In this document: positions 1-64,000 of the stretch, in pieces
How positions within the stretch are numbered: position 1 is the first letter of the stretch
How the letters are laid out: every line of letters starts with the position of its first letter
Source: Planctomycetota bacterium
GTDB lineage: Bacteria > Planctomycetota > Phycisphaerae > UBA1845 > UTPLA1
NCBI GenBank assembly: GCA_015654675.1
Contig: JAATGM010000050.1
Location: 1 to 64,000, forward strand
Reading direction: 5' to 3'
DNA: 64,000 nucleotides
Notes under the pieces: generated by a model
What the model saw: the letters and a program-made list of their open reading frames with translations, nothing else
Databases searched by the model: none
What the model was told of the DNA's origin: nothing
Translations under genes and position numbers: made by a program

Positions 1-146
1 CTGCGCAGAACCCAGAGGATGCCTTCGAAACAATCGCGACTGTTGACGGGCCTGGGACCGCCCTTCTTTGACCGCGGAAACTCCGGCAGAAGCGACTCGA
101 TCTTGTTCCACTGCTCTTCCGTGAGCATCGGCTTGTATCCGGCCAT
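1..146 (-). CDS. IS5-family transposase, 5' end only (runs off the window)
   Basis: Read from the ATG at 146 leftwards, 48 codons are visible before the window edge. The protein starts MAGYKPMLTEEQWNKIESLL and continues with a KKGGPRPVNSRDCFEGILWVLR-like stretch (the first 20 residues quoted, the rest described). This is the typical N-terminal DUF4096-type domain of IS5/IS427-group DDE transposases. The catalytic DDE residues would lie outside the window. The protein would act as a DNA-cutting and joining enzyme for its own insertion sequence. I could not identify the terminal inverted repeat on the right side. A decayed second copy of its start region lies at 484-610. Confidence 0.8.
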   Translation of the reverse strand, partial: MAGYKPMLTEEQWNKIESLLPEFPRSKKGGPRPVNSRDCFEGILWVLR

Positions 147-957
147 CGCGAACTCCTCTCGCTTGCGATGGTGAAGTAAGACCACAACCTCATGCAGGGC
201 GCAATCTTGCGAAAACCCAAGTTGTGAAAGCGACTCTAAAATGCTCTGTCAAACCCGCTGCGCCCATCTAATTGCATCGAGCGCCATGTTCGTTCAGTTC
301 TGACGGCATCGCGGGCCAGTCACCGCGCTTCCCTAGGTCAATCAGCCGCTGCCAGCGGTTGCTCGACAACCGAACCGTCTTCGAGAGATTCATCCAGCGA
401 ACTCCTTTGCCTAGGACTCAGGGAATGCACCCCAGGCGATCGTCACTCTTGAATAGCAAGGCAATCCTTCAAATGTGGCCAGATCGAGCGCCCTGCGAGC
501 ATTGGGTGCCAGACCATCGCGAACAAATCTCGCTTGAGATGGATCCAGCACACCATAACCTCAGCCGGAGCACGATTCTGCGAATATCACCTTGGGAAAC
601 ATGCAATGAAATCGCGGCGTCCGATCGCGTGGGTAACGCATTCGACCCGATCCTTCCAGTCTCAGAATCGTATACCTCGCTTTGGAGTCTCAGGCATCTC
701 GACGCTGGTACAAGCACAACACCTCTTGAGAAGCGCGCCGTATGCAATTTGCGATTTCTGGACCGTTTCAGTTAGTTGGCAGCGCTTTGGGGGACCACTT
801 GGGCTGCGATCCTTCTGTCAGACTGAATCGATTGCGTTTATTGACTTTGTCTCGACTTCCGAGTTGCAACACGCGGTCAAAAGTCGCAAAATGCAAGCGT
901 GGGAGGAGCATAGACAGAAGATAGCTGGCATGGCGCCGAAAACCGGAAGTGGCAATC
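147..957. other. Gene-free accessory DNA with IS debris
   Basis: No credible coding frame is seen on either strand. Frames here are short, overlap each other and carry no recognisable motif. The stretch contains the sequence upstream of the transposase and, at 484-610, a degraded copy of that same region. It reads as mobile-element debris. Confidence 0.5.
484..610 (-). mobile_element. Relict of a second IS5-type element (5' end region)
   Basis: The sequence around 500-605 lines up with the transposase start region at about 120-230. Shared blocks in the same order are a GAGCAT.GG block, the CCATCGCGAAC block covering the start codon, CTCGCTT.GATGG, AACCTCA, and TTGCGAA followed by a similar tail. 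Substitutions and small gaps are scattered throughout, and no reading frame survives. It is therefore best read as an old, decayed copy. The limits are approximate and were aligned by eye. Confidence 0.5.
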
Positions 958-1581
958 ATGAATGAACCGACAACGCCACGTGCGCTCGCGTCGCAGCGGC
1001 CCCGGGGTATTCGTTACCTCAACATCGGGCTCTTTGGCGCGTTCTTGATTTGCTGCGCTGCCTGGTTCCTCAGCTGTTTTTGGCAATTTCAGATCGATTG
1101 GGAAAGGTCGCGGATTCAACTCTACAGAGGGACGATCTCCGATTACCGATACGTTGTCTTAAGTAGCACTCATTCGGAGACAACCATCCCCCCGAATACG
1201 ACCGTATTGCGGGATCCCAATGGAGGAATAAGTTTTGTCCTGAACTTCCAGCCAGGCTGGGCGGTCATGCGAAATCAACCCGTATCCATCTCATTCGCAC
1301 AAGTATTCGGATTGAAGTTGCCCGCTCACTCGCGACGCGTCTTGGAAGGAATCTCAGCCAAAGGCGTAACGAGAATTCTTTGGCAAGTGACCGTGATTCC
1401 ACTTTGGATTCTAAGCTTGATATCTGGCGGAGGCGCAGCATTCTTTTGGAGACGCCGGCGACAAGTACTCCTAATCGATAGGTGTAAGGGTTGTGGATAT
1501 GACCTGACTGGCAATGAATCTGGGACCTGTTCCGAGTGTGGAGCCAAGATCCCGAAGGGCCTGTCTAATTCAGTCAAATGA
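958..1581 (+). CDS. Two-TM membrane protein with C-terminal CGYDLTGN zinc ribbon
   Basis: Function is unknown. A membrane segment sits near residues 20-42 of the 207-residue protein (around GLFGAFLICCAAWFLSC). It is followed by a soluble, probably periplasmic, domain of about 95 residues, then a second membrane segment (around IPLWILSLISGGGAAFFW). The protein ends in a cytoplasmic zinc ribbon with the pairs CKGC and CSEC around the GYDLTGN motif. This C-terminal ribbon is a recurrent feature of planctomycete membrane proteins. I chose the ATG at 958 because GGAAG lies 8 bases upstream, although a GTG at 949 is also in frame. The gene stands alone between two gene-poor stretches. Confidence 0.75.
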   Translation: MNEPTTPRALASQRPRGIRYLNIGLFGAFLICCAAWFLSCFWQFQIDWERSRIQLYRGTISDYRYVVLSSTHSETTIPPNTTVLRDPNGGISFVLNFQPGWAVMRNQPVSISFAQVFGLKLPAHSRRVLEGISAKGVTRILWQVTVIPLWILSLISGGGAAFFWRRRRQVLLIDRCKGCGYDLTGNESGTCSECGAKIPKGLSNSVK

Positions 1582-2461
1582 CACTTGCCGATGCGGATGC
1601 GCGAACGACGCGAATGCTGTAATATGCTTTTGCATTTAGTGGCATTCCGTTTGAGTCGAGAGTGTCGCTCGTTGAAATTCGATCTAGTGTTCCTTCAATT
1701 CCCGTTCAGTGATTCAGGTCAAGATTGTTGCGTATTGGTCCAACGACCTCAGCGTTGACAGGGCGTTGTACGCGAAATGTGACGAGCTTTCGGACGAACG
1801 CCGGAAAATAGGGAGCGGTAAGCGCTTGGAAGGACTCCTGAGGGCGCTTTAAATTCTGCTCTGCCGCGAGGGCAGAATCGGCTGGGACTTTCGAAGCCTA
1901 GAAAGCTCGAGTGTGCGTGCACTAGTGGCGATAACGGCACCGAGGAAAAAGCGGCTTTGAACTTCAAGACGTCGCGCCGTATTCCGCGCACGAGCTCCAA
2001 CTCGCTGCGGATTCGGGAGCAAGTCCAGCGGGGCACTGACCGTCACGGTTCATACACTTCGGTTGCCATCGTGTTCCGAGTCCTGAACGGCCAAGGCCAG
2101 AGAATGATTGGGCTCAGGGCAGGCCTTTTGTTCATTCGTAAATTTGTCCGAATCCCACACAAGACGCGAACCAGGGCGCTACTCGAAACGACTGGATGAG
2201 CATGGTCCGTACTCCCGTTGGCCTGAATTGAAGCGCGGCTCGACTTTCTGGCAAGGGCGGAAACGAATGGGCGAGACTCCTTTGCCTAGCCTCCGCCAGG
2301 GTCGGAACAAAGCATTCTTGCTCTGGCGAAATTCGATATGTGTCCAACGCACACTCGCTGCGTCCTCCGACCCTTGTTGGGGGCGCCGCTTTGTTCACAC
2401 ATCGATGAGTGCAAATGTCCGCATTCAGCGTACAGCCCTGCGTGAACCGTCATGTAATGGC
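1582..2461. other. Gene-poor accessory stretch
   Basis: About 880 bases with only short, motif-free frames on both strands. I recognise no RNA gene, repeat or protein here. It lies between the zinc-ribbon gene and the first copy of a degenerate direct repeat, inside the decayed accessory zone. Confidence 0.4.
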
Positions 2462-2714
2462 GGATGTGTCGTCCAACAGGCAAGTTGCGTGCCGGACTCG
2501 GACCGTCCGAGCGCAAGTCGCGTGCTAGAGATACATGCTCAATCCAATCGGAAATGACTTGATGCCACTTGGATTCTCGCCCTCATAAACGTGTACGCAT
2601 GACGCGTACGCAATTGAGAACGAACGATGAGCGACGCAACAACCAACTACGACGCCTGCGAGCTACTGGCCACGCTGGTGATTAACAAGTCGAAGCGAAT
2701 GCGATTCGCGGGTG
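2462..2714 (+). repeat. Degenerate direct repeat, copy 1 (leader plus start of a small ORF)
   Basis: This segment matches 3219-3471 at a nearly constant offset of 756-757 bases. Clear shared blocks are CAGGCA..TGCGTGCCGG, ATACATGCT.AATCC.ATCGGAA, TCTCGCCCTCAT, GTGTACGCATGACGCGT and ACGAACGATGA. The copy also includes the first 29 codons of a small open frame starting at 2627, with the residues ELLATLVI in both copies. The similarity stops near 2712-2720, where sequence of a different origin begins. The block GTACGC ATGAC GCGTAC is a short inverted repeat just upstream of the ATG. Confidence 0.7.
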
Positions 2715-2719
2715 TTGCA
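2627..2719 (+). pseudogene. 5' fragment of a small unknown ORF (copy 1)
   Basis: About 30 codons beginning MSDATTNYDACELLATLVIN. They match the start of the frame at 3384 (ELLATLVI..KSKR/KNKR..RFAG). After the RFAG residues the copy 1 sequence switches abruptly to the antisense of a terminase-like gene, so the frame is a truncated remnant. Function is unknown. Confidence 0.5.
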
Positions 2720-2965
2720 GCGCGCGGCCTGCTCGTTGATGACCTTCGTCTGCCTGCCCGACATCATCCGCCAGTGCTTCTGGGGGATGGCGGCGTAGTA
2801 CTGCCAGCGGAGCCGCTCCTCCTTGGATTTTTCGAAGCGCTGCAGCGCGGCCTGTTCTTCGCGGGTTGGCTTCTGGCCATCCATGACCTTGCGGTAAGCG
2901 CGGGATACAAGCTCGCGATCGGCCGGGGCCGGCTGGACGGGGCTTTGCGGCGGGGGGCTGCGCAT
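2663..2965 (-). pseudogene. Truncated phage terminase small-subunit-like gene
   Basis: The frame starts MRSPPPQSPVQPAPADRELV and carries the block WQYYAAIPQKHWRMMSGRQT, then VINEQAAR, up to residue 82. The pattern (K/R)HW..MSGRQ.KV.NEQA(A/E)R resembles the start of DNA-packaging (terminase small subunit, Nu1-type) proteins found in planctomycete mobile DNA. I recall this pattern and could not check it. Beyond residue 82 (near 2720) the sequence becomes antisense to the direct repeat, so the C-terminal part that normally follows is lost. A GC-rich leader lies upstream at 2970-3180. The gene is on the opposite strand to the two repeat copies that bracket it. Confidence 0.45.
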
Positions 2966-3218
2966 CTTACTTACGCGCGGAATTCACCACCTGGGACACA
3001 AAAGTTCGCCGATGGCGAAGCGCGCGGGGGCTGGGGGCCGCCGGAAGGACCCAATAGCGCCGCCAATAGACCCGTCGATGGGGCGCAATCGCGCGCAGGT
3101 CTCGCACGCCGAGTGAGTGATATTGCGACTTACGCGCAAGTGAGGTGAGGCGAGCGGCGCGAGTGACCTGGTAATCGTTAGATGAGTGACTTCTTAGGCC
3201 GTTGTAGCAGCGGTGCAG

Positions 3219-3471
3219 TGAGTGACGCGACGCAGGCAGGATGCGTGCCGGTGGCCGACAATCCCTGCGCATTCCGCGTAGACCAAATACATGCTGAATC
3301 CGATCGGAATTGCCTTGAGTCCGTTTGCGACTCTCGCCCTCATGGATGTGTACGCATGACGCGTCGGCGTTGGAGCACGAACGATGAAGGTCACGAAAAC
3401 CATTTACTACGCCGACGAGCTGTTGGCCACGCTTGTGATCAAGAAGAACAAGCGGCCGCGCTTTGCCGGCG
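3219..3471 (+). repeat. Degenerate direct repeat, copy 2
   Basis: Second copy of the repeat described at 2462-2714. It contains the same leader blocks and the start of a small open frame at 3384 that begins MKVTKTIYYADELLATLVIK. The short inverted repeat before the ATG is less perfect here (GTACGC ATGAC GCGTCG). The two copies have diverged, so the duplication is old. Confidence 0.7.
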
Positions 3472-3680
3472 GCGCGTGGATCAGCGGCACGATCTCCGAG
3501 CACCGCTTCGAAGCGCTGGTCTTCCCCGAGCCGGCAGAGAACCGCGCTTGGGAGGTGGGTGGCGACAACCAAGCGCTGGGTGGATGCCAACGGCAAGCAG
3601 CACGGCGGCCTGCCGTTCGTGAAGAACACGCTTGGACAACTCCTGGGCAACGTCGTGTATCTGGGCAAGGTCAGGCATAA
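3384..3680 (+). pseudogene. Small unknown ORF, probably 3'-truncated
   Basis: The frame begins MKVTKTIYYADELLATLVIK and continues through RFAGGAWISGTISEHRFEAL, VFPEPAEN and RAWEVGGDNQ. I do not recognise a family. The first 29 residues repeat those at 2627. From about 3550 another reading frame over the same DNA encodes a serine recombinase C-terminal region. The natural end of this ORF has therefore probably been replaced, and the rest of the frame is out-of-frame recombinase sequence. No function is proposed. Confidence 0.45.
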
Positions 3681-4206
3681 AGACGAGTTCCACGAGGGTC
3701 AGCATCCGGCAATCGTCGATGCGAACCTTTGGCGAGACGTCCATGAGGTTCTGGATCGAAATCACCGAACGGCCGGTGCGTTCCAGCGAAATCGGTACGG
3801 GGCCTTGCTGAAAGGGTTGCTGCGATGCAAGCCGTGCGACGCTGCGATGGTTCACAGTCCGGTCTCGACGAACCACCGTCAATATCGCTACTACGTTTGC
3901 ACGAATGCACAGAAGATCGGATATGAACATTGCCCCTGCCCGTCTCTTCGAGCTGCGTCGATCGAACAGTCGGTCCTCGAGCGGTTGCGGGCCATTCCGT
4001 TCAACAACACCAAGTTGCGCGGCTCGCCGATCGCGGCCGCTGTCGGTGCACTGCTGGAACGTCCCGCCGAGACGATTCCTAGCGAGTTGGCCGCGTCCGT
4101 GCGGGTTCTGGTTGAATCAGTCGAACACGATGCCCGCGCCGGCCGAATCGGCCTGACGCTCACGCCCGAGGCCGCCGACTGCCTCTCGCCGCGCGCGGGT
4201 GCTTGA
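3550..4206 (+). pseudogene. Large serine recombinase, catalytic N-terminus missing
   Basis: From about codon 30 of this frame the protein reads as the Recombinase domain followed by a zinc-beta-ribbon. Segments include ATKRW-like TTKRWVDANGKQHGG, PFVKNTLGQLLGNVVYLGK, HPAIVDANLW, YGALLKGLLRCKPCDAAMVH, and YRYYVCTNAQ...CPCPSL. This is the C-terminal half of resolvase/invertase-family site-specific integrases. The catalytic serine domain (about 150 residues) that should precede it is absent, and the upstream DNA belongs to the repeat-associated ORF. The protein is unlikely to recombine DNA. The gene ends at a TGA directly before a small HTH gene, which is a frequent neighbour of this type of recombinase. 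Confidence 0.75.
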
Positions 4207-4216
4207 GGACCGGTGA

Positions 4217-4585
4217 GTGTACTTGGAGTTCGACGTTCAAGCCGACCGGCCTCAGGTCAGACGGAGCACCCGCGCGGTTACGCGCCGCAGCGCGGCGCGT
4301 TTGCCGGCGGTCATCAAGACACTCATTCTGGCATATCAGATCGAAGAGGCCATCAGCGGTGGTCGGGCGCAAGATTACGCGGAGGTCGCGCGGCAAATGG
4401 ATGTCAGCCGGGCCCGCGTCTCGCAGATCGTAAAATATCTGGCGCTCGAGCCGGCCATACAGGAGTCCCTGCTCCTCGATGATCCTGACCGTTTTGCAAA
4501 ACTTAGCTGTGAAAAAGTCCGCGCCATCGCCCGCGATCCGAATCCCGAATCACAGCTGGCACGATTCCAATCATTGCTCAAGTAA
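4217..4585 (+). CDS. Small helix-turn-helix protein next to the recombinase
   Basis: About 122 residues from the GTG at 4217, starting 10 bases after the recombinase stop. The centre reads AQDYAEVARQMDVSRARVSQ followed by IVKYLAL, a clear helix-turn-helix of the kind used to bind DNA. The first 40 residues are Arg-rich. The position suggests it was part of the same mobile unit, perhaps a directionality or regulatory factor, but that is inference. The frame is intact although its partner is broken. Confidence 0.65.
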   Translation: MYLEFDVQADRPQVRRSTRAVTRRSAARLPAVIKTLILAYQIEEAISGGRAQDYAEVARQMDVSRARVSQIVKYLALEPAIQESLLLDDPDRFAKLSCEKVRAIARDPNPESQLARFQSLLK

Positions 4586-4907
4586 TCTTCAATTCGCATC
4601 GAACACCCGCCGCCGCTGACCACTCGCGCGGGAGCAACTGCGCGACGAGCCGATTTGTGATCCGTATGACTTGTTAATCGAAAGATGGCGCCAATCGTCA
4701 AAATGAGAGAGGAATGGCCAAAGTGCGCGTTCAGCGTGTTCTTATTCCTCTCTGCGTTTCAAAGCAAACCTATGCAGAGCGGAACTACCTGATTCGCCGC
4801 GCCGCTGGAATTCGCTACGGGTCGTGGAAGACGCACGCTTGCCGCGAATTGGAGCACGAAGTAATTGTTAATCGAGCTCAACCCGGAGTTAGGACGAAAA
4901 AGAAGAC
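4586..4907. other. Intergenic stretch between mobile debris and tRNA-Asn
   Basis: About 320 bases without a supported gene. An open frame from 4714 runs into the tRNA gene and has no recognisable motif, so I do not call it. I saw no second copy of the tRNA 3' end that would mark an attachment site. Confidence 0.4.
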
Positions 4908-4979
4908 CTCCCCGAGTAGGACTCGAACCTACAACCTACCGGTTAACAGCCGGCCGCTCTACCATTGAGCTATCGGGGA
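4908..4979 (-). tRNA. tRNA-Asn (anticodon GTT)
   Basis: The reverse strand folds into a complete cloverleaf. The acceptor stem TCCCCGA pairs with TCGGGGA, the D arm is GCTC...GAGC, the anticodon stem GCCGG pairs with CCGGT around the loop CTGTTAA, and the T arm is GTAGG TTCGAGT CCTAC. The GTT anticodon assigns asparagine. CCA is not encoded. The 3' end of the gene faces the decayed mobile zone at 1-4.9 kb, the usual orientation when a tRNA serves as an integration target. No flanking repeat was found to prove it. Confidence 0.95.
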
Positions 4980-5068
4980 TCGGGCGGCTCGTCCGAAAAC
5001 GAGCGGCCGTTCCATGCACCTTACGGTATGCGGCGATTCGGCGTTGGTCAAGATCGTTTCGACGCGTG

Positions 5069-6304
5069 CTAGTGGGGCTTTTCGCTCACAATTTTGCCGT
5101 TGATGATGACGCCGGTGCAGTGCGTGGTGTACTCGAACGGGTCGCCATCGAAGAGGGCCAGATCGGCGTCTTTACCGACCTCGAGCGAGCCGACGCGGTC
5201 GGCAATTCCGAGGATTTTCGCGGCATCGATCGTGATGGTCGCCAACGCCTGATCAAAAGTGAGGCCGTTGGAGGCGGCGACGGCGGCTTCGAAGAGTGCG
5301 ACGCGGGTTTTGGGGACGTAGCTTTCAAATCCGCTTTGGAGCGCGACTGGAATGCCGGCCTTCACGAGCGTGGCGGCGGTTTCCATGCTGAGGTTTTCGG
5401 TTTCGCCGGGGCCGCTGCGAGTCATGGTGGGGTGAATGATGACCGGGATCTTCGCGGCCTTGATCTGATCGATGAGCAGATATGACTCGGCGCCGCCGTC
5501 GAGGACGATTTTGATGTCGAATTCTTTGGCGAGGCGGAGGGCGGACATGATGTCGATGGCGCGCTGCGCCGTGATGAGAAGCGGCAGCTCGCCTTTCAAA
5601 ATACGGACCATCGTTTCCTGCCGAAGGTCGCGATCGGGGCGCTTGGATTCGTCGGCGACGCTTTGTTTTCGCTGATACTCCTGGGCCTTGATGAGCTGGG
5701 CGCGGAGCATGGCGACGGCTTTTGAGCGCGTGCCGGGGGACTTCTTTTCGGCGTCCTTGCCGTGGACCTCGGCGCCTTCGCCGAGCGTCGCTGCGACCAT
5801 CGCGACCGGTTTGATGACAGCGTCGTCGATCGTATTACCGGTGGTTTTCACGATCATCGTCTGGCCTGAGATGAGGGCACCAGGGGCGTGGCCGGTGTGA
5901 AGGGTGGTGATGCCGAAGTCGCGGACCCATTCGATGAGGCGTTCCTGGGCGTTGTACGAGTCGATGGCGCGGAGTTCGGGCTGCATGGGGTCGGACTTGT
6001 CGAGCTGGTCCTGATCCTGGTCCTGGTTGAGGTAGCCGGAGAGGCCGACGACGCTGTGGGCATCAATCAGGCCGGGGGTGACGACTTTGGCGGAGAGTGT
6101 TTTGACGCCGGCGGGGATGGCTACCGATGCGGCAGGGCCGACTTGAGTGATTTTCGCGCCATCGGTCAGGATGACGCCGTCTTTGATTGGCGGGCCTGCC
6201 ATGGTGCAGATGGTTTCGCCCTTGATCGCGAGCTGGGCGTTTGCGGCGCTGGCGGCGGCGAAAAGGGCGACGGTGGTCAGGAGTATTCGTTGGAGCGAGG
6301 TCAT
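5069..6304 (-). CDS. Secreted amidohydrolase-like protein that has lost its metal ligands
   Basis: A 411-residue protein starting MTSLQRILLTTVALFAAASA, a signal peptide ending near ANAQ. It aligns along its length with the upstream paralog at 6301-7602 (imidazolonepropionase-like amidohydrolase fold), with the C-terminal block VGSLEVGKDADLALFDGDPF in both families. The metal-binding positions are replaced: DTHSHIG becomes DAHSVVG, HHHTHRAD becomes ITAQRAID, VLHHASEAW becomes VLDGGAESY, and AFHTDDWIT becomes ALQSGFESY. It is therefore probably catalytically inert, perhaps a partner subunit of the active paralog. The start codon overlaps the stop of the upstream gene (ATGA), so translation is coupled. 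Residues upstream of this ATG in the same frame are Arg-rich and belong to the upstream gene in another frame. Confidence 0.85.
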   Translation of the reverse strand: MTSLQRILLTTVALFAAASAANAQLAIKGETICTMAGPPIKDGVILTDGAKITQVGPAASVAIPAGVKTLSAKVVTPGLIDAHSVVGLSGYLNQDQDQDQLDKSDPMQPELRAIDSYNAQERLIEWVRDFGITTLHTGHAPGALISGQTMIVKTTGNTIDDAVIKPVAMVAATLGEGAEVHGKDAEKKSPGTRSKAVAMLRAQLIKAQEYQRKQSVADESKRPDRDLRQETMVRILKGELPLLITAQRAIDIMSALRLAKEFDIKIVLDGGAESYLLIDQIKAAKIPVIIHPTMTRSGPGETENLSMETAATLVKAGIPVALQSGFESYVPKTRVALFEAAVAASNGLTFDQALATITIDAAKILGIADRVGSLEVGKDADLALFDGDPFEYTTHCTGVIINGKIVSEKPH

Positions 6305-7602
6305 CGGCCTTCGGCTCCTTCCTCGCAGCACAGGTGCATGACCTGATCCTTGCCCGCGCCGTAGCCGCCGACGGCGTAGAGGTGATCCTTCGGGTCGGAG
6401 CGGTCGAAGACTTTGGCGCCTTCGACCCAGGTTTCGAGCACTTTGGTATAGACGCTGAGCGGATCGCCGGAGAGGACGATGAAGTCGGCGTCTTTGCCGG
6501 GTTCGAGCGAGCCGATGCGTTTGTCGAGGTCGATCATTTTTGCGCCGGCCATGGTCATGGCATAGAGGGCCTTTTCGCGCGACATGCCGGCGCGGACGGC
6601 GAGGGCCGGTGAGCGGAGGAAGAGGCGCGAATCGGTGATCCAATCGTCGGTGTGGAAGGCGGTGAGAACGCCGGCTTTTTCCAGCACCGCTCCGGTCTGC
6701 ATGAGCAGGTCTTTGGCTTCAAGTTTTCCGCCCGGGCTGTCTACGAGGATGATTGAGCAGGGGACGCCCGACTTGGCGATTTCGTCGGCGATCTTCCAGG
6801 CCTCGCTGGCGTGATGCAGCACGACGCGAAAATGAAACTCCTTGGAGAGACGGATGACGGTGAGGATGTCGTCGGCGCGATGGGTGTGGTGGTGAACGAT
6901 GCGCTTGCCGTCGAGGACTTCGAGGATGCCTTCGAGTTCGAGGTCGCGGTCGGGGAGTTTGGTGGCGTCGCCTTTGGCCTGTTCGATCTTGCGGCGGTAT
7001 TCCTGGGCTTTGACGAATTTTTCGCGAATCAGGGCAGCGGACTTTGAGCGCGTGCCGGGGAAGGGCGGGTCGCGCTGCGAGTTCGTGCCGTTCGCCATTT
7101 TCATGCCGCCGAGGATGTTGCCCTGATCGTCGCGGATGGCGATGTCATCGATGGTATTGCCGTTGCGGAGCTTGAGGTAGATGGTCTGGCCGCCGAGCAG
7201 GTGGCCTGAGCCGGGCATGACATTGAGCGTGGTGAGGCCGCCGGCGCGGGCGCGGGTGAAACCCGGGTCGCGGGCGTTGATCGAGTCCATGACGCGGACA
7301 TCGGGTTGAATGGGACTGCTTCCGTCGGCACCCCAGCCGCCGCCGATGTGGCTGTGCGTGTCGACGATGCCGGGCATGATGACCTTGTCTTTGGCGTCGA
7401 CGCGTTTGGCGTCGGCGGGGATGGTGGTTGAGTCGACGGGTCCGACCGCGAGGATTTTCCCGTTCTGCACAACGATTGCGCCGTTGTCGATCGGGTCGCC
7501 GACGATGGGAATGATTTTCGCTCCGACGAAAGCCAAGGGCGATTCCTGGGCGTTCGCGGCCGTCGCGATGACGAGTGAAAGCGCGAGGAATAATTTCCGC
7601 AT
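6301..7602 (-). CDS. Secreted metal-dependent amidohydrolase (imidazolonepropionase-like)
   Basis: A 433-residue protein. Its signal peptide is MRKLFLALSLVIATAANAQ. Metal-ligand motifs of the amidohydrolase superfamily are intact: HSH in IVDTHSHIGG, HHHTH near residue 238, HH in VVLHHASEAW, and the aspartate in FHTDDW. The C-terminal domain has the typical IGSLEPGKDADFIVLSGDPL closure. It probably hydrolyses a cyclic amide or an amide/peptide bond outside the cytoplasm; the substrate is unknown. It is the first gene of a coupled pair whose second member is a degenerate copy. The C-terminal tail has a CC pair (HLCCEEGAEGR), which could be lipid- or metal-related but is unexplained. Confidence 0.85.
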   Translation of the reverse strand: MRKLFLALSLVIATAANAQESPLAFVGAKIIPIVGDPIDNGAIVVQNGKILAVGPVDSTTIPADAKRVDAKDKVIMPGIVDTHSHIGGGWGADGSSPIQPDVRVMDSINARDPGFTRARAGGLTTLNVMPGSGHLLGGQTIYLKLRNGNTIDDIAIRDDQGNILGGMKMANGTNSQRDPPFPGTRSKSAALIREKFVKAQEYRRKIEQAKGDATKLPDRDLELEGILEVLDGKRIVHHHTHRADDILTVIRLSKEFHFRVVLHHASEAWKIADEIAKSGVPCSIILVDSPGGKLEAKDLLMQTGAVLEKAGVLTAFHTDDWITDSRLFLRSPALAVRAGMSREKALYAMTMAGAKMIDLDKRIGSLEPGKDADFIVLSGDPLSVYTKVLETWVEGAKVFDRSDPKDHLYAVGGYGAGKDQVMHLCCEEGAEGR

Positions 7603-7700
7603 TCGTCCGACTCCAGTCAGGTGCAGGCGTCCCCCATGAGCAAACGGATTCAGCCGGCGACTCGCACGCTGTTGGGTTGTGCGCCGGAGCGGTCGGTCGA

Positions 7701-8594
7701 TCAGTTCATTCCGAGTGCTTTGGCCATCGTCGCGCCGATGTCGGCCGGGCTCATTGAGACATGTACGCCGGCTTCTTTGAGGGCCGCGATCTTTCCGGAA
7801 GCGGTGCCTTCACCGCCCGAGATGATGGCCCCCGCGTGGCCCATGCGCTTGCCGGGTGGGGCGGTCTGGCCGGCGATGAAACCGACGACGGGCTTACGAA
7901 TTTTTTCCTTCACGAAGCGGGCGGCGTTTTCCTCGTCGGTGCCGCCGATCTCGCCAATGAAGATGATACCGTGGGTCTCGGGGTCGTTCTGGAACATCTC
8001 GAGCAACTCGATGAAGTTGAGGCCCTTGACCGGATCTCCGCCGATGCCGACGCAGGTGGTCTGCGCGATGCCGCGCGTCGTGCACTGCCAGACGGCTTCG
8101 TAGGTGAGTGTTCCGCTACGGGAAATGAGGCCGATGGCCTTGCTCTTGCCGTCGGCGGGCTTGTGGATGTAGCCGGGCATGATGCCGATCTTGCACTGGC
8201 CGGGCGTGATGATGCCGGGGCAGTTGGGGCCGATGAGCTTTGTGCCGTTGTCGTCGAGAAACTTGCGGGCGCGAACCATGTCCAGCGTGGGAATGCCCTC
8301 GGTGATGAGGACGATCAGCTTGATGCCGGCGGCAGAGGCCTCCATCGCGGCATCGGCGGCGAAGGCGGCGGGGACGAAGATCATCGAGCACTCGGCCTGG
8401 GTGGCTTTGACAGCGTCAAAGGTGTTGTCGAAGACGGGTAGCCCGTGCTCGCTCTTGGAGCCGCCTTTGCCGGGGACGACGCCGCCGACCATTTTGCTGC
8501 CGTATTGGAGGCACTGGGCGGTGTGAAAGGCGCCGGCCTTGCCGGTAATGCCGTGGCAGAGAATGCGGGTGTTCTTGTCGACGAGGACGCTCAT
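7701..8594 (-). CDS. sucD: Succinate-CoA ligase (ADP/GDP-forming) alpha subunit
   Basis: 297 residues, the normal length for SucD. The N-terminal CoA-binding Rossmann domain shows [20 protein letters not shown]. The phosphohistidine loop is present as [10 protein letters not shown] near residue 248, preceded by the GPNCPGII and [10 protein letters not shown] motifs. It carries the phosphohistidine step of succinyl-CoA to succinate conversion with nucleotide formation in the TCA cycle. The beta subunit gene sucC, usually adjacent, is not next to it here: upstream is a 480-base gap and downstream are the amidohydrolases. The partner must lie elsewhere in the genome. Confidence 0.95.
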
Positions 8595-9077
8595 GGGTTG
8601 CGGGGCTCCTTATTTTCGCGAATGCAGGATAGCGGGAAATCCGCTGAAACGCCAAAAGGCCGCCGTGAGATTGCAGCCAGTCGTGAGACGCCGTAGCTGG
8701 GCCGACGGGCAGGAGCGTAAGCATGCCGAAGCAGCCGGCATTTCCCCGACTCGGGCTGATGAGACGTGGGTGAGATTTGTGAGATTGGTGAGATTCCTGA
8801 GATTTCGGCCCTGTGGGCCGCGGCTGACTTGTCAAAGAGCGGGCTGCCGGTTTTCCGTTGGGCCGTGTTTGACGCGGGGAGTCGGCCCGGTCCCCATATC
8901 GAGGACTTAGCGCAGCTTGAGCGAGCATCGCCTACTGGGCGAATCTTTCTAGTTCGGTTATAGTTCGTATGATTGCGGAGTCAAGCCGGAAATCTGGCAA
9001 AGGCAAGAAATGTCGGGTCAGGGGTGCAGCAGGGTTGCCGCGAAGAGCGGGATGTCGATTCCGTTCGCACGGCCGTC
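8595..9077. other. Intergenic gap with a short 9-bp tandem repeat
   Basis: About 480 bases with no supported gene on either strand. It contains the promoter side of sucD on the right and a 4-unit tandem repeat at 8771-8806. A small GGCCC TGT GGGCC hairpin follows the repeat. Nothing else stands out. Confidence 0.45.
8771..8806 (+). repeat. 9-bp tandem repeat, four units
   Basis: Four consecutive units with the shared core TGAGATT followed by two variable bases: TGAGATTTG, TGAGATTGG, TGAGATTCC, TGAGATTTC. It is not in a gene. It may be simple slippage-type sequence. Confidence 0.7.
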
Positions 9078-10499
9078 CTAATTGAGGTCGGCGGGGCAGG
9101 GGTCGGCGGGGAGGGCTTCGAGCAACGTTTCGATGAAGGGTTGGATGTCGGCAGGAGTTACCTGGCCGTCGTGATTGAGGTCGCCCAGTAGACAGGGGAG
9201 GACCGGGGCGAGAGTGATGGCGTCGACGGTGTCAGGCAGGCCGGGGGCGGGTTTGAAGAGGTCGAGGGTGACGATGGTTCTGGCGGGTGGGCCATCTGCG
9301 TCGAAGCGGAAGTTAAAGGTGGTTCCCCAGCGGAGGGCGTTGGAGTTTTCGATGGGTTGGGCGGCGGGCATGAGCCAGGTAACTGCCGTCGGGGTGCGCT
9401 GGCCGGGCCAGTCGGTTGCGTCGAAGTTGATCTGGTTGTCGGGGGTGGAGTTGAAGCCGTCGCCACTGTGGTAATCGACGTCGTGGAAGGCGATGTTGGC
9501 GATGGCGGCTGAATCGGGGACGGGGATTGAGAGGCCGGAGACGCTGCGATCGGAGTTCATGTTGAAGAGGGCGTATTCGTAGTGCCAGGTGGGGCCGGTG
9601 AGGTGGGTGGCTCGGGCGGCGAGGATGAGGCGGCCGGAGTTGTTGCCGGAGCCGGGCGGGACTTCGAGCTCGGGGGTGTCGATGGGGGTTTCGAAGACGT
9701 TGGGGTCGAGAAGTTGCCAGGCGTGGATGGCGGGGGATTCGCGGAAGGTTGGAGGTTGCCCAGAGAGGTTGATCTGGTAGTTCGCGCCGGATTGAATCAC
9801 GCTGACCTTGCGGTGGGAGCAGTTATTGTTTTGATTCCGCGCGGCGGCATCGTCGGGCGCTATCAGCTGGCATTCCGCGAAGTAATTCGCGCCGGGGTTC
9901 ATGTCGAGCGCGAGGTCGGCGGTTCGGGCCTGGAGACGGCGGGTGGTCGAAGTGACTGGGACGGAGCCATTGTTGTTGCAAAACGGATATGGGAACTGAA
10001 AGGCCCCGCTGTGAGCATTGACGTCAAAGCGCGGGCCGAGACCACAAATGGTCGTTAACTGGGTTCCGGCGCGATTGGCAGTATCGCTGTCATTGCATCC
10101 GACTCCAAGCTGCGAGCCGCCGGGACCAGTGCAGGGGCAGAAGATGCTGTCGGCCAACGCCGTGAAGTGGTGATGGACCCAGGCGAGGCCGATCTGCTCC
10201 ATGCGGTCTGAACCATCCACACTGCGCAAGCGATACAGGTGGGCGACTACCACGGGATGACGATTTGATGCGGCCTGCCACTGGATGCTATGAGTGCCGA
10301 GATTTGCGGCGAGCGTTCCGAAGTAGAAGGCAGCGTTGCCGTTGTTTACGGAATAGCTGGCGCTTGAAAAGATGTCGCCGACGATGAGGTCGGGGCCGGG
10401 ATTGGCGCCGCAGGTGGATTGGGCGCGGGCCGGGGCGCAGGCGGCGATCAAAACGAAGGCCGCGGCAATCGCTCGCGTGGCGGATTTTGGGGTGTGCAT
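9078..10499 (-). CDS. Secreted protein with C-terminal dockerin-like repeat (paralog A)
   Basis: 473 residues with a signal peptide (MHTPKSATRAIAAAFVLIAA, ending near ARAQ). The body shares an ordered set of motifs with the neighbour at 10669-12828: GPDVIVGDI/GPDLIVGDI, FTALAD..FCPCTGPGGSQLG, GLGPRFDVNAHSG, YEYALFNMNSDRS, and NSNALRWGT.FNFRFD. The end carries one calcium-loop-like dockerin repeat, GDLNHDGQVTPADI. Such C-terminal repeats are common on planctomycete exported proteins. Catalytic function is not apparent, and many Cys residues suggest an oxidised, extracellular location. It lies 170 bases downstream of its paralog with a hairpin between them. Confidence 0.8.
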   Translation of the reverse strand: MHTPKSATRAIAAAFVLIAACAPARAQSTCGANPGPDLIVGDIFSSASYSVNNGNAAFYFGTLAANLGTHSIQWQAASNRHPVVVAHLYRLRSVDGSDRMEQIGLAWVHHHFTALADSIFCPCTGPGGSQLGVGCNDSDTANRAGTQLTTICGLGPRFDVNAHSGAFQFPYPFCNNNGSVPVTSTTRRLQARTADLALDMNPGANYFAECQLIAPDDAAARNQNNNCSHRKVSVIQSGANYQINLSGQPPTFRESPAIHAWQLLDPNVFETPIDTPELEVPPGSGNNSGRLILAARATHLTGPTWHYEYALFNMNSDRSVSGLSIPVPDSAAIANIAFHDVDYHSGDGFNSTPDNQINFDATDWPGQRTPTAVTWLMPAAQPIENSNALRWGTTFNFRFDADGPPARTIVTLDLFKPAPGLPDTVDAITLAPVLPCLLGDLNHDGQVTPADIQPFIETLLEALPADPCPADLN

Positions 10500-10602
10500 C
10501 GATACGACCTATGGACATCATTATGTGAGGCAAATCGGCGCGAATGCAATCCTCGCACTAAGATCGGCAACTTCTGTGACAGTGTGTGTTCCGGGCAAGA
10601 AA

Positions 10603-10637
10603 CCGGCCTTTCGAGTGGGATACTCTCGAAAGGCCGG
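10603..10637 (-). terminator. Perfect 13-bp hairpin between the two secreted paralogs
   Basis: CCGGCCTTTCGAG at 10603-10615 and CTCGAAAGGCCGG at 10625-10637 form a perfect 13-bp stem with a 9-base loop. It lies 32 bases past the stop of the minus-strand gene ending at 10669. On that strand it is followed by a short TTTCTTG, so it is a plausible terminator with a weak T tract. Confidence 0.7.
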
Positions 10638-10668
10638 GGTTCGTACGTGACTAAACTCGCAGGTCGGA

Positions 10669-12828
10669 TCAGCCCGGCTGTGGAGGGGCCAGTTGAATCG
10701 GCGAACCTGGGCTACATCGAACCGCAAGCAAGAAGGTGTCGGTACCTGCACCACAACTTCCTGCGGCTCGGACGGTGATGGAATAGGGTACCCCATTGGC
10801 CCTGGGATTTGGCCAAGAGATAACGCCCGTATTGGGATTGATGGTCATGCCCGGCGGGGGCGTTCCAACAAATGACCATGTGTAGGGGGGGAGGCCACCT
10901 GTGACGTTGGGCGTGGGTGACGTCCATGCTGCGACACAGCTTGCGCTCGTGTCAGCGATTGGGCCGACGACCAGTGCATCGCATGGAACCGAGGGGATGA
11001 CCGTATTGGCGGCGACTGAGTCGGCCAGTCCGGCGACGGGCTTGAACATGCCAAGTGTGATGTTCCCCGTGGTAGGCGGTGCGGCGACGTCGAAGCGGAA
11101 GTTGTACATGGTTCCCCAGCGCAGAGCGTTGGAGTTTTCGACGGGGGTCGCGTTGACCATTGTCCAGTTGACCGCTCCGCCGCTCTGTGCACCCGGCCAG
11201 TCGGTACCGTCGTAATCAATCTGCGCGGTGGGCGTGCTGCCGAACCCGTCGCCGCTGTGATGGGCGACGTCGTGGAAGCCGATGTTGGTGGCGGTCAGCG
11301 ATGCGCCGAGCGGGATACTGACGGAACTGATGCTGCGATCAGAGTTCATGTTGAAGATCGCGTATTCGTAATGGTAGACACCGCCGCCGAGATCGGTTGC
11401 CTTTGCGGAAAGAACGACACGGCCGACCTTATTGCCGCTGTTGGCGGGAAACTCGATTTCAGGTGTGTCCAGATTTGTTTCCGTGACGGCAGGGTCGTTT
11501 GCCTTCCAGGCCTTTATGGCCGGATCGCCTCGAACGGTGGAAGCCGTAATTGCCGCGTTGTAGCTCGAGCCGGACTGTGTGATGAGCAGGCGGCGGTAGG
11601 AGCAGTTGTTGTTTGCATTGAGCGACCAGATTCCAGAGTTGTTCCAGGCGGCATCATCCTGCGTGACGTACTGGGCTTCCCCGTAGTAGAGCGCGCCGGC
11701 ATTCTGGGCCGGGTCGAGATCGGTCGTGGGAACCTGGATGCGGCGGGTGATGCTCGTTACCGGCACGCTGCCATTCGTATTGCGGAACGGGTAGGGGAAA
11801 GTAAAGACGCCGGTGTGGGCATTGATGTCAAATCGGGGCCCGAGGCCGCCGGTGGTGCTCAACTGTCCTCCATTGCGACCCGCGGTATAGGGATCGGCGC
11901 AACCGACTCCAAGTTGTGAGCCGCCCGGTCCGGTGCAAGGGCAGCAGATAGTGTCGGATAGGGCGGTGAAGCCGTGTTTGCACCAACTGGCTCCGATCTG
12001 CTCGAAGCGACCGGCTCCGTTGACGGTCTTGTAGCGGTAGATCGACTGCGGGATTGCCGGGTGGAGGTTGTTGCCCGACTGCCAGCGCACGGGAACGTTT
12101 CCGATATTGCAGGAATAGGTGCCGAGGGAGAACGCGGAGATGCCGCCAATCGGAGCGCCGTAGCTAGCCGTGCCTTGAATGTCCCCGACGATGACATCGG
12201 GGCCGAGATTAGGGCTCGCGCAGGCACGGGGCATTGGGTCGTCATCGGTGTAATTCGGGGGTGGTAGTTCGCCGCCGCTCCATGCGAGGAAAACTTCGGA
12301 GGTCAGCCGGCCGATTGAAGCGCCGGCGAGGTCGGGGTCGCCGAGAAGTGTGGCGAGATTGGGGGTAATGGTCACGTCTTCAGCAGCGATGCCGATGGCA
12401 CGGTGGAAGTTGTCAAAGCTGACGGCGGGGGCAGCGATTGCGAGGCCGGACATCGATGGTCGCGAGTCCGTATCGCCGATGCCGAGGATGAGATCAGTCA
12501 GCGCGAGCGTTTGCGATCCACGCGAGATGCGAACGTTCGCCAAATGTCGAACCAATCCCTCGCTGAATCCGTTCGCAACGCCGTCATTGAGACTCATGAT
12601 GAAGGGGATTCGATCAGGAGCGACTTCGATGACGAGCGTGTCAGAGGTGGAAGCGGCGTCGTCCGGATTGTCGCTGGTAATCGTGAGACCGGCTTTTTGC
12701 AGCAGCTCGCGATTCAGGGCGATTCGTGTTTCGCCGTGATGAGAGGTCCACAGAACGACCGCGAATGCGGACGCGTGACAACAGAGCAGTGTCGCCACGG
12801 CGCTGAGAGTTAATCGCTTCAGACCCAT
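10669..12828 (-). CDS. Secreted protein with Ig-like C-terminal domain (paralog B)
   Basis: 719 residues. I chose the ATG at 12828 because AGGAGG lies 9 bases upstream; an in-frame TTG further up would put this ribosome site inside the gene. The signal peptide is MGLKRLTLSAVATLLCCHAS. Residues about 25-200 are a unique domain. Residues about 205-590 match paralog A motif by motif (GPDVIVGDI, CCPCTGPGGSQLGVGC, GLGPRFDINAHTG, YEYAIFNMNSDRS). The last 100 residues look like a putative Ig/cadherin-like domain (GGLPPYTWSFVGTPPPGMTI, TGVISW). It has no dockerin repeat, unlike its neighbour. Function is unknown; it is probably a surface or extracellular protein. Confidence 0.8.
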   Translation of the reverse strand: MGLKRLTLSAVATLLCCHASAFAVVLWTSHHGETRIALNRELLQKAGLTITSDNPDDAASTSDTLVIEVAPDRIPFIMSLNDGVANGFSEGLVRHLANVRISRGSQTLALTDLILGIGDTDSRPSMSGLAIAAPAVSFDNFHRAIGIAAEDVTITPNLATLLGDPDLAGASIGRLTSEVFLAWSGGELPPPNYTDDDPMPRACASPNLGPDVIVGDIQGTASYGAPIGGISAFSLGTYSCNIGNVPVRWQSGNNLHPAIPQSIYRYKTVNGAGRFEQIGASWCKHGFTALSDTICCPCTGPGGSQLGVGCADPYTAGRNGGQLSTTGGLGPRFDINAHTGVFTFPYPFRNTNGSVPVTSITRRIQVPTTDLDPAQNAGALYYGEAQYVTQDDAAWNNSGIWSLNANNNCSYRRLLITQSGSSYNAAITASTVRGDPAIKAWKANDPAVTETNLDTPEIEFPANSGNKVGRVVLSAKATDLGGGVYHYEYAIFNMNSDRSISSVSIPLGASLTATNIGFHDVAHHSGDGFGSTPTAQIDYDGTDWPGAQSGGAVNWTMVNATPVENSNALRWGTMYNFRFDVAAPPTTGNITLGMFKPVAGLADSVAANTVIPSVPCDALVVGPIADTSASCVAAWTSPTPNVTGGLPPYTWSFVGTPPPGMTINPNTGVISWPNPRANGVPYSITVRAAGSCGAGTDTFLLAVRCSPGSPIQLAPPQPG

Positions 12829-13027
12829 TTCGAGCATCCTCCTTGGCAATGTTGGCTATACGATGTGCCCCACGGAGAAACCCGTGCGGCACCCCAATCT
12901 TCAAGTTGCAAATTTACCGCCATCAAAACTGCGAATCCAGCAATTTGACAGCTAGAGCGTTTGATTTTGGGTATCGAGCGGGCTTGGCGGTGTGCGAATA
13001 CTCCCAGCGCGGCGTTGTGCGGGCTTT

Positions 13028-14761
13028 TTAGGAAGGTGTGTTGGATTGCGCGCTGAAGATTGAAAGCGCTTCGTGAAGCGTGGGGACTATGTTCTGGCGG
13101 CCAATTTCGTTAAGGATTCGATAGCGCTCGAACTTGGCCGTGAGCGGGCGGTTGGCTTCAGCGATGATGAGGACGATGCCTTTTTCGTGGAGTTCGTCGA
13201 GCACGGTGGTGACGCGCTCGGCGGCGGTGACGTCGATGTCGACGATGGCGCCGGCGTCGAGGATCAGGCAGCGGACGGGTTCGGGGGCGTGGGTGATGAA
13301 AGTTCGCACGCGTTCAACGAAGTAGTTCGCGTTTGTGAATGTCAGCGGGGCGTAGAAGCGGTAGGCGACCAGGCCGGGGATCAGGGAGCCGCCTTCGGAG
13401 TCGGCGACGTCGTGCAGGCCGGGGCGGCCGGGTAGCTGGCGAAGGAGGGCGTCGTGGGGGCGGGAGACGTCGCGGATGAGCTGAACAAGGGAGATGAGCA
13501 CGCCGACGAGCATGCCGGGGACGACACCGACCGTGAGGACACCGATGGTGGTAAGCATGGCGATTGCGGCGCTCTTCCAACTGATGCGGCGGAGGTGTCG
13601 GACGGTGGCGATGTCGATGAGACCGATGCCGGCGACGATGAGGATCGCCGCGAGGGCAACGATGGGGAGCTGGGCGACAGTGGGGGTGAGAAAGAGGAGG
13701 AAGACGGCGAGGAGAGCGGCGGCGACAAAGTTCACGAGTTGAGTTGCACCGCCGACGGTTTCATTGACGACGGTGCGGGATGACGTGGCGGCGACGGAGA
13801 ATCCACGGAAAAGGCCCGAGGCGAGATTGGAGACGCCGAGGGCGACCAGCTCCTGATTGGGGTCGATCTGCTCGCGCTTGCGGGCGGCGAAGGTGCGAGC
13901 GGTGAGAATGGCTTCGGGGATCGTGAGAAAAACGATGCCGACGGCGCCGGGGAGTATGTCGCCGAGGTCGCCGAAGTGTACTTTGGGGATGGCGGGCCAT
14001 GGGAGGCCGGCGGGGACGCGGCCGATGACCGCGACGCCGCGGTGCTCGAGGTCGAAATAGACTGACGCGAAGATCGCGGCGATGAAGACAACGAGCGCGC
14101 CGGGGAAGCGCGGGGTGATGCGTTTGATGATGAGCAGGAGCGCGACAAAACCCGCGCCGACGGCCGGCGTGAGCCAGTGGACTTCGCCAACGCGGCGGGC
14201 GAGTTCGCCGATGATGGGGAAAAAGTCGTCGGATTCGATCTCGAGGCCGCAGAATCGTCCGAGCTGAGTGGAAATGAGAATCAGAGCAGCGCCGTTCATG
14301 TAGCCCAGCATGACGGGGGACGAAAGGAAGTCGGCAATCGCGCCGAAGCGGAGGGCAGCGGCGACGAGGATGAGCAGGCCGCCGAGGATGGCAACCAGTG
14401 CCGCGAGTGCGGCGAGGCGGGCCGGATCGCCGTGGCTGAAGGGGTCGATGGCTTCGCTAATCATGAGCGAGACGGCGGCGTCGGGGCCGACGATGACGCG
14501 GCGCGACGAACAGAAGAGTCCGTAGGCGATGAAGGCGATTATGGCGGCGAACAACCCGTGCTGCGGTGCGACACCGACGAGGGCGGCGTAGGCAATCACC
14601 GTGGGGATGGAGACAACGCCGACGCTGAGGCCGGCGATGAGGTCGCGGGCGAACCACTGCGACTGGTACGAGCGTAGAAGCGCGAGGACTGGAAGAAAGG
14701 AGCGCGGTTCGTCGCTGGCGAGGGCGCTGGATTGATTGGGCGTGCCTGGGGATTGGGTCAT
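13028..14761 (-). CDS. SulP-family (SLC26) anion transporter with STAS domain
   Basis: 577 residues. The first 430 are hydrophobic with the SulP signature near VGVVSIPTVIAYAALVGVAP and the conserved VGPDAAVSLM. The C-terminal 120 residues form a cytoplasmic STAS domain (TFTNANYFVERV, CLILDAGAIVDIDVTAAE). The family moves sulfate, bicarbonate or related anions across the inner membrane by symport or exchange; the substrate here cannot be told. It sits directly beside the purine block. A link is possible, for instance bicarbonate or anion supply, but that is speculation. Confidence 0.9.
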   Translation of the reverse strand: MTQSPGTPNQSSALASDEPRSFLPVLALLRSYQSQWFARDLIAGLSVGVVSIPTVIAYAALVGVAPQHGLFAAIIAFIAYGLFCSSRRVIVGPDAAVSLMISEAIDPFSHGDPARLAALAALVAILGGLLILVAAALRFGAIADFLSSPVMLGYMNGAALILISTQLGRFCGLEIESDDFFPIIGELARRVGEVHWLTPAVGAGFVALLLIIKRITPRFPGALVVFIAAIFASVYFDLEHRGVAVIGRVPAGLPWPAIPKVHFGDLGDILPGAVGIVFLTIPEAILTARTFAARKREQIDPNQELVALGVSNLASGLFRGFSVAATSSRTVVNETVGGATQLVNFVAAALLAVFLLFLTPTVAQLPIVALAAILIVAGIGLIDIATVRHLRRISWKSAAIAMLTTIGVLTVGVVPGMLVGVLISLVQLIRDVSRPHDALLRQLPGRPGLHDVADSEGGSLIPGLVAYRFYAPLTFTNANYFVERVRTFITHAPEPVRCLILDAGAIVDIDVTAAERVTTVLDELHEKGIVLIIAEANRPLTAKFERYRILNEIGRQNIVPTLHEALSIFSAQSNTPS

Positions 14762-14909
14762 GCGGCGGCGACGATAGCGGGATGGCGCGCGATGGCAAGT
14801 GATTCGACGGAGACTGGGCGGCGACGCGTTTTGCGCGGGTGGACGCTAGTTATGCGATTGCACTTCTCCGACCGATGAGCGCGTTGCCGATCGTACGGAG
14901 CGCGGCCGA

Positions 14910-16106
14910 TCAGGCGAGGCGGCGCTGCGTGGATTTGTCGAGGAGCATCGAGAGGATGCGGTTCGGTTTTTCGAAGCGGCATAGAAGGATCATTGCAGCG
15001 ACGACGAAGGGCTTCCACGAGGCCTCGCGGTAGGTGGCGAGGCGGTAGCGCTCGAAGACGCTGGCGGCGACTTCGCCTTCCTTGCAGCTGACGCCGGTGA
15101 TGTCGGCCGGGAGGCAGTGCATGTAGAGGGCTTTACCGGCTTTTGTAAGCTGCATCATTTTTTCCGTGGTTTCCCAGTTTTTGAAACGGGCGTTGTTGGC
15201 GAGGCACTGCTTTTCGAGGGCGGCGAGCTTGTCGTTTTCCTTGGCGCGAAGAATTTTCGTGCGCTCTTCCATGACGGCGAAGGGGGCCCAGCTCTTGGGG
15301 TAGACGATGTCGGCGTCCTTGAAGGCGTCTTCCATGCTATTGGTGTGTTTGAAGGTACCGCCGGATTCTTTGGCGTGCTTCTCGCTGATCTTCAGCGTTT
15401 CGGGGACGAGGTCGTAGCCCTCGGGGTTGGCGAGGACGACGTTCATTCCGAAGCGGGTCATGAGCGTGATGACGCCCTGCGGGACGGAGAGCGGCTTGCC
15501 GTAGGAGGGCGAGTAGGCCCAGGTCATGGCGAGTTTTTTGCCGCGGAGGTTTTCGAGGGAACCGAAGGTTTTGATGAGGTGCATCAGGTCGGCCATGGCT
15601 TGGGTGGGGTGGTCGAGATCGCACTGGAGGTTGATGACGGCCGGTCGCTGTGGGAGGACGCCTTCGTGGAAACCCTCGTCGACGGCGGCAGCGACCTCGG
15701 TCATGTACTTGTGGCCTTCGCCCAGGAAGATGTCGTCGCGGATGCCGATGGCCTCGGCGGCGAAGGAGATCATGTTGGCGGTTTCGCGGACGGTCTCGCC
15801 GTGGGCGATCTGGGATTTGCCTTCGTCGAGCTCCTGCAGGGAGAGGCCGAGCAGGGCGGTGGCGGAGGCGAAGCTGAAACGCGTGCGGGTGGACTGATCG
15901 CGGAAGTTGGAAACGGCCAGGCCGGAGGTGAAGACGCGGGTGGAGATATTGGCCTTGTAGAGTTCGTGGAGGGCCTCGGCGGCGGTGAGGACGGCGAGGA
16001 GCTCGTCCTGGGTGCGGTCCCAGCTCAGGAGGAAGTCTTTGTTGTGCATGGCGGTTTTGAGGGAACCGAGCTTTTCGGCGAGGGCGTGGACGGTGGATGA
16101 GGACAT
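14910..16106 (-). CDS. ygeW: Knotted carbamoyltransferase, YgeW family
   Basis: 398 residues from the ATG at 16106, which has GGAG 8 bases upstream; E. coli YgeW is of the same size. Carbamoyltransferase motifs are in order: STRTRFSFASAT (carbamoyl-phosphate loop), HPTQAMADLMHL, and HCLPADITG. The long, divergent C-terminal half fits YgeW rather than ornithine or aspartate carbamoyltransferase. In E. coli the gene belongs to the purine-degradation locus, where it is thought to release carbamoyl phosphate from a ureido compound by phosphorolysis. A carbamate kinase gene close by at 18457 would turn that product into ATP. Upstream codons in the same frame are not needed. Confidence 0.85.
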   Translation of the reverse strand: MSSSTVHALAEKLGSLKTAMHNKDFLLSWDRTQDELLAVLTAAEALHELYKANISTRVFTSGLAVSNFRDQSTRTRFSFASATALLGLSLQELDEGKSQIAHGETVRETANMISFAAEAIGIRDDIFLGEGHKYMTEVAAAVDEGFHEGVLPQRPAVINLQCDLDHPTQAMADLMHLIKTFGSLENLRGKKLAMTWAYSPSYGKPLSVPQGVITLMTRFGMNVVLANPEGYDLVPETLKISEKHAKESGGTFKHTNSMEDAFKDADIVYPKSWAPFAVMEERTKILRAKENDKLAALEKQCLANNARFKNWETTEKMMQLTKAGKALYMHCLPADITGVSCKEGEVAASVFERYRLATYREASWKPFVVAAMILLCRFEKPNRILSMLLDKSTQRRLA

Positions 16107-16194
16107 GGGGTGCTCCGGATCTCGTTTGTCAGTTTCTCGAATCGGGGATTGTAACGGATGGGCCGCCGGGGATGAATCCTCACCGGCGCGGCTA

Positions 16195-16662
16195 TCAAGA
16201 TGGAGCTGGTAGCGAAGTTGGCAGACGAAACTTGCGCAGCGTCTCGGTCGCGCGTTCTTCACCGATCCACAGTTCGCGCGGCCACCATTTGCCGCAGGGA
16301 CAGGCGTCGTCGATAGCATCCGTCCAGACTCGCATTGCTTCGAACGCCTCGGTTTTCGCGTCGAAATACACAACGAGACACACGAAGCCGTCGCTCGCCC
16401 TGAGGAACTTGTATCCCCCAAACGAAGTTGTGCCGGCCTCTAGCAAGCCCGCCACTTCGATGAACGGCTTTGTGCCGCGTCTGATTCTGGCTTCGGCGGC
16501 GATCTGACGCCATCGGGCCACTTCGGAGGAATAGTCGCCGAACTCTCGGCCTGCGTTCAGCCAGTCGCGATCCTCGAACGCTCGCGCCGAAGTCATTTTG
16601 CAGCAACCGCATGCAGCGAGGCAGGGCAAGAGGATCGCGGTCCTGAGAATCGCGCGGGACAT
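16195..16662 (-). CDS. Small lipoprotein of unknown function
   Basis: 155 residues. The signal region MSRAILRTAILLPCLAACGC contains a lipobox (LAAC), so the mature protein should be lipid-anchored at a Cys near residue 18. The rest has no family I recognise; a CPCGKWW segment and several Trp residues are visible. GGAGAAG lies upstream of the ATG. The gene sits between the PLP-enzyme unit and ygeW on the same strand, with short gaps, so it may be co-transcribed with them. Confidence 0.65.
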   Translation of the reverse strand: MSRAILRTAILLPCLAACGCCKMTSARAFEDRDWLNAGREFGDYSSEVARWRQIAAEARIRRGTKPFIEVAGLLEAGTTSFGGYKFLRASDGFVCLVVYFDAKTEAFEAMRVWTDAIDDACPCGKWWPRELWIGEERATETLRKFRLPTSLPAPS

Positions 16663-16703
16663 GCTTTAAATTCTTCTCCAGCTTTGGATTCGACGGCTGG
16701 CGT

Positions 16704-16889
16704 TCATGGTCGCACCGAGCCGAGTACCAGAAGGATCAGCCCGAAGCCTGCCGGCACGACTTCGGCAATTTGAATACTGAGTTTGTTTTCGCCTCGGAGC
16801 GCGCCGGCGAAATCGAGGGCAAGTGCTCCAAGTCCGAAGAGGATGAATGCGATTCCCCAGATGCGCGCCAGACGGCGTCCACTCTTCAT
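16704..16889 (-). CDS. Small two-helix membrane protein, coupled to the PLP enzyme gene
   Basis: 61 residues from the ATG at 16889 (MKSGRRLARIWGIAFILFGL). Two hydrophobic stretches, about residues 10-27 and 40-58, suggest a small membrane protein. The start codon overlaps the stop codon of the PLP-enzyme gene (ATGA at 16886-16889), which supports this start and indicates translational coupling. No family is recognised. Confidence 0.55.
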   Translation of the reverse strand: MKSGRRLARIWGIAFILFGLGALALDFAGALRGENKLSIQIAEVVPAGFGLILLVLGSVRP

Positions 16890-18346
16890 GCTGTAGATGC
16901 GACGCGGCGGTTGAAGGAATCGATGGCTTTGTCCCATTCGGCGGTTTGGGCGAAGTGTTCGGTCCAGAAATCGGGGTCCCAGAGTTTTCGCAGGTCGTTC
17001 ACGTCTTTTTGCTGCTGCTCGACCCAGGTGAAGTATTTGAAGTTGTGCAGCGTTTTGCGGTCGTGATAGGTCAGCTCGCGGAGGTGGTCGATGTTTGTGC
17101 CTTCGAGGTAGCGGGCGGCGTCGGCGGTGGCGTTTGTTGCGGCGTAAGCGCCACGGTCTTTGCGGTATTCGTCAATCCGCGAGGCGTAGAGGCCCATCGA
17201 GTCGGTAAGGAGGGTGAAGAGGACGTCGCGGCCGTCCATGTCGAAGTGCTTTGCGGTTTTGATGGCTGCCACAACATTGCAGATGCCGGAGATGCCGAGG
17301 AGCGGGAGCTGGTCGACTGTGGCGCGGGGCACGCCGTTCTTTTCGAGCTGGGCGCGGCCGGCGTCTTCGTTAAAGAGGCGCATGAGGGCGATGCAATGTT
17401 CGTCGTCGATGGCGGCGACGAGGTCGGTGTTGCGGACGTTGTGGATCCAGGGGATGTGCTTGTCGCCGATGCCTTCGATGCGATGGTCACCGAAGCCGCA
17501 GGAGAGGAGCGTCGGGCATTGTTGGGCTTCGACGGCGACGACGCGAAGGTGCGGGTGCTTTGTGCGGAGGAAGTCGCCGGCGGCGATGGTGCCGGCTGAG
17601 CCGGTGGCGGAGATATAACCGGCGAGACGGCCGTTGGGTTTGCCGATAGCACGGAAGATTTCGTCGATGATTCCGCCGGTGAGGTGGTAGTGCCAGGTCG
17701 CGTTACCCATCTCCTCGAACTGGTTGAAGATGACGCAATCGGGGCGGGTGCGGCGGATTTCCCAGCACTTGTCGTAGATCTCTTTGACGTTTGACTCACA
17801 GCCGGGGGTCGCGATCACCTCGGCGTTGATGGACTTGAGCCACTCAAAGCGCTCGCGCGACATGCCTTCGGGGAGGATGGCGACGGCGGTGCAGCCGAGC
17901 AGGGCGCAGTCGAATGCGCCGCCGCGACAATAGTTGCCGGTGCTGGGCCAGACGGCTTTCTGGGTGGTCGGGTCGAACTGGCCGGTGACCAGGCGCGGGA
18001 TGAGGCAGCCGAAGGCCGCGCCGACCTTATGGGCTCCGGTGGGGAAGTGCTTGCCGACGATGCCGATGATTCGTGCGGGGACGCCGGTGAGCGCGGAGGG
18101 GAACTCGATCCAGTTGCCGTGGTTGAAGCCACCGCCGCGTTCTACGGGTTCGTTTTTCCAGGTGATGCGGAAGAGGTTGGCCGGATCGACGTCCCAGAGG
18201 CCGACTTTGGCGAGGCGGTCTTTGACGGTCTGCGGGATGGTGGAGGGGTCTTTTTGCTGGGCGAAGGTGGGGATAACGATTTTTCGCTCGCGGCAATGGC
18301 GGGCGGTTCGGTCGAGGGCTTTTTCGTCGATCTTGAAGGGCAGCAC
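16886..18346 (-). CDS. Fold-type II PLP-dependent enzyme (candidate ammonia-lyase/ygeX counterpart)
   Basis: About 486 residues. The PLP lysine lies in HFPTGAHKVGAAFGCLIPRL, a TrpB/cysteine-synthase-like context. Further fold-II features are the STGNYCRGGAFDCALLG phosphate/substrate region and GSAGTIAAGDFL. In E. coli the gene after ygeW is ygeX, 2,3-diaminopropionate ammonia-lyase (about 400 residues). This protein is longer, and I do not recognise the YgeX signature, so equivalence is an inference from position. The GTG at 18346 has GGAG 8 bases upstream and leaves room for a divergent promoter; an ATG at 18409 is the alternative. The gene diverges from the carbamate kinase gene. Confidence 0.75.
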   Translation of the reverse strand: MLPFKIDEKALDRTARHCRERKIVIPTFAQQKDPSTIPQTVKDRLAKVGLWDVDPANLFRITWKNEPVERGGGFNHGNWIEFPSALTGVPARIIGIVGKHFPTGAHKVGAAFGCLIPRLVTGQFDPTTQKAVWPSTGNYCRGGAFDCALLGCTAVAILPEGMSRERFEWLKSINAEVIATPGCESNVKEIYDKCWEIRRTRPDCVIFNQFEEMGNATWHYHLTGGIIDEIFRAIGKPNGRLAGYISATGSAGTIAAGDFLRTKHPHLRVVAVEAQQCPTLLSCGFGDHRIEGIGDKHIPWIHNVRNTDLVAAIDDEHCIALMRLFNEDAGRAQLEKNGVPRATVDQLPLLGISGICNVVAAIKTAKHFDMDGRDVLFTLLTDSMGLYASRIDEYRKDRGAYAATNATADAARYLEGTNIDHLRELTYHDRKTLHNFKYFTWVEQQQKDVNDLRKLWDPDFWTEHFAQTAEWDKAIDSFNRRVASTA

Positions 18347-18456
18347 GGGCGGCTCCGGGGTTGCGAAGTTCTGCGCGCCGCGCGGAATTTCGCACGCCGC
18401 GGAATACATAGTATGCGCCCCGAGCGGGGGTGCGTATAGTAGGCCGCGTGAACGCG

Positions 18457-19404
18457 ATGGAACGCATGATGGTCGTGGCGCTGGGCGGAAACGCGATTTC
18501 GCCGCCGGACGCCGAGGGGAATATCTCGCAACAATTCGACGCGGCGCGGACGAGCGCGGCGCGGATCGCCGACCTGATACAGGCCGGATACCAGCCGGTG
18601 ATCACGCACGGGAACGGGCCGCAGGTGGGGAACGTTCTGCGGCGAGTCGAACTGGCGGCGCACGAGCTTTACACGCTATCGCTGGACATCTGCGTGGCGG
18701 ATACGCAGAGCGGGATCGGCTACATGATCGGGCAGTGCGTGATGAACGAACTGCGGCGGCGCGGGGTGAATCGGCCGGTGGCGACGGTGGTGACTTGCGT
18801 GGAGGTGGAGCGCGACGATCCGGCGTTTGAGCGGCCGAGCAAGCCGATCGGGCGGTTCTATTCGGCGGATAAGGCCGGGGAGATGCAGGAGCAGTACGGT
18901 TGGCGGATGGTGGAGGACGCGGGGCGCGGGTATCGGCGCGTGGTTGCTTCGCCGATGCCGCGGCGGATCGTGGAGATGGAGACGATCCGGCGGATGGTGA
19001 TCGCGGGAGAGTTGCTGGTGGCGGCTGGCGGCGGCGGGATTCCGGTGGTGCGAGACGAGCGCGGAGAATTGAAGGGGGTTGATGCGATCATTGATAAGGA
19101 TCGGACGGCGGCGCTTTTGGCGGCGGGACTCGGGGCGCGGCTGCTGGTGATTGCGACGGAAGTGGATCGCGTGGCTATCGATTTTGGAAAGCCCAGTCAG
19201 CGCGCGGTTGAGCGGATGACGGTGGCGGAAGCGCGGAAACATTTACGCGACGGGCAGTTTCCGGCCGGGTCGATGGGGCCGAAGATTGAGGCGGCGGTGG
19301 AGTTTGTTTCGCGAGTGGAGGGGGGGCGGGTTTTGATTTGCGATCTGGCGGGGTTGGCTGAGGCGGGTGGGGGGAACGGCGGGACGTGGGTGGTGAGGGA
19401 GTAA
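18457..19404 (+). CDS. yqeA: Carbamate kinase
   Basis: About 315 residues. Signature motifs are VVALGGNAISPPDA at the start, ITHGNGPQVGNVLRRVELAA, the VAAGGGGIPVV nucleotide loop, and the DKDRTAALLA segment. The enzyme converts carbamoyl phosphate plus ADP into ATP, CO2 and ammonia. Together with the YgeW carbamoyltransferase this would be the ATP-yielding step of the block. I prefer the ATG at 18457 because codons before it have no homology to the family; the ATG at 18466 is also possible. The ArcC/YqeA assignment rests on the neighbourhood. Confidence 0.9.
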   Translation: MERMMVVALGGNAISPPDAEGNISQQFDAARTSAARIADLIQAGYQPVITHGNGPQVGNVLRRVELAAHELYTLSLDICVADTQSGIGYMIGQCVMNELRRRGVNRPVATVVTCVEVERDDPAFERPSKPIGRFYSADKAGEMQEQYGWRMVEDAGRGYRRVVASPMPRRIVEMETIRRMVIAGELLVAAGGGGIPVVRDERGELKGVDAIIDKDRTAALLAAGLGARLLVIATEVDRVAIDFGKPSQRAVERMTVAEARKHLRDGQFPAGSMGPKIEAAVEFVSRVEGGRVLICDLAGLAEAGGGNGGTWVVRE

Positions 19405-19409
19405 GTGAG

Positions 19410-20753
19410 TTAATCAGCGCCGGCTGCATTCTGCTTTGCATCGTGGGCTTCTGCGGTCTTCACAGCGTTCCGCACTGTCTGCTTCAGTTTCGCCCATCGT
19501 GTTGGACCCAGAACTCGCTTTATGAGTCTGACGTCACGCGAAAAATCTGGATCTTCTTCACGCCGGAGAAAATCGTCATAGCGGTAGATTAAGTCACGCT
19601 GAATGTTCCATGGCGGCTCCGCCTCAGTCAATCGGTCCGCGAGCTGGGCCAAGGAATCCGCCACGATTTGAGCGAGCGCGGGGTCGTCCTTGATCGAAGC
19701 ACGTAAGATCGCATCGATCAGGTCATCGAACGCAAATAGCTCGTTCGTTCGGAATACGATTCGCGCTTCAGCTCGCAGCTTTTTCATTGCTTCTGTAGTT
19801 TTCGCTTCGCGAATTGGGCGAATGGCGGATTCGAATAGTGCAAATTGTTCCGCGGTTTGCACGAATCTGTCACCCAATTGCGATGGGTCGAGTGCATTGA
19901 GTTCGCTTCGTGCAAGTTGAATTGTCTGAATCGCATTTAGGCTGGCGCTGATCGATATCGCCGACGCCGCGGCGAATCGTGCATCGGGCGAAAGCTTGTT
20001 GTTCGACACGCATGCTTGAAGAAAATCATCGATCTGCTCGGATCGCTTCAGTCGGCTTATTGCCTTGATGAGGTTGGCGGGTGACCGTCCTGGCGCGGCG
20101 CGCTGCAATTCGGTCAACGTCAATTTGCCGGTCGGTGCAAACTGAGACGTGTCGAGTTCTCCGGCGATTTCGTGGTGATAGGTGCAGGCCTGGTCCGCCG
20201 ACATCAGCCAGAGGTTCATCGCCAGTCGTTCCGAGTCTGAGAGGAGCGGCGTCGGTTTGGGGCGCATTTCCAGGTAGCCGGTGTCGCATACGAGCTGCCA
20301 CGCGAAATCGCCTTCGGTGATCCGCGACCCTACACACCCGCCGGGGAAACAGTCGTAGCATTCTCGACTCAATAGCTTAGCCCGCAGTGCCGGTAATGCG
20401 GCTGTTCGATCGGTTTGCGCCAGGCAATAGAGTCCCATTGCACGGACGATTGGATTGGAATCAGATATCAGTCGCTCATAGATTTTTGTGTCGCCGACGG
20501 AGCGAATTTCCTTGGAGAGCAGATAGAACGGACCCGGTTCGCCTCCATCGTAAACCGCACTGCCGGTCACGCGTTCAAGTTTTCTAGTCCTCGAGATTAA
20601 CTCGTCAGCGAGAGATGGACGACTTGAAGCGTCGCCCGCCAATGCGTAGGCGAATGCTGGGCCTGCAAGTAGAAACACGAGAAGCGTTGAGGCCAGGCGA
20701 TTGGGCGGCTGCAATGTCGGTAATCCGATTGACGACGCGTGAGTGCTTTTCAT
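19410..20753 (-). CDS. Exported helical protein of unknown function inside the purine block
   Basis: 447 residues starting with an N-terminal hydrophobic segment (LASTLLVFLLAGPAFAYALA) that reads as a signal peptide. The remainder is mostly alpha-helical with alternating Leu/Ala, reminiscent of HEAT-like repeats (NPIVRAMGLYCLAQ), but I cannot assign a family. One CYDCFPGGC cluster could form a disulfide or bind a metal. It converges with the carbamate kinase gene, with 5 bases between their stops. It does not look like part of the purine pathway and may be an insertion into the block. Confidence 0.6.
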   Translation of the reverse strand: MKSTHASSIGLPTLQPPNRLASTLLVFLLAGPAFAYALAGDASSRPSLADELISRTRKLERVTGSAVYDGGEPGPFYLLSKEIRSVGDTKIYERLISDSNPIVRAMGLYCLAQTDRTAALPALRAKLLSRECYDCFPGGCVGSRITEGDFAWQLVCDTGYLEMRPKPTPLLSDSERLAMNLWLMSADQACTYHHEIAGELDTSQFAPTGKLTLTELQRAAPGRSPANLIKAISRLKRSEQIDDFLQACVSNNKLSPDARFAAASAISISASLNAIQTIQLARSELNALDPSQLGDRFVQTAEQFALFESAIRPIREAKTTEAMKKLRAEARIVFRTNELFAFDDLIDAILRASIKDDPALAQIVADSLAQLADRLTEAEPPWNIQRDLIYRYDDFLRREEDPDFSRDVRLIKRVLGPTRWAKLKQTVRNAVKTAEAHDAKQNAAGAD

Positions 20754-20846
20754 GAGTGTGCTCCGTCAGTGGGCCGGATGCCGGATGGACAGCGATATGG
20801 TAGGCTGGGCCGTAGGAGTCAGGCAACTTGAGCGCGTTGTTGAGGA

Positions 20847-22091
20847 ATGCCAGTGTCGCTCGTCGGTAAGTTGGTTTGTGTGCAGTGTGGGGCGGAGTAT
20901 TCGGAGGACGGGGCTTGGACTTGTTCGAAGTGCGGGCCGGATGAGGGGATTCTCGACGTTCAATTTGACTTGGTGCGTGCGGCGAAGACTTTGACGCGGG
21001 CGGGGCTCGCGACTCGGACTCGGTCGCATTGGCGGTATCGCGAGTTGTTGCCGCTAGATGAGGCGTTTTGTCCGTCGGATGGGGATGTCGGGTGGACGCC
21101 TTTGATTGAGGCGCCGCGGTTGGCTGCGGCGCTCGGGATTGGGCGGTTGCGGTTGAAGGATGATGGGCGGAATCCGTCGGGGTCGTTCAAGGATCGGCCC
21201 AGCTCCGTCGGGGTGATGCGGGCTTTGCAGGAGGGGGCGAAGTCGATCGCGTGTGCTTCGACGGGGAATGCGGCGAGCAGTCTCGGGCGGGCGGCGGCTG
21301 CGGCGGGGATGTCTTGTTACATTTTTGTTCCGAAGAGCTGCCCGGATGGGAAGCTGGCGCAGTTGCTGGCTTATGGGGCGTGCGTGTTCAAGGTGATGGG
21401 GACGTACGCCGAGGCGTACGAGCTTTGTAATCAGGCCTGCCGCGAGTTTGGGTGGTACAACCGGAATTGCGCGATCAATCCTTATCTTGTTGAGGGGAAA
21501 AAGACGGGTGGGCTCGAGGTGGCCGAGCAGTGCGCGGATGATCCGCCGGATTGGGTGGCGGCGAGCGTTGGCGATGGTTGCTCGATTGCGGGAATGGCGA
21601 CGGGGATTGCGGAGATGAAGGCGGTGGGGGTTGTTTCGTGGTCGGCCAAGATGCTGGGGGTGCAGGCGGCGGGGGTTGCGCCGGTGGCGGAGGCGATGAA
21701 GACGGGACGGCTGGATCGCGCCGGCAGTGGGACAACCTATGCGGACAGCATCAACTGTCCGGTGCCGCGGAATTGGCGCAAGGCGGTGAATGCGGTGCGA
21801 GAGAGCGGCGGGGCGTATGTGACGGTGAGCGATGAGGAGATCATGGAGGCGGTACGGGCGACTGGTCGATTGACGGGAGTATTTGCTGAGCCGGCGGCGG
21901 CGACGAGCGTAGCGGGGATTGTTGCTGGTCGGCGGGCTGGGCTGCTCGACGGGAAGTCGTCGGTGGTGGCGATGATTACCGGGAACGGGTTGAAGGATAT
22001 TGCGGGGGCGCTGAAGGCGGTGGGTGGGCCGAATGAGATTCGGCCGGAGTTGGGCGAGGTGAGGCGAGTGGTGGAGGGGCGGAAGGGCTGA
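20847..22091 (+). CDS. Threonine-synthase-like PLP enzyme with N-terminal zinc ribbon
   Basis: 414 residues. The N-terminus has a zinc ribbon of two CxxC pairs (CVQCG...CSKCG), as in many bacterial threonine synthases. The PLP lysine lies in NPSGSFKDRPSSVGV, followed by the ACASTGNAASSLGRAAAAAG phosphate loop and VVAMITGNGLKD. Sequence alone says threonine synthase or a close fold-type II lyase. It sits 4 bases before an ssnA-like gene on the same strand. The position suggests it may act on an amino acid formed during purine breakdown, such as diaminopropionate, rather than in threonine synthesis. That is inference. GAGGA precedes the start, and a GTG 9 bases further in would also fit. Confidence 0.8.
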   Translation: MPVSLVGKLVCVQCGAEYSEDGAWTCSKCGPDEGILDVQFDLVRAAKTLTRAGLATRTRSHWRYRELLPLDEAFCPSDGDVGWTPLIEAPRLAAALGIGRLRLKDDGRNPSGSFKDRPSSVGVMRALQEGAKSIACASTGNAASSLGRAAAAAGMSCYIFVPKSCPDGKLAQLLAYGACVFKVMGTYAEAYELCNQACREFGWYNRNCAINPYLVEGKKTGGLEVAEQCADDPPDWVAASVGDGCSIAGMATGIAEMKAVGVVSWSAKMLGVQAAGVAPVAEAMKTGRLDRAGSGTTYADSINCPVPRNWRKAVNAVRESGGAYVTVSDEEIMEAVRATGRLTGVFAEPAAATSVAGIVAGRRAGLLDGKSSVVAMITGNGLKDIAGALKAVGGPNEIRPELGEVRRVVEGRKG

Positions 22092-22095
22092 CGCG

Positions 22096-23412
22096 ATGGC
22101 AATCGTGCTTTCGAATGCGCTGCTGGTTGATCTGGATCCGCCGCGGGTGGAGGCGGGGGCGATTCGGATTGATTCGGGGAAGATTGTGGCGCGGGCGGCT
22201 TCGATTACGCCGGCGGACGGGGATGAGGTCGTTAACTGCTTCGGGGCAGTGGTGATGCCCGGGCTGGTGAACGGGCATACGCATTTGTATTCGGCGCTGG
22301 CGGTGGGGATGCCTCCGCCTGCGAAGGCGCCGGCGAACTTTTTGGAGATTCTCAAGTTCGTCTGGTGGCGGTTGGATCAGGCGCTGGATGCTGAGTCGAT
22401 TGAGATGTCGGCGCGGCTCGGGGCGATGGATGCACTGAAGTGCGGAACGACGACTTTGATTGATCATCATGCTTCGCCGCTGGCAATCGAGGGGTCGCTG
22501 GAGCTTATTCGGAAGGGCGTTTCGACGGTCGGGGTGCGGGGCGTGCTTTGCTACGAGACGACGGATCGGCATGGGCCGGCCGGCGCGACGGCGGGGATTG
22601 AGGAGAACGAGCGGTTTCTAGCGGCTTGCGCGGGGCGAAAGGACGGTTTGTTTGCCGGGCTTGTCGGGGCACACGCGGCATTCACGCTGGAGGATGAACG
22701 GCTGGATCGGCTGGCGGCGCTGGCGGAGCAGTACAAGTCGGGCGTGCATATTCATGTGGCCGAGGATGGGTGCGATGAGGCGGCGTGCGTCGAGAAATAC
22801 AAGATTCCGCTGATTGAGCGGCTGGAGAAGCACGGGCTGTTGCGGGCCGGGTCGGTGTTTGCGCATGGGACGCATTTGTCGAAGGATGCGATTGAGAAGG
22901 TGAACGCGGCCGGGCTGACGATGGCGCATAATCCGCGGTCGAACATGAACAACGCGGTGGGATATGCGCCGGTGGCGGCGTTCAAGTGTCCGGTGATGCT
23001 GGGGACGGATGGGATCGGCGGCGACATGTTCGCCGAAGCGCGGGTGGCGTGGTTTGTTTCGCGGCATGAGCGGGCGGGGCTTTCGCCGGGGCAGATTGTA
23101 GGGATGCTGGTGGCGGCGGCGCGGCGGGCTTCGGCGGCGCTGGGCGTGACGCTGGGGAAGCTGGAGGTTGGGGCTGCGGCGGATGTGGTCGTGACGGACT
23201 ATGTACCGTTCACGGCGTTATCGGCAGACAATTTGGCGGGGAATTTGATTTTTGCAATGGGGTCGCTGCAGGTGCGGAGCGTGCTGGTCGGCGGGCGGTG
23301 GGAGGTGCTGGATCGGAAAGTGATGGCGATGGAGGAGGGGGATGTTCGCGGCGAGGCGGTCGGGGTGGCGAAGGGGTTGTGGGAGCGGATGGGGCAGATC
23401 GCGGTGGAGTGA
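22096..23412 (+). CDS. ssnA: SsnA-type metal-dependent aminohydrolase
   Basis: 438 residues with the chlorohydrolase/guanine-deaminase-like signature: MPGLVNGHTHLYSAL (HxH), TTLIDHHAS, GVHIHVAED, AHNPRSNMNNAVG, and MLGTDGIGGDM. All expected metal ligands are present. In E. coli, ssnA lies in the purine-catabolism locus, and its product is thought to deaminate or hydrolyse a ring or ring-opened intermediate. The gene begins 4 bases after the threonine-synthase-like gene, so both are likely one transcript. Its 3' end converges with the MocA gene. Confidence 0.85.
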   Translation: MAIVLSNALLVDLDPPRVEAGAIRIDSGKIVARAASITPADGDEVVNCFGAVVMPGLVNGHTHLYSALAVGMPPPAKAPANFLEILKFVWWRLDQALDAESIEMSARLGAMDALKCGTTTLIDHHASPLAIEGSLELIRKGVSTVGVRGVLCYETTDRHGPAGATAGIEENERFLAACAGRKDGLFAGLVGAHAAFTLEDERLDRLAALAEQYKSGVHIHVAEDGCDEAACVEKYKIPLIERLEKHGLLRAGSVFAHGTHLSKDAIEKVNAAGLTMAHNPRSNMNNAVGYAPVAAFKCPVMLGTDGIGGDMFAEARVAWFVSRHERAGLSPGQIVGMLVAAARRASAALGVTLGKLEVGAAADVVVTDYVPFTALSADNLAGNLIFAMGSLQVRSVLVGGRWEVLDRKVMAMEEGDVRGEAVGVAKGLWERMGQIAVE

Positions 23413-23438
23413 TTTCGGCGACCTCGATTCAGAGCGGA

Positions 23439-24041
23439 TCAAATGTTCGCTTCGTAGTCATTTGGGGTGTCGATGTCGCGGGTGATGGCGGGGGTGGGGC
23501 ATTCGATCAGCTGCAGTTTGTCGGGGTAGCGATGTGGGAGGGTGTTGAGGCCGGTGTCGGCTTCGCGGGAGTGGACGAAGTCGGCGAGGGGGGCGGGGAA
23601 GATGATGGGGTGGCCGCGCTTTTGGGCGCGCGATGCGATGACGATGTGGTCGGGGTTGGCGCGGAAGGCGTTGATACACGCGTTGAAGTCGGTGGTTGGG
23701 ATGCCGGGCTGGTCGGCGGGGCAGACCAGGTAGCCGTCGGTTGCTGCTGGTGGGGCTCGGTCGCGCCAGGCGTCGAGGGCGAGACGAATGGAGTCGATCA
23801 TTTCGCTGTCGGGGTCGGCGTTTACTATTGCGAATGCTTTGGGCGGGAATTGGGGTAGCTGCGCTTCTACCAATGGACTCACTGCAACGGCGATGCCTCG
23901 CACTTCGGCGGCGGCGAGGGGTTCGAGGACGGCGAGGAGCATGGGGCGGCCGGCGATGTCGAGGAGTTGTTTGGTTTTTCCCATGCGGCGGGATTGGCCG
24001 GCGGCGGGGACGATGGCGAAGACTCGTGGGGTCGTGCTCAT
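23439..24041 (-). CDS. mocA: Molybdenum cofactor cytidylyltransferase (MocA/YgfJ type)
   Basis: About 200 residues with the NTP-transferase start VFAIVPAAGQSRRMGKTKQL, the DQPG metal/nucleotide motif in VCPADQPGIPTTDF, and RGHPIIFP. The family attaches CMP to molybdopterin to make the cytosine dinucleotide cofactor used by some xanthine-dehydrogenase-family enzymes. That matches the two molybdenum hydroxylases further on. The ATG at 24041 overlaps the stop of the ygfK-like gene (ATGA), so the two are translationally coupled. Confidence 0.85.
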   Translation of the reverse strand: MSTTPRVFAIVPAAGQSRRMGKTKQLLDIAGRPMLLAVLEPLAAAEVRGIAVAVSPLVEAQLPQFPPKAFAIVNADPDSEMIDSIRLALDAWRDRAPPAATDGYLVCPADQPGIPTTDFNACINAFRANPDHIVIASRAQKRGHPIIFPAPLADFVHSREADTGLNTLPHRYPDKLQLIECPTPAITRDIDTPNDYEANI

Positions 24042-26008
24042 GACGCCCCTGCCCACGTCGCGTTCAGTTGATTAATTCGCGAGCGGTCGAGGATGCCGGT
24101 GTGGAGGTGGCGCATGGTGTGGTAGGCCCATGTGTTGAGGGTGTGGGTGGTGGGATTTCCGTTGAGGAATTGGATCGCTTTGGGGGTGTGATCGGATGCG
24201 GCGATCGCGGCTTCGACGACTTTGTCTCGGAAGGTGTTTGTTTTCGGAGTTAGTTGGAGCTCGAAGTGTTCGCCTTTGATGCGGCCTTTGATCCAGTTGG
24301 GACCGACGAGGAAGCCGTCGCGCGGGGCGGCGCGGTTCCAGGATTCTTCGGTGCCATAGAAGGCGGGTTTTTTTATGTAGGGGCCGCCGTATTCGGGGCA
24401 GAAGGTGTCGCAGTTGCCGCATTCGTTGCAAAAGTCGGCGTAGTTGGCGATCTGCATAGCTTCCTTGATCTCGAAGCGGCGCGGCGGGCCGGGCTTCCAT
24501 GAGCCGTCGGGGGCGATGATGAGGTCGTGGTAGTCGAATGCCACGAGCGGCGTGGGGTAGGTGAAGTTGGCGGCGTTGGGGCAGACGGGCATGCACTTGT
24601 CGCAGGTGACGCAGTCGAAGGTGACGAGGTGGGAGTCGATGCGTTTGGGGACGGCGCGGTTTTTTTCGGCGCGGTAGCGAGGATCGTTGCGGGTTCGCTC
24701 TGCCGCTCGGGTGGTGTTGGTCAGCGCGGCTTCGTGCACTGAAGTGCGGGCGTCGGGCGGTGCGGACTTCAGGATGAAGTCGTCAATACTTGTTGCGCCT
24801 AGTTTGCGCATTTCTGCCGCGAGCTTTTCCATGTAGCCGGGCAGGCGGCCGTAGCCGCCGGGGCGGAGGAGGTCGCTGCTGATGGTGATGGGGCAGAAGC
24901 CGCAGGCGACTGCTTGAGGGAAGTTCTGCTGGTCGATGCCGGCGGAGAACGAGATGGGGACGTCGGGACCGATGGCGCGGCGGAACTCGTCGGTGAGCGT
25001 CATGGTGATGACGTGCAGGGGTTGGCCGGAGAGGTACATGACTTTTTCGGCCGGCTTGAAGAAGTCGCGATGGTTGAGGACTTCGAGGGTGTTGGAGAAT
25101 TTGAAACCGACGCGGCGGTTGCGGGCGCGGCCGAACGCGAGCAGGCGTCGGGCGAGTTGGATGGACTCATCGAATGGGACTACGGCGGCGTAGGCGGTGG
25201 GGTTGATGGTGAGATCGGTAAAGCCGAGGACGTTGAAGAGGAGGTGTTCGAGTTTTTCTTTGCCCAGCGTGGGCGGGTTCATTTTGACGATGACGTCGAA
25301 GTCGCAGTCGGCGATGAGGAACTCGCAGATGCGTTCGATTTCGTCGGCGGGGCAGCCGTGAAACGTCGACAGGGTGATGCTGTCGGAGAGGTGGGTCGCG
25401 AAGGGGAGATCGCGGGCGGCGGCGAATTGTTGTGGGATTTCGGCGCGGAGTTTTTCGACGATGGGGCCGGCGTTGCGCATGCCGTCGAGGAAGCCGCGGA
25501 CTTTGGCGCTCTGGATACCTTTCAGGTCGTAGCCGACGCTGAGGTCGAGGATGTAGTCGCCGGGTTTGCCGTCGAGGGTGGCGTTGGTGTGGGGGTGGCT
25601 GCGGCGGAACATGTCGATGAGCATGGCGCCGGCGACGTATTCGCGAACAGAGTCGTGGACGAGGAGCTCCTGCGACCACTCGATGTTGTAGCCAACGTTT
25701 GTGAGGTCGATGCAGGGGCGGCCGATGGTGAGGGTGTCGTTGATCTGGACAGTCTTGAGTTCGAGGATGCGGCCGCCGGCTGCGTAGGAGAGGAGCAGGT
25801 TCTGGGCCATCTGGGTGTGGGGGCCGGCGGCTGGGCCCGAAGGATTTCCGGCGGACTTGCCGTGGAATGAGACGGACATGTCGGGCGCGTCGGGGCGCGG
25901 GAGGTACCACTTGCGGCGCGGGAGTTCGAAGAGGGCGTCTTGTCGTTGCGGCTCGATGAAGAGGCGGGTGACGAGGTCGGCGAACGGGGCGGGGATGAGC
26001 TCGGCCAT
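24038..26008 (-). CDS. ygfK: YgfK-like iron-sulfur protein, short form without the NAD(P)H/FAD module
   Basis: 656 residues. The N-terminal two-thirds are a dihydroorotate-dehydrogenase-like barrel (KTVQINDTLTIGRPCIDLTN, TFHGCPADEIERICEFLI, KMNPPTLGKEKLEHLL). Two [4Fe-4S] clusters follow: CVTCDKCMPVCP near residue 476 and CNECGNCDTFCP near residue 530. E. coli YgfK, called a selenate-reductase subunit but located in the purine locus, is about 1,030 residues and has an added pyridine-nucleotide oxidoreductase region. That region is missing here, so electrons must come from or go to another carrier. The gene shares a promoter region with the divergent xdhD-like gene. Confidence 0.8.
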   Translation of the reverse strand: MAELIPAPFADLVTRLFIEPQRQDALFELPRRKWYLPRPDAPDMSVSFHGKSAGNPSGPAAGPHTQMAQNLLLSYAAGGRILELKTVQINDTLTIGRPCIDLTNVGYNIEWSQELLVHDSVREYVAGAMLIDMFRRSHPHTNATLDGKPGDYILDLSVGYDLKGIQSAKVRGFLDGMRNAGPIVEKLRAEIPQQFAAARDLPFATHLSDSITLSTFHGCPADEIERICEFLIADCDFDVIVKMNPPTLGKEKLEHLLFNVLGFTDLTINPTAYAAVVPFDESIQLARRLLAFGRARNRRVGFKFSNTLEVLNHRDFFKPAEKVMYLSGQPLHVITMTLTDEFRRAIGPDVPISFSAGIDQQNFPQAVACGFCPITISSDLLRPGGYGRLPGYMEKLAAEMRKLGATSIDDFILKSAPPDARTSVHEAALTNTTRAAERTRNDPRYRAEKNRAVPKRIDSHLVTFDCVTCDKCMPVCPNAANFTYPTPLVAFDYHDLIIAPDGSWKPGPPRRFEIKEAMQIANYADFCNECGNCDTFCPEYGGPYIKKPAFYGTEESWNRAAPRDGFLVGPNWIKGRIKGEHFELQLTPKTNTFRDKVVEAAIAASDHTPKAIQFLNGNPTTHTLNTWAYHTMRHLHTGILDRSRINQLNATWAGAS

Positions 26009-26038
26009 GTGTTGACGCTTTCTTTCGATTCACTTTAT

Positions 26039-26055
26039 CCGTCCGGCGCGGACGG
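26039..26055. promoter_or_regulatory. Inverted repeat in the ygfK-xdhD divergent region
   Basis: CCGTCC at 26039-26044 and GGACGG at 26050-26055 flank GGCGC. It lies between the two divergent genes, about 30 bases from the ygfK start. It could be an operator or a small hairpin; no regulator is assigned. Confidence 0.3.
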
Positions 26056-26107
26056 GACAAATTGTGCGTCGGAATCGCAAGGTTAGAGGACGCGGCACGG
26101 CCGTTCA

Positions 26108-26137
26108 TTGCGAGAAGCGGCGTCGGGAACGTACAAT
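26108..26137 (+). promoter_or_regulatory. Sigma-70-like promoter for the xdhD-like gene
   Basis: TTGCGA at 26108-26113 and TACAAT at 26132-26137 are separated by 18 bases (4/6 and 5/6 matches to the consensus). The predicted transcript start, near 26144, would leave only about 8 bases before the ATG at 26152. That is too short for a normal ribosome site, and none is seen. Confidence 0.4.
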
Positions 26138-26151
26138 GTCGGTGGTGAAAT

Positions 26152-28803
26152 ATGGCGGTGATTCCGCGAGAATCGGGCGTTTCGGTCGGGGAAAAACAAC
26201 GGGTCGCGTTGACGCTCAATGGGCGATCGGCTTCGGCTGAGATTCAGCCGGAGCTGACGCTGCTTTCGATGCTGCGCGATTCGTTTGATCTCATCTCGCC
26301 GAAGAACGGCTGCGAGCCGATGGGGCAGTGCGGGTGCTGCACGGTTTTGATTGATGGGAAGCCGCGGCTTTCGTGCACGATGAAGGCGACGAGCGCGGCG
26401 GGGAAGTCGGTGACGACGCTCGAGGGTTTGCCGGAGGAGACTCGGAAGCAGATTGCGGATTGTTTCGTTCATGCGGGCGGGGTGCAGTGCGGGTTCTGCA
26501 TTCCTGGGATTGCTATGCGGGCGCATGCGCTTTGCGAGAAGAATGCCAGCCCTTCGCGCGACGAGATCACTAACGACTTGCGGGCGCATCTTTGCCGCTG
26601 CACGGGATACACGAAGATTGTGGATGCGATTGAACTTGTGGCGAGTGTGCGGCGCGGGGCACCGATGCCTGAGAATGGATGCGTCGGCAAGGTCGGCGAA
26701 CGGCTGGCGCGGTACAGCGGGCATGAGGCGACGCTGGGGACGCGGCGGTTCATTGATGACATCAAGATCCCGGGAATGGTGTTTGCTGCGCCGCGGCTGA
26801 GCGATCATCCGCGAGCGCTGGTGAAGCGGATTGACGCTGCGCGGGCGCTGGCGGTTGATGGCGTGTTGCGCGTTGTGACGGCAAAGGATGTGCCGGGCGA
26901 GCGGTTTGTCGGGTTGATCACGAATGACTGGCCGGTGTTCATCGCGGAGGGCGAAGAGACGCGGTACGTCGGTGATGTGCTAGCGTTCGTTGTCGCAGGG
27001 GATGTGCACACGGCTCGCAAGGCGGCCGATCTGATTGAGATTGATTACGAAATACGCCAGCCGGTGACGACGCCGGATGAGGGGATGCGGCCGGATGCTC
27101 CGAAGATTCATCCGAAGGGGAATCTGCTCTCGCGGGCAGCGCTGATTCGGGGCGGGCCGGATGCGGTAATTGCGAAGTCGGCGCACGTGGTCGAGGGGAC
27201 CTGGCAGACGCAGTGCATCGAGCACATGTTTCTGGAGCCCGAGGCATGCATCGCGTATCCGAGGGGGGATGGGCTGCACGTAATGACGCAGGGGCAGGGG
27301 ATCTTCGACGATCGGCGGCAGATCGCGCGGATGATGGGGTGGCCGATCGAGCGATTGTCGGCGGAACTGGTGTCGAACGGCGGGGCGTTTGGCGGCAAGG
27401 AAGACATGTCGGTTCAGGCGCAGACGGCGCTGTGCGCCCATCTGGTGGGCAAGCCGGTGAAGTGCGTGCTGACGCGCGAGCAGAGTCTGCGGGTGCACCC
27501 GAAGCGGCACCCGGTGCGGATCGGACTCAAGGTGGGCTGCGATGCAGAGGGGCGGCTGACAGCGGTGCGGGCGCGGATCGTGGGCGATAAGGGGGCGTAT
27601 GCGTCGGTCGGGGCGAAGGTGTTGGAGCGCGCGGCGGGGCACGCGATCGGGCCGTATCGCTGCGAGAATATTGATATCGAGTCGCTAGCTGTGTACACAA
27701 ATAATCCGCCGAATGGGGCGATGCGCGGGTTTGGGGCGAACCAGGCGGCGTACGCGATTGAGGGAGCGCTGGACATGCTGGCCGAGAAGGTCGGCATTGA
27801 CGGATGGGAGATTCGATCGCGAAACATCCTTGAGCCGGGCGATCGGTTCTGCACCGGGCAGCGGTTGACGAAGCCGTTTGGGCTGCGGAAGACGCTCGAG
27901 TCGGTTAAGGAGATTTATCGCGGGGCGAAGTACGCGGGGATTGCCTGCGGGATCAAGAACGTCGGGATTGGGAACGGGTTGCCGGAAGCGGGCCGGGCGA
28001 GTCTGACCATCGAGCAGGATGGGACGATCATGCTCCGGACCGGACATACCGAGATGGGGCAGGGATTGTTTACGGTTGCAATTCAGACTGCCGTGCAGGA
28101 GACCGGGATTCCCGCCGAGTTTTTTGAGGCGCGATGCGACACGGTGGATCCCAATGACTGCGGGCAGACGACGGGCAGCAGGGGGACTGTATTGACTTGT
28201 CATGCGGTGATTGACGCGTGCAAGAAATTCAATGCGGATTGGGAGGCGGTTCGGGCGATGGACGTGCTCGGCGCATTGAAGAAGCTGGCCGGGAAAAAGT
28301 ATCTGGGTGAGTGGAAGTGTTATCCGACGGACAAGTTTGGGGCGGATGTGGCGGAGCCGAAGACGCATTTGACCTACGGGTTTGCGACGCAGGTGTGCAT
28401 TCTGGATGACGAGGGGAAGCTAAAGAAGTTTGTTGCGGCGCACGATGTGGGGCGGGTGATGAACCCGACGCTGCTGGAGGGGCAGCTTGAGGGGTCGATT
28501 CATATGGGGCTTGGCTATGCTCTGACCGAGGAGATGGTGTATGAGCAGGGGCGGCTGGTGACGGACGACGTGAAGTCGTGCGGTGTGCTGCGGGCGCATC
28601 ACATGCCTGAGATCGAGATGATTCTGATCGAGGAACCCGATCCGGAGTGTCCGTATGGGGCGCGCGGCGTGGCCGAGATCGGTTTGGTGCCGACGGCGCC
28701 GGCGGTGGCGGGGGCCTTGTACAAATTTGACGGGGTGCGGCGAACGACGCTTCCAATGAAAGATTCGCCGGCGGCGCGGGCGATTCTCGGGAAGAAGGGC
28801 TGA
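26152..28803 (+). CDS. xdhD: XdhD-type molybdenum hydroxylase (fused 2Fe-2S and Moco domains)
   Basis: 883 residues. An N-terminal domain binds two [2Fe-2S] clusters: CEPMGQCGCC and, later, CGFC plus CRC in AHLCRCTGYTKIVDAIEL. It is fused directly to the molybdopterin-binding part (NGGAFGGKEDMSVQ, GAMRGFGANQAAYAIEGALD, GARGVAEIGLVPTAP with the catalytic Glu). The FAD domain of classical xanthine dehydrogenase is absent. This architecture matches the selenium-dependent xanthine dehydrogenase/XdhD group in purine-catabolism clusters. It should hydroxylate a purine or related heterocycle in the cytoplasm. Selenium is not encoded as selenocysteine and cannot be read from the sequence; it would be a labile ligand. 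It is followed 17 bases later by xdhC. Confidence 0.85.
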   Translation: MAVIPRESGVSVGEKQRVALTLNGRSASAEIQPELTLLSMLRDSFDLISPKNGCEPMGQCGCCTVLIDGKPRLSCTMKATSAAGKSVTTLEGLPEETRKQIADCFVHAGGVQCGFCIPGIAMRAHALCEKNASPSRDEITNDLRAHLCRCTGYTKIVDAIELVASVRRGAPMPENGCVGKVGERLARYSGHEATLGTRRFIDDIKIPGMVFAAPRLSDHPRALVKRIDAARALAVDGVLRVVTAKDVPGERFVGLITNDWPVFIAEGEETRYVGDVLAFVVAGDVHTARKAADLIEIDYEIRQPVTTPDEGMRPDAPKIHPKGNLLSRAALIRGGPDAVIAKSAHVVEGTWQTQCIEHMFLEPEACIAYPRGDGLHVMTQGQGIFDDRRQIARMMGWPIERLSAELVSNGGAFGGKEDMSVQAQTALCAHLVGKPVKCVLTREQSLRVHPKRHPVRIGLKVGCDAEGRLTAVRARIVGDKGAYASVGAKVLERAAGHAIGPYRCENIDIESLAVYTNNPPNGAMRGFGANQAAYAIEGALDMLAEKVGIDGWEIRSRNILEPGDRFCTGQRLTKPFGLRKTLESVKEIYRGAKYAGIACGIKNVGIGNGLPEAGRASLTIEQDGTIMLRTGHTEMGQGLFTVAIQTAVQETGIPAEFFEARCDTVDPNDCGQTTGSRGTVLTCHAVIDACKKFNADWEAVRAMDVLGALKKLAGKKYLGEWKCYPTDKFGADVAEPKTHLTYGFATQVCILDDEGKLKKFVAAHDVGRVMNPTLLEGQLEGSIHMGLGYALTEEMVYEQGRLVTDDVKSCGVLRAHHMPEIEMILIEEPDPECPYGARGVAEIGLVPTAPAVAGALYKFDGVRRTTLPMKDSPAARAILGKKG

Positions 28804-28820
28804 ACGCCGGCGGGGCCAAG

Positions 28821-29777
28821 ATGAGTTCGTTCGCTTCACTCTTTGAGTCGCTCGTCAGGCAGATTGAGCATGGGCGGCGCGTGGCGGTTTGCGCCGTTGT
28901 CGGGGCCAGCGGGTCGACACCGCAATCGCCGGGGGCGACTTTGCTGTTGCATGAGAACGGGACGACGGAGGGGACGCTCGGTGGCGGGTGCGTCGAGGCG
29001 GAGGTTCGCAAGCGAGCAATCGGGATGTTGCAGCGGGGCGAGTCTGGGTTACTGAGGTTCAGTCTGGATCATGATTATGGATGGGACGATGGGCTGATCT
29101 GCGGCGGCAACATGATTGTTGCAGTGCAGACCATCTCGGACGCCGAAACTGCGAAGCCGTTTGCGGATGCGCGGAACTCGCTGGAGATTGGGCGGCCGGC
29201 TTGTGTGGGAATTCGCGTGCTGGAAGACGGGTTGCCGTGCGAATATCGACTGCATCTTGAAGCGCCGGCGGAGTTGGTGATTGCCGGGGCGGGGCATGTT
29301 GGGGCGGCGCTGGCGAAGCTGGCGATCGGGTTGAACTTCGATGTCAGCGTGATTGATGATCGGGCGGACCTGGCTTGCGCGGACCGGTTGCCCGCGCCGA
29401 TCAAGGCGGTCGTGGGGGACATAGAGAAATCGCTGCGGGACTGGCCGATCGGGGCGGGGACGTTTGTTGTGATCGTGACGCGCGGGCATAACCATGACGA
29501 GGCGGCGCTGCACGCAGTAATAGATTCGCCGGCACGGTATATCGGGATGATCGGCAGCCGGCGAAAGGTGAAGCTGATTTTTGACGATCTGGTCGCGTTG
29601 GGGGTTGATCCGGCCAAGCTGGAGCGGGTGCATTCGCCGATCGGGCTGAAGATCGGGAGCGTGACGGTGCCCGAGATCGCGGTCAGCATCGCTGCTGAGT
29701 TGATCCAGGTGCGGCGGAGCGATCCACCGACGCGGGTCGAAGGGCCGTTTGAAGTGGCTTCGACCGGCTTGTCGTAG
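28821..29777 (+). CDS. xdhC: XdhC/CoxI-family molybdenum hydroxylase maturation factor
   Basis: 318 residues. The N-terminal XdhC motif is present (VVGASGSTPQSPGATLLLHE, GTLGGGCVEAEV), and the C-terminal Rossmann domain shows LVIAGAGHVGAAL and YIGMIGSRRKVKLI. The family sulfurates and inserts the molybdenum cofactor into xanthine-dehydrogenase-type enzymes. Its place directly after the xdhD-like gene and close to a three-subunit enzyme fits that job for one or both. Spacing indicates an operon with xdhD. Confidence 0.9.
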   Translation: MSSFASLFESLVRQIEHGRRVAVCAVVGASGSTPQSPGATLLLHENGTTEGTLGGGCVEAEVRKRAIGMLQRGESGLLRFSLDHDYGWDDGLICGGNMIVAVQTISDAETAKPFADARNSLEIGRPACVGIRVLEDGLPCEYRLHLEAPAELVIAGAGHVGAALAKLAIGLNFDVSVIDDRADLACADRLPAPIKAVVGDIEKSLRDWPIGAGTFVVIVTRGHNHDEAALHAVIDSPARYIGMIGSRRKVKLIFDDLVALGVDPAKLERVHSPIGLKIGSVTVPEIAVSIAAELIQVRRSDPPTRVEGPFEVASTGLS

Positions 29778-29803
29778 CGAGTCGGCGACCGCACAATCGG
29801 CGC

Positions 29804-30397
29804 ATGTCTCAATCCATTCGACGGCTTTGCGTTTTTTGTGGTTCGAGTCACGGGGCTGATCCGGCGTTTGCCGAGGTCGCGCGGTCGTTTGGGTCGCTGC
29901 TGGCGCGCGAGCGGATTACGCTGGTTTATGGCGGGGGGAATGTGGGGTTGATGGGGGTGATCGCCGACGCGGTGCTCGCCGGCGGTGGGCAGGTGGTCGG
30001 CGTCATTCCGCACGGGCTGGAGCAGAAGGAGCTGGCGCATCGCGGGTTGACGGAGCTGCACGTGGTCGACTCGATGCACGAGCGCAAGGCGATGATGGCG
30101 GACTTGTCAGATGGATTCGTGGCGATGCCGGGCGGGCTGGGGACGTTTGAGGAGATTCTGGAGATCATCACCTGGGCGCAGCTTGGGATTCATCGCAAGC
30201 CGTGCGGGTTTTTGAGTGTACGCGGGTACTACGACAAGCTCATGGGGTTTCTTGATTACGCGGTTGAGCAGAAGCTGTTCAAGCCGGAGCATCGGGCGAT
30301 GATTCTGGTGGAGGCCGAGCCGGAGGCGATGTTGCGGTCGGCGCGGGGGTATGAGGCGACGGTAGTGGAGACGTGGATCGGGCGCGGGGAGCGATGA
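29804..30397 (+). CDS. LOG-family nucleotide 5'-monophosphate phosphoribohydrolase
   Basis: 197 residues. The family signature is intact: VYGGGNVGLMGVIADAVLAG and the catalytic MPGGLGTFEEILE. Known members remove ribose 5-phosphate from AMP-type or cytokinin nucleotides, freeing the base. Here it is 26 bases after xdhC on the same strand and converges with the FAD-subunit gene with 8 bases between stops. Feeding free adenine or a modified purine base into the pathway is an appealing role, but it is inferred only from the neighbourhood. Confidence 0.85.
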   Translation: MSQSIRRLCVFCGSSHGADPAFAEVARSFGSLLARERITLVYGGGNVGLMGVIADAVLAGGGQVVGVIPHGLEQKELAHRGLTELHVVDSMHERKAMMADLSDGFVAMPGGLGTFEEILEIITWAQLGIHRKPCGFLSVRGYYDKLMGFLDYAVEQKLFKPEHRAMILVEAEPEAMLRSARGYEATVVETWIGRGER

Positions 30398-30405
30398 GCT
30401 GTGAG

Positions 30406-31224
30406 CTATGCTTTGTCGGCCAACCGGTAGAAGAGCACACGGCTCAGGACCGTTTCACGGTAGGCGGCGGTGGAGCGCATGTCGTTGATGGGGGCGATGT
30501 CGTTCTTGAGGATGTCACGGATTTCTTCGGGGGATTTGAACTTTTGGCCTTTTTGCAAGGCGGACTCGAGGTTGCGACAGCGGCAGACGTAGGGTGCGAC
30601 GCTGTTGGCGACCACCCGCCAGCCCTTTTCGTCGTTTACGACGGCAACGCCGACTTTAGTGATGGTCTGAGCGGCGCGGGCGCCTACTTTTTCGAACCAC
30701 TCGGCCTTGCGCGTGCGGCGAGGGATCTGGATGGCAACGATCAGTTCGTCGGGGAGGCGGACGGTTTTTTTGTAGCCGGTGTAGTAGCCGTCTAGTTGGA
30801 CTTCACGGCGGCCGCGTGTCGATTGAAGGACGACGGTGGCATCGTAGGCCATGAGGACAGGGACGCCGTCGGCGGCGGGGGAGCCGTTGCCGATGTTGCC
30901 GGCCCAGGTGCCGCGAGTCTGAATCTGCATTGCGCCGACCTGGCGGGCGGCTTCGGCGAGCAGCGGGAAGGCACGCGAGACTTCGGGGCTTGCGATGACA
31001 TCCCAATAAGTCGTGAGCGCACCGAGTTCGAGCGTGTCGGCCGTGAGCCGCATTGCGGCCAATTCACCGCCGAGTTGTGAGAGATCGAGAAGTGCGAGTT
31101 TTTCCTTGGGCTTGTGGTGCCAGGAGACGAGCAGGTCGGTACCGCCGGCGATCGGCGTCGGAGTTGGCGTCGCCGCCATGAGGGCGAGGGCGTCGTGCAG
31201 CGTGTAAGGGCGGTGGACTTGCAC
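30406..31224 (-). CDS. Xanthine dehydrogenase-family FAD-binding subunit
   Basis: 272 residues from a GTG at 31224. The FAD-binding loop is PIAGGTDLLVSW, and the second FAD motif is GTWAGNIGNGSPAADGVPVL. The C-terminal CO-dehydrogenase flavoprotein-like domain follows. It is the medium (XdhB/CoxM/YgfM-like) subunit and passes electrons from the iron-sulfur clusters to NAD or another acceptor. The GTG lies 2 bases after the stop of the 2Fe-2S gene, so all three subunits form one operon in the order large, iron-sulfur, FAD. Confidence 0.85.
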   Translation of the reverse strand: MQVHRPYTLHDALALMAATPTPTPIAGGTDLLVSWHHKPKEKLALLDLSQLGGELAAMRLTADTLELGALTTYWDVIASPEVSRAFPLLAEAARQVGAMQIQTRGTWAGNIGNGSPAADGVPVLMAYDATVVLQSTRGRREVQLDGYYTGYKKTVRLPDELIVAIQIPRRTRKAEWFEKVGARAAQTITKVGVAVVNDEKGWRVVANSVAPYVCRCRNLESALQKGQKFKSPEEIRDILKNDIAPINDMRSTAAYRETVLSRVLFYRLADKA

Positions 31225-31226
31225 GC

Positions 31227-31689
<463 letters not shown>

Positions 31690-31697
<8 letters not shown>

Positions 31698-33897
31698 GGC
31701 CTCGGCCCTCCGTGGCCTTGAGGAGCAATTCAGGCGTTACTGGTATTTCGTTTATGGTTGTTGTGACCGCGCGGCTGATGGCATTCACAATGGCCGGTGC
31801 GGGGCCGTCCATCGGTAGTTCGCCGATGCCTTTCGCGCCGCCGGGGCCCCAGTGTGACGGACGCTCTTCGAAGACGACGCGGATGGGCGGGAGGTCGCCG
31901 GCTGAAGGGATGACGTAGTTTGTCATCTGGCAGTTTTTCATGGCGCCGTCTTCCAGAACGACGTTTTCGTAGAGCGCCCAGCCAATGCCCTGAACCACGC
32001 CGCCGGCGATCTGTCCAGTGGCGAGGGTGGTATTGAGGACACGGCCGACTTCCTGCAAGGCGACGAAGTCGGTGACGCGAACGCGGCACGTTCGCAGATC
32101 GACCTCGACGTCGGCGACGTAGGTGGCCCAGGAATAGGTGGCGTAGGCGTCGCCGCGATAGGTTTTGTCGTCCCACTGGATCGACGCGGGCTTTTGATAT
32201 TTGGCGCGGCCGACGAGCGATTTTCCGGGGAGAGATGCGTGGCGGCGGATGTCATCGCTGATCTCAGGATCGCCAGACTTTCGGCCGAGTTGGTGGAGGA
32301 GGTCGTCGCAGGCCTGCTCAATGAGCTTGCCGACGACCATGGCGGTGCGGCTGGCGACGGTGGGGCCGCTGTTGGGGACGCGCGAAGTGTCGGGGGTGGC
32401 GACGCGGACCTGTTCGGTGGGGATGCCGAGTCGCTCGGCGACGACTTGCGTGAGAATGGTGGTGGTTCCCTGGCCCATATCGGTTTGAGCGGTCTGAAGT
32501 TCGACAGTGCCGTCGGGTTTACCTTCGATCCAGACTTCGGAAGCCAGGTAGGTTTCGCCGCCGCCGGTAAAGCCCGCGCCGTGATGGAACGTCGCGAATC
32601 CAATGCCGCGGCGGAGGAATGGGTGCGACTTGTTGAACTCGGCGTGTGATTGAGTTCTCGCTTTGTATTGGGCGAGGTCGAGGGCTCGGTCCATCAGGGC
32701 GGGGAGGTCTGTGGGTTCTTTGTAGATCTGGCCGGTCGCAAGTGGCTGGCCGGTACGGACGAGGTTGCGGCGGCGGAGTTCGACCGGGTCGATCCCGATT
32801 CTGGCGGCGATGACATCCATGTGGCGTTCAATGGCGAAAATGGTTTGCGGTGCGCCGAAGCCGCGGAAGGCGCCGTAAGGGGGTGAGTTGGTAAGCCGGG
32901 CTTCGCCGCGGATATGGATGTTCTCACAGAAATAGGGGCCGGCGGCGTGAATACATCCGCGGCTGAGGACGACGGGGGAGAGCGTGACATACGCGCCGCC
33001 GTCGAGGAGGACATCGATCTCCATTGCGAGCAGGCGGCCGTCTTTGTCGAGTGCGGTGCGGTGCCGCGTGCGGCTGGGATGGCGCTTGGTGGTGACGGCC
33101 ATGTCTTCCTGGCGGTCGTAGATCATCTTCACGGGCGCGCCGGATTTTTCGGCGAGCAGGGCGGCGTGGATGGCGAGCAGTGAGGGATATTCTTCCTTGC
33201 CGCCGAAGCCGCCGCCGACTGGGGACTGGATGACGCGGAAGGCATCGCGAGAGCGACCGAAGAGGTGCGTCAATGCATCGAGGACGTAGTAAGGACATTG
33301 CATCGAGCCGCGAACGGTGAGCCGGCCATCCTGCCATTGTGCGAGCATGCCTTGCGTCTCGAGATAGACGTGCTCCTGCGAGCCGGTGACATATTCGCCT
33401 TCGATGATGTGTGCGGCGCGGGCAAAGACAGGGCCGGGGTCGCCCTGGCGAATGTCGATGTGCTTGAGGACATTGTCGGATTTGTATTGGATGAGATCAG
33501 GGGTGAGAGGCGCGGCCGGATCGAGGATGGCTGGCAAAGGTTCCACGTCGACGCGAATGGCTCGAAGCGCATCACGAAGCTTGTGCACGGACGGGTGGGC
33601 GAGAAGCAGGATGGGTTCGTGTTTGTGTCGAACCTCTCCGGCCGCGAGGACGGGCTGATCGACATCAATGAGCTTGAGTTGATTGGGGCCAGGGATGTCG
33701 CGATGGTCGACGATTGTGATGTCGTTCCAATCGAAGGCCGGGTCAAAGTGGATGTCACGGATTTTTCCGCGCGGGACGCTGCTGCGTACGGTGGCACCGT
33801 GCCAAGCGCCCGGAGTCGGGAGGTCGTCCACATAGGCGGCGCGGCCGGCGAGCTTGTCGAGTCCATCGATGCGAGGAAGGTCAGCGCCGGCGGGCAT
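31690..33897 (-). CDS. Xanthine dehydrogenase-family molybdopterin-binding subunit
   Basis: 735 residues. The first domain has the DGLDKLAGRAAYVDDLPTPG start typical of the family. The Moco domains show GGGFGGKEEYPSLLAIHAAL, YGAFRGFGAPQTIFAIERHM, QTDMGQGTTTILTQ, and the catalytic Glu in GAKGIGELPMDGPAPAI. It would hydroxylate a purine or similar ring. It is separate from the fused XdhD-type enzyme at 26152, so the block encodes two molybdenum hydroxylases of different build. A 300-base gap upstream separates it from the divergent histidine kinase gene. Confidence 0.88.
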
Positions 33898-34155
33898 GGT
33901 CGGTTGGTCTCACGATCGTCCGTCGGAATCGATAATACTTGGTCGCTGTCCGGGTTAATACTTTGCAAACCGGGGGAAAGTTTCGCTGGGATTGTGTCGG
34001 CGGCACGGTGATTGATGCATTACCGGGTCAGAGGAGAGGACCCTGAAGTTGTAACGCTATTAATAATCGCAGTTTAGGTCATATCTCTGCGGTTTGAGTT
34101 CGCGTTATTTCGGACGGTCAGCCCCTGAAGCGTGTGATTAGGCACAGTTATGCTG

Positions 34156-34164
34156 TGCTATAAT
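34156..34164 (+). promoter_or_regulatory. Extended -10 promoter for the two-component operon
   Basis: TGCTATAAT forms a consensus -10 with the extended TGC element, about 40 bases before the kinase ATG at 34204. No good -35 is visible, which is common for extended -10 promoters. Its position argues for the ATG at 34204 over the upstream in-frame ATGs. Confidence 0.5.
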
Positions 34165-34203
34165 GCACACATGGGGCACTTTCCGGGCATCGGGCAAGGG
34201 CGA

Positions 34204-35616
34204 ATGTCACGTATCAGGTGGTACCACATATTTTTCGTCCTGAGCGTCATCGATGCCGGCGCAGTGGTCGTGAGTTTGGAATGGCACCGGCAAACGCTTT
34301 CGAGCGTTGACCGGCTGATCGAGCGGTCGGTTCGGTTGGATGAGCAGTCGCGGTGGCTGCGGCGTGTGGAGCAGGGAATCATTGAATTGGGTGAGCCCGG
34401 GAACGATTTGTTTGAATCGAACCGGTTGGACGCTGAGTGCGTCCGCTACGAGGCAGCTCAGGCGCGTATGAGACGAACGATTGCTGACGCCGGCCGGAAT
34501 GGGATGGACGCCGAGACGTTGCGGAAGGCAATTGGCTCGATGGAGTTATCGACCGAGCAGATATTCAGCATTTTTCAGGACTATTCGGCGCCGGACATTG
34601 ACGTAAGCGAGCAGCACGCACTGCTTCAGTCGGCGGCGCGATCGATGGCGCAACTTGATCAGCACCATGTTCAGGCGATGCGGGTACTTGGCCTTATGAC
34701 GGCGCGGTGCGCGGCGGAGCGCGATGAGCTTCTGCACCGGCACGAGTACGAGCTGCAGAATCGCGTGGCCATCGAGCGGTATTTCATCGCGTGCGTCGTG
34801 GTGATTCTCGTTGGACTGCTCTATTTCGGGCGGCGAATGCGGCAGACGACGCTTTCGCTGGAAGCTGAGCGGCGTCGCGCGGAAGAGGAGCGACGCGAGC
34901 GTCTGGCGTCGATCGGTGAACTTTGCTCGAGCGTCGCGCATGGCATTCGCAATCCGCTGGCGGCGATTCGCAGTTCGGCGCAACTTTCGCTTGAGCAGGG
35001 GCAAATCGGCGCGGAGGGGCGCGAGCGGTTGACGGACATCCTCGACGAGGCGCAACGGCTGGGCGATCGTGTGACCGGGCTTCTGAACATGGCGCGGATC
35101 AATTCCGCGACTTTCAGCGTGCTGAATCTGGAAGAGGTTACGCGGTCGGCAGTGCGCGAACTTCAGCCGGAGATGAGACGCCTGGGGCTCAGTGTCGACG
35201 TCGCGATTCCGCGGGAGCAGATTGAACTTCGCGGAGACCGCCGGCAACTCGAGCAGGCCATCATTGAATTGCTTTCGAACGCAATGGAACATTCGCCAGC
35301 GGGCGGAACCGTCGGCGTGCGTTGCGAGCCGCCCAACGGCGACGGGCGAGCGAGAATCAGCATTGAGGACGAAGGACCGGGTGTTCCGGTCGAAGTTCGT
35401 CCGCGGATATTTGACTTGTTTTTCACGACCAAGCCGTCCGGAACCGGAATCGGGCTGGCGACGGTCAAGCGAATCGCGCGACTTCATGAAGGGGACGTGG
35501 CGCTGGAAAGCACGGCAGGGGGCGGGGCACGGTTCGTTGTATCACTTCCGGCAACCCAGAGTACGAGCGAGGAGAGTTCGCTTGAGAGCGGTATCACGCC
35601 GCCAAGCAGGGAGTAG
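34204..35616 (+). CDS. Membrane sensor histidine kinase (NtrB-like output)
   Basis: About 470 residues. Membrane segments lie at residues about 6-25 and about 195-213, with a roughly 165-residue external helical sensor between them. The HisKA H-box is SVAHGIRNPLAAIRSSAQLS. The ATPase domain shows ELLSNAMEHSPAGG (N box), DEGPGVPVE (G1) and GTGIGLATVKRIARLHEG (G2). It phosphorylates itself and passes the phosphate to the NtrC-type regulator that begins 4 bases after its stop. The signal is unknown. The start was chosen from the promoter at 34156-34164 and AAGGGCG just upstream. Confidence 0.9.
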   Translation: MSRIRWYHIFFVLSVIDAGAVVVSLEWHRQTLSSVDRLIERSVRLDEQSRWLRRVEQGIIELGEPGNDLFESNRLDAECVRYEAAQARMRRTIADAGRNGMDAETLRKAIGSMELSTEQIFSIFQDYSAPDIDVSEQHALLQSAARSMAQLDQHHVQAMRVLGLMTARCAAERDELLHRHEYELQNRVAIERYFIACVVVILVGLLYFGRRMRQTTLSLEAERRRAEEERRERLASIGELCSSVAHGIRNPLAAIRSSAQLSLEQGQIGAEGRERLTDILDEAQRLGDRVTGLLNMARINSATFSVLNLEEVTRSAVRELQPEMRRLGLSVDVAIPREQIELRGDRRQLEQAIIELLSNAMEHSPAGGTVGVRCEPPNGDGRARISIEDEGPGVPVEVRPRIFDLFFTTKPSGTGIGLATVKRIARLHEGDVALESTAGGGARFVVSLPATQSTSEESSLESGITPPSRE

Positions 35617-35620
35617 AAGG

Positions 35621-37033
35621 ATGTCACGGATCCTGATCGTCGAAGATGAACGAGTGCTGGCGAAAAACCTTCGGGACAAGATGAAGGGCGCCGGCCATGA
35701 GGCAAGCATCGCCTACAACGGCGAGGAAGCGCTGGCGGCGTGCGGAAAGATGATGCCCGAGGTGGTCGTGCTGGACGTGCGGCTGCCGGATACGGACGGA
35801 ATCTCACTGCTTCCGCGGCTCCGACTCGAGAGCCCTTCGACCAGCTTTATTGTGGTCACGGCGCATGGCAATGAGCGTGTCGCCGTCGATGCAATGAAAG
35901 CGGGAGCTTGCGAATATCTTGCAAAGCCGGTGGACCTGGATGAACTGCTGCTGGTGGTGAATCGATCGATCGACCAACAGCAGATTCGGGAGAATCTCTC
36001 GTTCCTGCGCGGCCGGGAAGAAGAGAGCAGCGGACTGGAGAAGATCGTCGGGGAATCGGCCGCGTCGCGGAATTTGAAAGAGACGATTCGGCGGCTGGCG
36101 CGGGCCGAGGTGCTGGGATTGCCGAACCCGCCGACGGTGCTGATCACCGGAGAAACAGGGACAGGCAAGGACCTGACGGCGCGGGCAATTCACTATCATG
36201 GGCCTCGTCAGAAGAAGCCATTCATCCACGTCAATTGCACGGCATTGCCTTCGACTCTGTTTGAATCGGAGCTTTTTGGTCACGCGCGTGGCGCGTTCAC
36301 GAGCGCGTCGCAGGCAAAGCGTGGTTTATTTGAGGTCGCGCACGGCGGGACATTATTTCTGGATGAGATCGGGCAGCTCGCGCTGGACATGCAATCGAAG
36401 CTGTTGCAGGCACTCGAGGAGCGGGTGATTCGTCCGGTCGGGAGCACCGAGTCGCGGCCGATCGACGTTCATGTGATCGCGGCTACGAATCGAGACCTCG
36501 ACAAGGCCGTGAGCGCGGATGAGTTTCGGCGGGATCTTTACCATCGCCTGCGAGTTTTACAGATTGCGATTTCGCCATTGCGTGAACGGGCTGACGACAT
36601 TCCGGTCATCGCGGCGCATTTTGTGAAGGTACACTGCCAGCGATTCGGCGTCGCGGCGAAGTCGCTGGGTGACGACGCGGTGGCGGCCATGCGACGGCAC
36701 GATTGGCGCGGTAACATCCGCGAGCTCAAGCACGTGATCGAGAGCGCGGTATTGCAGACGGACGGCGTGGTCGTGCGAGCGTCGGATCTCAAGCTCGATG
36801 CGTCGGAGGCAACGGGAAATGTGCGGGTGAACCTGCCGGACGGGCGGACAATCAACATCGATTTCGACCGGGGCGAGCCGAAACTGGACGAGATTGAACT
36901 GACGATTCTCCAGGCGGCCTACGAGCATACGAATCGGAATCTCAGTCAGGCGGCACGGGCGCTTGGGATCACGCGCGAGGCGCTTCGATATCGGTTGAAC
37001 AAGTTCAGCGACGCGGTGCAGACCGGTGCCTAG
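35621..37033 (+). CDS. Sigma-54-dependent response regulator, NtrC type, with GAFTSA loop
   Basis: 470 residues. The receiver domain is MSRILIVEDERVLAKNLRDK with the phosphorylated Asp in VVLDVRLPDTDG. The AAA+ domain has a Walker A GETGTGKDLTARA, a Walker B GTLFLDEIGQL, and the sigma-54 contact loop FGHARGAFTSASQAK. A Fis-type HTH ends the protein (LSQAARALGITREALRYRLN). The loop is normally GAFTGA; here the fifth position is Ser. It should drive sigma-54 promoters on signal from the paired kinase. The ATG at 35621 has AGAAGG just upstream. The 3' end overlaps the next gene by 8 bases. Confidence 0.9.
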   Translation: MSRILIVEDERVLAKNLRDKMKGAGHEASIAYNGEEALAACGKMMPEVVVLDVRLPDTDGISLLPRLRLESPSTSFIVVTAHGNERVAVDAMKAGACEYLAKPVDLDELLLVVNRSIDQQQIRENLSFLRGREEESSGLEKIVGESAASRNLKETIRRLARAEVLGLPNPPTVLITGETGTGKDLTARAIHYHGPRQKKPFIHVNCTALPSTLFESELFGHARGAFTSASQAKRGLFEVAHGGTLFLDEIGQLALDMQSKLLQALEERVIRPVGSTESRPIDVHVIAATNRDLDKAVSADEFRRDLYHRLRVLQIAISPLRERADDIPVIAAHFVKVHCQRFGVAAKSLGDDAVAAMRRHDWRGNIRELKHVIESAVLQTDGVVVRASDLKLDASEATGNVRVNLPDGRTINIDFDRGEPKLDEIELTILQAAYEHTNRNLSQAARALGITREALRYRLNKFSDAVQTGA

Positions 37034-38576
37034 ACGGCGAACTATTCGGCTGTTCGGACGGATCGTCCGCGTGGCGGCGCTTGGTGCGCTGTTACCGGCG
37101 GCGGTGGCCGCTGCGCAGCCGGTGGTGTTTTATGATCCCGTCGGGGACGCGGTCGTTCGTCGAACGGACGAGGGTAATAACGGGTCGGTCAACTCAGCGC
37201 AACATCGATTGCCGGACATCGTGGAGATGCGCATGGGGCGATTTGCGCCAACGACTCCGTACCTGGATTTGTTTGCGGGCAATTGGAGCAACGGCGGCGG
37301 CTTTATGCGATTTGACATGGTGCTGGCCGGACTGATTAATCCGCCCGGGCCCATGAGCTTTGACTTCAAGGCGCCGTACACGCCATTCATGTATGGTCCG
37401 AACCCGATATTCGGTTGGGTCGAGTTTGATGTTGATCACAATGTCGACACGGGGGGAGAATTGAGCAATCCAGAACTCCGTTATTACGGGGCGATTGCGA
37501 GATTTGGCGGCAAACCGGTCGGAGCCGAGTTTGGGGACCGGATTGCAATGGACGAAACGGCGTTCATTCCAACAAAAGAACATGATCCACCGCTCGTCAG
37601 CCGGAGCGGCGAGGAGTTTCACCTTGCATTTCGCGGTGAAGACATCTATTCGATCGAGAAAGTGAATGAAAAGCCCGGTGGTGACGTCGGGATTTTCGAG
37701 AGCGGTGAGCAATGGACGATCCACGGTCCCATGTGGCATCGGGCGCATTGTTTTGAGCGCTATGCGTTTCAGTGTGTCGGCCAGGAAGGGCACTATCTGC
37801 CCGTCGTAAGCGTGCGATTCAAGCACGATAATGCCTCGAATCAGACGACGATCTCGCTGGTTTATCCACTGACCAACACGGCCTGGGGAATGACGCAGTG
37901 GCCGACGGCGAGTGGTGAGGGGAATAACGGTTGTCCCGGAGACCAGAACTCGATTGAGGAAGCGTTAACTGATCTTCAATTCAGCGCGATGTTCACGGAT
38001 CCGATTGCGCGATCTGAACCCGAGTTCGCCCTCATTGCCGGGTGGGAGACAGCGAATATTTCGTCGTGCCTTGATCCAGCGCTCTGGCGTGTCAATGCGC
38101 TGGTGGGAACCGGGTACGCGGCTCCTGAACCGAGCGGCGCGACTTACGTTTGGACGGATGCATGGCCTAATTGTCGAGTGGGCGACTTCAACGGCGACGG
38201 CCAAATTGACGCGGCCGACGCAGCGATGGTGGACAATTACATCGCGAGCCGGGATGGCGTCAGCGGGCTGGACGCCGACGCGGTTGTGAATGGCCGAGTG
38301 GTGATCCCGGATTTTGCCTCGAGCTTCTCGATTTTTGATACAAACTATGACGGCGTCGTGGGGCCCGAGGACACGATTGTCCTGGGTGATATGAACATTA
38401 ATCTCGTTGCGAACTACGCGGATATTGGCGATTTCGTGCAGGCGCTTGTGAATCCAGGTGTGTATACGCTCACACACGGCGGTGCGAGTCCTCTATTGCG
38501 GGGTGATTTGAATGGGGACCACCGGATGGACGGAAAAGACATACCTCTAATGTTGGGGGTTGTTGGCTGCCATTAA
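37026..38576 (+). CDS. Secreted protein with dockerin-like repeats, coupled to the regulator gene
   Basis: 516 residues from a GTG at 37026, overlapping the regulator gene's end by 8 bases. The signal peptide contains VRVAALGALLPAAVAAAQ. The first 380 residues are a unique domain. The C-terminal 140 residues hold several calcium-loop-like dockerin repeats: GDFNGDGQIDAADAAMVDNY, DTNYDGVVGPEDTIVLGD, and GDLNGDHRMDGKDIPLML. I cannot assign an activity. Coupling to a regulator gene is odd for a secreted structural protein and suggests it may belong to the system the kinase senses. Confidence 0.75.
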   Translation: MPRRRTIRLFGRIVRVAALGALLPAAVAAAQPVVFYDPVGDAVVRRTDEGNNGSVNSAQHRLPDIVEMRMGRFAPTTPYLDLFAGNWSNGGGFMRFDMVLAGLINPPGPMSFDFKAPYTPFMYGPNPIFGWVEFDVDHNVDTGGELSNPELRYYGAIARFGGKPVGAEFGDRIAMDETAFIPTKEHDPPLVSRSGEEFHLAFRGEDIYSIEKVNEKPGGDVGIFESGEQWTIHGPMWHRAHCFERYAFQCVGQEGHYLPVVSVRFKHDNASNQTTISLVYPLTNTAWGMTQWPTASGEGNNGCPGDQNSIEEALTDLQFSAMFTDPIARSEPEFALIAGWETANISSCLDPALWRVNALVGTGYAAPEPSGATYVWTDAWPNCRVGDFNGDGQIDAADAAMVDNYIASRDGVSGLDADAVVNGRVVIPDFASSFSIFDTNYDGVVGPEDTIVLGDMNINLVANYADIGDFVQALVNPGVYTLTHGGASPLLRGDLNGDHRMDGKDIPLMLGVVGCH

Positions 38577-38693
38577 TTGGGGAAATCCCTCGATTTTACT
38601 TCCCCCGTCCCGCACTCGGAGATACCCTTATAATAGGAATGTCGGGTTTTGACGTTCCAAGCGTCGTAAGGAATGGGTATCGGGTGAATCGGG

Positions 38694-39461
38694 ATGACGC
38701 GCTCCGCAAGGGCGTTTTCGATCCTTGAATTACTCGTGGTCATCAGCATCATCGCGCTGTTGACCGCGATTCTGTTGCCTGCGCTGCAATCGGGGCGCGC
38801 GGCGGCACAGGATCTCAAGTGCAGGGCCAATCTTCGCGCGGTCAACATGGAATTCGGACTGTTCGCCGATCCGGTCAGCGGGATGAACCGGGGGAACAGC
38901 GAGGCGCTTGGTCCGAAGGTCTTCCGTTTAGACGATTTTCAAGAGTCTGTTTATCGGATTGCGGAGTTTTGGGACGGGCCGCCGGGTCCGGGGCGGTCGA
39001 TCTCCCCGAGTGCACAGCCGCTGATGTGCCCGTCGGGTCCGACACAGCTTGAGCGGCGATCGCAGGTGCCCTGCGATTCGGGCGCGATTGGCCCGCGACG
39101 AAATGTCAGCGTTGGATTCAATCAGCGGCTCCGACAGAAGAACCGCGTCATCAATGGGCAGGCCTTCGGGATTAACGCATATCTGACGGACAAGACGCTT
39201 CAGTTTCCCGACACGCCGCTCTTGTTTGACGTTGACGGCAACCTGGCAGACCAGCGGAATATTTTGCCGCATTACTCGGCGCCGCCGCTTCCAGCTACTT
39301 CCGGGCCGGACATCTTCCAGGATGGTCGATTCTGGTTTCCGGCTGCGCGGCATCGCGGGCGGGTCAACGTTGGATTCGTCGGGGGGCACGTGCTTTCGTC
39401 AGGCAGTCCGCTCGAGGAGCCGTGGTGGCGGTGGGACTACGTTCCGGACGACATTCAATAG
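38694..39461 (+). CDS. Type II secretion/pilin-like pseudopilin
   Basis: 255 residues. The N-terminus is a prepilin signal (SARAFSILELLVVISIIALL) with the conserved Glu at +5 and an Ala in place of the usual Gly before the cleavage site. A 20-residue hydrophobic helix follows, then a globular domain ending with VNVGFVGGHVLSSG, the H-containing end typical of planctomycete DUF1559-like pseudopilins. It is probably assembled into a periplasm-spanning pseudopilus or an exported fibre. The gene stands alone, 117 bases after the dockerin gene. Confidence 0.75.
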   Translation: MTRSARAFSILELLVVISIIALLTAILLPALQSGRAAAQDLKCRANLRAVNMEFGLFADPVSGMNRGNSEALGPKVFRLDDFQESVYRIAEFWDGPPGPGRSISPSAQPLMCPSGPTQLERRSQVPCDSGAIGPRRNVSVGFNQRLRQKNRVINGQAFGINAYLTDKTLQFPDTPLLFDVDGNLADQRNILPHYSAPPLPATSGPDIFQDGRFWFPAARHRGRVNVGFVGGHVLSSGSPLEEPWWRWDYVPDDIQ

Positions 39462-39507
39462 CGAGCCGAATTCCTCGCGCTCTTTCATCGAAACAATTTA
39501 GCCAACC

Positions 39508-40404
39508 TCAGGCGGCCGGATGCCAGCCCGCATCGACCCAAAGCTGTCCGCTGACGGCTGAATTGCGGATCATGAAGACGATTGCGCTGGCGATTTCTCC
39601 CGGGGAGATCAAGCGGCGGAGCTGCGTCTGGGGGAGGATGTTTCGGTCGATGAATTCCTGGCCGAGTGTCGCGACCATGCCGGTGTCGGTGTAGCCGGGG
39701 TGAATGATCGCGCAGCGGACGCCATGGAAAGTTGCTTCGGCTGCGAGCGTGGCCTGAGCGCCTTCCAATCCTGCCTTGGCGCTGGCGTACGAAATCTGAC
39801 CCTTGTTACCCGCGGACGAAACTGATCCGATGAGGATGATGCAGCCCTGAATCGGCTCGGCCGGTTCCCAGCGTTTTGCTCCGCGGCGGATGCGATCTTC
39901 GGCGACGCTGGCGATTGTTTCCATGGACCAGTAGATCGGGGCGGTCAGGTCGACTTCGATCACGCGGCGAAAGTCTTCTTCGGAGTAAATTTCGGCGCGG
40001 CCGGTTTCCTTGTTCAGTTTGACGGCCAATCGGTCGCGCGTGATTCCGGCGGCAGGGACGCAGATGGAGATTGCGCCAAAGCGCTTCTGCATCGTTTCGA
40101 ACACGCCTTTGCGGAACGTGGCATCCGTTACATCGCCACGAAACGGAATGAGCACCTCGCGCCCGAGCTTTTCATTGACCTCGCTTGTGACTGCTTCGAG
40201 GTCGGGGGTCATGTCAACAACCGCTACGGCCTTGATGTTTTCGCGGGCGAGTTCAAGACAGGTCGCGCCGCCGATACCGCGAGCGCCACCAGTGACGACG
40301 GCGACCTTTTCGGAGAGGTCGAGGCGTTCATCACTCCAGCCGGCCTCGATTCGGAGGCGGTTCTGCGAATTGCCGTTCTTTCCTGTTCCGTCGCTTGGAC
40401 GCAT
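39508..40404 (-). CDS. phaB: Acetoacetyl-CoA reductase-like SDR (PhaB role)
   Basis: 298 residues of the short-chain dehydrogenase family. It has the NAD(P) loop VVTGGARGIGGATCLELA, the Ser in LIGSVSSAGNKGQ, and the YASAK catalytic pair. It is the last gene of a storage operon (phaA, phaE, phaC, this gene), so it probably makes (R)-3-hydroxybutyryl-CoA for polymer synthesis. Sequence alone cannot exclude a 3-oxoacyl-ACP reductase. The N-terminal 28 residues are an extension not seen in PhaB proteins. Spacing to phaC is 26 bases. Confidence 0.8.
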   Translation of the reverse strand: MRPSDGTGKNGNSQNRLRIEAGWSDERLDLSEKVAVVTGGARGIGGATCLELARENIKAVAVVDMTPDLEAVTSEVNEKLGREVLIPFRGDVTDATFRKGVFETMQKRFGAISICVPAAGITRDRLAVKLNKETGRAEIYSEEDFRRVIEVDLTAPIYWSMETIASVAEDRIRRGAKRWEPAEPIQGCIILIGSVSSAGNKGQISYASAKAGLEGAQATLAAEATFHGVRCAIIHPGYTDTGMVATLGQEFIDRNILPQTQLRRLISPGEIASAIVFMIRNSAVSGQLWVDAGWHPAA

Positions 40405-40430
40405 GGCAAAACTCCCGGGACCAGCCGCGC

Positions 40431-41528
40431 TTAGACGGGGTCCGATCTTTCCGCGAGCCAGTCGCAGACTTCGGGCCAGAGATCGCGATGGGCCTTTCCG
40501 CCCACGGCCATACCGATGTGGCCGGCGGGGAAGGTGATGGTCTTGCGGTCGGTCGAACCGACGGCGTTGTTGAACGTGAGACTCTGATTGGGCGGCACGA
40601 GATGGTCGTTCTCGGCGATGAGGTTCAGAATTGGCTGTGTGATCTGCTTGAGATCGACGCGTTCGCCGCCGACATTCAGCTCGCCCTTGATCAGCTGATT
40701 CTGCTGGAACATGCTCTTAACGAATTCGCGGAATACTTCGCCGGCGACGGGGATGTTGTCATTCAGCCAGGTTTCCATGGCGAAGAAATCTTCGAGCCAC
40801 TTCTCATTGTCCATGTTTTCCCAGAAGTTGACGTACTTCTCTACGAGGTTCTGGACTGGCTTGAGCATGAGGAACGAGCCCTGCAGCCACTGAGGCGGGG
40901 CGTTGCCGTAAACGTCAAGCATTTTGTCGATGTCGAGGTATTTTTCGTCGCACCACAGACTGAGCAGATTTTCCTTGTGCGACCAGTCTACCGGCGCGGT
41001 GAGGAGGATGAGGTTTTTCACCTTTTCGGGGCGGAGGGCGGCGTAGATGGCCGTCATGGTACCGCCCATGCAATAGCCGAGGAGATTGATCTTGTCCTGG
41101 CCCGTTTGCTGGCGGATGTAATCGACGGTGTTGTCGAGGTAGCGGAGCACGTAGTCCTTGAGGCCGAGGTGTCGATCGCCGGCTTGCGGGACGCCCCAAT
41201 CGAGGTTGTAGGTGTCGAAGCCCTTGTTAACGAAGTGGGCGATGACGCTCTTGTTAGGTCGAAGGTCGAGGATGTATGGGCGGTTTACGAGCGCAAAGAC
41301 GAAGAGCAGCGGGGTCTCGAAGCGTTTTTCGACGTCAGACTCGTACTGCATGAGACTGACGATGTCTTCGCGACGGACGATTTTGGCGGGCGTTGCGCCA
41401 ACCTTCACGTTTTTCGCGACCGCAGCGACTTTGGGCATGGCGGTCAGCTTGTTCAAGAAAGTCTGCCAGTGGCCCATCATTTCGTCGGGCGACATGAACC
41501 AGGGGTTGAAGCTGCTCGTTGTGGACAT
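40431..41528 (-). CDS. phaC: Class III poly(3-hydroxyalkanoate) synthase, PhaC subunit
   Basis: 365 residues, the size of class III/IV PhaC. The nucleophile Cys is in the lipase-like box LLGYCMGGTMTAIYAALRPE; the catalytic Asp is in LIAENDHLVPP and the His in FPAGHIGMAVGG. The enzyme polymerises 3-hydroxyacyl-CoA at the surface of storage granules. Its partner subunit gene, phaE-like, is directly upstream, which supports class III. It is part of the phaA-phaE-phaC-phaB operon. Confidence 0.92.
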   Translation of the reverse strand: MSTTSSFNPWFMSPDEMMGHWQTFLNKLTAMPKVAAVAKNVKVGATPAKIVRREDIVSLMQYESDVEKRFETPLLFVFALVNRPYILDLRPNKSVIAHFVNKGFDTYNLDWGVPQAGDRHLGLKDYVLRYLDNTVDYIRQQTGQDKINLLGYCMGGTMTAIYAALRPEKVKNLILLTAPVDWSHKENLLSLWCDEKYLDIDKMLDVYGNAPPQWLQGSFLMLKPVQNLVEKYVNFWENMDNEKWLEDFFAMETWLNDNIPVAGEVFREFVKSMFQQNQLIKGELNVGGERVDLKQITQPILNLIAENDHLVPPNQSLTFNNAVGSTDRKTITFPAGHIGMAVGGKAHRDLWPEVCDWLAERSDPV

Positions 41529-41556
41529 CGTGCGATGCTCCGATGGTCTGTGGGAT

Positions 41557-41988
41557 TCAGGCCTTGACCGCCTTGGGCTTGGACGCGGACAAGTTCGTTT
41601 CGAGATTTTCGACGCGACTGGCGAGATCGTCGAGGCGGTTAACGATGCGATCTTCCATTCCGCGCAGGAGTACGACGAAGTAATCGGTATCGGCCTTTGA
41701 CGGCATCTGGGCGGCGCTGAGACCCTTCTGCATGAACTGGGCCATCATCTGCTGCCAGGCCAGCGATGACTCGACGCCCTGCTTCATCATGTTGAGGAAC
41801 ATTTCGCTTCGCATGAACTGGTCGGCCTGCTCGGCCATGGCGTCGAAGAAGGTGCGGCGAATGTCCTTCAGGAAGTCGGGTGTGGGCTGGGGCGGTGCGA
41901 TTCCGGCGGACGACATCTTTCCCATGAAGTCGGTCCAGAACCGGGAGAACGGATCGGCGCCGAAGAAGGGGTTGCTATTGGTGGACAT
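41557..41988 (-). CDS. phaE: PhaE-like subunit of the PHA synthase
   Basis: 143 residues from the ATG at 41988 (MSTNSNPFFGADPFSRFWTD). It is amphipathic and helical, with a C-terminal heptad region ending LDDLASRVENLE, as in the PhaE/PhaR partner subunits that activate class III/IV synthases. It is shorter than typical PhaE proteins (300 residues or more). Assignment rests on the similarity of pattern and on its place between phaA and phaC. Long in-frame codons upstream are Arg-rich and belong to another frame. Confidence 0.7.
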   Translation of the reverse strand: MSTNSNPFFGADPFSRFWTDFMGKMSSAGIAPPQPTPDFLKDIRRTFFDAMAEQADQFMRSEMFLNMMKQGVESSLAWQQMMAQFMQKGLSAAQMPSKADTDYFVVLLRGMEDRIVNRLDDLASRVENLETNLSASKPKAVKA

Positions 41989-42029
41989 ATCAGTGCCTTT
42001 CAGGCGGCAATCGCCGCCGTGACGATTGA

Positions 42030-43211
42030 CTAGTTGCAGCGCTCGACGGCCATGGCCATGGCTTCGCCGCCGCCGATGCAGAGGCAGGCGATGCCGATTT
42101 TCTTCTGACGAACCTTGAGGGCCTGGATGAGACTTGCGACGACGCGCGTTCCACTCATTCCGATCGGATGGCCGAGGGCAATCGCTCCGCCGAAGACGTT
42201 GACCTTGTCGTGCGGAAGGTTCAGCTCTTTCATGGCGGCCATCGGGACGCAGGCGAAGGCCTCGTTCAACTCGAAGAGATCGACGTCGGCGAGCTTGAGC
42301 GAGAGCTTCTCGGAGAGCTTCCGCAAGGCGGCGATCGGGGCGACGGTGAACCACTCGGGCTCGAGCGATGCGGTGGTGTAGCCGAGGATCTTGGCCTGGA
42401 TCGGGATGCCGAGCGACTTGGCGCGTTGCTCGGACGCGACCACAAAGGCGGCCGCACCGTCGCTGATCTGCGAGGCGTTGCCGGCGGTGATGGTTCCGTT
42501 GGGGTCGAAGGCGGGGCGGAGCTTGGCGTACTTGCTTTCGTCAAAGCGGCCGGGGCCTTCGTCGCGATCGTAAACCACGGTGCCCTTCTTGGTCGTGATT
42601 TCGACGGGAGCGAGGATGTCTTTCAGGTGGCCGGCCTGGTTGGCGGCGATGGCGCGTTTGAAGCTCTCAATGGCGTAAGCGTCCTGCTGTTCACGTGTCA
42701 GAGAGAACTTCTTGGCGCACTGTTCGCCGAAGATGCCCATCGCCTTGCCGGTGTAGGCGTCTTCGAGGCCGTCGCGCATCATGGAATCGAGAACCTGTCC
42801 GTGGCCGAAGCCGTAACCGGAGCGGCCCTTGGGGAGCAGGTAAGGACACATGGTCATGTTTTCGGTGCCGCCGGCGACGATCAATTCGGCATCGCCGGAC
42901 TGGATGGCCTGCGCGGCGACGGTGATCGTCCGGAGGCCAGAGGCGCACATTTTGTTGATGGTGATGGCTCCGGCGGAGACGGGCAGGCCTGCGCCGATTC
43001 CGGCCTGGCGGGCCACGTTCTGGCCTAGATTGGCCGCGACGCAGTTGCCCATGTAGACCTCGTCGACATCCTTCGGTGCGATCTTGGCGCGGTCAACGGC
43101 GGCCTTGATCGCGACGCTTCCGAGTTTGACGGCCGAGAAGTCGGAGTAGTAGCCATTGAAGGTACCCATTGGCGTGTAGCAGCCGCCGGCGAGAAACACG
43201 TTTTTCAGCAT
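42030..43211 (-). CDS. phaA: Acetyl-CoA acetyltransferase (thiolase)
   Basis: 393 residues from the ATG at 43211, which has GGAG 9 bases upstream. Thiolase motifs are complete: nucleophile Cys in TINKMCASGLRTI, NEAFACVPMAA, GGAIALGHPIGMSGTR (His), and the second Cys in ACLCIGGGEAMAM. It condenses two acetyl-CoA to acetoacetyl-CoA, the first step of polyhydroxybutyrate synthesis. It is the first gene of the phaA-phaE-phaC-phaB operon; a good promoter sits about 300 bases upstream. Confidence 0.92.
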   Translation of the reverse strand: MLKNVFLAGGCYTPMGTFNGYYSDFSAVKLGSVAIKAAVDRAKIAPKDVDEVYMGNCVAANLGQNVARQAGIGAGLPVSAGAITINKMCASGLRTITVAAQAIQSGDAELIVAGGTENMTMCPYLLPKGRSGYGFGHGQVLDSMMRDGLEDAYTGKAMGIFGEQCAKKFSLTREQQDAYAIESFKRAIAANQAGHLKDILAPVEITTKKGTVVYDRDEGPGRFDESKYAKLRPAFDPNGTITAGNASQISDGAAAFVVASEQRAKSLGIPIQAKILGYTTASLEPEWFTVAPIAALRKLSEKLSLKLADVDLFELNEAFACVPMAAMKELNLPHDKVNVFGGAIALGHPIGMSGTRVVASLIQALKVRQKKIGIACLCIGGGEAMAMAVERCN

Positions 43212-43516
43212 GATCGGGGTCTCCATGGGTTGGCGCGCATCGGAGGCGACAGCGCGGCCCGGCCGGCGTGTTCGCATCGATGGTGGTCATTTGAGTTTGT
43301 CGAGGATGGTTGAGAGTGGTGTGCGTGTAATCGGGAGGTTGTCGGCGGGATTTGTAAGCGGGGTAGGCGCGAACGTTTTCGTCTGACCGCGTCGCAGTTG
43401 GGAGCGGCCTGACAACATCCGCGAGGATCACGACCCGGCAAACGCATCAACGGCGGCCTCTGGATGATGGTGCGAATGCGAATCGTGGCCGACGCGCAGC
43501 GCCCATTGCTGTCGCA

Positions 43517-43545
43517 AGTATAGAGTTAATCAGCACTTCCGTCAA
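43517..43545 (-). promoter_or_regulatory. Sigma-70-like promoter of the phaA-phaE-phaC-phaB operon
   Basis: On the minus strand, TTGACG (43545-43540) and TATACT (43522-43517) are separated by 17 bases, each a 5/6 match to the consensus. Predicted transcription starts near 43510, giving a leader of about 300 bases before phaA. Confidence 0.6.
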
Positions 43546-43570
43546 GCGTTGTCCTGCGATCGCACTAAGA

Positions 43571-43584
43571 TAGGGATATCCCTA
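43571..43584. promoter_or_regulatory. Perfect palindrome TAGGGATATCCCTA, candidate PhaR operator
   Basis: A 14-bp perfect dyad between phaA and phaR. It lies 26 bases upstream of the phaA -35 box. PhaR proteins are known to bind DNA near pha genes and their own promoter, so this is a candidate site; no binding data can be seen here. Confidence 0.45.
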
Positions 43585-43759
43585 AGTATGGTCTCCTATT
43601 AGTCTTACATTAAGGATCGGCAACTAATACCTAGATTGTATTGTGATTGCACTACGGCATGGCAGGCGGCTGCGTGGGGTGAATTTCGGGCCGCCCGCGA
43701 GTGGTGCGTCTGCGTTAACATGTCTGTTTTGGGCCGGTTAACCCGCGAAGGAGCCGTTC

Positions 43760-44362
43760 ATGGCTGAGGGCCAGGAAACGCCGAAGCGACTGAAGATCAA
43801 GCGATATTCCAATCGGCGGTTTTACGATGCGACCCGAAGCTGCCACCTGACGTTCGGCGACATGCACGATCTGATTTCGGCCGGGCATGAGCTGACGATC
43901 GAAGATTCGTCGACGGGTGAGGACATTACCAATCTGGTGTTGACGCAGATCATCCTTGATCGTGATCCGCCGAAACTGGGGATCTTTCCGGCAAATATTC
44001 TGCACGAGCTGATTCGGACTCAACAGCAATTGCTTGGGGGCGTCGTCGAACAGTATTTCCGGCAGGTTGTTGAGACACAGCGGGCTTCGCAGGAGCGATG
44101 GGCGTCATTTCTTAAGAACACGCTGGGATTCAATCCGCTGAGCGCGATGAATCCGCTTGAATGGTCTCGGGCGATGATGGGAGGCGTGAGGCCGGATCGT
44201 CCGGCGGAAGAGACCGAGCGTCCGGAGCGATCGCCGGCCGCTGCACCAGGCGGTAACGAGAATCGCGATGCAGAGCTGCTCGAGCTTCGGCGACAGATTG
44301 ATGACTTGCGCCGGCAGATGGAGACATCGAAGGCGCCCGAACGCAAGAAGAGGGCGCGGTGA
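43760..44362 (+). CDS. phaR: Polyhydroxyalkanoate synthesis regulator PhaR
   Basis: 200 residues. The N-terminal DNA-binding domain of the PHB-accumulation regulator family is clear: IKRYSNRRFYDATRSCHLTF followed by GDMHDLI. The middle (HELIRTQQQLLGGVVEQYFR) matches the granule-binding region, and the C-terminus is a coiled coil (ELLELRRQIDDLRRQMETS). The family represses phasin and storage genes and lets go when polymer is present. GAAGGAG lies 6 bases upstream of the ATG. Its stop overlaps the start of the glycogen synthase gene (GTGA). Confidence 0.9.
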   Translation: MAEGQETPKRLKIKRYSNRRFYDATRSCHLTFGDMHDLISAGHELTIEDSSTGEDITNLVLTQIILDRDPPKLGIFPANILHELIRTQQQLLGGVVEQYFRQVVETQRASQERWASFLKNTLGFNPLSAMNPLEWSRAMMGGVRPDRPAEETERPERSPAAAPGGNENRDAELLELRRQIDDLRRQMETSKAPERKKRAR

Positions 44363-46320
44363 GCTCGGATCGAGCGGACGCAGTATCGGCCAGCGCGACG
44401 GCGGGCCCGACTCCGCTGCTGTTCGAGGTTGCCTGGGAGGTTTGCTCGCAGGTCGGCGGCATTTACACCGTCCTGCGCAGCAAGGCGCCGGCGACTGTTC
44501 GCCGGTGGGGCGATGCGTATTGCCTGATTGGGCCGTATCGCGAGCAATCGGCACGGATTGAACTCGAGCCACAGGCGCCGACCGGGGCGATCGCGCATGC
44601 GATCCAGGTGTTGCGGGCAAGCGGTGTAGCGCTTTATTTCGGCCGATGGTTGATCACGGGTCGGCCGCAGGTGGTGCTGATCGATTCGACCGCAGCGCGG
44701 CCGCGGCTTGGGGAAACCAAATACTTCCTGTGGAAAGATCACGGGATCGACAGTCTGCGAGATGACGGGGAATTTGACGAAGTCGTTTCGTTCGGCTTAA
44801 TCGTCGCCGATTTTTTGTCCGCGCTGGCGCGACACGGCAGGACTCGGCCGGTGCTGGCACATTTTCACGAATGGCAGGGCGGCGGGGCGCTGCCGTTTCT
44901 GAAGCAGCGCAGTGTTCCAGCGGCGACGGTGTTTACGACGCACGCAACTCTGGTCGGGCGAAGTCTGAGCGCGGCGAACGCCGAGCTTTATGAGAATCTG
45001 GGTGGGATCGACGCGGGGATTGTCGCCAGCGTGCATGGATTCGGGCATCGGCACGGGCTGGAGCGAGCAGCGGCGCAGACAGCGGATGTCTTCACGACCG
45101 TTTCGAGCATTACGGCGCTGGAGGCAGAGCAGTTTCTGGGGCGGCGGCCGGAAGTGATCTTGCCGAATGGGCTCAACATCGAGCGATTTGCAGCGCCGCA
45201 CGAGTTTCAAGTGCTGCACCAGAACAGCAAGGCGCTCATCCATGAATTTGTGATGGGGCATTTTTTTCCGAGCTATACGTTCGATCTTGATCGCACGCTC
45301 TATGTATTTACGGCCGGGCGGTATGAGTATCGCAACAAGGGGCTGGATGTCTTTATCGATTCGCTGGCCGAATTGAATCGCCGGATGAAGGCGGACGGGG
45401 CCACGGCAACGGTTGTGGCGTTCATCGTGACGCGGGCGAACTATCGAGCGCTAAACGTCGAGACGCTGAACCGGCATGCGATGTTTCATGAACTGCGGGA
45501 TTTGTGTGAGTCGATCAAGGGAGACATGGGGCGGCGACTATTTCACACGGTGGCACTGGGGCGCATGCCGCGAACCGAGGATCTGCTGGACGAATATGCG
45601 GCGGTGCGGCTGAAACGCATGATGCACGCGTGGCGACAGGGGACGCCGCCGACGATCGTGACGCATGATCTGTGGGACGATGCGAACGATCCGGTTTTGA
45701 AACAACTGCGGCATCGCGGGCTTTACAACGACGTGGATGATCGGGTGAAGGTGGTGTTCCATCCTGAGTTCATGACGGTGACGAGTCCGCTGCTGGCGAT
45801 GGATTACGATCACTTCGTGCGCGGCTGTCATATCGGCGTATTTCCATCGTATTACGAGCCGTGGGGGTACACGCCGCTGGAGTGCGTGGTGCGCGGCGTT
45901 CCGGCGATTACGAGTGATCTGAGCGGATTCGGGCGGTATGTGATGGAAAACTTCCCCGGGCATGACCAGGGCGGCATGCTGGTGGCGCGGCGACGGGGTG
46001 TCAGCTACGAGTCCACCGTGAGCCAGGTGGCGGAGTGGCTCTACGGGCTTACGCGGATGTCGCGTCGGGAGCGGATCGCGCTGCGCAACCGCGTCGAAGG
46101 ATACGCGGACGACTTTGACTGGACGATTCTCGCGCAGCATTACGTCGAGGCGTACGAACTCGCATTCAAGCGTCGTTTTGAATTGACGCGACTGGTGCCG
46201 CTTGATCCGGAGAGCGATTCGGCGACGCGGGATGCGGCTGACACTACGGCGACTTCGCAGACGACACGACGGCGAAACCGGCGCGGGAGTCCGGTGGCGG
46301 ATGGTGAATTGGTCGAATAG
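44359..46320 (+). CDS. GT3-family (eukaryote-type) glycogen synthase
   Basis: 653 residues, the size of animal/fungal-type glycogen synthases (GT3), not of bacterial GlgA (GT5, about 480). Motifs include FEVAWEVCSQVGGIYTVLRS, TVFTTHATLVGRSLSAAN, LYVFTAGRYEYRNKGLDVFI, and the C-terminal acceptor loop PSYYEPWGYTPLECVVRGVP. GT3 enzymes usually extend alpha-1,4-glucan from UDP-glucose. A GTG start overlaps the phaR stop by 4 bases, so it is co-translated with the polymer regulator. A branching enzyme of eukaryote type lies 1.4 kb downstream. Confidence 0.88.
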   Translation: MSSDRADAVSASATAGPTPLLFEVAWEVCSQVGGIYTVLRSKAPATVRRWGDAYCLIGPYREQSARIELEPQAPTGAIAHAIQVLRASGVALYFGRWLITGRPQVVLIDSTAARPRLGETKYFLWKDHGIDSLRDDGEFDEVVSFGLIVADFLSALARHGRTRPVLAHFHEWQGGGALPFLKQRSVPAATVFTTHATLVGRSLSAANAELYENLGGIDAGIVASVHGFGHRHGLERAAAQTADVFTTVSSITALEAEQFLGRRPEVILPNGLNIERFAAPHEFQVLHQNSKALIHEFVMGHFFPSYTFDLDRTLYVFTAGRYEYRNKGLDVFIDSLAELNRRMKADGATATVVAFIVTRANYRALNVETLNRHAMFHELRDLCESIKGDMGRRLFHTVALGRMPRTEDLLDEYAAVRLKRMMHAWRQGTPPTIVTHDLWDDANDPVLKQLRHRGLYNDVDDRVKVVFHPEFMTVTSPLLAMDYDHFVRGCHIGVFPSYYEPWGYTPLECVVRGVPAITSDLSGFGRYVMENFPGHDQGGMLVARRRGVSYESTVSQVAEWLYGLTRMSRRERIALRNRVEGYADDFDWTILAQHYVEAYELAFKRRFELTRLVPLDPESDSATRDAADTTATSQTTRRRNRRGSPVADGELVE

Positions 46321-46404
46321 CCGGGGGGCTGGATTTGCGGCGGGCGTCGGCACGCGATAACAATTGAATTATTGAATAGCGGATTCTGTTGAAGGATGAG
46401 TGAT

Positions 46405-47694
46405 ATGGGAAACGGACAACGAATCGCGATGAACTCGAATGGGACGCTGCAGGTCCCGGACGATCCGATCATTCCTTACATCGAGGGTGACGGGACCGGG
46501 CCGGACATCTGGGCGGCGTCGGTGCGCGTGCTCGACGCGGCGGTGCAGAAGGCGTTCGGCGGGAAGCGGAAAATCGTATGGAAGGAAGTGCTTGCGGGCG
46601 AGAAGGCGTTCAATCAGTTGAAGGCGACGCTGGGCGAGCAGAAGGCGTGGTTGCCGGATGAGACGGTTGAGGCATTCAAGTCGCACCTGGTTGGGATCAA
46701 GGGTCCGCTGACGACGCCGGTGGGCGGCGGCATTCGGTCGCTGAATGTGACGCTGCGGCAGATGCTGGATTTGTATGTCTGCTTGCGACCGGTGCATTAT
46801 TTCAACGGAGTGCCTTCGCCGGTTCGGCATCCCGAGCAAGTGGAAATGGTGATCTTCCGCGAGAACACGGAAGATGTTTACGCGGGCATTGAGTTTCAGG
46901 CCGGAAGCGAGGATGCGGAAAAGCTGCTGCGGCTGTTGAAGGAGAATTTCCCGGGGCCGTTCAAGAAGATTCGGTTTACCGATCAATGTGGACTTGGTGT
47001 AAAGCCGATCAGCCGGCAGGGTTCGCAGCGGCTGATTGCGGCGGCCATCAGTCACGCCATTGCCGAGAAGCGAAAGAGCGTCACGCTCGTTCACAAGGGC
47101 AACATCATGAAGTTCACGGAAGGCGGCTTCCGTGAATGGGGATATCAGCTTGCAAAGGAGCGGTTCGGGGCGGTTGATCTGGATGGCGGGCCGTGGCAGG
47201 TCATCCGGGCGGGCACGAAGCCGGCGGGGGCACGCGGCATTGCGGTCGCGAATGATATTGTCGTTAAGGATGTCATCGCCGATGCGTTCTTGCAGCAGAT
47301 TCTGACGCGGCCGGCGGATTATGACGTGGTTGCGACGCCGAATTTGAACGGCGATTACATCTCAGACGCCCTGGCGGCTCAGATCGGCGGAATTGGTATC
47401 GCGCCGGGCGGAAACATTAACTATGAGTCGGGGCATGCCATTTTCGAAGCGACGCACGGCACTGCGCCGAAGTATGCCGGGCAGGACAAGGTGAACCCCG
47501 GGTCGGTCATTTTGTCGGGCGAGATGATGCTGCGGCACCTTGGGTGGGGCGAGGCAGCAGACCTGATCATCCGGGGTATGGAGCGGGCGATTGGGGCCAA
47601 GACGGTAACCTACGACTTTGCCCGGCTGATGGAGGGGGCGACCGAGGTGAAGTGTTCGCAGTTTGGTGACGCGGTCATCAAGCATATGAGTTGA
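46405..47694 (+). CDS. icd: NADP-dependent isocitrate dehydrogenase
   Basis: About 429 residues of the E. coli Icd type. Motifs are [14 protein letters not shown], the substrate loop and phosphorylation region [34 protein letters not shown], and [19 protein letters not shown]. It oxidises isocitrate to 2-oxoglutarate with reduction of NADP. I prefer the ATG at 46405 because AAGGA lies 8 bases upstream; the ATG at 46396 overlaps that ribosome site. It sits between the two glycogen genes, close to gltA, so TCA entry and carbon storage genes are mixed. Confidence 0.93.
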
Positions 47695-47727
47695 CGAATG
47701 CCGGGCGATGGTTGACTCTGGCCGACG

Positions 47728-49779
47728 TTGACTGCCAAGACGCTACATCCTGACGGCACCGGGCTGATCGCGATCGATCCGTGGCTGAAGCCGTACGCGG
47801 ATGCGTTGCGACATCGGTTTGAGTTGTATCAGGCGGCGCTGAAGCGGATTGATGAGGCCGAGGGTTCGCTGCTTCAGTTTGCAAACGGACATCATTACTT
47901 CGGATTGAATCGCGGCGAGCGCGATGGGCGGACGGGGGTTTGGTTTCGGGAGTGGGCTCCGGGGGCGGCGGGGCTGGCGCTGATCGGGGATTTCAACGGG
48001 TGGGATCGGCAGGCGAACCGGCTGGAGCGCGACGAGTTCGGGGTTTGGAGTTGCTTCCTTCCGGATGACGAGTACGCGGGGCGACTGACGCACGGCGGGC
48101 GGGTCAAGGTGCATGTCGTGAGCGCGATCGGGCCGATGGATCGCATTCCGGCGTACATCCGCCGCGTGGCGTACGAGCCGGGTGGGCGGGAGTTTGCGGG
48201 GCAATTCTGGTCACCGCCGGAAGCGTATCGCTGGCGGAACGCGGTACCGGCGCCGGCGGGGAGTCCGCGAATCTACGAAGCGCATGTCGGCATGTCGCTC
48301 GTTGAGGAGCGGGTCGGGACGTTTAACGAGTTTACGCAACAGGTTCTGCCGCGCATCGCGCGGGCGGGATACAACGTTGTTCAACTGATGGCGATTCAGG
48401 AACACCCTTACTACGGGTCGTTCGGGTACCAAGTCAGCAGTCCGTTCGCGGTCTCGTCGCGATTTGGCACGCCGGAGGAATTGAAGCACCTGATCGACGA
48501 GGCGCACGGCATGGGGATGCGCGTATTCCTCGATCTGGTGCACAGCCATGCGGTGAAGAACGTGTACGACGGGCTGAACATGCTCGACGGCACGGATCAT
48601 CTCTACTTCCACTCCGGGCCGCGCGGGCAGCATCCGGCGTGGGACTCGCTGCTGTTTGATTATGGCAAGTGGGAAGTGATGCGGTTCCTGCTGAGCAACG
48701 TGAGGTTCTGGGCGGAAGACTTTCACTTTGACGGGTTCCGGTTCGACGGCGTGACGAGCATGATGTACCTCGATCACGGGCTCGGGCGGGAATTCGGGCA
48801 TTACGACGACTATCTGCGTCGCGGGCTGGACGAGCACGCGATCACTTATTTGCAACTCGCGAATCGCGTAGCCCATGATGCGAATCCGGCGATCGTCACG
48901 ATTGCCGAGGATGTATCGGGGATGGTGGGGATTGCGCGGCCGATCGAGGAGGGGGGGATGGGGTTCGACTATCGGCTGGCGATGGGGCTGGCGGATTTTT
49001 GGATCAAGCTACTCAAGGAGCGGGCGGACGAGACATGGTCGATGGGGGAGATTTACGGGGTGATGACGAATCGGCGTGCCGGAGAGAAGCACATCGCCTA
49101 TGCCGAGTCGCACGATCAGTCGCTGGTGGGGGACAAGACGATCGCATTTCGATTGATGGACGCGAGCATGTATTTCCACATGAACAAGGGGAGCCAGAAT
49201 CCGATCGTGGAGCGCGGCATGGCGCTACACAAGCTGATTCGGCTGGTGACATTTGCGTTGGGCGGGGACGGGTACTTGAACTTCATCGGGAATGAGTTCG
49301 GGCATCCGGAGTGGGTTGATTTTCCGCGCGAGGGAAATGGGTGGTCGTACAAGTTTGCGCGGCGGCAGTGGTGGTTGGCGGATGATCCTTCGCTGCGGTA
49401 TCGCGACCTGGCCGAGTTTGATCGGGCGATGCTGTCGCTTGATGTGCGGTTCGGGCTGCTGGGCGATCGACTGGTCGAAATGATCCATGCCGACGAGGCG
49501 GCGAAGCTGCTGTTCTTCCGGCGCGGGCCACTCGTCTTCGCGTTCAATTTTCATCCCACTGCCTCGCAGGCGGGGTATCGCGTGGGTGTGCCGGATGCAG
49601 TCGACTATCGGTCGATCCTCAGCTCGGATGAGCTTTGGTTTGGTGGGCACCAGATTGTCGCGTCTGGCGAGACATATCCGAAGCAGGCGATGGCGTGGCA
49701 CGGGCGTCCGCAGAGTGTGCAGCTTTATGTACCGGCGCGATGTGCGCTGGTGCTGGCGCCGGCTTCTACCAATTCCTGA
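47728..49779 (+). CDS. glgB: 1,4-alpha-glucan branching enzyme, eukaryote type
   Basis: 683 residues from a TTG at 47728. The N-terminal CBM48 segment shows REWAPGAAGLALIGDFNGWD. The GH13 core has DLVHSHAVKNVYDGLN, the nucleophile Asp in FHFDGFRFDGVTSMMYLDHG, the acid/base Glu in IVTIAEDVSGM, and the Asp in AYAESHDQSLVGDKTIAF. The last two follow the animal/plant branching enzyme pattern rather than that of E. coli GlgB. It adds alpha-1,6 branches to glycogen. Together with the GT3 synthase it forms an animal-like glycogen pair. The 3' end overlaps the convergent birA gene by 55 bases. Confidence 0.9.
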   Translation: MTAKTLHPDGTGLIAIDPWLKPYADALRHRFELYQAALKRIDEAEGSLLQFANGHHYFGLNRGERDGRTGVWFREWAPGAAGLALIGDFNGWDRQANRLERDEFGVWSCFLPDDEYAGRLTHGGRVKVHVVSAIGPMDRIPAYIRRVAYEPGGREFAGQFWSPPEAYRWRNAVPAPAGSPRIYEAHVGMSLVEERVGTFNEFTQQVLPRIARAGYNVVQLMAIQEHPYYGSFGYQVSSPFAVSSRFGTPEELKHLIDEAHGMGMRVFLDLVHSHAVKNVYDGLNMLDGTDHLYFHSGPRGQHPAWDSLLFDYGKWEVMRFLLSNVRFWAEDFHFDGFRFDGVTSMMYLDHGLGREFGHYDDYLRRGLDEHAITYLQLANRVAHDANPAIVTIAEDVSGMVGIARPIEEGGMGFDYRLAMGLADFWIKLLKERADETWSMGEIYGVMTNRRAGEKHIAYAESHDQSLVGDKTIAFRLMDASMYFHMNKGSQNPIVERGMALHKLIRLVTFALGGDGYLNFIGNEFGHPEWVDFPREGNGWSYKFARRQWWLADDPSLRYRDLAEFDRAMLSLDVRFGLLGDRLVEMIHADEAAKLLFFRRGPLVFAFNFHPTASQAGYRVGVPDAVDYRSILSSDELWFGGHQIVASGETYPKQAMAWHGRPQSVQLYVPARCALVLAPASTNS

Positions 49780-50285
49780 ATCCGAATCACCAATTGATCG
49801 AATAGCGGCTCAATGTCGACGAGGCGGTGCAGTTCGTCTTGAAGCGTTGTCGCGGGGAGGCGGAGATTGTTGCCCAGCGATGATGCTGGGAAGTTGGCGT
49901 TGATGCCTACTCCGATGATCACGGCGGGGGGGCCGGCGCCTAGCTCCGCTGACGCGAGGAGGCCGGCTACTTTTCGGCCTTCGATCAGTACGTCGTTGGG
50001 CCATTTGACCTTTGTTTGCAGGGCGAATTGATTGTGCAGCGTCGTTGCTACGGCTTCGGCCAGCGGCGGGGTCAGGTCGGCGTAGTGGGCGGTAGGGCGG
50101 GACATCGGCAGGGCGATTGAGAACCAGAGGCCGCCCTTCGGGCTTTGCCATGGGCTTGCGTCTCGGCCTATGCCGGCGGTCTGCGTGTCGGCGCGGACGA
50201 CGATGGGCTGGCCGGGATTGGCTTTCCAGCGGCGGAGGGCTTCGGCCTGGGTTGAGTCGACGCTCGGCAAGTGCACGCGCGTCAT
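49725..50285 (-). CDS. birA: Biotin--protein ligase (catalytic part only)
   Basis: 186 residues. The catalytic domain motifs are THL-like start RVHLPSVDSTQAEALRRW, the biotin loop region QTAGIGRDASPWQSPKGGLW, and VKWPNDVLIEGRKVAGLLAS with the conserved Lys. It joins biotin to carboxylase carrier proteins. The N-terminal HTH of bifunctional BirA is absent, so it should not act as a repressor. The ATG at 50285 follows gltA by 7 bases on the same strand. The biotin loop reads GIGRDASPW rather than the usual GRGRxGRxW. Confidence 0.85.
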   Translation of the reverse strand: MTRVHLPSVDSTQAEALRRWKANPGQPIVVRADTQTAGIGRDASPWQSPKGGLWFSIALPMSRPTAHYADLTPPLAEAVATTLHNQFALQTKVKWPNDVLIEGRKVAGLLASAELGAGPPAVIIGVGINANFPASSLGNNLRLPATTLQDELHRLVDIEPLFDQLVIRIQELVEAGASTSAHRAGT

Positions 50286-50292
50286 GGGGCCA

Positions 50293-51429
50293 TCAGCGGT
50301 GCGCGTGGCGCTTGTCCATCGGGACATAGTCGCGGATGGCCGGGCCGGTGTAGCGGCTGCGCGGGCGGATGATGCGGTTGTTGGTGCGTTGTTCGATGAA
50401 GTGGGCGCACCAGCCGGTGACGCGCGAGGCGACGAAGAGGGGCGTATAAATGTCGAGGGGAAGATCCATGAAGTAGTAGACCATGCCGCAAGGGTAGTCG
50501 AGGTTGGGGTGAAGCTTCTTGCGATCGAACACCATGTCTTTGACCTTGTGCCAAATGTCGACGCGTGTTTGCTGATTCTTTGCGCGGCCGAGTTCTTCGA
50601 CGTATTTCTGAAGGATTTTCGCGCGATGGTCGCCGTTTTTGTAGACGCGGTGGCCGAAGCCCATGACGAGCTTCTTGGCAGCGAAGGCGTTTTCGAGCCA
50701 TTTGACGGACTCGTCGACCGACTTGAGCGGCTCGAGCATGCGGACGACTTCTTCGTTGGCGCCGCCGTGGAGCGGGCCTTTCAGCGTGCCGATTCCGGCG
50801 ACGATGGCGGACCACATGTCGGCGAGCGTGCTGGCGCAGACGCGTACGGCGAATGCCGATGCGTTGAACTCGTGCTCGGCGTAGAGGGTGAGGGTGAGGT
50901 CGAGCACCCGTTCGTCGAGGGTTGAGGGCTTGCGGCCGAAGGCCATGTGATAGAACTGGGCGGCGTGAGAGAGGCCGGGCTCGGGGTCGATCAGCGGCTG
51001 TCCAGCGACCAGTCGCATGCGGGCGGCGATGATGCTGGGGACGACGGCGAGGATGATGACGGCCTGGGTGCGAAGGGATTCGAGGTTGTCGCCTTTTTGC
51101 GTATCGAAGTGGCCGCACATGGATACGGCGGTGCGGAGGACGTCCATGCCGGGGGCGTTTTTCGGGATGTTGTGGATGGTGTCGATGACCTGACTGGGGA
51201 GCTTGCGGTGGTTGTCGATCTGTTTGCGGAAACGTTCGAGCTCGTCGCGAGTGGGGAGTTCGTCGTGGATGAGGAGGTAGGCGACTTCCTCGAAGCGGGC
51301 GTGTTCGGCGAGCTGGTCGATGGGGTAGCCGCGATAGGCGAGCGAGTCCTGCTCGACGGTTGAGACGTTGGTTTCGCCGGCGATGACGCCTTCGAGGCCG
51401 GGGTGATACAGCTCGGGAGTCGCGGACAT
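50293..51429 (-). CDS. gltA: Citrate synthase
   Basis: 378 residues from the ATG at 51429, which has AGGAAG 9 bases upstream. Catalytic residues are visible: His in GTLKGPLHGGANEEVVRMLE, His in MGFGHRVYKNGDHRAKILQK, and Asp in the PNLDYPCGMVYYFMDLP segment. It condenses acetyl-CoA with oxaloacetate to start the TCA cycle. The length suits the short, dimeric type of Gram-positive and archaeal bacteria rather than the allosteric E. coli type. It forms a short unit with birA. Confidence 0.93.
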   Translation of the reverse strand: MSATPELYHPGLEGVIAGETNVSTVEQDSLAYRGYPIDQLAEHARFEEVAYLLIHDELPTRDELERFRKQIDNHRKLPSQVIDTIHNIPKNAPGMDVLRTAVSMCGHFDTQKGDNLESLRTQAVIILAVVPSIIAARMRLVAGQPLIDPEPGLSHAAQFYHMAFGRKPSTLDERVLDLTLTLYAEHEFNASAFAVRVCASTLADMWSAIVAGIGTLKGPLHGGANEEVVRMLEPLKSVDESVKWLENAFAAKKLVMGFGHRVYKNGDHRAKILQKYVEELGRAKNQQTRVDIWHKVKDMVFDRKKLHPNLDYPCGMVYYFMDLPLDIYTPLFVASRVTGWCAHFIEQRTNNRIIRPRSRYTGPAIRDYVPMDKRHAHR

Positions 51430-51546
51430 AGCGGAGATCTTCCTTTCTGGCTCTGGCAGGCAGAGTTTAGCGATTTGATCCCGATTCGGGGAGGGCGGCG
51501 TGTTCACTGGGTATCGATTGGCGACCCGGGGGCACCCATTGAAAAC

Positions 51547-51888
51547 TTAATGCTCCAAAAGGCGGACGAGGCGTTTGGGGGCTATCAGGCAGTAGGAGAG
51601 CAGGACTAGATTGGTGATTTCGTTCCAGTCGGGACGGGCGAGGGTCAGGTTTACCCAGCCGAAGCGGCCGACGTAGGGGGCGATGGTAAAGCGTTTGTCG
51701 CGGATCAGTTCCTTCTGCCTGGGCTTGCCTACTTTGACGCAGAGGACGTCGTTGCGTTTCTCGCCGGCGACGATGGCGAAGATTTTGTCGGCGACGCGGA
51801 AGTTGATGTGGTCCCAGGTTTTGGCCTCCTTGGTTTCCGGGAGAGCCAGACAGAGCTTGCGGAGGCGGGAGAGGGATTGGCTGGTCAT
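51547..51888 (-). CDS. MmcQ/YjbR-family protein
   Basis: 113 residues matching the YjbR family: LRKLCLALPETKEAKTWDHI near the start, FRVADKIFAIV, the middle PYVGRFGWVNLTL, and a closing helical segment LVLLSYCLIAPKRLVRLL. The fold resembles a double-wing DNA-binding domain, but the biological role is not known. It stands alone between gltA and a DoxX-like gene. An AT-rich stretch at 51928-51962 lies just upstream of its start. Confidence 0.8.
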   Translation of the reverse strand: MTSQSLSRLRKLCLALPETKEAKTWDHINFRVADKIFAIVAGEKRNDVLCVKVGKPRQKELIRDKRFTIAPYVGRFGWVNLTLARPDWNEITNLVLLSYCLIAPKRLVRLLEH

Positions 51889-52007
51889 GCGGGTTATGGT
51901 AGCGGAAGGCGCGGGCAGAAGTATTTGTAATAAGTAATTGGTAATTAATAATTTACAATATGCAGTTTGTCAGCTATTCGTCGCGGGCGGCGACCAGGCG
52001 GTTGGAA

Positions 52008-52406
52008 TCAGCGGCTAATGGGAGTGAGGGCCCGGATTCGGGGGTCTCGGAGGTAGAGGCCTAGCCAGATTGCGATGCCGAAATAAACGGGGAAGAGTAT
52101 GGCTGAGAAGAGGGGGTCGCCGGCTCGTACGTGGCAGTCAACCGCTCCGCCGAGGTAGCCGGTTAGGAGGATTGCTCCGAGGACGGCGGTGCGGGGGAAG
52201 ATGTAGAGGAGCGTCGAGACGAGCAGAACGGCGCCGAGCGGGGTGATGACATTCATGTTGTAGCCGAGCTTGGTGGTGCCCTCGACTACGACGGCGGGCT
52301 TTACGAATTTCATGACGGCGTCGACGAGGAGAAAGAGGGCGGGCAGGGCGGAGAGGACGTAGCCGGTCCAGAGCATTTTCTTTGAGGTGATGGGTGGGTT
52401 TTGCAT
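52008..52406 (-). CDS. DoxX-like small membrane protein
   Basis: 132 residues with four hydrophobic helices. The pattern (SALPALFLLVDAVMKFVKPA, then VLLVSTLLYIFPRTAVLGAI and LLTGYLGGAVDCHVRAGDPL) matches the DoxX-like family of integral membrane proteins. The role is unclear; relatives have been linked to redox or thiol stress. GC-rich noncoding DNA separates it from the divergent methyltransferase gene. Confidence 0.75.
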   Translation of the reverse strand: MQNPPITSKKMLWTGYVLSALPALFLLVDAVMKFVKPAVVVEGTTKLGYNMNVITPLGAVLLVSTLLYIFPRTAVLGAILLTGYLGGAVDCHVRAGDPLFSAILFPVYFGIAIWLGLYLRDPRIRALTPISR

Positions 52407-52572
52407 GTCTGCATCCTAGAGGTGGCGTTGTTCAGCGACTGACGGGGAATGTAGATTGGGCGACGCGGAGTGTCCATCCCGACGCGACGCGGAATGACCT
52501 GGGACCTCAGCACTGCGGCGCGCTTTTGCGGGGCGCGGTAGGATTCGCTCGAAGCGATTACTGGAGAGGTCT

Positions 52573-53394
52573 ATGGCGACGGACTTGCGATTGATGTCGG
52601 AGCGGTTTCCGCGGGCTTCCGCGTACAACCCGGCGTGGGTGATTGCCAACAGCATGGGGTCGAATGCGCTTTGGATTGCGGAGTGGCTGGCTTCGGGGAT
52701 GGAATTGAAGCGCGACATGCGCGTGCTGGATCTGGGGTGCGGGCGCGGGGCTACTTCTGTTTTTCTGGCGCGCGAGTTTGGGGTGCGGGTTTGGGCGGCG
52801 GATCTTTGGATTTCGGCTGCGGAGAATATTCAGCGGATTCGGGATGCGGGGGTTGAGGATCGGGTGATGCCGCTGCATGTGGATGCGCGCGGGTTGCCGT
52901 TTGCGCCGGGATACTTTGACGCGATTACTTGTATCGATGCGTTTTCCTATTTCGGGACCGATGATCTCTACCTCAATTACCTCGCGAACTTTGTGAGGCC
53001 GGGCGGTCAGATTGGTGTGGCCGGTGCGGGGTTGGCGGAGGAGATTTCGGGGGCGGTGCCCGAGCATCTGCGCGGGATGTGGACGCAGGATTTCTGGTGT
53101 CTGCACTCGGCGGCGTGGTGGCGGCGGCACTGGGAGCGGACGGGGATTGTTTCCATCGACGCGGCGGATTCGATGGAGGAGGCGTGGAAGGTCTGGCTGG
53201 AGTGGCAGGAGACGGCACACCCGATGAACACGCTGGAGATTGAGACGGTACGGGCGGATCGGGGGCGATATCTCAGTTACATAAGGATGATCGGGCGGCG
53301 GAGAGCGGACGCGAAGCTGGAAGAGTATTGCTGGCCGGACTCGATGCGGTCGATGCCGGTGGAGTACAAGCCCGTGGGGCTACTGCGGGATTAG
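52573..53394 (+). CDS. Class I SAM-dependent methyltransferase
   Basis: 273 residues. Motif I is MRVLDLGCGRGATSVFLARE, motif II VWAADLWISAAENI, and the post-I/IV region DAITCIDAFSYFG. The C-terminal third is rich in Trp (WTQDFWCLHSAAWWRRHWER), which suggests a small hydrophobic substrate. The substrate cannot be told. GGAGAGG lies upstream of the ATG. It converges with the next methyltransferase gene with a 4-base overlap of stop regions. Confidence 0.85.
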   Translation: MATDLRLMSERFPRASAYNPAWVIANSMGSNALWIAEWLASGMELKRDMRVLDLGCGRGATSVFLAREFGVRVWAADLWISAAENIQRIRDAGVEDRVMPLHVDARGLPFAPGYFDAITCIDAFSYFGTDDLYLNYLANFVRPGGQIGVAGAGLAEEISGAVPEHLRGMWTQDFWCLHSAAWWRRHWERTGIVSIDAADSMEEAWKVWLEWQETAHPMNTLEIETVRADRGRYLSYIRMIGRRRADAKLEEYCWPDSMRSMPVEYKPVGLLRD

Positions 53395-54254
53395 TGCGGG
53401 GCGGTTTTTTCGAAGAGGCAGATGGCGGACCAGATTCGATTGCCGGGCGGGCCTTTCTTTTCGGGGAGCATGGCTAGCAGTCGGAGGAAGAAGGGGAGGC
53501 GGCCGAGCTTGGCGGCGGTTTTGAAGAAGGAGCGGACGTCGATGGCTGTCCAGCCATAGGGCTCGAAGAAGGCGGGGCCTTCGGGCGGGGCGAACTTGAG
53601 GACGGCGCCGGCTTCGTCGAGCGGCTTGGCGATGCGCTTGCGGAGCATGAGTAACAGGCGCGGGGATGTGACCTCAAAAACCCAGCGGTGAAAGTTTGAT
53701 CGGGCGGCGAGGTCGGTGGCGAGTGAGCCGGCTTGCTCGTTGGTGAGGTAGATGATGAGGCCTTCGCTGACGATGAGGGTGCGAAGGTTGCGGGCGTTGA
53801 GCTTGTCGAAGAGCGCGCGGCGGGCGGGGAGGTCGGTCAGGTCGCAGGCGATGCGTTCGAGCTTGCAGCGCGGCTTTTCGCCGGCGAGGGCGGCTTCTTT
53901 TTCGGCGAGCAGGTCGGGGAGGTCGACTTCGACCCAGTTGAGCGAGGGGGGCAGGTTCATGCGGTAGGGGCGGGTGTCGAGGCCGGCGGCGAGGTTGATG
54001 ATCTGCTGTGCGCCGTCGCGGACTTGCTCGTCGATGAAGCGGTCAAAGAGGATGGTGCGGGTGACCCAGGGCCAGGAGATGTCTTTTTTCAGAGTGAGGG
54101 CGTCGGCGATTTGCTGACCCTGTTCGCCGGCGAGGCGTTTGGCGAGCGGGTCTTTGAAGAGGGCGTCGGGGCGATCGGTTTCGCGGGCGCGGTAGGCGGC
54201 GACCCAGCGGGCTGTGTCGGAGATGTTTCGGACTGGGGGGAATTCTTTGCTCAT
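53391..54254 (-). CDS. Leucine-carboxyl-methyltransferase-family enzyme
   Basis: 287 residues. The N-terminus NISDTARWVAAYRARETDRP and the ladder DPLAKRLAG, IINLAAGLDTRPYRMNLP, WVEVDLPDLLAEKEAAL and IVSEGLIIYLTNEQAGSLA are diagnostic of the LCMT/PPM-like group (TIGR00027-type). These enzymes methylate carboxyl or hydroxyl groups of small molecules or proteins. Its ATG overlaps the stop of the gene upstream (ATGA), so the pair 54251-55093 and this gene are coupled. Confidence 0.85.
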   Translation of the reverse strand: MSKEFPPVRNISDTARWVAAYRARETDRPDALFKDPLAKRLAGEQGQQIADALTLKKDISWPWVTRTILFDRFIDEQVRDGAQQIINLAAGLDTRPYRMNLPPSLNWVEVDLPDLLAEKEAALAGEKPRCKLERIACDLTDLPARRALFDKLNARNLRTLIVSEGLIIYLTNEQAGSLATDLAARSNFHRWVFEVTSPRLLLMLRKRIAKPLDEAGAVLKFAPPEGPAFFEPYGWTAIDVRSFFKTAAKLGRLPFFLRLLAMLPEKKGPPGNRIWSAICLFEKTAPH

Positions 54255-55093
54255 GGGTGCCTTTGTGCCACGGCTAGTAGGTGCGCGCTCGCGCCAAGCA
54301 GTGACGGTTCACGACCGAGGCGGTCGGCGGCTGCGAGGAGTCGCTCAGCTCGCTGCGGGTCGGACCAGTGGTGGTCGTGGTTGCGGAGGAGCCAGGCGGG
54401 GCCTTCTACGCCCTGGACTTCCTGCACGGTCAGGCCCGCGTCGGTGATTTCCTGCGCGAGCTCTTCGGGTTGGTGGAAGTAGGCGGTGGTGAAGAAGGCG
54501 GGGTTGTTGCTGGGGTTGAGGTGGCAGCCGTCCTTCAGGTCGCGCTCGACGATTTTCTGGAACTCGGGGATGTCGAGGTGGCCGCTGAAGAGGCCGTCGA
54601 GGACGGAGGCGAAGCGCGAGATGGCGGCGGCAAAGAGGAGGCCGCCGGGGCGGAGGACGCGGCGGGCTTCGCGAAGGGCGGCGATGCGGTCGGTGCGCTG
54701 CTGGAGGTGGTAGAGGGGGCCCATGAGGAGGAGGACGTCGGCGGAGTTAACGGCGTGCGTGAGGGCGCGGGCGTCGCCGAGGGCGATGGAGGCGAGCTTG
54801 TGCGCGGCGGTGCGGTTGCGTTCGCTCGCTTGTTCGATGTGGCGCGGCATGGCGTCGATGAGGTGGACGGTGTGGCCGAGGCCGGCGAGCCAGAAGGAGT
54901 AGATGCCGGCTGCGCCGCCGATGTCGAGGATGACGCTGGGCGGCGGCGGGAGATGGGGCTGGATGATGCGTTGGGAGCGGACGAATTCGAGGCGCGAGTC
55001 GATGCGATCGAGGCGCGTGGCTTCTTCGACGAGGTCGTAGTGTTTGAAGATGGCTGGGTCGATCGTGGGTTTCGGCTCGTTCATGGGCGGCAT
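54251..55093 (-). CDS. Class I SAM-dependent methyltransferase
   Basis: 280 residues. Motif I is PSVILDIGGAAGIYSFWLAG, followed by GHTVHLIDAMPRHIEQAS and VLLLMGPLYHLQQRTDRIAA. The order matches Methyltransf_11/25 proteins. The substrate is unknown. It is the first gene of a coupled pair on the minus strand; the second is the LCMT-type gene. Either of two nearby ATGs (55093 or 55084) could serve as the start. Confidence 0.85.
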   Translation of the reverse strand: MPPMNEPKPTIDPAIFKHYDLVEEATRLDRIDSRLEFVRSQRIIQPHLPPPPSVILDIGGAAGIYSFWLAGLGHTVHLIDAMPRHIEQASERNRTAAHKLASIALGDARALTHAVNSADVLLLMGPLYHLQQRTDRIAALREARRVLRPGGLLFAAAISRFASVLDGLFSGHLDIPEFQKIVERDLKDGCHLNPSNNPAFFTTAYFHQPEELAQEITDAGLTVQEVQGVEGPAWLLRNHDHHWSDPQRAERLLAAADRLGREPSLLGASAHLLAVAQRHP

Positions 55094-55123
55094 GATAGCT
55101 GAGGCCGGCCGCGGGCGCGGTGA

Positions 55124-56335
55124 TCAATCATCGTCGTCGCCGTCGGGGTCGCGCTTGGCGGGGGCGCCGGGGGCAACGGCTGGGACGTCGTCGGATTTGG
55201 TGGGGAGTGCTTTGCGGACGGCGATGTTGTCGAACGAGGAGGAGGCGTCGGCCTTCGTCCATAGGCCGACCATTCCGGGGGTGGTGATGGTTTTGTCGCG
55301 GCAGTCGAGGAGTTTTTGTCCGTCGAGGAAGCACTGGATGTGGTCGCCGAGCATTTTGATGCGGATGACGCGCCACTTGCCGGCTTCGGCTTTGACGTCG
55401 ACGCCGGCTAGTTGGGTGCGCTTGCCTTTGACGACGTGGTAAACGCGGAAGTTTGTTTCGAGGGGATTGAGGCGGCAGATGTAGTAGTTGTTGGGATCGC
55501 TGCAGCGCCAGATGAGACCGCCGCCCTGGTCTTCCTTGCCGGTGTTGGCACGGAGGCGGGTGCGAAACTCGACGTCGTCGTAGCGGGTGCCGTCGGCCAT
55601 GGCGAGGTTGAAGGCGTGCGAACCGCTGGCGGCGTCGAGGTTGAGGACGTTGGGGCCAGACATGGGCTTGGCGTCTTTTTCGACGGTCCAGCGGGCTTTG
55701 CCTTCGGCGGGAGTGGTATAGCCAAATGTCCAGCCGGGCGGGGGCTTGCCGGTGGGGTCGCGGTCAAAGGTCCAGGCGCGTTCGTCGCGGTTGGTTTGCT
55801 GCGGGGCGGGTTTGACTTCGGCGTTGGCGGCGACCTGGAGGGTGGAGAAGGCGTTGTCTTTCAGCAGTTCAATGGTGAAGGCCGGGGCGCCGGCGGATGC
55901 GTCGGCCTCGGCGCGGACGATACTGGCGCCGGGGTGTTTTTGCTGGGCGGCTTCGATGGCCTGGGCGAGCGAGAGTTTGGACTTTTCGAGGGCTGGTCGG
56001 AGGTTGGGATCGGGGTTTTTGAAGTCGTTCGGCATTGGCTCGGAGATGAGGATCTTGCCGTTGGAGGCGTCGATTTCGACTTCGGCTTCGTTTCCGTCTT
56101 TGAAGAAGACGACTTCATAGACCGGCTTGTTGGCGTCGAGGATCAGCTCAATCTTGTGGAAGAGGACGTTGCCGAGTTGCTTCGTCGTGATGTCGATGGC
56201 CTGGCGGGCGGACGTTTTGGATTGTTCAGCGGCGCGGCGGGTGATGTCATGCGAGAGGGCGTCAAAGCGTTCGGTGTCTTCGGCAAAGGTGGAAACGGAG
56301 AATGCCAGCACGATAACGATCGGGAGACGCTTCAT
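55124..56335 (-). CDS. Exported PepSY-domain protein with a C-terminal laminin-like domain
   Basis: 403 residues from the ATG at 56335, with the signal peptide MKRLPIVIVLAFSVSTFAED. Residues about 45-155 hold two PepSY-like units (ALSHDITRRAAEQ, ELILDANKPVYEVVFFKDGN, SLAQAIEAAQQKHPGASIVR). Residues about 200-380 form a jelly-roll domain of the LamG/3-keto-disaccharide-hydrolase kind (YDDVEFRTRLRANTGKEDQG, GGLIWRCSDPNNYYICRLNP). The tail is Asp-rich. PepSY domains often inhibit or tune proteases. The start overlaps the stop of the upstream M50-like protease gene (ATGA), so the two are coupled and probably work together. Confidence 0.8.
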   Translation of the reverse strand: MKRLPIVIVLAFSVSTFAEDTERFDALSHDITRRAAEQSKTSARQAIDITTKQLGNVLFHKIELILDANKPVYEVVFFKDGNEAEVEIDASNGKILISEPMPNDFKNPDPNLRPALEKSKLSLAQAIEAAQQKHPGASIVRAEADASAGAPAFTIELLKDNAFSTLQVAANAEVKPAPQQTNRDERAWTFDRDPTGKPPPGWTFGYTTPAEGKARWTVEKDAKPMSGPNVLNLDAASGSHAFNLAMADGTRYDDVEFRTRLRANTGKEDQGGGLIWRCSDPNNYYICRLNPLETNFRVYHVVKGKRTQLAGVDVKAEAGKWRVIRIKMLGDHIQCFLDGQKLLDCRDKTITTPGMVGLWTKADASSSFDNIAVRKALPTKSDDVPAVAPGAPAKRDPDGDDDD

Positions 56336-56949
56336 TGCGATGGCTCCTGGGTATGTGTTGCGGGTGAGATTGTAACGCGGGCGATGAGCGCGGCGGCAAG
56401 CAGTACACAGGAGATTATCGCGAAGGCCTGAAAGGCGGGGCCGGGGATTCCGAGGGCTACGGCCGCGTCGTAGGGTTCGCTGATTTTGTTTTGGCCCCAG
56501 AAGATGCTGCGACGGATGCCCCAGCTTGGGAGCATGTAGGTAAGCAGGTCGATCCACCAGAGTGACAGGACGACGAGGATCGTTTTTGCGGCGCGACTCC
56601 AGCGGCGGAGCCAGAGTAGGGCGACCGCGATCACGGAGACCAGCCAGGTGCTCATGGCGCCGGCGAGGGCTTCGATGGCCTGGTGCGTCGGGGTGCTCAC
56701 GCCGGATGATTCGCATTCGCCGTAGCTGCCGGACCAGCCCTTCCAGTGGAGTCGGGGCCAGAGTTGCAGGCCGTAGATTTCGAGTCGTTCGATTTTTCCG
56801 CCGCAGCATGTGGCGGCGAGGCCGTGGGCGAGTTCGTGGCAGAGCGTGCCGAGGGGATGACTAAGAATTAGAAGGATGAGGATGATCGGGGCACTGATCG
56901 CCGGCGACCGCCCCACTCCTGCGGGATGTTCAATGCGCGAGCGGCTCAT
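56332..56949 (-). CDS. M50-like membrane zinc protease
   Basis: 205 residues. The zinc motif HExxH is in GTLCHELAHGLAATCCGG, inside the second half of an N-terminal membrane helix. Further hydrophobic helices follow (WLVSVIAVALLWL, ILVVLSLWWIDLLTYML, FAIISCVLLAAALIA). The architecture resembles the M50B-like family of intramembrane peptidases. The second conserved site (Asp in the third helix) may be WWIDLLT. It is the middle gene of a three-gene overlapping unit: its 5' end overlaps the lipoprotein gene by 20 bases, and its stop overlaps the PepSY gene start. Confidence 0.75.
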   Translation of the reverse strand: MSRSRIEHPAGVGRSPAISAPIILILLILSHPLGTLCHELAHGLAATCCGGKIERLEIYGLQLWPRLHWKGWSGSYGECESSGVSTPTHQAIEALAGAMSTWLVSVIAVALLWLRRWSRAAKTILVVLSLWWIDLLTYMLPSWGIRRSIFWGQNKISEPYDAAVALGIPGPAFQAFAIISCVLLAAALIARVTISPATHTQEPSQ

Positions 56950-57829
56950 GCCCTTCGGGCCCCATCGAAATTGTGATCTCTCCGACTTCCGATGTGAGGT
57001 CAACGCGGGGCGACACTGCATCTCCCAGCCGACACTCGACGCGATTCTCGGTATGGGCCAGTTCGGCCGGCTGCAGGTCGCCGAGATCGATTCGGACCGG
57101 GCTGAGCGTAGACTCCGCCGAAATGACGCCGCGGCGGTCGAGCGGAAGACGTAGCGCGATCTTACCCGCACGTACGCGGACGGCGACGTCGTCAGGTTCG
57201 CGCGGCATGACCCGCACGTCGGCATCGCCGGCTTCGACGCGAATCTCAAGCCGCCCACCGGCCTCGATATCGGCGCTGCCGTCCTGCGTAACGATGGTCA
57301 GGCCGCCAAAGAGATCGCGCACGCGCACGGAGCCGGCGCCGGTTTCGAGGAATGCGCCGCGTCGAAATCGCGAGACCTCGAGCGCACCGACGACGTTTTT
57401 TGCCCGGATCACGGTGTCGGGATGTGCAGAAAACGTCCAACGGGCTTCATGCTGGCGCTGACGCCAGTTGTTGGGGTGATCGATCATGGCCACGATTTCG
57501 GGTGGGCGACTACCGTGTCGCGGCTCCAGGCGGGCAGTCATTTCGCCGACGGCCTCGTTGGCGTCGGCCTGAGATGGTCCGCGGCCGATCAACTCGACCT
57601 CGGCGCGGATGCCGCGCACGGACGGGTCGCCGCGGATGATGCAGTCTCCGAGGTAGTTCTCCAGCACCAGCACCGCCGCCGGCGGATCGGCCGTGAGGTC
57701 TACGTGGCGCGTGCTCTGGTATTTGCCGATGCAGCCGGTGAGGAATGGCAGGAGCAGATAGAGTGCGGCGGTATGATGTCGTCGTGCTCGATCCACCGCT
57801 GCATTCTCCACGATATTCGTCGCGTCCAT
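56930..57829 (-). CDS. Lipoprotein with DUF4097-like beta-solenoid domain
   Basis: 299 residues from the ATG at 57829; a GTG at 57796 with GGAG 9 bases upstream is equally likely. The signal region ALYLLLPFLTGCIGKYQS gives a lipobox (LTGC). The body is a repeating beta structure like putative autotransporter-adhesin/DUF4097 proteins (GALEVSRFRRGAFLETGAGS, VRVRDLFGGLTIVTQDGSAD, IEAGGRLEIRVEAGDADVRV). These proteins sit on the outer surface or periplasmic face. It is first in the overlapping unit with the protease and PepSY genes. Its 5' end lies on top of the start of the divergent DUF309 gene. Confidence 0.75.
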   Translation of the reverse strand: MDATNIVENAAVDRARRHHTAALYLLLPFLTGCIGKYQSTRHVDLTADPPAAVLVLENYLGDCIIRGDPSVRGIRAEVELIGRGPSQADANEAVGEMTARLEPRHGSRPPEIVAMIDHPNNWRQRQHEARWTFSAHPDTVIRAKNVVGALEVSRFRRGAFLETGAGSVRVRDLFGGLTIVTQDGSADIEAGGRLEIRVEAGDADVRVMPREPDDVAVRVRAGKIALRLPLDRRGVISAESTLSPVRIDLGDLQPAELAHTENRVECRLGDAVSPRVDLTSEVGEITISMGPEGHEPLAH

Positions 57830-58332
57830 TTCCGGCGTATCGATACGTGCCGGGGCGATTTCCGCATCCGACCGCGCATGCGGCCGGACACAGCTTTGTT
57901 GCGCCGGGGCAGCCACACCATCGGGCGGCATTCGTTCCGGCCGAGCGATGGCGCGAGAGCGAGGATTATCTGTATGGCTGCGATCTCTACAACTACGGGT
58001 ATTGGTGGGAGGCGCACGAGGCGTGGGAGGGATTATGGCAGGTGACCGACAAGCGCGGGGTGCAGGGACGGTTTTTGCAGTGCTTGATTCAGGTCGCCGC
58101 GTGCCACATGAAGTTGTTCGAGGAGAAGCGCGAGGGCGTGCGGAGTTTGCTTGCGTCGAGCGATGGGCATGCACGATTTGTAGTTGGAGAGCTTGTGGCG
58201 ACGCGGGTATTCATGGGGTTGGCATTTGCGGAATGGCGCGTTGCTGTGGCGGAGTACTACTCGCGCCGCGCGGCTGTTGCCCAATCCGGGCATGACGCCA
58301 GCACGTATCCTTATGTGCAGCTTACAGCGTAG
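57763..58332 (+). CDS. DUF309-family protein
   Basis: 189 residues. The DUF309 signature is present: YGCDLYNYGYWWEAHEAWEG followed by LWQVTDKRGVQGRFLQCLIQ. The preceding RPFPAYRYVPGRFPHPTAHA is a frequent start in planctomycete members. Function is not known. The GTG at 57763 has AGGAG 8 bases upstream. The start lies within the reverse-strand lipoprotein gene, so the two genes overlap head to head by 34-67 bases. Confidence 0.8.
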   Translation: MRRYDVVVLDPPLHSPRYSSRPFPAYRYVPGRFPHPTAHAAGHSFVAPGQPHHRAAFVPAERWRESEDYLYGCDLYNYGYWWEAHEAWEGLWQVTDKRGVQGRFLQCLIQVAACHMKLFEEKREGVRSLLASSDGHARFVVGELVATRVFMGLAFAEWRVAVAEYYSRRAAVAQSGHDASTYPYVQLTA

Positions 58333-58653
58333 AACGAATTTCCAAATGGGTCGGTCCTGTCGTTTGAGGTAGTTCTGGCTTGTGGATTGGTTGTGGATCG
58401 ATGGTGATGGTTCAAAAAACGGACCGCTCCGATCGTGTCGTGGTCAATATTAGCGCAGCCGGGGGGAAATTCGATTGCTGGAGCCGGATTTGCGGCGATA
58501 TCATTCTGAATGTTCCAGTTTTCCAAGCTGGATGAGGACTATCCTCGGTGGGGTGACTTTAGAGTTTGGATTTCGAAGCCGATTTTTCGCGACGCCGGGT
58601 GTTCCCCATTCGAGAGCCGAAGTGCGAGTCCTGATTGGATGGAGAGAAATTAC
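58333..58653. other. Intergenic stretch before a large secreted protein
   Basis: About 320 bases without a supported gene. An in-frame extension of the downstream gene runs through 58510-58653, but it has no signal peptide in front and lacks a ribosome site, so I treat it as leader. Nothing else stands out. Confidence 0.45.
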
Positions 58654-60606
58654 GTGAACGAGCGATCAACGTCCGGTCTAATTTTGGTCAAATTGTGTCG
58701 TAATTGTGGAATACTTCTGGCAGCCCTCGCGCTGCTGATCGGTGGATCGGCGGCGATGGCCAACGGACCGTCGACGTTGCGGCTGACGGTCCCGACGCGG
58801 ATGGTGAGCAACAAGACGCTGACGCTGAAGGCGGAGTTGATCGACGCGGCCGGTCAGATTGACTGGCGAGTGTTCAATGTCACTGGTGTCGTTTCGGCGA
58901 CCCGGGTATCGGATGGGAGTCCCGTACCGACTTCCATCACCGTTTTTGAGACGATGAGCGGTGGCGCCGGCGGCGGCGGGCCCTTCGCGGATGAGATTCG
59001 GCTCTATAACGGAGTCGGAAGCGTCTCAATTACGCTGGACAATGGCGCGGCCGAGGGGCCGGGAGATATTCTCGTCACTGTGACGGTTGGGGCGGCGTCG
59101 GCCTCGAAAGTGGTGACCGTGCTCGATGGCGGTGACGTCGGGATTTTTCGCAATCTGGCGGGAACGCTGACGGGGGCGGATCTGCTATGGCGGCCACAGG
59201 ATGGTGTCATTCACCTATTTGGAGATGTGACCGTCGGGGCCGGAAGCACGCTGACCATCGAACCCGGGACGATCGTGATGGTGGATGCCGGGCCGCCGAA
59301 CGCGGGTACGGCCATTCTGGTGAACAGCGGGACCGTGCACGCGGTGGGGACACGAGAGCAGCCGATCGCGTTCTTTCCGAGTAGCGGTCCGTTGGCGATG
59401 GTTCTGCCGCAGAGCACGCAGAACAATCCGCCATCGTGGCGGGGATTTTATCATTCGGGAAACGGAACCTCGACGTATCAGTGGATGATCGTTTCGGGAG
59501 CGGGAAACGCGATCGTCGTGGGACATCCGCGGCCCCCGATTTTCCGGATGATGGATTCATATTCGGTAAACATGTCTGACAGTGTCGTGGCAGATTCACC
59601 AGGTAACGTGATGGTGGCGATCGCGGGTGCAAGCGGGACCTACCACGTTCAACGAAGCTTGTTCTCACGGTGCGGCATTGGCGGCGAATTTATTGGCACG
59701 GGTTATACAGCATTGTTCGAGGATAGCTGGTTCACGCGGATTGGGCGGGCTCCGGAACCGAACGGCGTGGACGGCGATACGCTGCATTTCGATCGGCCGG
59801 GCAATACAGCAATCGTGCGGCGGTGCGTTCTGACGGATTGTGGCGATGACCTTATCGATCACAGCACCAGTGCGACGCCGGTGCTCGAGAACTGTCTTTT
59901 GTATGACGCTCGCGACAAGGTGGTCAGTCTGGACGGGACAGGACTCATCACCATGACGAACTGTCTGGCGTTTGATGCGCCCGGGCAGGTGCGCTGCGCC
60001 GGCGCTCCGGCGATTATTACCAACTGCACATTTTCGACGACGTCATCCGTGAATGGGCAGAATTGCGTCACTAGCGCGATCCGGAATTCGGTGTTCTGGA
60101 CATCCTCAATTCCGACCTGTTGCGGACTGGTCACCAACACAATCGTCGGAAACCCGAGCCACCTCGGTTGCGGCATCGGTAATCTTTCAGTCGATCCGAT
60201 GTTCGCAAACCCGGCCACTGGGGATTACACGCTGCTGCCCGGATCGCCGGCCCTGACGGCCGGCCCGCTTGGCGAGCAAATTGGATGGCTGGGCTTCCCT
60301 GTGCCGAGCGTCTGTCAATCGAACTCGGATTGCAATGACAACGATCCGTGCACGGACGACTCGTGCGACAGTGGCATTTGTTCGTACAAGCCGATGATCT
60401 GTCCGCCGGGCATCCTGGGGGACATGAACTGTGACGGGCTCGTAAACACACTGGATATCCCAGCGTTCGCGCTCGCGACCGTTGACGCGAGTGCATATGC
60501 AAGCGCCTATCCCGGATGCAACATTCGCCACGGCGACACGAATGGTGACACGCTTGTAAACGGGGCGGACGCGCAGGCGTTCGTTGCGCTGATCATCGGG
60601 CCATAG
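58654..60606 (+). CDS. Large secreted beta-helix protein with dockerin-like end
   Basis: 650 residues from the GTG at 58654 (GGAG 9 bases upstream); the signal peptide is CGILLAALALLIGGSAAMAN. After an Ig-like region comes a right-handed parallel beta-helix (VTVGAGSTLTIEPGTIVMVD, VLENCLLYDARDKVVSLDGT, AIITNCTFSTTSSVNGQNCV). Near the end lies the Cys-rich CQSNSDCNDNDPCTDDSCDS seen in planctomycete and myxobacterial surface proteins, and two dockerin-like loops (GDMNCDGLVNTLDIPAFALA and GDTNGDTLVNGADAQAFVAL). It probably binds polysaccharide or forms part of the cell surface; no catalytic motif is visible. Confidence 0.8.
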   Translation: MNERSTSGLILVKLCRNCGILLAALALLIGGSAAMANGPSTLRLTVPTRMVSNKTLTLKAELIDAAGQIDWRVFNVTGVVSATRVSDGSPVPTSITVFETMSGGAGGGGPFADEIRLYNGVGSVSITLDNGAAEGPGDILVTVTVGAASASKVVTVLDGGDVGIFRNLAGTLTGADLLWRPQDGVIHLFGDVTVGAGSTLTIEPGTIVMVDAGPPNAGTAILVNSGTVHAVGTREQPIAFFPSSGPLAMVLPQSTQNNPPSWRGFYHSGNGTSTYQWMIVSGAGNAIVVGHPRPPIFRMMDSYSVNMSDSVVADSPGNVMVAIAGASGTYHVQRSLFSRCGIGGEFIGTGYTALFEDSWFTRIGRAPEPNGVDGDTLHFDRPGNTAIVRRCVLTDCGDDLIDHSTSATPVLENCLLYDARDKVVSLDGTGLITMTNCLAFDAPGQVRCAGAPAIITNCTFSTTSSVNGQNCVTSAIRNSVFWTSSIPTCCGLVTNTIVGNPSHLGCGIGNLSVDPMFANPATGDYTLLPGSPALTAGPLGEQIGWLGFPVPSVCQSNSDCNDNDPCTDDSCDSGICSYKPMICPPGILGDMNCDGLVNTLDIPAFALATVDASAYASAYPGCNIRHGDTNGDTLVNGADAQAFVALIIGP

Positions 60607-60660
60607 TAGGCCTCTCTAAGACGAACCGGATCTAGCTAAGACGGGACCCATTCCCCGCGG

Positions 60661-60680
60661 GGGGAGCGTGCGCGCTCCTC
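60661..60680. terminator. Small GC-rich hairpin between convergent genes
   Basis: GGGGAGCG at 60661-60668 and CGCTCCTC at 60673-60680 form an 8-bp stem (one G-T pair) with the loop TGCG. It lies between two convergent genes. It could serve as a bidirectional terminator, but no T tract follows. Confidence 0.35.
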
Positions 60681-60691
60681 TGTGTCGCCGG

Positions 60692-62692
60692 TTAGACGCG
60701 GATCGGAAGGATGACGAGGGGGACTCCGCGATGATAGAAGCGGCGCTGTAGCGAGAAAATCGTGTAGTTGTGCAGTAACCGCGTCAGGGTCGTCTCGTGC
60801 GGGAAGACGAGCTGGCCGCCGAACAGGACCGACTGGGGGAAGCGGTCGAGGATCTTGGGGGCGAGGTTGCCGATCTCCTCGGCGACATCGGTTCCAATGG
60901 CTGACATGCCTTCGGCGTAGTAGCCGTGGCGATTCATGAAGCGCACATAGCGCTCCAGGTCGGTTCCAACCTTCAGTTTCAAATGTTCAATTTCCTCGGA
61001 GCCCTTGAAGACGCCGGCGTCGACCAGTCCTACCTCGACGAAGACGAAATTACGGAACGTGCTGCCGAAGAGGCGGAAGATGTTCAGCACGGTGTGAAGG
61101 CCGAGGCCGTTGAAGCCGTTGACGAGGAGGATGGCGGTCTTGGCGTGTGAGTCGCAGGGCGGGACGTTGCCATTGGTCGCGCCGCCGACAATGGGCTTTC
61201 CGCCGGGCATTTCCGCGGCGCGGACGAGCTCGTCGAGGCGGGTCAGCAACTGACGGGTGTGCTCGTAGTGGCGGTGGATAACGAAGGCCAGTGCGACGAG
61301 TCCGCCGGTCACGATGAGGGTGATGTAACCGCCATCGTGGAACTTGAGGACGACGACCGCGACCAGGATGAAGCTGGTCATGATGAGGGCCGTGCCGTTG
61401 ATGGCGAGGCGGCGGAACCAGTCGCGGATGCGGGAACGTTCTCTTAGCCAGTATCGCACCATGCCGAGCTGCGACAGGACGAATGTGATGAAGACGTTGA
61501 TTGAGTAAAGGACGACCAACTTTTTCACGGCGCCGCCGGTGACGAACATCATGGCGGTGGCGGCGAGCCCCATGAGCAGGATGCCATTTCCGGTGACGAA
61601 TCGATCGCTGAGCATTCCGAAGCGGGTCGGGAACCAGCGGTCGAGGGCCATGCTGGCCAGGACGCGCGGTCCGTCAAGGAAGCCGGTTTGCGCGGCCATG
61701 AGCAGCAGGGCAGCTTCGGAGATGAGGGTGATCCAGACCGTGATTTCGGCGGTACGGGGTGACCAGCCGACGGTGACGGTTTCGAATAGGACCGCGTTGA
61801 GGGTCTTGCCGGGGACGTGCTGAACGTTGAACAGCAGGTATCCGATCATCAGACCGAGGACCGTGAAGGCGAGCGAGAAACCCATGTATCGCATGGTGCG
61901 CTTGGCGGTTTCGACACGCGGTTCACGGAGGACCGGGATGCCGTTGCTGACAGCTTCGATTCCCGTAAACGTTCCCGCACCCATGCTGTAGGCCTTCAGG
62001 ATCAGGACGACGATCCCAAAGATCCCCATCTGGCCCTGTAGTTGTCGCAGGTCGGTTTGGGTGTGGGTGACGAGCTGCGGCACCGACGGCGCATGTTGGA
62101 CGATCGCATAGATGATGAAGAAAACGTGCGAGATCAGGAAGGCGAGGAAAACAGGGACGAGCGGGATGATGGACTCTTTCACGCCGCGGAGATTGAGCAA
62201 GGTCAGCAATACAATTGCGGCGAGCGCGATCTCGAATTTGTGGGCCGTCCATGCGGGCGGAAAAAAGCTGAAGAGGGCATCGGCGCCGCTGGCCACGGAA
62301 ATTGTGATGGTAAGGACATAATCAACCAGGAGGGCGCAGCCCGAGATCATGCCAAGACTGGGCGACAGCAACTTGCTCGCGACCAGGTAGCCGCCGCCTC
62401 CGTGAGGGAAGAGCTCGATGATCTGGGTGTAACTGGCGGAGAGGATAATGATCGTAATCGTCGACGCGAGCGCGACGAATATGCCGAGCGAATGGTGGCC
62501 ATCGAGGGCCAGGTAGGCCTCCTCCGGCCCGTAGCACGAAGATGACAGCCCGTCGGCACCGAGTCCGATCCAGGCGAAGAAGGCGATCAGCGATAGCTTG
62601 TGAAAGATGTGCTTGTCGTGGGGGCTGCGGGGTGCCCCGAACAAGATCTTGCGGATCGTCTTTTTGGTTGTCAGAACGGACTGTTCGGTCAA
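60692..62692 (-). CDS. APC-superfamily permease, KimA/amino-acid transporter-like
   Basis: 666 residues with 12 hydrophobic helices in the first 500. The N-terminal motif GLGADGLSSSCYGPEEAYLA and the later GGGGYLVASKLLSPSLGMIS fit the APC family. The segment DGLSSSCYGPEE is close to DALSSVAYGTEE of the potassium transporter KimA; the match is by memory. The last 140 residues form a cytoplasmic domain, and a linker sits before it (IVGGATNGNVPPCDSHAKTA). Substrate could be K+ or an amino acid. No c-di-AMP riboswitch is seen; only 67 bases separate it from the next gene. Confidence 0.75.
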   Translation of the reverse strand: MTEQSVLTTKKTIRKILFGAPRSPHDKHIFHKLSLIAFFAWIGLGADGLSSSCYGPEEAYLALDGHHSLGIFVALASTITIIILSASYTQIIELFPHGGGGYLVASKLLSPSLGMISGCALLVDYVLTITISVASGADALFSFFPPAWTAHKFEIALAAIVLLTLLNLRGVKESIIPLVPVFLAFLISHVFFIIYAIVQHAPSVPQLVTHTQTDLRQLQGQMGIFGIVVLILKAYSMGAGTFTGIEAVSNGIPVLREPRVETAKRTMRYMGFSLAFTVLGLMIGYLLFNVQHVPGKTLNAVLFETVTVGWSPRTAEITVWITLISEAALLLMAAQTGFLDGPRVLASMALDRWFPTRFGMLSDRFVTGNGILLMGLAATAMMFVTGGAVKKLVVLYSINVFITFVLSQLGMVRYWLRERSRIRDWFRRLAINGTALIMTSFILVAVVVLKFHDGGYITLIVTGGLVALAFVIHRHYEHTRQLLTRLDELVRAAEMPGGKPIVGGATNGNVPPCDSHAKTAILLVNGFNGLGLHTVLNIFRLFGSTFRNFVFVEVGLVDAGVFKGSEEIEHLKLKVGTDLERYVRFMNRHGYYAEGMSAIGTDVAEEIGNLAPKILDRFPQSVLFGGQLVFPHETTLTRLLHNYTIFSLQRRFYHRGVPLVILPIRV

Positions 62693-62759
62693 CGCCTACG
62701 ATCCTCTCCGGCCGCAGACAGGACTGCGCCGAGAGGGAATGAATACCACGGAGAGGCGG

Positions 62760-63251
62760 TTAGACAAAGTGGCTGGGGTCGAATGCGGCCAGGACTTCGG
62801 CGTGGATGCGGCGTGGCCGGCCGGTTTGCATGTCGACGTAAGCCCATATATTCAGGGCTGTTGCGATGATTTTTCCGTCTTTGGGGCGAATGATCTCGTG
62901 GCGGCGATGGGCGGTGGCCTTTTCCAAGTAGCATAGCCAAGTCGCGCAGATCAGCTCGTCGCCGAGGCGGGCGGGCCGAAGGTAGCTGATTTCGTGGCGG
63001 CGGACCACAAACATTGCCTGCAATTTGTGGTAGGCGCTGGCGTTATATCCTAATTGGGCCGAATGCGCGATGGCGGCTTCGTTCATCCAGGCGAGGATGA
63101 CGACGTTTGAAGCATGGTCCTGTGCGTCAATGTGCTCCGGCATCACTTTCACCGGAAGCACAAACGGCCGATTAACCGAGAATTGGATTTGGCTTTGGCC
63201 GGTCATACGCGGGAGCTGATTCGCGGCCAGTGCAAATGTCAACTTCGTCAT
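62760..63251 (-). CDS. 4HBT (hotdog-fold) acyl-CoA thioesterase
   Basis: 163 residues from the ATG at 63251; an ATG at 63206 would also fit. The hotdog motif is clear: [20 protein letters not shown] (the Asp/His/Asn of the active helix), [16 protein letters not shown], and [20 protein letters not shown]. It hydrolyses a thioester, perhaps an acyl-CoA, in the cytoplasm. It is divergent from the pseudopilin gene and downstream of nothing obvious. Confidence 0.85.
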
Positions 63252-63264
63252 GCAGAGTCGTGCG

Positions 63265-63293
63265 TTAGCCATTGACCGGGCAAGCGTTATAAT
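63265..63293 (+). promoter_or_regulatory. Promoter for the second pseudopilin
   Basis: TATAAT at 63288-63293, a perfect -10, with TTAGCC at 63265-63270 as a weak -35 at 17 bases. It lies 25 bases upstream of the TTG start at 63319. Confidence 0.5.
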
Positions 63294-63318
63294 TAAGACA
63301 CAAGTCGGAGAGGTCGTC

Positions 63319-63945
63319 TTGAAACGCAGAGTCGGATTTACGCTGATTGAGCTGCTGGTGGTCATTGCCATCATTGCCGGGCTGATCGCGATCATCTTTC
63401 CCGCATTCGGGAAGGCCCGCGAGCGGAGCAAGATGACAAAATGCGCCAGCAACCTCCGCCAGATCGGCATTGGGTTTTCGTCCTACCTGCGCGAGAGTGG
63501 GGACGTGTACCCGTTTGCGTCATACATGCCGTCGATTGGTCCGGATCCGCTGGCGACGTCCGACCCGGTCATCAGGATCGCCGATGTGATGGAAATACAC
63601 GTCGGATCGGACAAGGCGTTTCAGTGCCCGCAGGACATGCTTCTCGCGTCCCGTGATAGAGAGGCACCGAACACCGCGAAGACCTATTTCGAGTCGGAAA
63701 AATCGAGCTATCAATATCGCGGTGCACTCGTGCCGCCATTCCCGGATCCTCCAATGCTGGCCGGCCATACGATGGACCAATTTCTGCAGGCGATCCAGCG
63801 TCGAAGCGAGAGGCAATATCAGGAAAGCATGGTTTGGATCATGAGCGATTATGACAATTTCCATGACCCAGATCGGCCTGACTCAAAGAACGCGCGACGA
63901 TATCTGTTTAATGACGGTCACGTCACGGAGTTCGAGAATTTCTAG
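63319..63945 (+). CDS. Pseudopilin with classic FTLIEL prepilin signal
   Basis: 208 residues from a TTG at 63319 with GGAG 8 bases upstream. The protein reads [20 protein letters not shown], so the prepilin peptidase would cut after Gly6, and the hydrophobic helix forms the pilus core. The C-terminal domain ends with [16 protein letters not shown], the H-containing end found in planctomycete pseudopilins. It may be part of a type II secretion or fibre system. The other pseudopilin in the window, at 38694, has Ala instead of Gly at the cut site. Confidence 0.8.
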
Positions 63946-63954
63946 GAGCATGTC

Positions 63955-64000
63955 GTGATCAAACAATCCGACCAGGAAACATCGACGTCGAAGGTGAGAC
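63955..64000 (+). CDS. Start of an unknown gene cut by the window edge
   Basis: A GTG at 63955 with AGGAG 6 bases upstream begins a frame (VIKQSDQETSTSKVR) that stays open to the window end. It is 10 bases after the pseudopilin stop, so it is probably the next gene of the same unit. Nothing can be said about its product. Confidence 0.4.
   Translation, partial: MIKQSDQETSTSKVR

Follow-up and report, generated by a model that had tools for sequence, protein, structure and literature searches.

The stretch of DNA analysed here (the window, 64,000 nucleotides in all) carries a reductive uric-acid (yanthine) gene cluster that includes two genes for fold-II pyridoxal phosphate (PLP) enzymes, neither of them YgeX. 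We refer to the two proteins as PLP507 and ThrCw. On the basis of the open reading frames and profile searches, the gene content of the block at 14910-33897 is that of the reductive uric-acid pathway:

14910..16091, minus strand: YgeW, knotted carbamoyltransferase (674.8 bits against a cut-off of 453)
16886..18409, minus strand: PLP507, fold-II PLP enzyme of 507 aa (PF00291 match, motifs, model)
18430..19404, plus strand: carbamate kinase, YqeA role (PRK12352, 362.7 bits against a cut-off of 266)
20847..22091, plus strand: ThrCw, ThrC-derived fold-II PLP enzyme of 414 aa (PF00291, TIGR00260, signature)
22096..23412, plus strand: SsnA amidohydrolase (PRK07203, 408.5 bits with a cut-off of 444, by far the top match)
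23439..24056, minus strand: MobA-like NTP transferase, MocA role, molybdenum cofactor (profile search)
24038..26008, minus strand: short YgfK-type reductase, 656 aa (TIGR03315, 355.8 bits, below the full-length cut-off of 835)
26152..28803, plus strand: selenium-dependent-type xanthine dehydrogenase with fused Mo/Fe-S chain, XdhD role (TIGR03311, 948 bits against a cut-off of 830)
28821..29777, plus strand: XdhC-family maturation factor (profile search)
30406..33897, minus strand: second xanthine-dehydrogenase-like set as a whole, with three subunits (FAD, Fe-S, Mo)
30406-31236, minus strand: FAD subunit of the second set (profile search)
31227-31697, minus strand: Fe-S subunit of the second set (open reading frame list)
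31690-33897, minus strand: Mo subunit of the second set (profile search)

The genes for PLP507 and carbamate kinase form a divergent pair, and the SsnA start lies 4 bases 3' of the ThrCw stop. The YgeW reading frame is open from further upstream, at 16421, with homology only from about residue 110. That of PLP507 opens at 18409 and has an in-frame GTG at 18346, the start used in the initial annotation, which is plausible because residues 1-22 of the longer product are of low confidence in the structural model. A LOG-family protein is also encoded in the block. No Rfam elements were found between positions 12000 and 36000 of the window.

The reductive uric-acid pathway was elucidated in 2025. 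Its gene set has been shown for E. coli and C. difficile: XdhD converts uric acid to yanthine, YgfK carries out the dearomatisation, SsnA and HyuA open the rings to give 2,3-diureidopropionate, YgeW and YgeY remove the two ureido groups to leave 2,3-diaminopropionate, and YgeX converts this to pyruvate (PMC12507026). According to earlier work cited in PMC12507026, YgeX acts equally well on the D and L forms of diaminopropionate; in which order the ureido groups are removed, and with what stereochemistry, has been stated to be open (PMC12990295). The nearest known system to the block is the E. coli ygeW-ygeX-ygeY-hyuA-yqeA ... ygfK-ssnA-ygfM-xdhD cluster (PMC12507026, PMC12990295), with which the window shares YgeW, carbamate kinase, SsnA, a YgfK-type protein, xanthine dehydrogenase and a MocA-type protein. 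As the initial annotation noted, E. coli K-12 has a single diaminopropionate ammonia-lyase, YgeX, at this place, whereas here there are two other fold-II PLP enzymes instead; in addition, YgfK is 656 rather than 1032 aa long, and YgeY and HyuA are unlinked.

The host genome is 96% complete. Its YgeY, 50-51% identical to the E. coli protein, is encoded on contig C52 adjoining a MoaA-type gene, and its HyuA homologue (33% to E. coli HyuA) lies on contig C58 inside a pyrimidine-type locus. Judged by homology, these two complete the predicted uric-acid route, so that SsnA, the short YgfK, xanthine dehydrogenase, YgeW, HyuA (at 33%) and YgeY are all present in the genome. Ten proteins of the genome, PLP507 and ThrCw included, match the Pfam PALP family PF00291, and none of the ten reaches the YgeX cut-off in a control search in which E. 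coli YgeX was positive. The others are a ThrC on contig C11, TrpB, cystathionine beta-synthase (CBS), several CysK-like proteins and one ACC-deaminase-like protein, with labels assigned by reading the sequences.

Both proteins of the block are fold-II PLP enzymes, as the initial annotation had proposed: against PF00291 (cut-off 35) PLP507 scored 68.5 bits and ThrCw 248.5, while against the YgeX profile NF006058 they reached 15.9 and 27.7 bits, far below its cut-off of 276. They share with YgeX the superfamily, the catalytic lysine and the genomic company, but they are two proteins instead of one and lack the aspartate of its TDGN loop. This residue, Asp120, we take to be the base used for the D isomer, and all YgeX proteins checked have Asp in this loop except one with Y. 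Both PLP507 and ThrCw carry STGN instead, with T157 in all 48 aligned PLP507 sequences and T139 in ThrCw.

ThrCw was initially described as threonine-synthase-like with a zinc ribbon, and this holds. It scored 189.6 bits against TIGR00260, over the threonine-synthase cut-off of 167.1, and would therefore be labelled threonine synthase (thrC) by an automatic pipeline; of the zinc ribbon cysteines C11, C14, C26 and C29, C26 is invariant and C11 and C14 are at least 90% conserved. Its AlphaFold model (pLDDT 90.4) is ThrC-like, with fold Z of 43 to 2c2b and 39 to 1uim, and the GSFKDR lysine motif (K115) is shared with ThrC (TIGR00260; PDB 1UIM, 2ZSJ, 2C2B). ThrCw is, however, not the sole thrC of the genome. 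The ThrC on contig C11 is canonical, scoring 319.6 bits against TIGR00260, and solved ThrCs gave about 335 bits with it versus about 200 with ThrCw; no pathway genes were found over 20 kb at its locus. In an alignment that includes solved ThrCs, the Arg160 column (T. thermophilus numbering here and below) holds R in all 13 canonical ThrC rows; each of the 57 ThrCw rows has T, L or M instead. Arg160 is the residue that reportedly holds the substrate phosphate of O-phosphohomoserine in the 1UIM/1V7C work. Four further changes relative to ThrC occur in every one of the 57 rows: Thr88 to Ala, Asn188 to Asp, Thr239-Ala240 to Asp-Ser (ADS rather than ATA) and Gln164 to Lys. The resulting family signature of STGNA, EGKK, GDG and ADS was present in all 23 high-scoring matches of an independent genome set and absent from the lower-scoring matches in those genomes, which mostly read as canonical ThrC. 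A tree placed the sample's canonical ThrCs together in a single group (9 rows, support 100/97) with no ThrCw rows inside it, and the backbone among the ThrCw lineages is poorly separated. The closest named relatives, at 71%, are from Planctomycetota/Phycisphaerae. With Arg160 lost and a signature of its own, ThrCw does not appear to be a normal threonine synthase; its most likely role is that of a 2,3-diaminopropionate ammonia-lyase.

PLP507 was initially called TrpB-like because of the context of its lysine. That context, K128 in FPTGAHK, is real and conserved, with FPTG, H127 and K128 kept in 48/48 sequences and A126 in 44/48, but the TrpB label did not stand: no TrpB profile appeared among the matches at E up to 0.01, and the genome's own TrpB has in common with PLP507 only the GAHK lysine context. 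TrpB was likewise missing among the 50 listed fold matches of PLP507, an absence that on its own rules nothing out. The nearest proteins by both profile and fold are cysteine synthase and CBS, although PLP507 falls below all NCBIfam cut-offs for them (cysK, 101.6 bits with a cut-off of 350.95; CBS, 70.4 bits with a cut-off of 510.25). Its model (pLDDT 88.6) has a fold-II core of O-acetylserine sulfhydrylase type at about residues 55-436, which aligns with O-acetylserine sulfhydrylase and the cystathionine, beta-cyanoalanine and O-ureidoserine synthases with Z of 33-36 and rmsd of about 2-3 over about 310 residues. The STGN and NQF motifs are common to this group, as is chemistry of beta-substitution or elimination, whereas identity to it is only 19-28%, the lysine motif differs, and PLP507 has a conserved C-terminal helical extension of about 70 residues with KYFTWVEQQ. 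Across 48 PLP507 sequences drawn from many phyla and 57-73% identical to the protein of the window, FPTG, HK128, WPSTGN (in the substrate loop WPSTGNYCRGG), CRGG, NQF (in NQFEEFGN), TGSAGT and KYFTWVEQQ vary little or not at all; the closest named relatives, at 72-73%, are again from Planctomycetota/Phycisphaerae. PLP507 is an undescribed family in its own right, of about 500 aa. It has every catalytic feature to be expected of fold II and so should be active in beta-elimination, beta-replacement or racemisation on a free alpha-amino acid; we read it best as a second lyase or a racemase.

Next, we asked in which genomes these proteins occur. Among 392 genomes of the phylum, PLP507 was found in 29, with a clear gap in score between members (at least 297 bits) and the rest (at most 85). 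SsnA, counted at E up to 1e-60, was found in 26 genomes, 21 of which also hold PLP507, a frequency that speaks for this one phylum only (21 with both, 8 with PLP507 alone, 5 with SsnA alone, 358 with neither; Fisher p 8e-24). At the family level, 14 families are shared out of 17 with PLP507 and 16 with SsnA. Three further PLP507 genomes have SsnA in pieces or truncated next to PLP507. YgeX was absent from all 29 PLP507 genomes of this sample and present, as a true YgeX, in three of the five genomes with SsnA and no PLP507, the three being of one genus. At seven loci of the phylum, PLP507 adjoins a protein of a third PALP family.

A scan of GTDB genomes with PLP507 shows the companions of this protein, rather than its rate among SsnA genomes. 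The best 80 loci span about a dozen phyla, including Phycisphaerae, Latescibacterota, Elusimicrobia, Bacteroidales, Anaerolineae, Acidobacteria, Holophagaceae, Gammaproteobacteria, Ignavibacteria, Halanaerobiales and others. Of these loci, 55 carry one or more pathway genes other than ThrCw and 41 carry ThrCw, of which 39 also have a pathway gene or carbamate kinase. Operons take forms such as carbamate kinase-YgeW-YgeY-SsnA-ThrCw (L137), carbamate kinase-YgeW-YgeY-YgeX-PLP507 (L224) and ThrCw-SsnA-YgfK-xanthine dehydrogenase-YgeW-PLP507-YgeY-carbamate kinase (L250). We then considered 30 of the genomes behind these loci, all from lineages outside the phylum sample; in 21 of them the PLP507 locus is without pathway genes and without ThrCw. 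SsnA was present in 29 of the 30, ThrCw in 23, YgeX in 7, ThrCw or YgeX in 27, and neither in 3; three of the seven with YgeX also have ThrCw. ThrCw and YgeX tend to alternate (Fisher 0.03, uncorrected for phylogeny). In Elusimicrobia, PLP507 loci that lack pathway genes repeatedly show one set of neighbours, among them a tRNA-nucleotidyltransferase-like gene, that we judged unrelated; SsnA lies elsewhere in those genomes. Altogether, the co-occurrence data strongly support membership of PLP507 and ThrCw in the uric-acid pathway.

We favour, with a probability of roughly 0.6, the reading that PLP507 and ThrCw form a module of two enzymes, taking the place of YgeX in the last step of the pathway, which YgeX carries out alone. 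The initial annotation had suggested that either protein might take over this step, or that the two together might form a different branch for the amino acid released by YgeW, an idea to be given up if one of them proved to be canonical ThrC and the genome's only one, with a true ygeX elsewhere. The canonical ThrC is instead the protein on contig C11, the genome has no ygeX, and the two proteins share a pathway in many genomes, so it is plausible that they take over the step jointly; PLP507 as a simple substitute for YgeX is weakened by the seven genomes outside the phylum sample that hold both. The upstream enzymes would act as in E. coli and Clostridioides to give 2,3-diureidopropionate, which YgeW and YgeY would convert to diaminopropionate. 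ThrCw, a threonine-synthase descendant that could no longer bind O-phosphohomoserine normally, would most likely form the diaminopropionate-PLP aldimine on K115, eliminate the beta-amino group and release pyruvate and ammonia. With its intact beta-elimination site (K128, STGN, NQF), PLP507 may carry out a second PLP step on diaminopropionate or its mono-ureido precursor, and most likely handles, as lyase or racemase, the enantiomer out of ThrCw's reach, YgeX taking both. The data show the genes and their co-occurrence across genomes, the lack of YgeX, the canonical ThrC elsewhere, the loss of Arg160 and the folds; substrates, products, stereochemistry and the sharing of tasks are inferred. Neither family has the TDGN aspartate used for the D isomer, which counts against the proposal. 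A loss of Asp120 from those YgeX proteins that coexist with PLP507 would have fitted the enantiomer split that we hypothesise; the residue is kept in them, and this support failed.

Other observations also count against the proposal. PLP507 coexists with YgeX in 7/30 genomes, so that the replacement is not a strict one, the partner in some genomes of the phylum is the third PALP family, 3/30 genomes elsewhere have neither ThrCw nor YgeX, and the genome's HyuA homologue sits in a pyrimidine-type locus. PLP507 homologues on Rhizobium and Bosea plasmids lie outside any uric-acid cluster; the one in Bosea is near a disrupted YgeX with no uric-acid gene there, suggesting that what these settings share is diaminopropionate or a derivative of it, and not purines in themselves. 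Our best reading is that PLP507 and a partner lyase (ThrCw, locally another PALP protein, or YgeX) replace the one-enzyme YgeX step. On the simplest view, the job of YgeX has been split: genomes with E. coli-type YgeX alone need no PLP507, and most others have PLP507 and one partner lyase.

Two other assignments of roles seem unlikely to us. PLP507 might itself be the diaminopropionate lyase, with ThrCw in another role, such as a serine/threonine deaminase or the handling of side products. PLP507 is indeed the more constant of the two, in a set where SsnA is present in 29/30 genomes, and it never occurs with YgeX in the phylum sample. Yet it does so in 7/30 genomes of other lineages, adjoining it in L224, and it is ThrCw that mostly alternates with YgeX, which makes ThrCw the better lyase candidate. 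Similarly doubtful is a role for PLP507 as a beta-lyase acting on the mono-ureido amino acid (albizziin), with pyruvate and either urea or carbamate as products and YgeY bypassed, and with ThrCw acting on diaminopropionate. The fold of PLP507 is nearest to CysK, CBS and beta-cyanoalanine synthase, with O-ureidoserine synthase in the same match list, and 6 of the 13 PLP507 genomes tested have no YgeY-level match. A bypass would not need YgeY, however, and in many loci (L190, L195, L196, L203, L250) the YgeY gene is the immediate neighbour of PLP507, while three clusters without it hold other M20 and CN-hydrolase genes. That both are ordinary cysteine-synthase and threonine-synthase paralogues, in the cluster by chance, is very improbable: ThrCw does pass TIGR00260, but the genome has canonical ThrC and several CysK-like proteins elsewhere, the substrate Arg is lost, PLP507 is far under every CysK/CBS cut-off, and the co-occurrence with SsnA extends across phyla.

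The reductive uric-acid pathway and the PLP fold are already known. In the open-licence literature, two new subfamilies taking the place of YgeX have not been reported, and a description elsewhere is possible; the same literature yielded nothing usable on a diaminopropionate racemase or an albizziin lyase. The published survey scored YgeX by PF00291 alone (PMC12507026). Since PF00291 matches ThrCw, PLP507 and YgeX alike, such a survey would hide the variant, whose proteins would be annotated as threonine and cysteine synthases. If the two-enzyme reading is true, the pathway extends, with another final step, to Phycisphaerae, Elusimicrobia, Bacteroidales, Anaerolineae, Acidobacteria, Ignavibacteria and others, PLP507 would serve as a sequence marker for this variant, and comparison of the two-enzyme with the one-enzyme form would give a direct handle on the stereochemical question. 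We propose more tentatively that PLP507 has a new activity (D-diaminopropionate lyase, diaminopropionate racemase or albizziin lyase) and forms, with an L-specific ThrC-derived ammonia-lyase, a two-enzyme terminal step in about a dozen phyla; if so, it would reveal the enantiomer and the mono-ureido intermediate that are made in the pathway.

At 656 aa, the YgfK encoded in the window (24038-26008) is shorter than the E. coli protein (1032 aa), and its match to the YgfK model falls chiefly on model positions 1-400; its electron donor is likely to differ. Other genes of the window include the following.

29804-30397, LOG-family (TIGR00730) phosphoribohydrolase-like gene, within the purine block
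30406-33897, second xanthine-dehydrogenase-like set of three subunits, beside the fused Se-type enzyme
39508-44362, polyhydroxyalkanoate block (PhaC class III synthase, thiolase, short-chain dehydrogenase, PHB-accumulation regulator)

The xanthine-dehydrogenase-like set may serve in xanthine oxidation or in yanthine formation.

In some clusters of other genomes, the position expected for the ureido-removal enzymes YgeW/YgeY is occupied by a CN_hydrolase together with an AllC-like M20 amidohydrolase, a possible variant in which the ureido group is removed by hydrolysis alone.

L051:3296-5538
L058:1-2174
L069:12049-14252
L198:15200-17342

An unnamed third PALP family of ~440-480 aa, here ‘PALP8’, is the immediate neighbour of the fold-II PLP enzyme PLP507 in some planctomycete genomes, where it apparently takes the place of the threonine-synthase-derived protein ThrCw. 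It matched no NCBIfam family at E 1e-20.

L062:7827-9275
L068:5080-6414
L069:10615-12015
further loci: L058, L063, L064, L067

On a Bosea vaviloviae plasmid, a YgeX homologue (L050:17680-18915) is interrupted by an in-frame stop and lies within a few genes of a PLP507 homologue, RidA, an M20 hydrolase and a TauE/SafE exporter. Neither homologue belongs to a uric-acid cluster, and the gene set possibly breaks down legume diaminopropionate derivatives.

ThrCw (20847-22091) and all its relatives exceed the TIGR00260 threonine-synthase cut-off despite having lost the substrate-binding Arg, a trap for annotation. Where ThrCw is a genome's sole threonine-synthase match, predictions of auxotrophy could be wrong.
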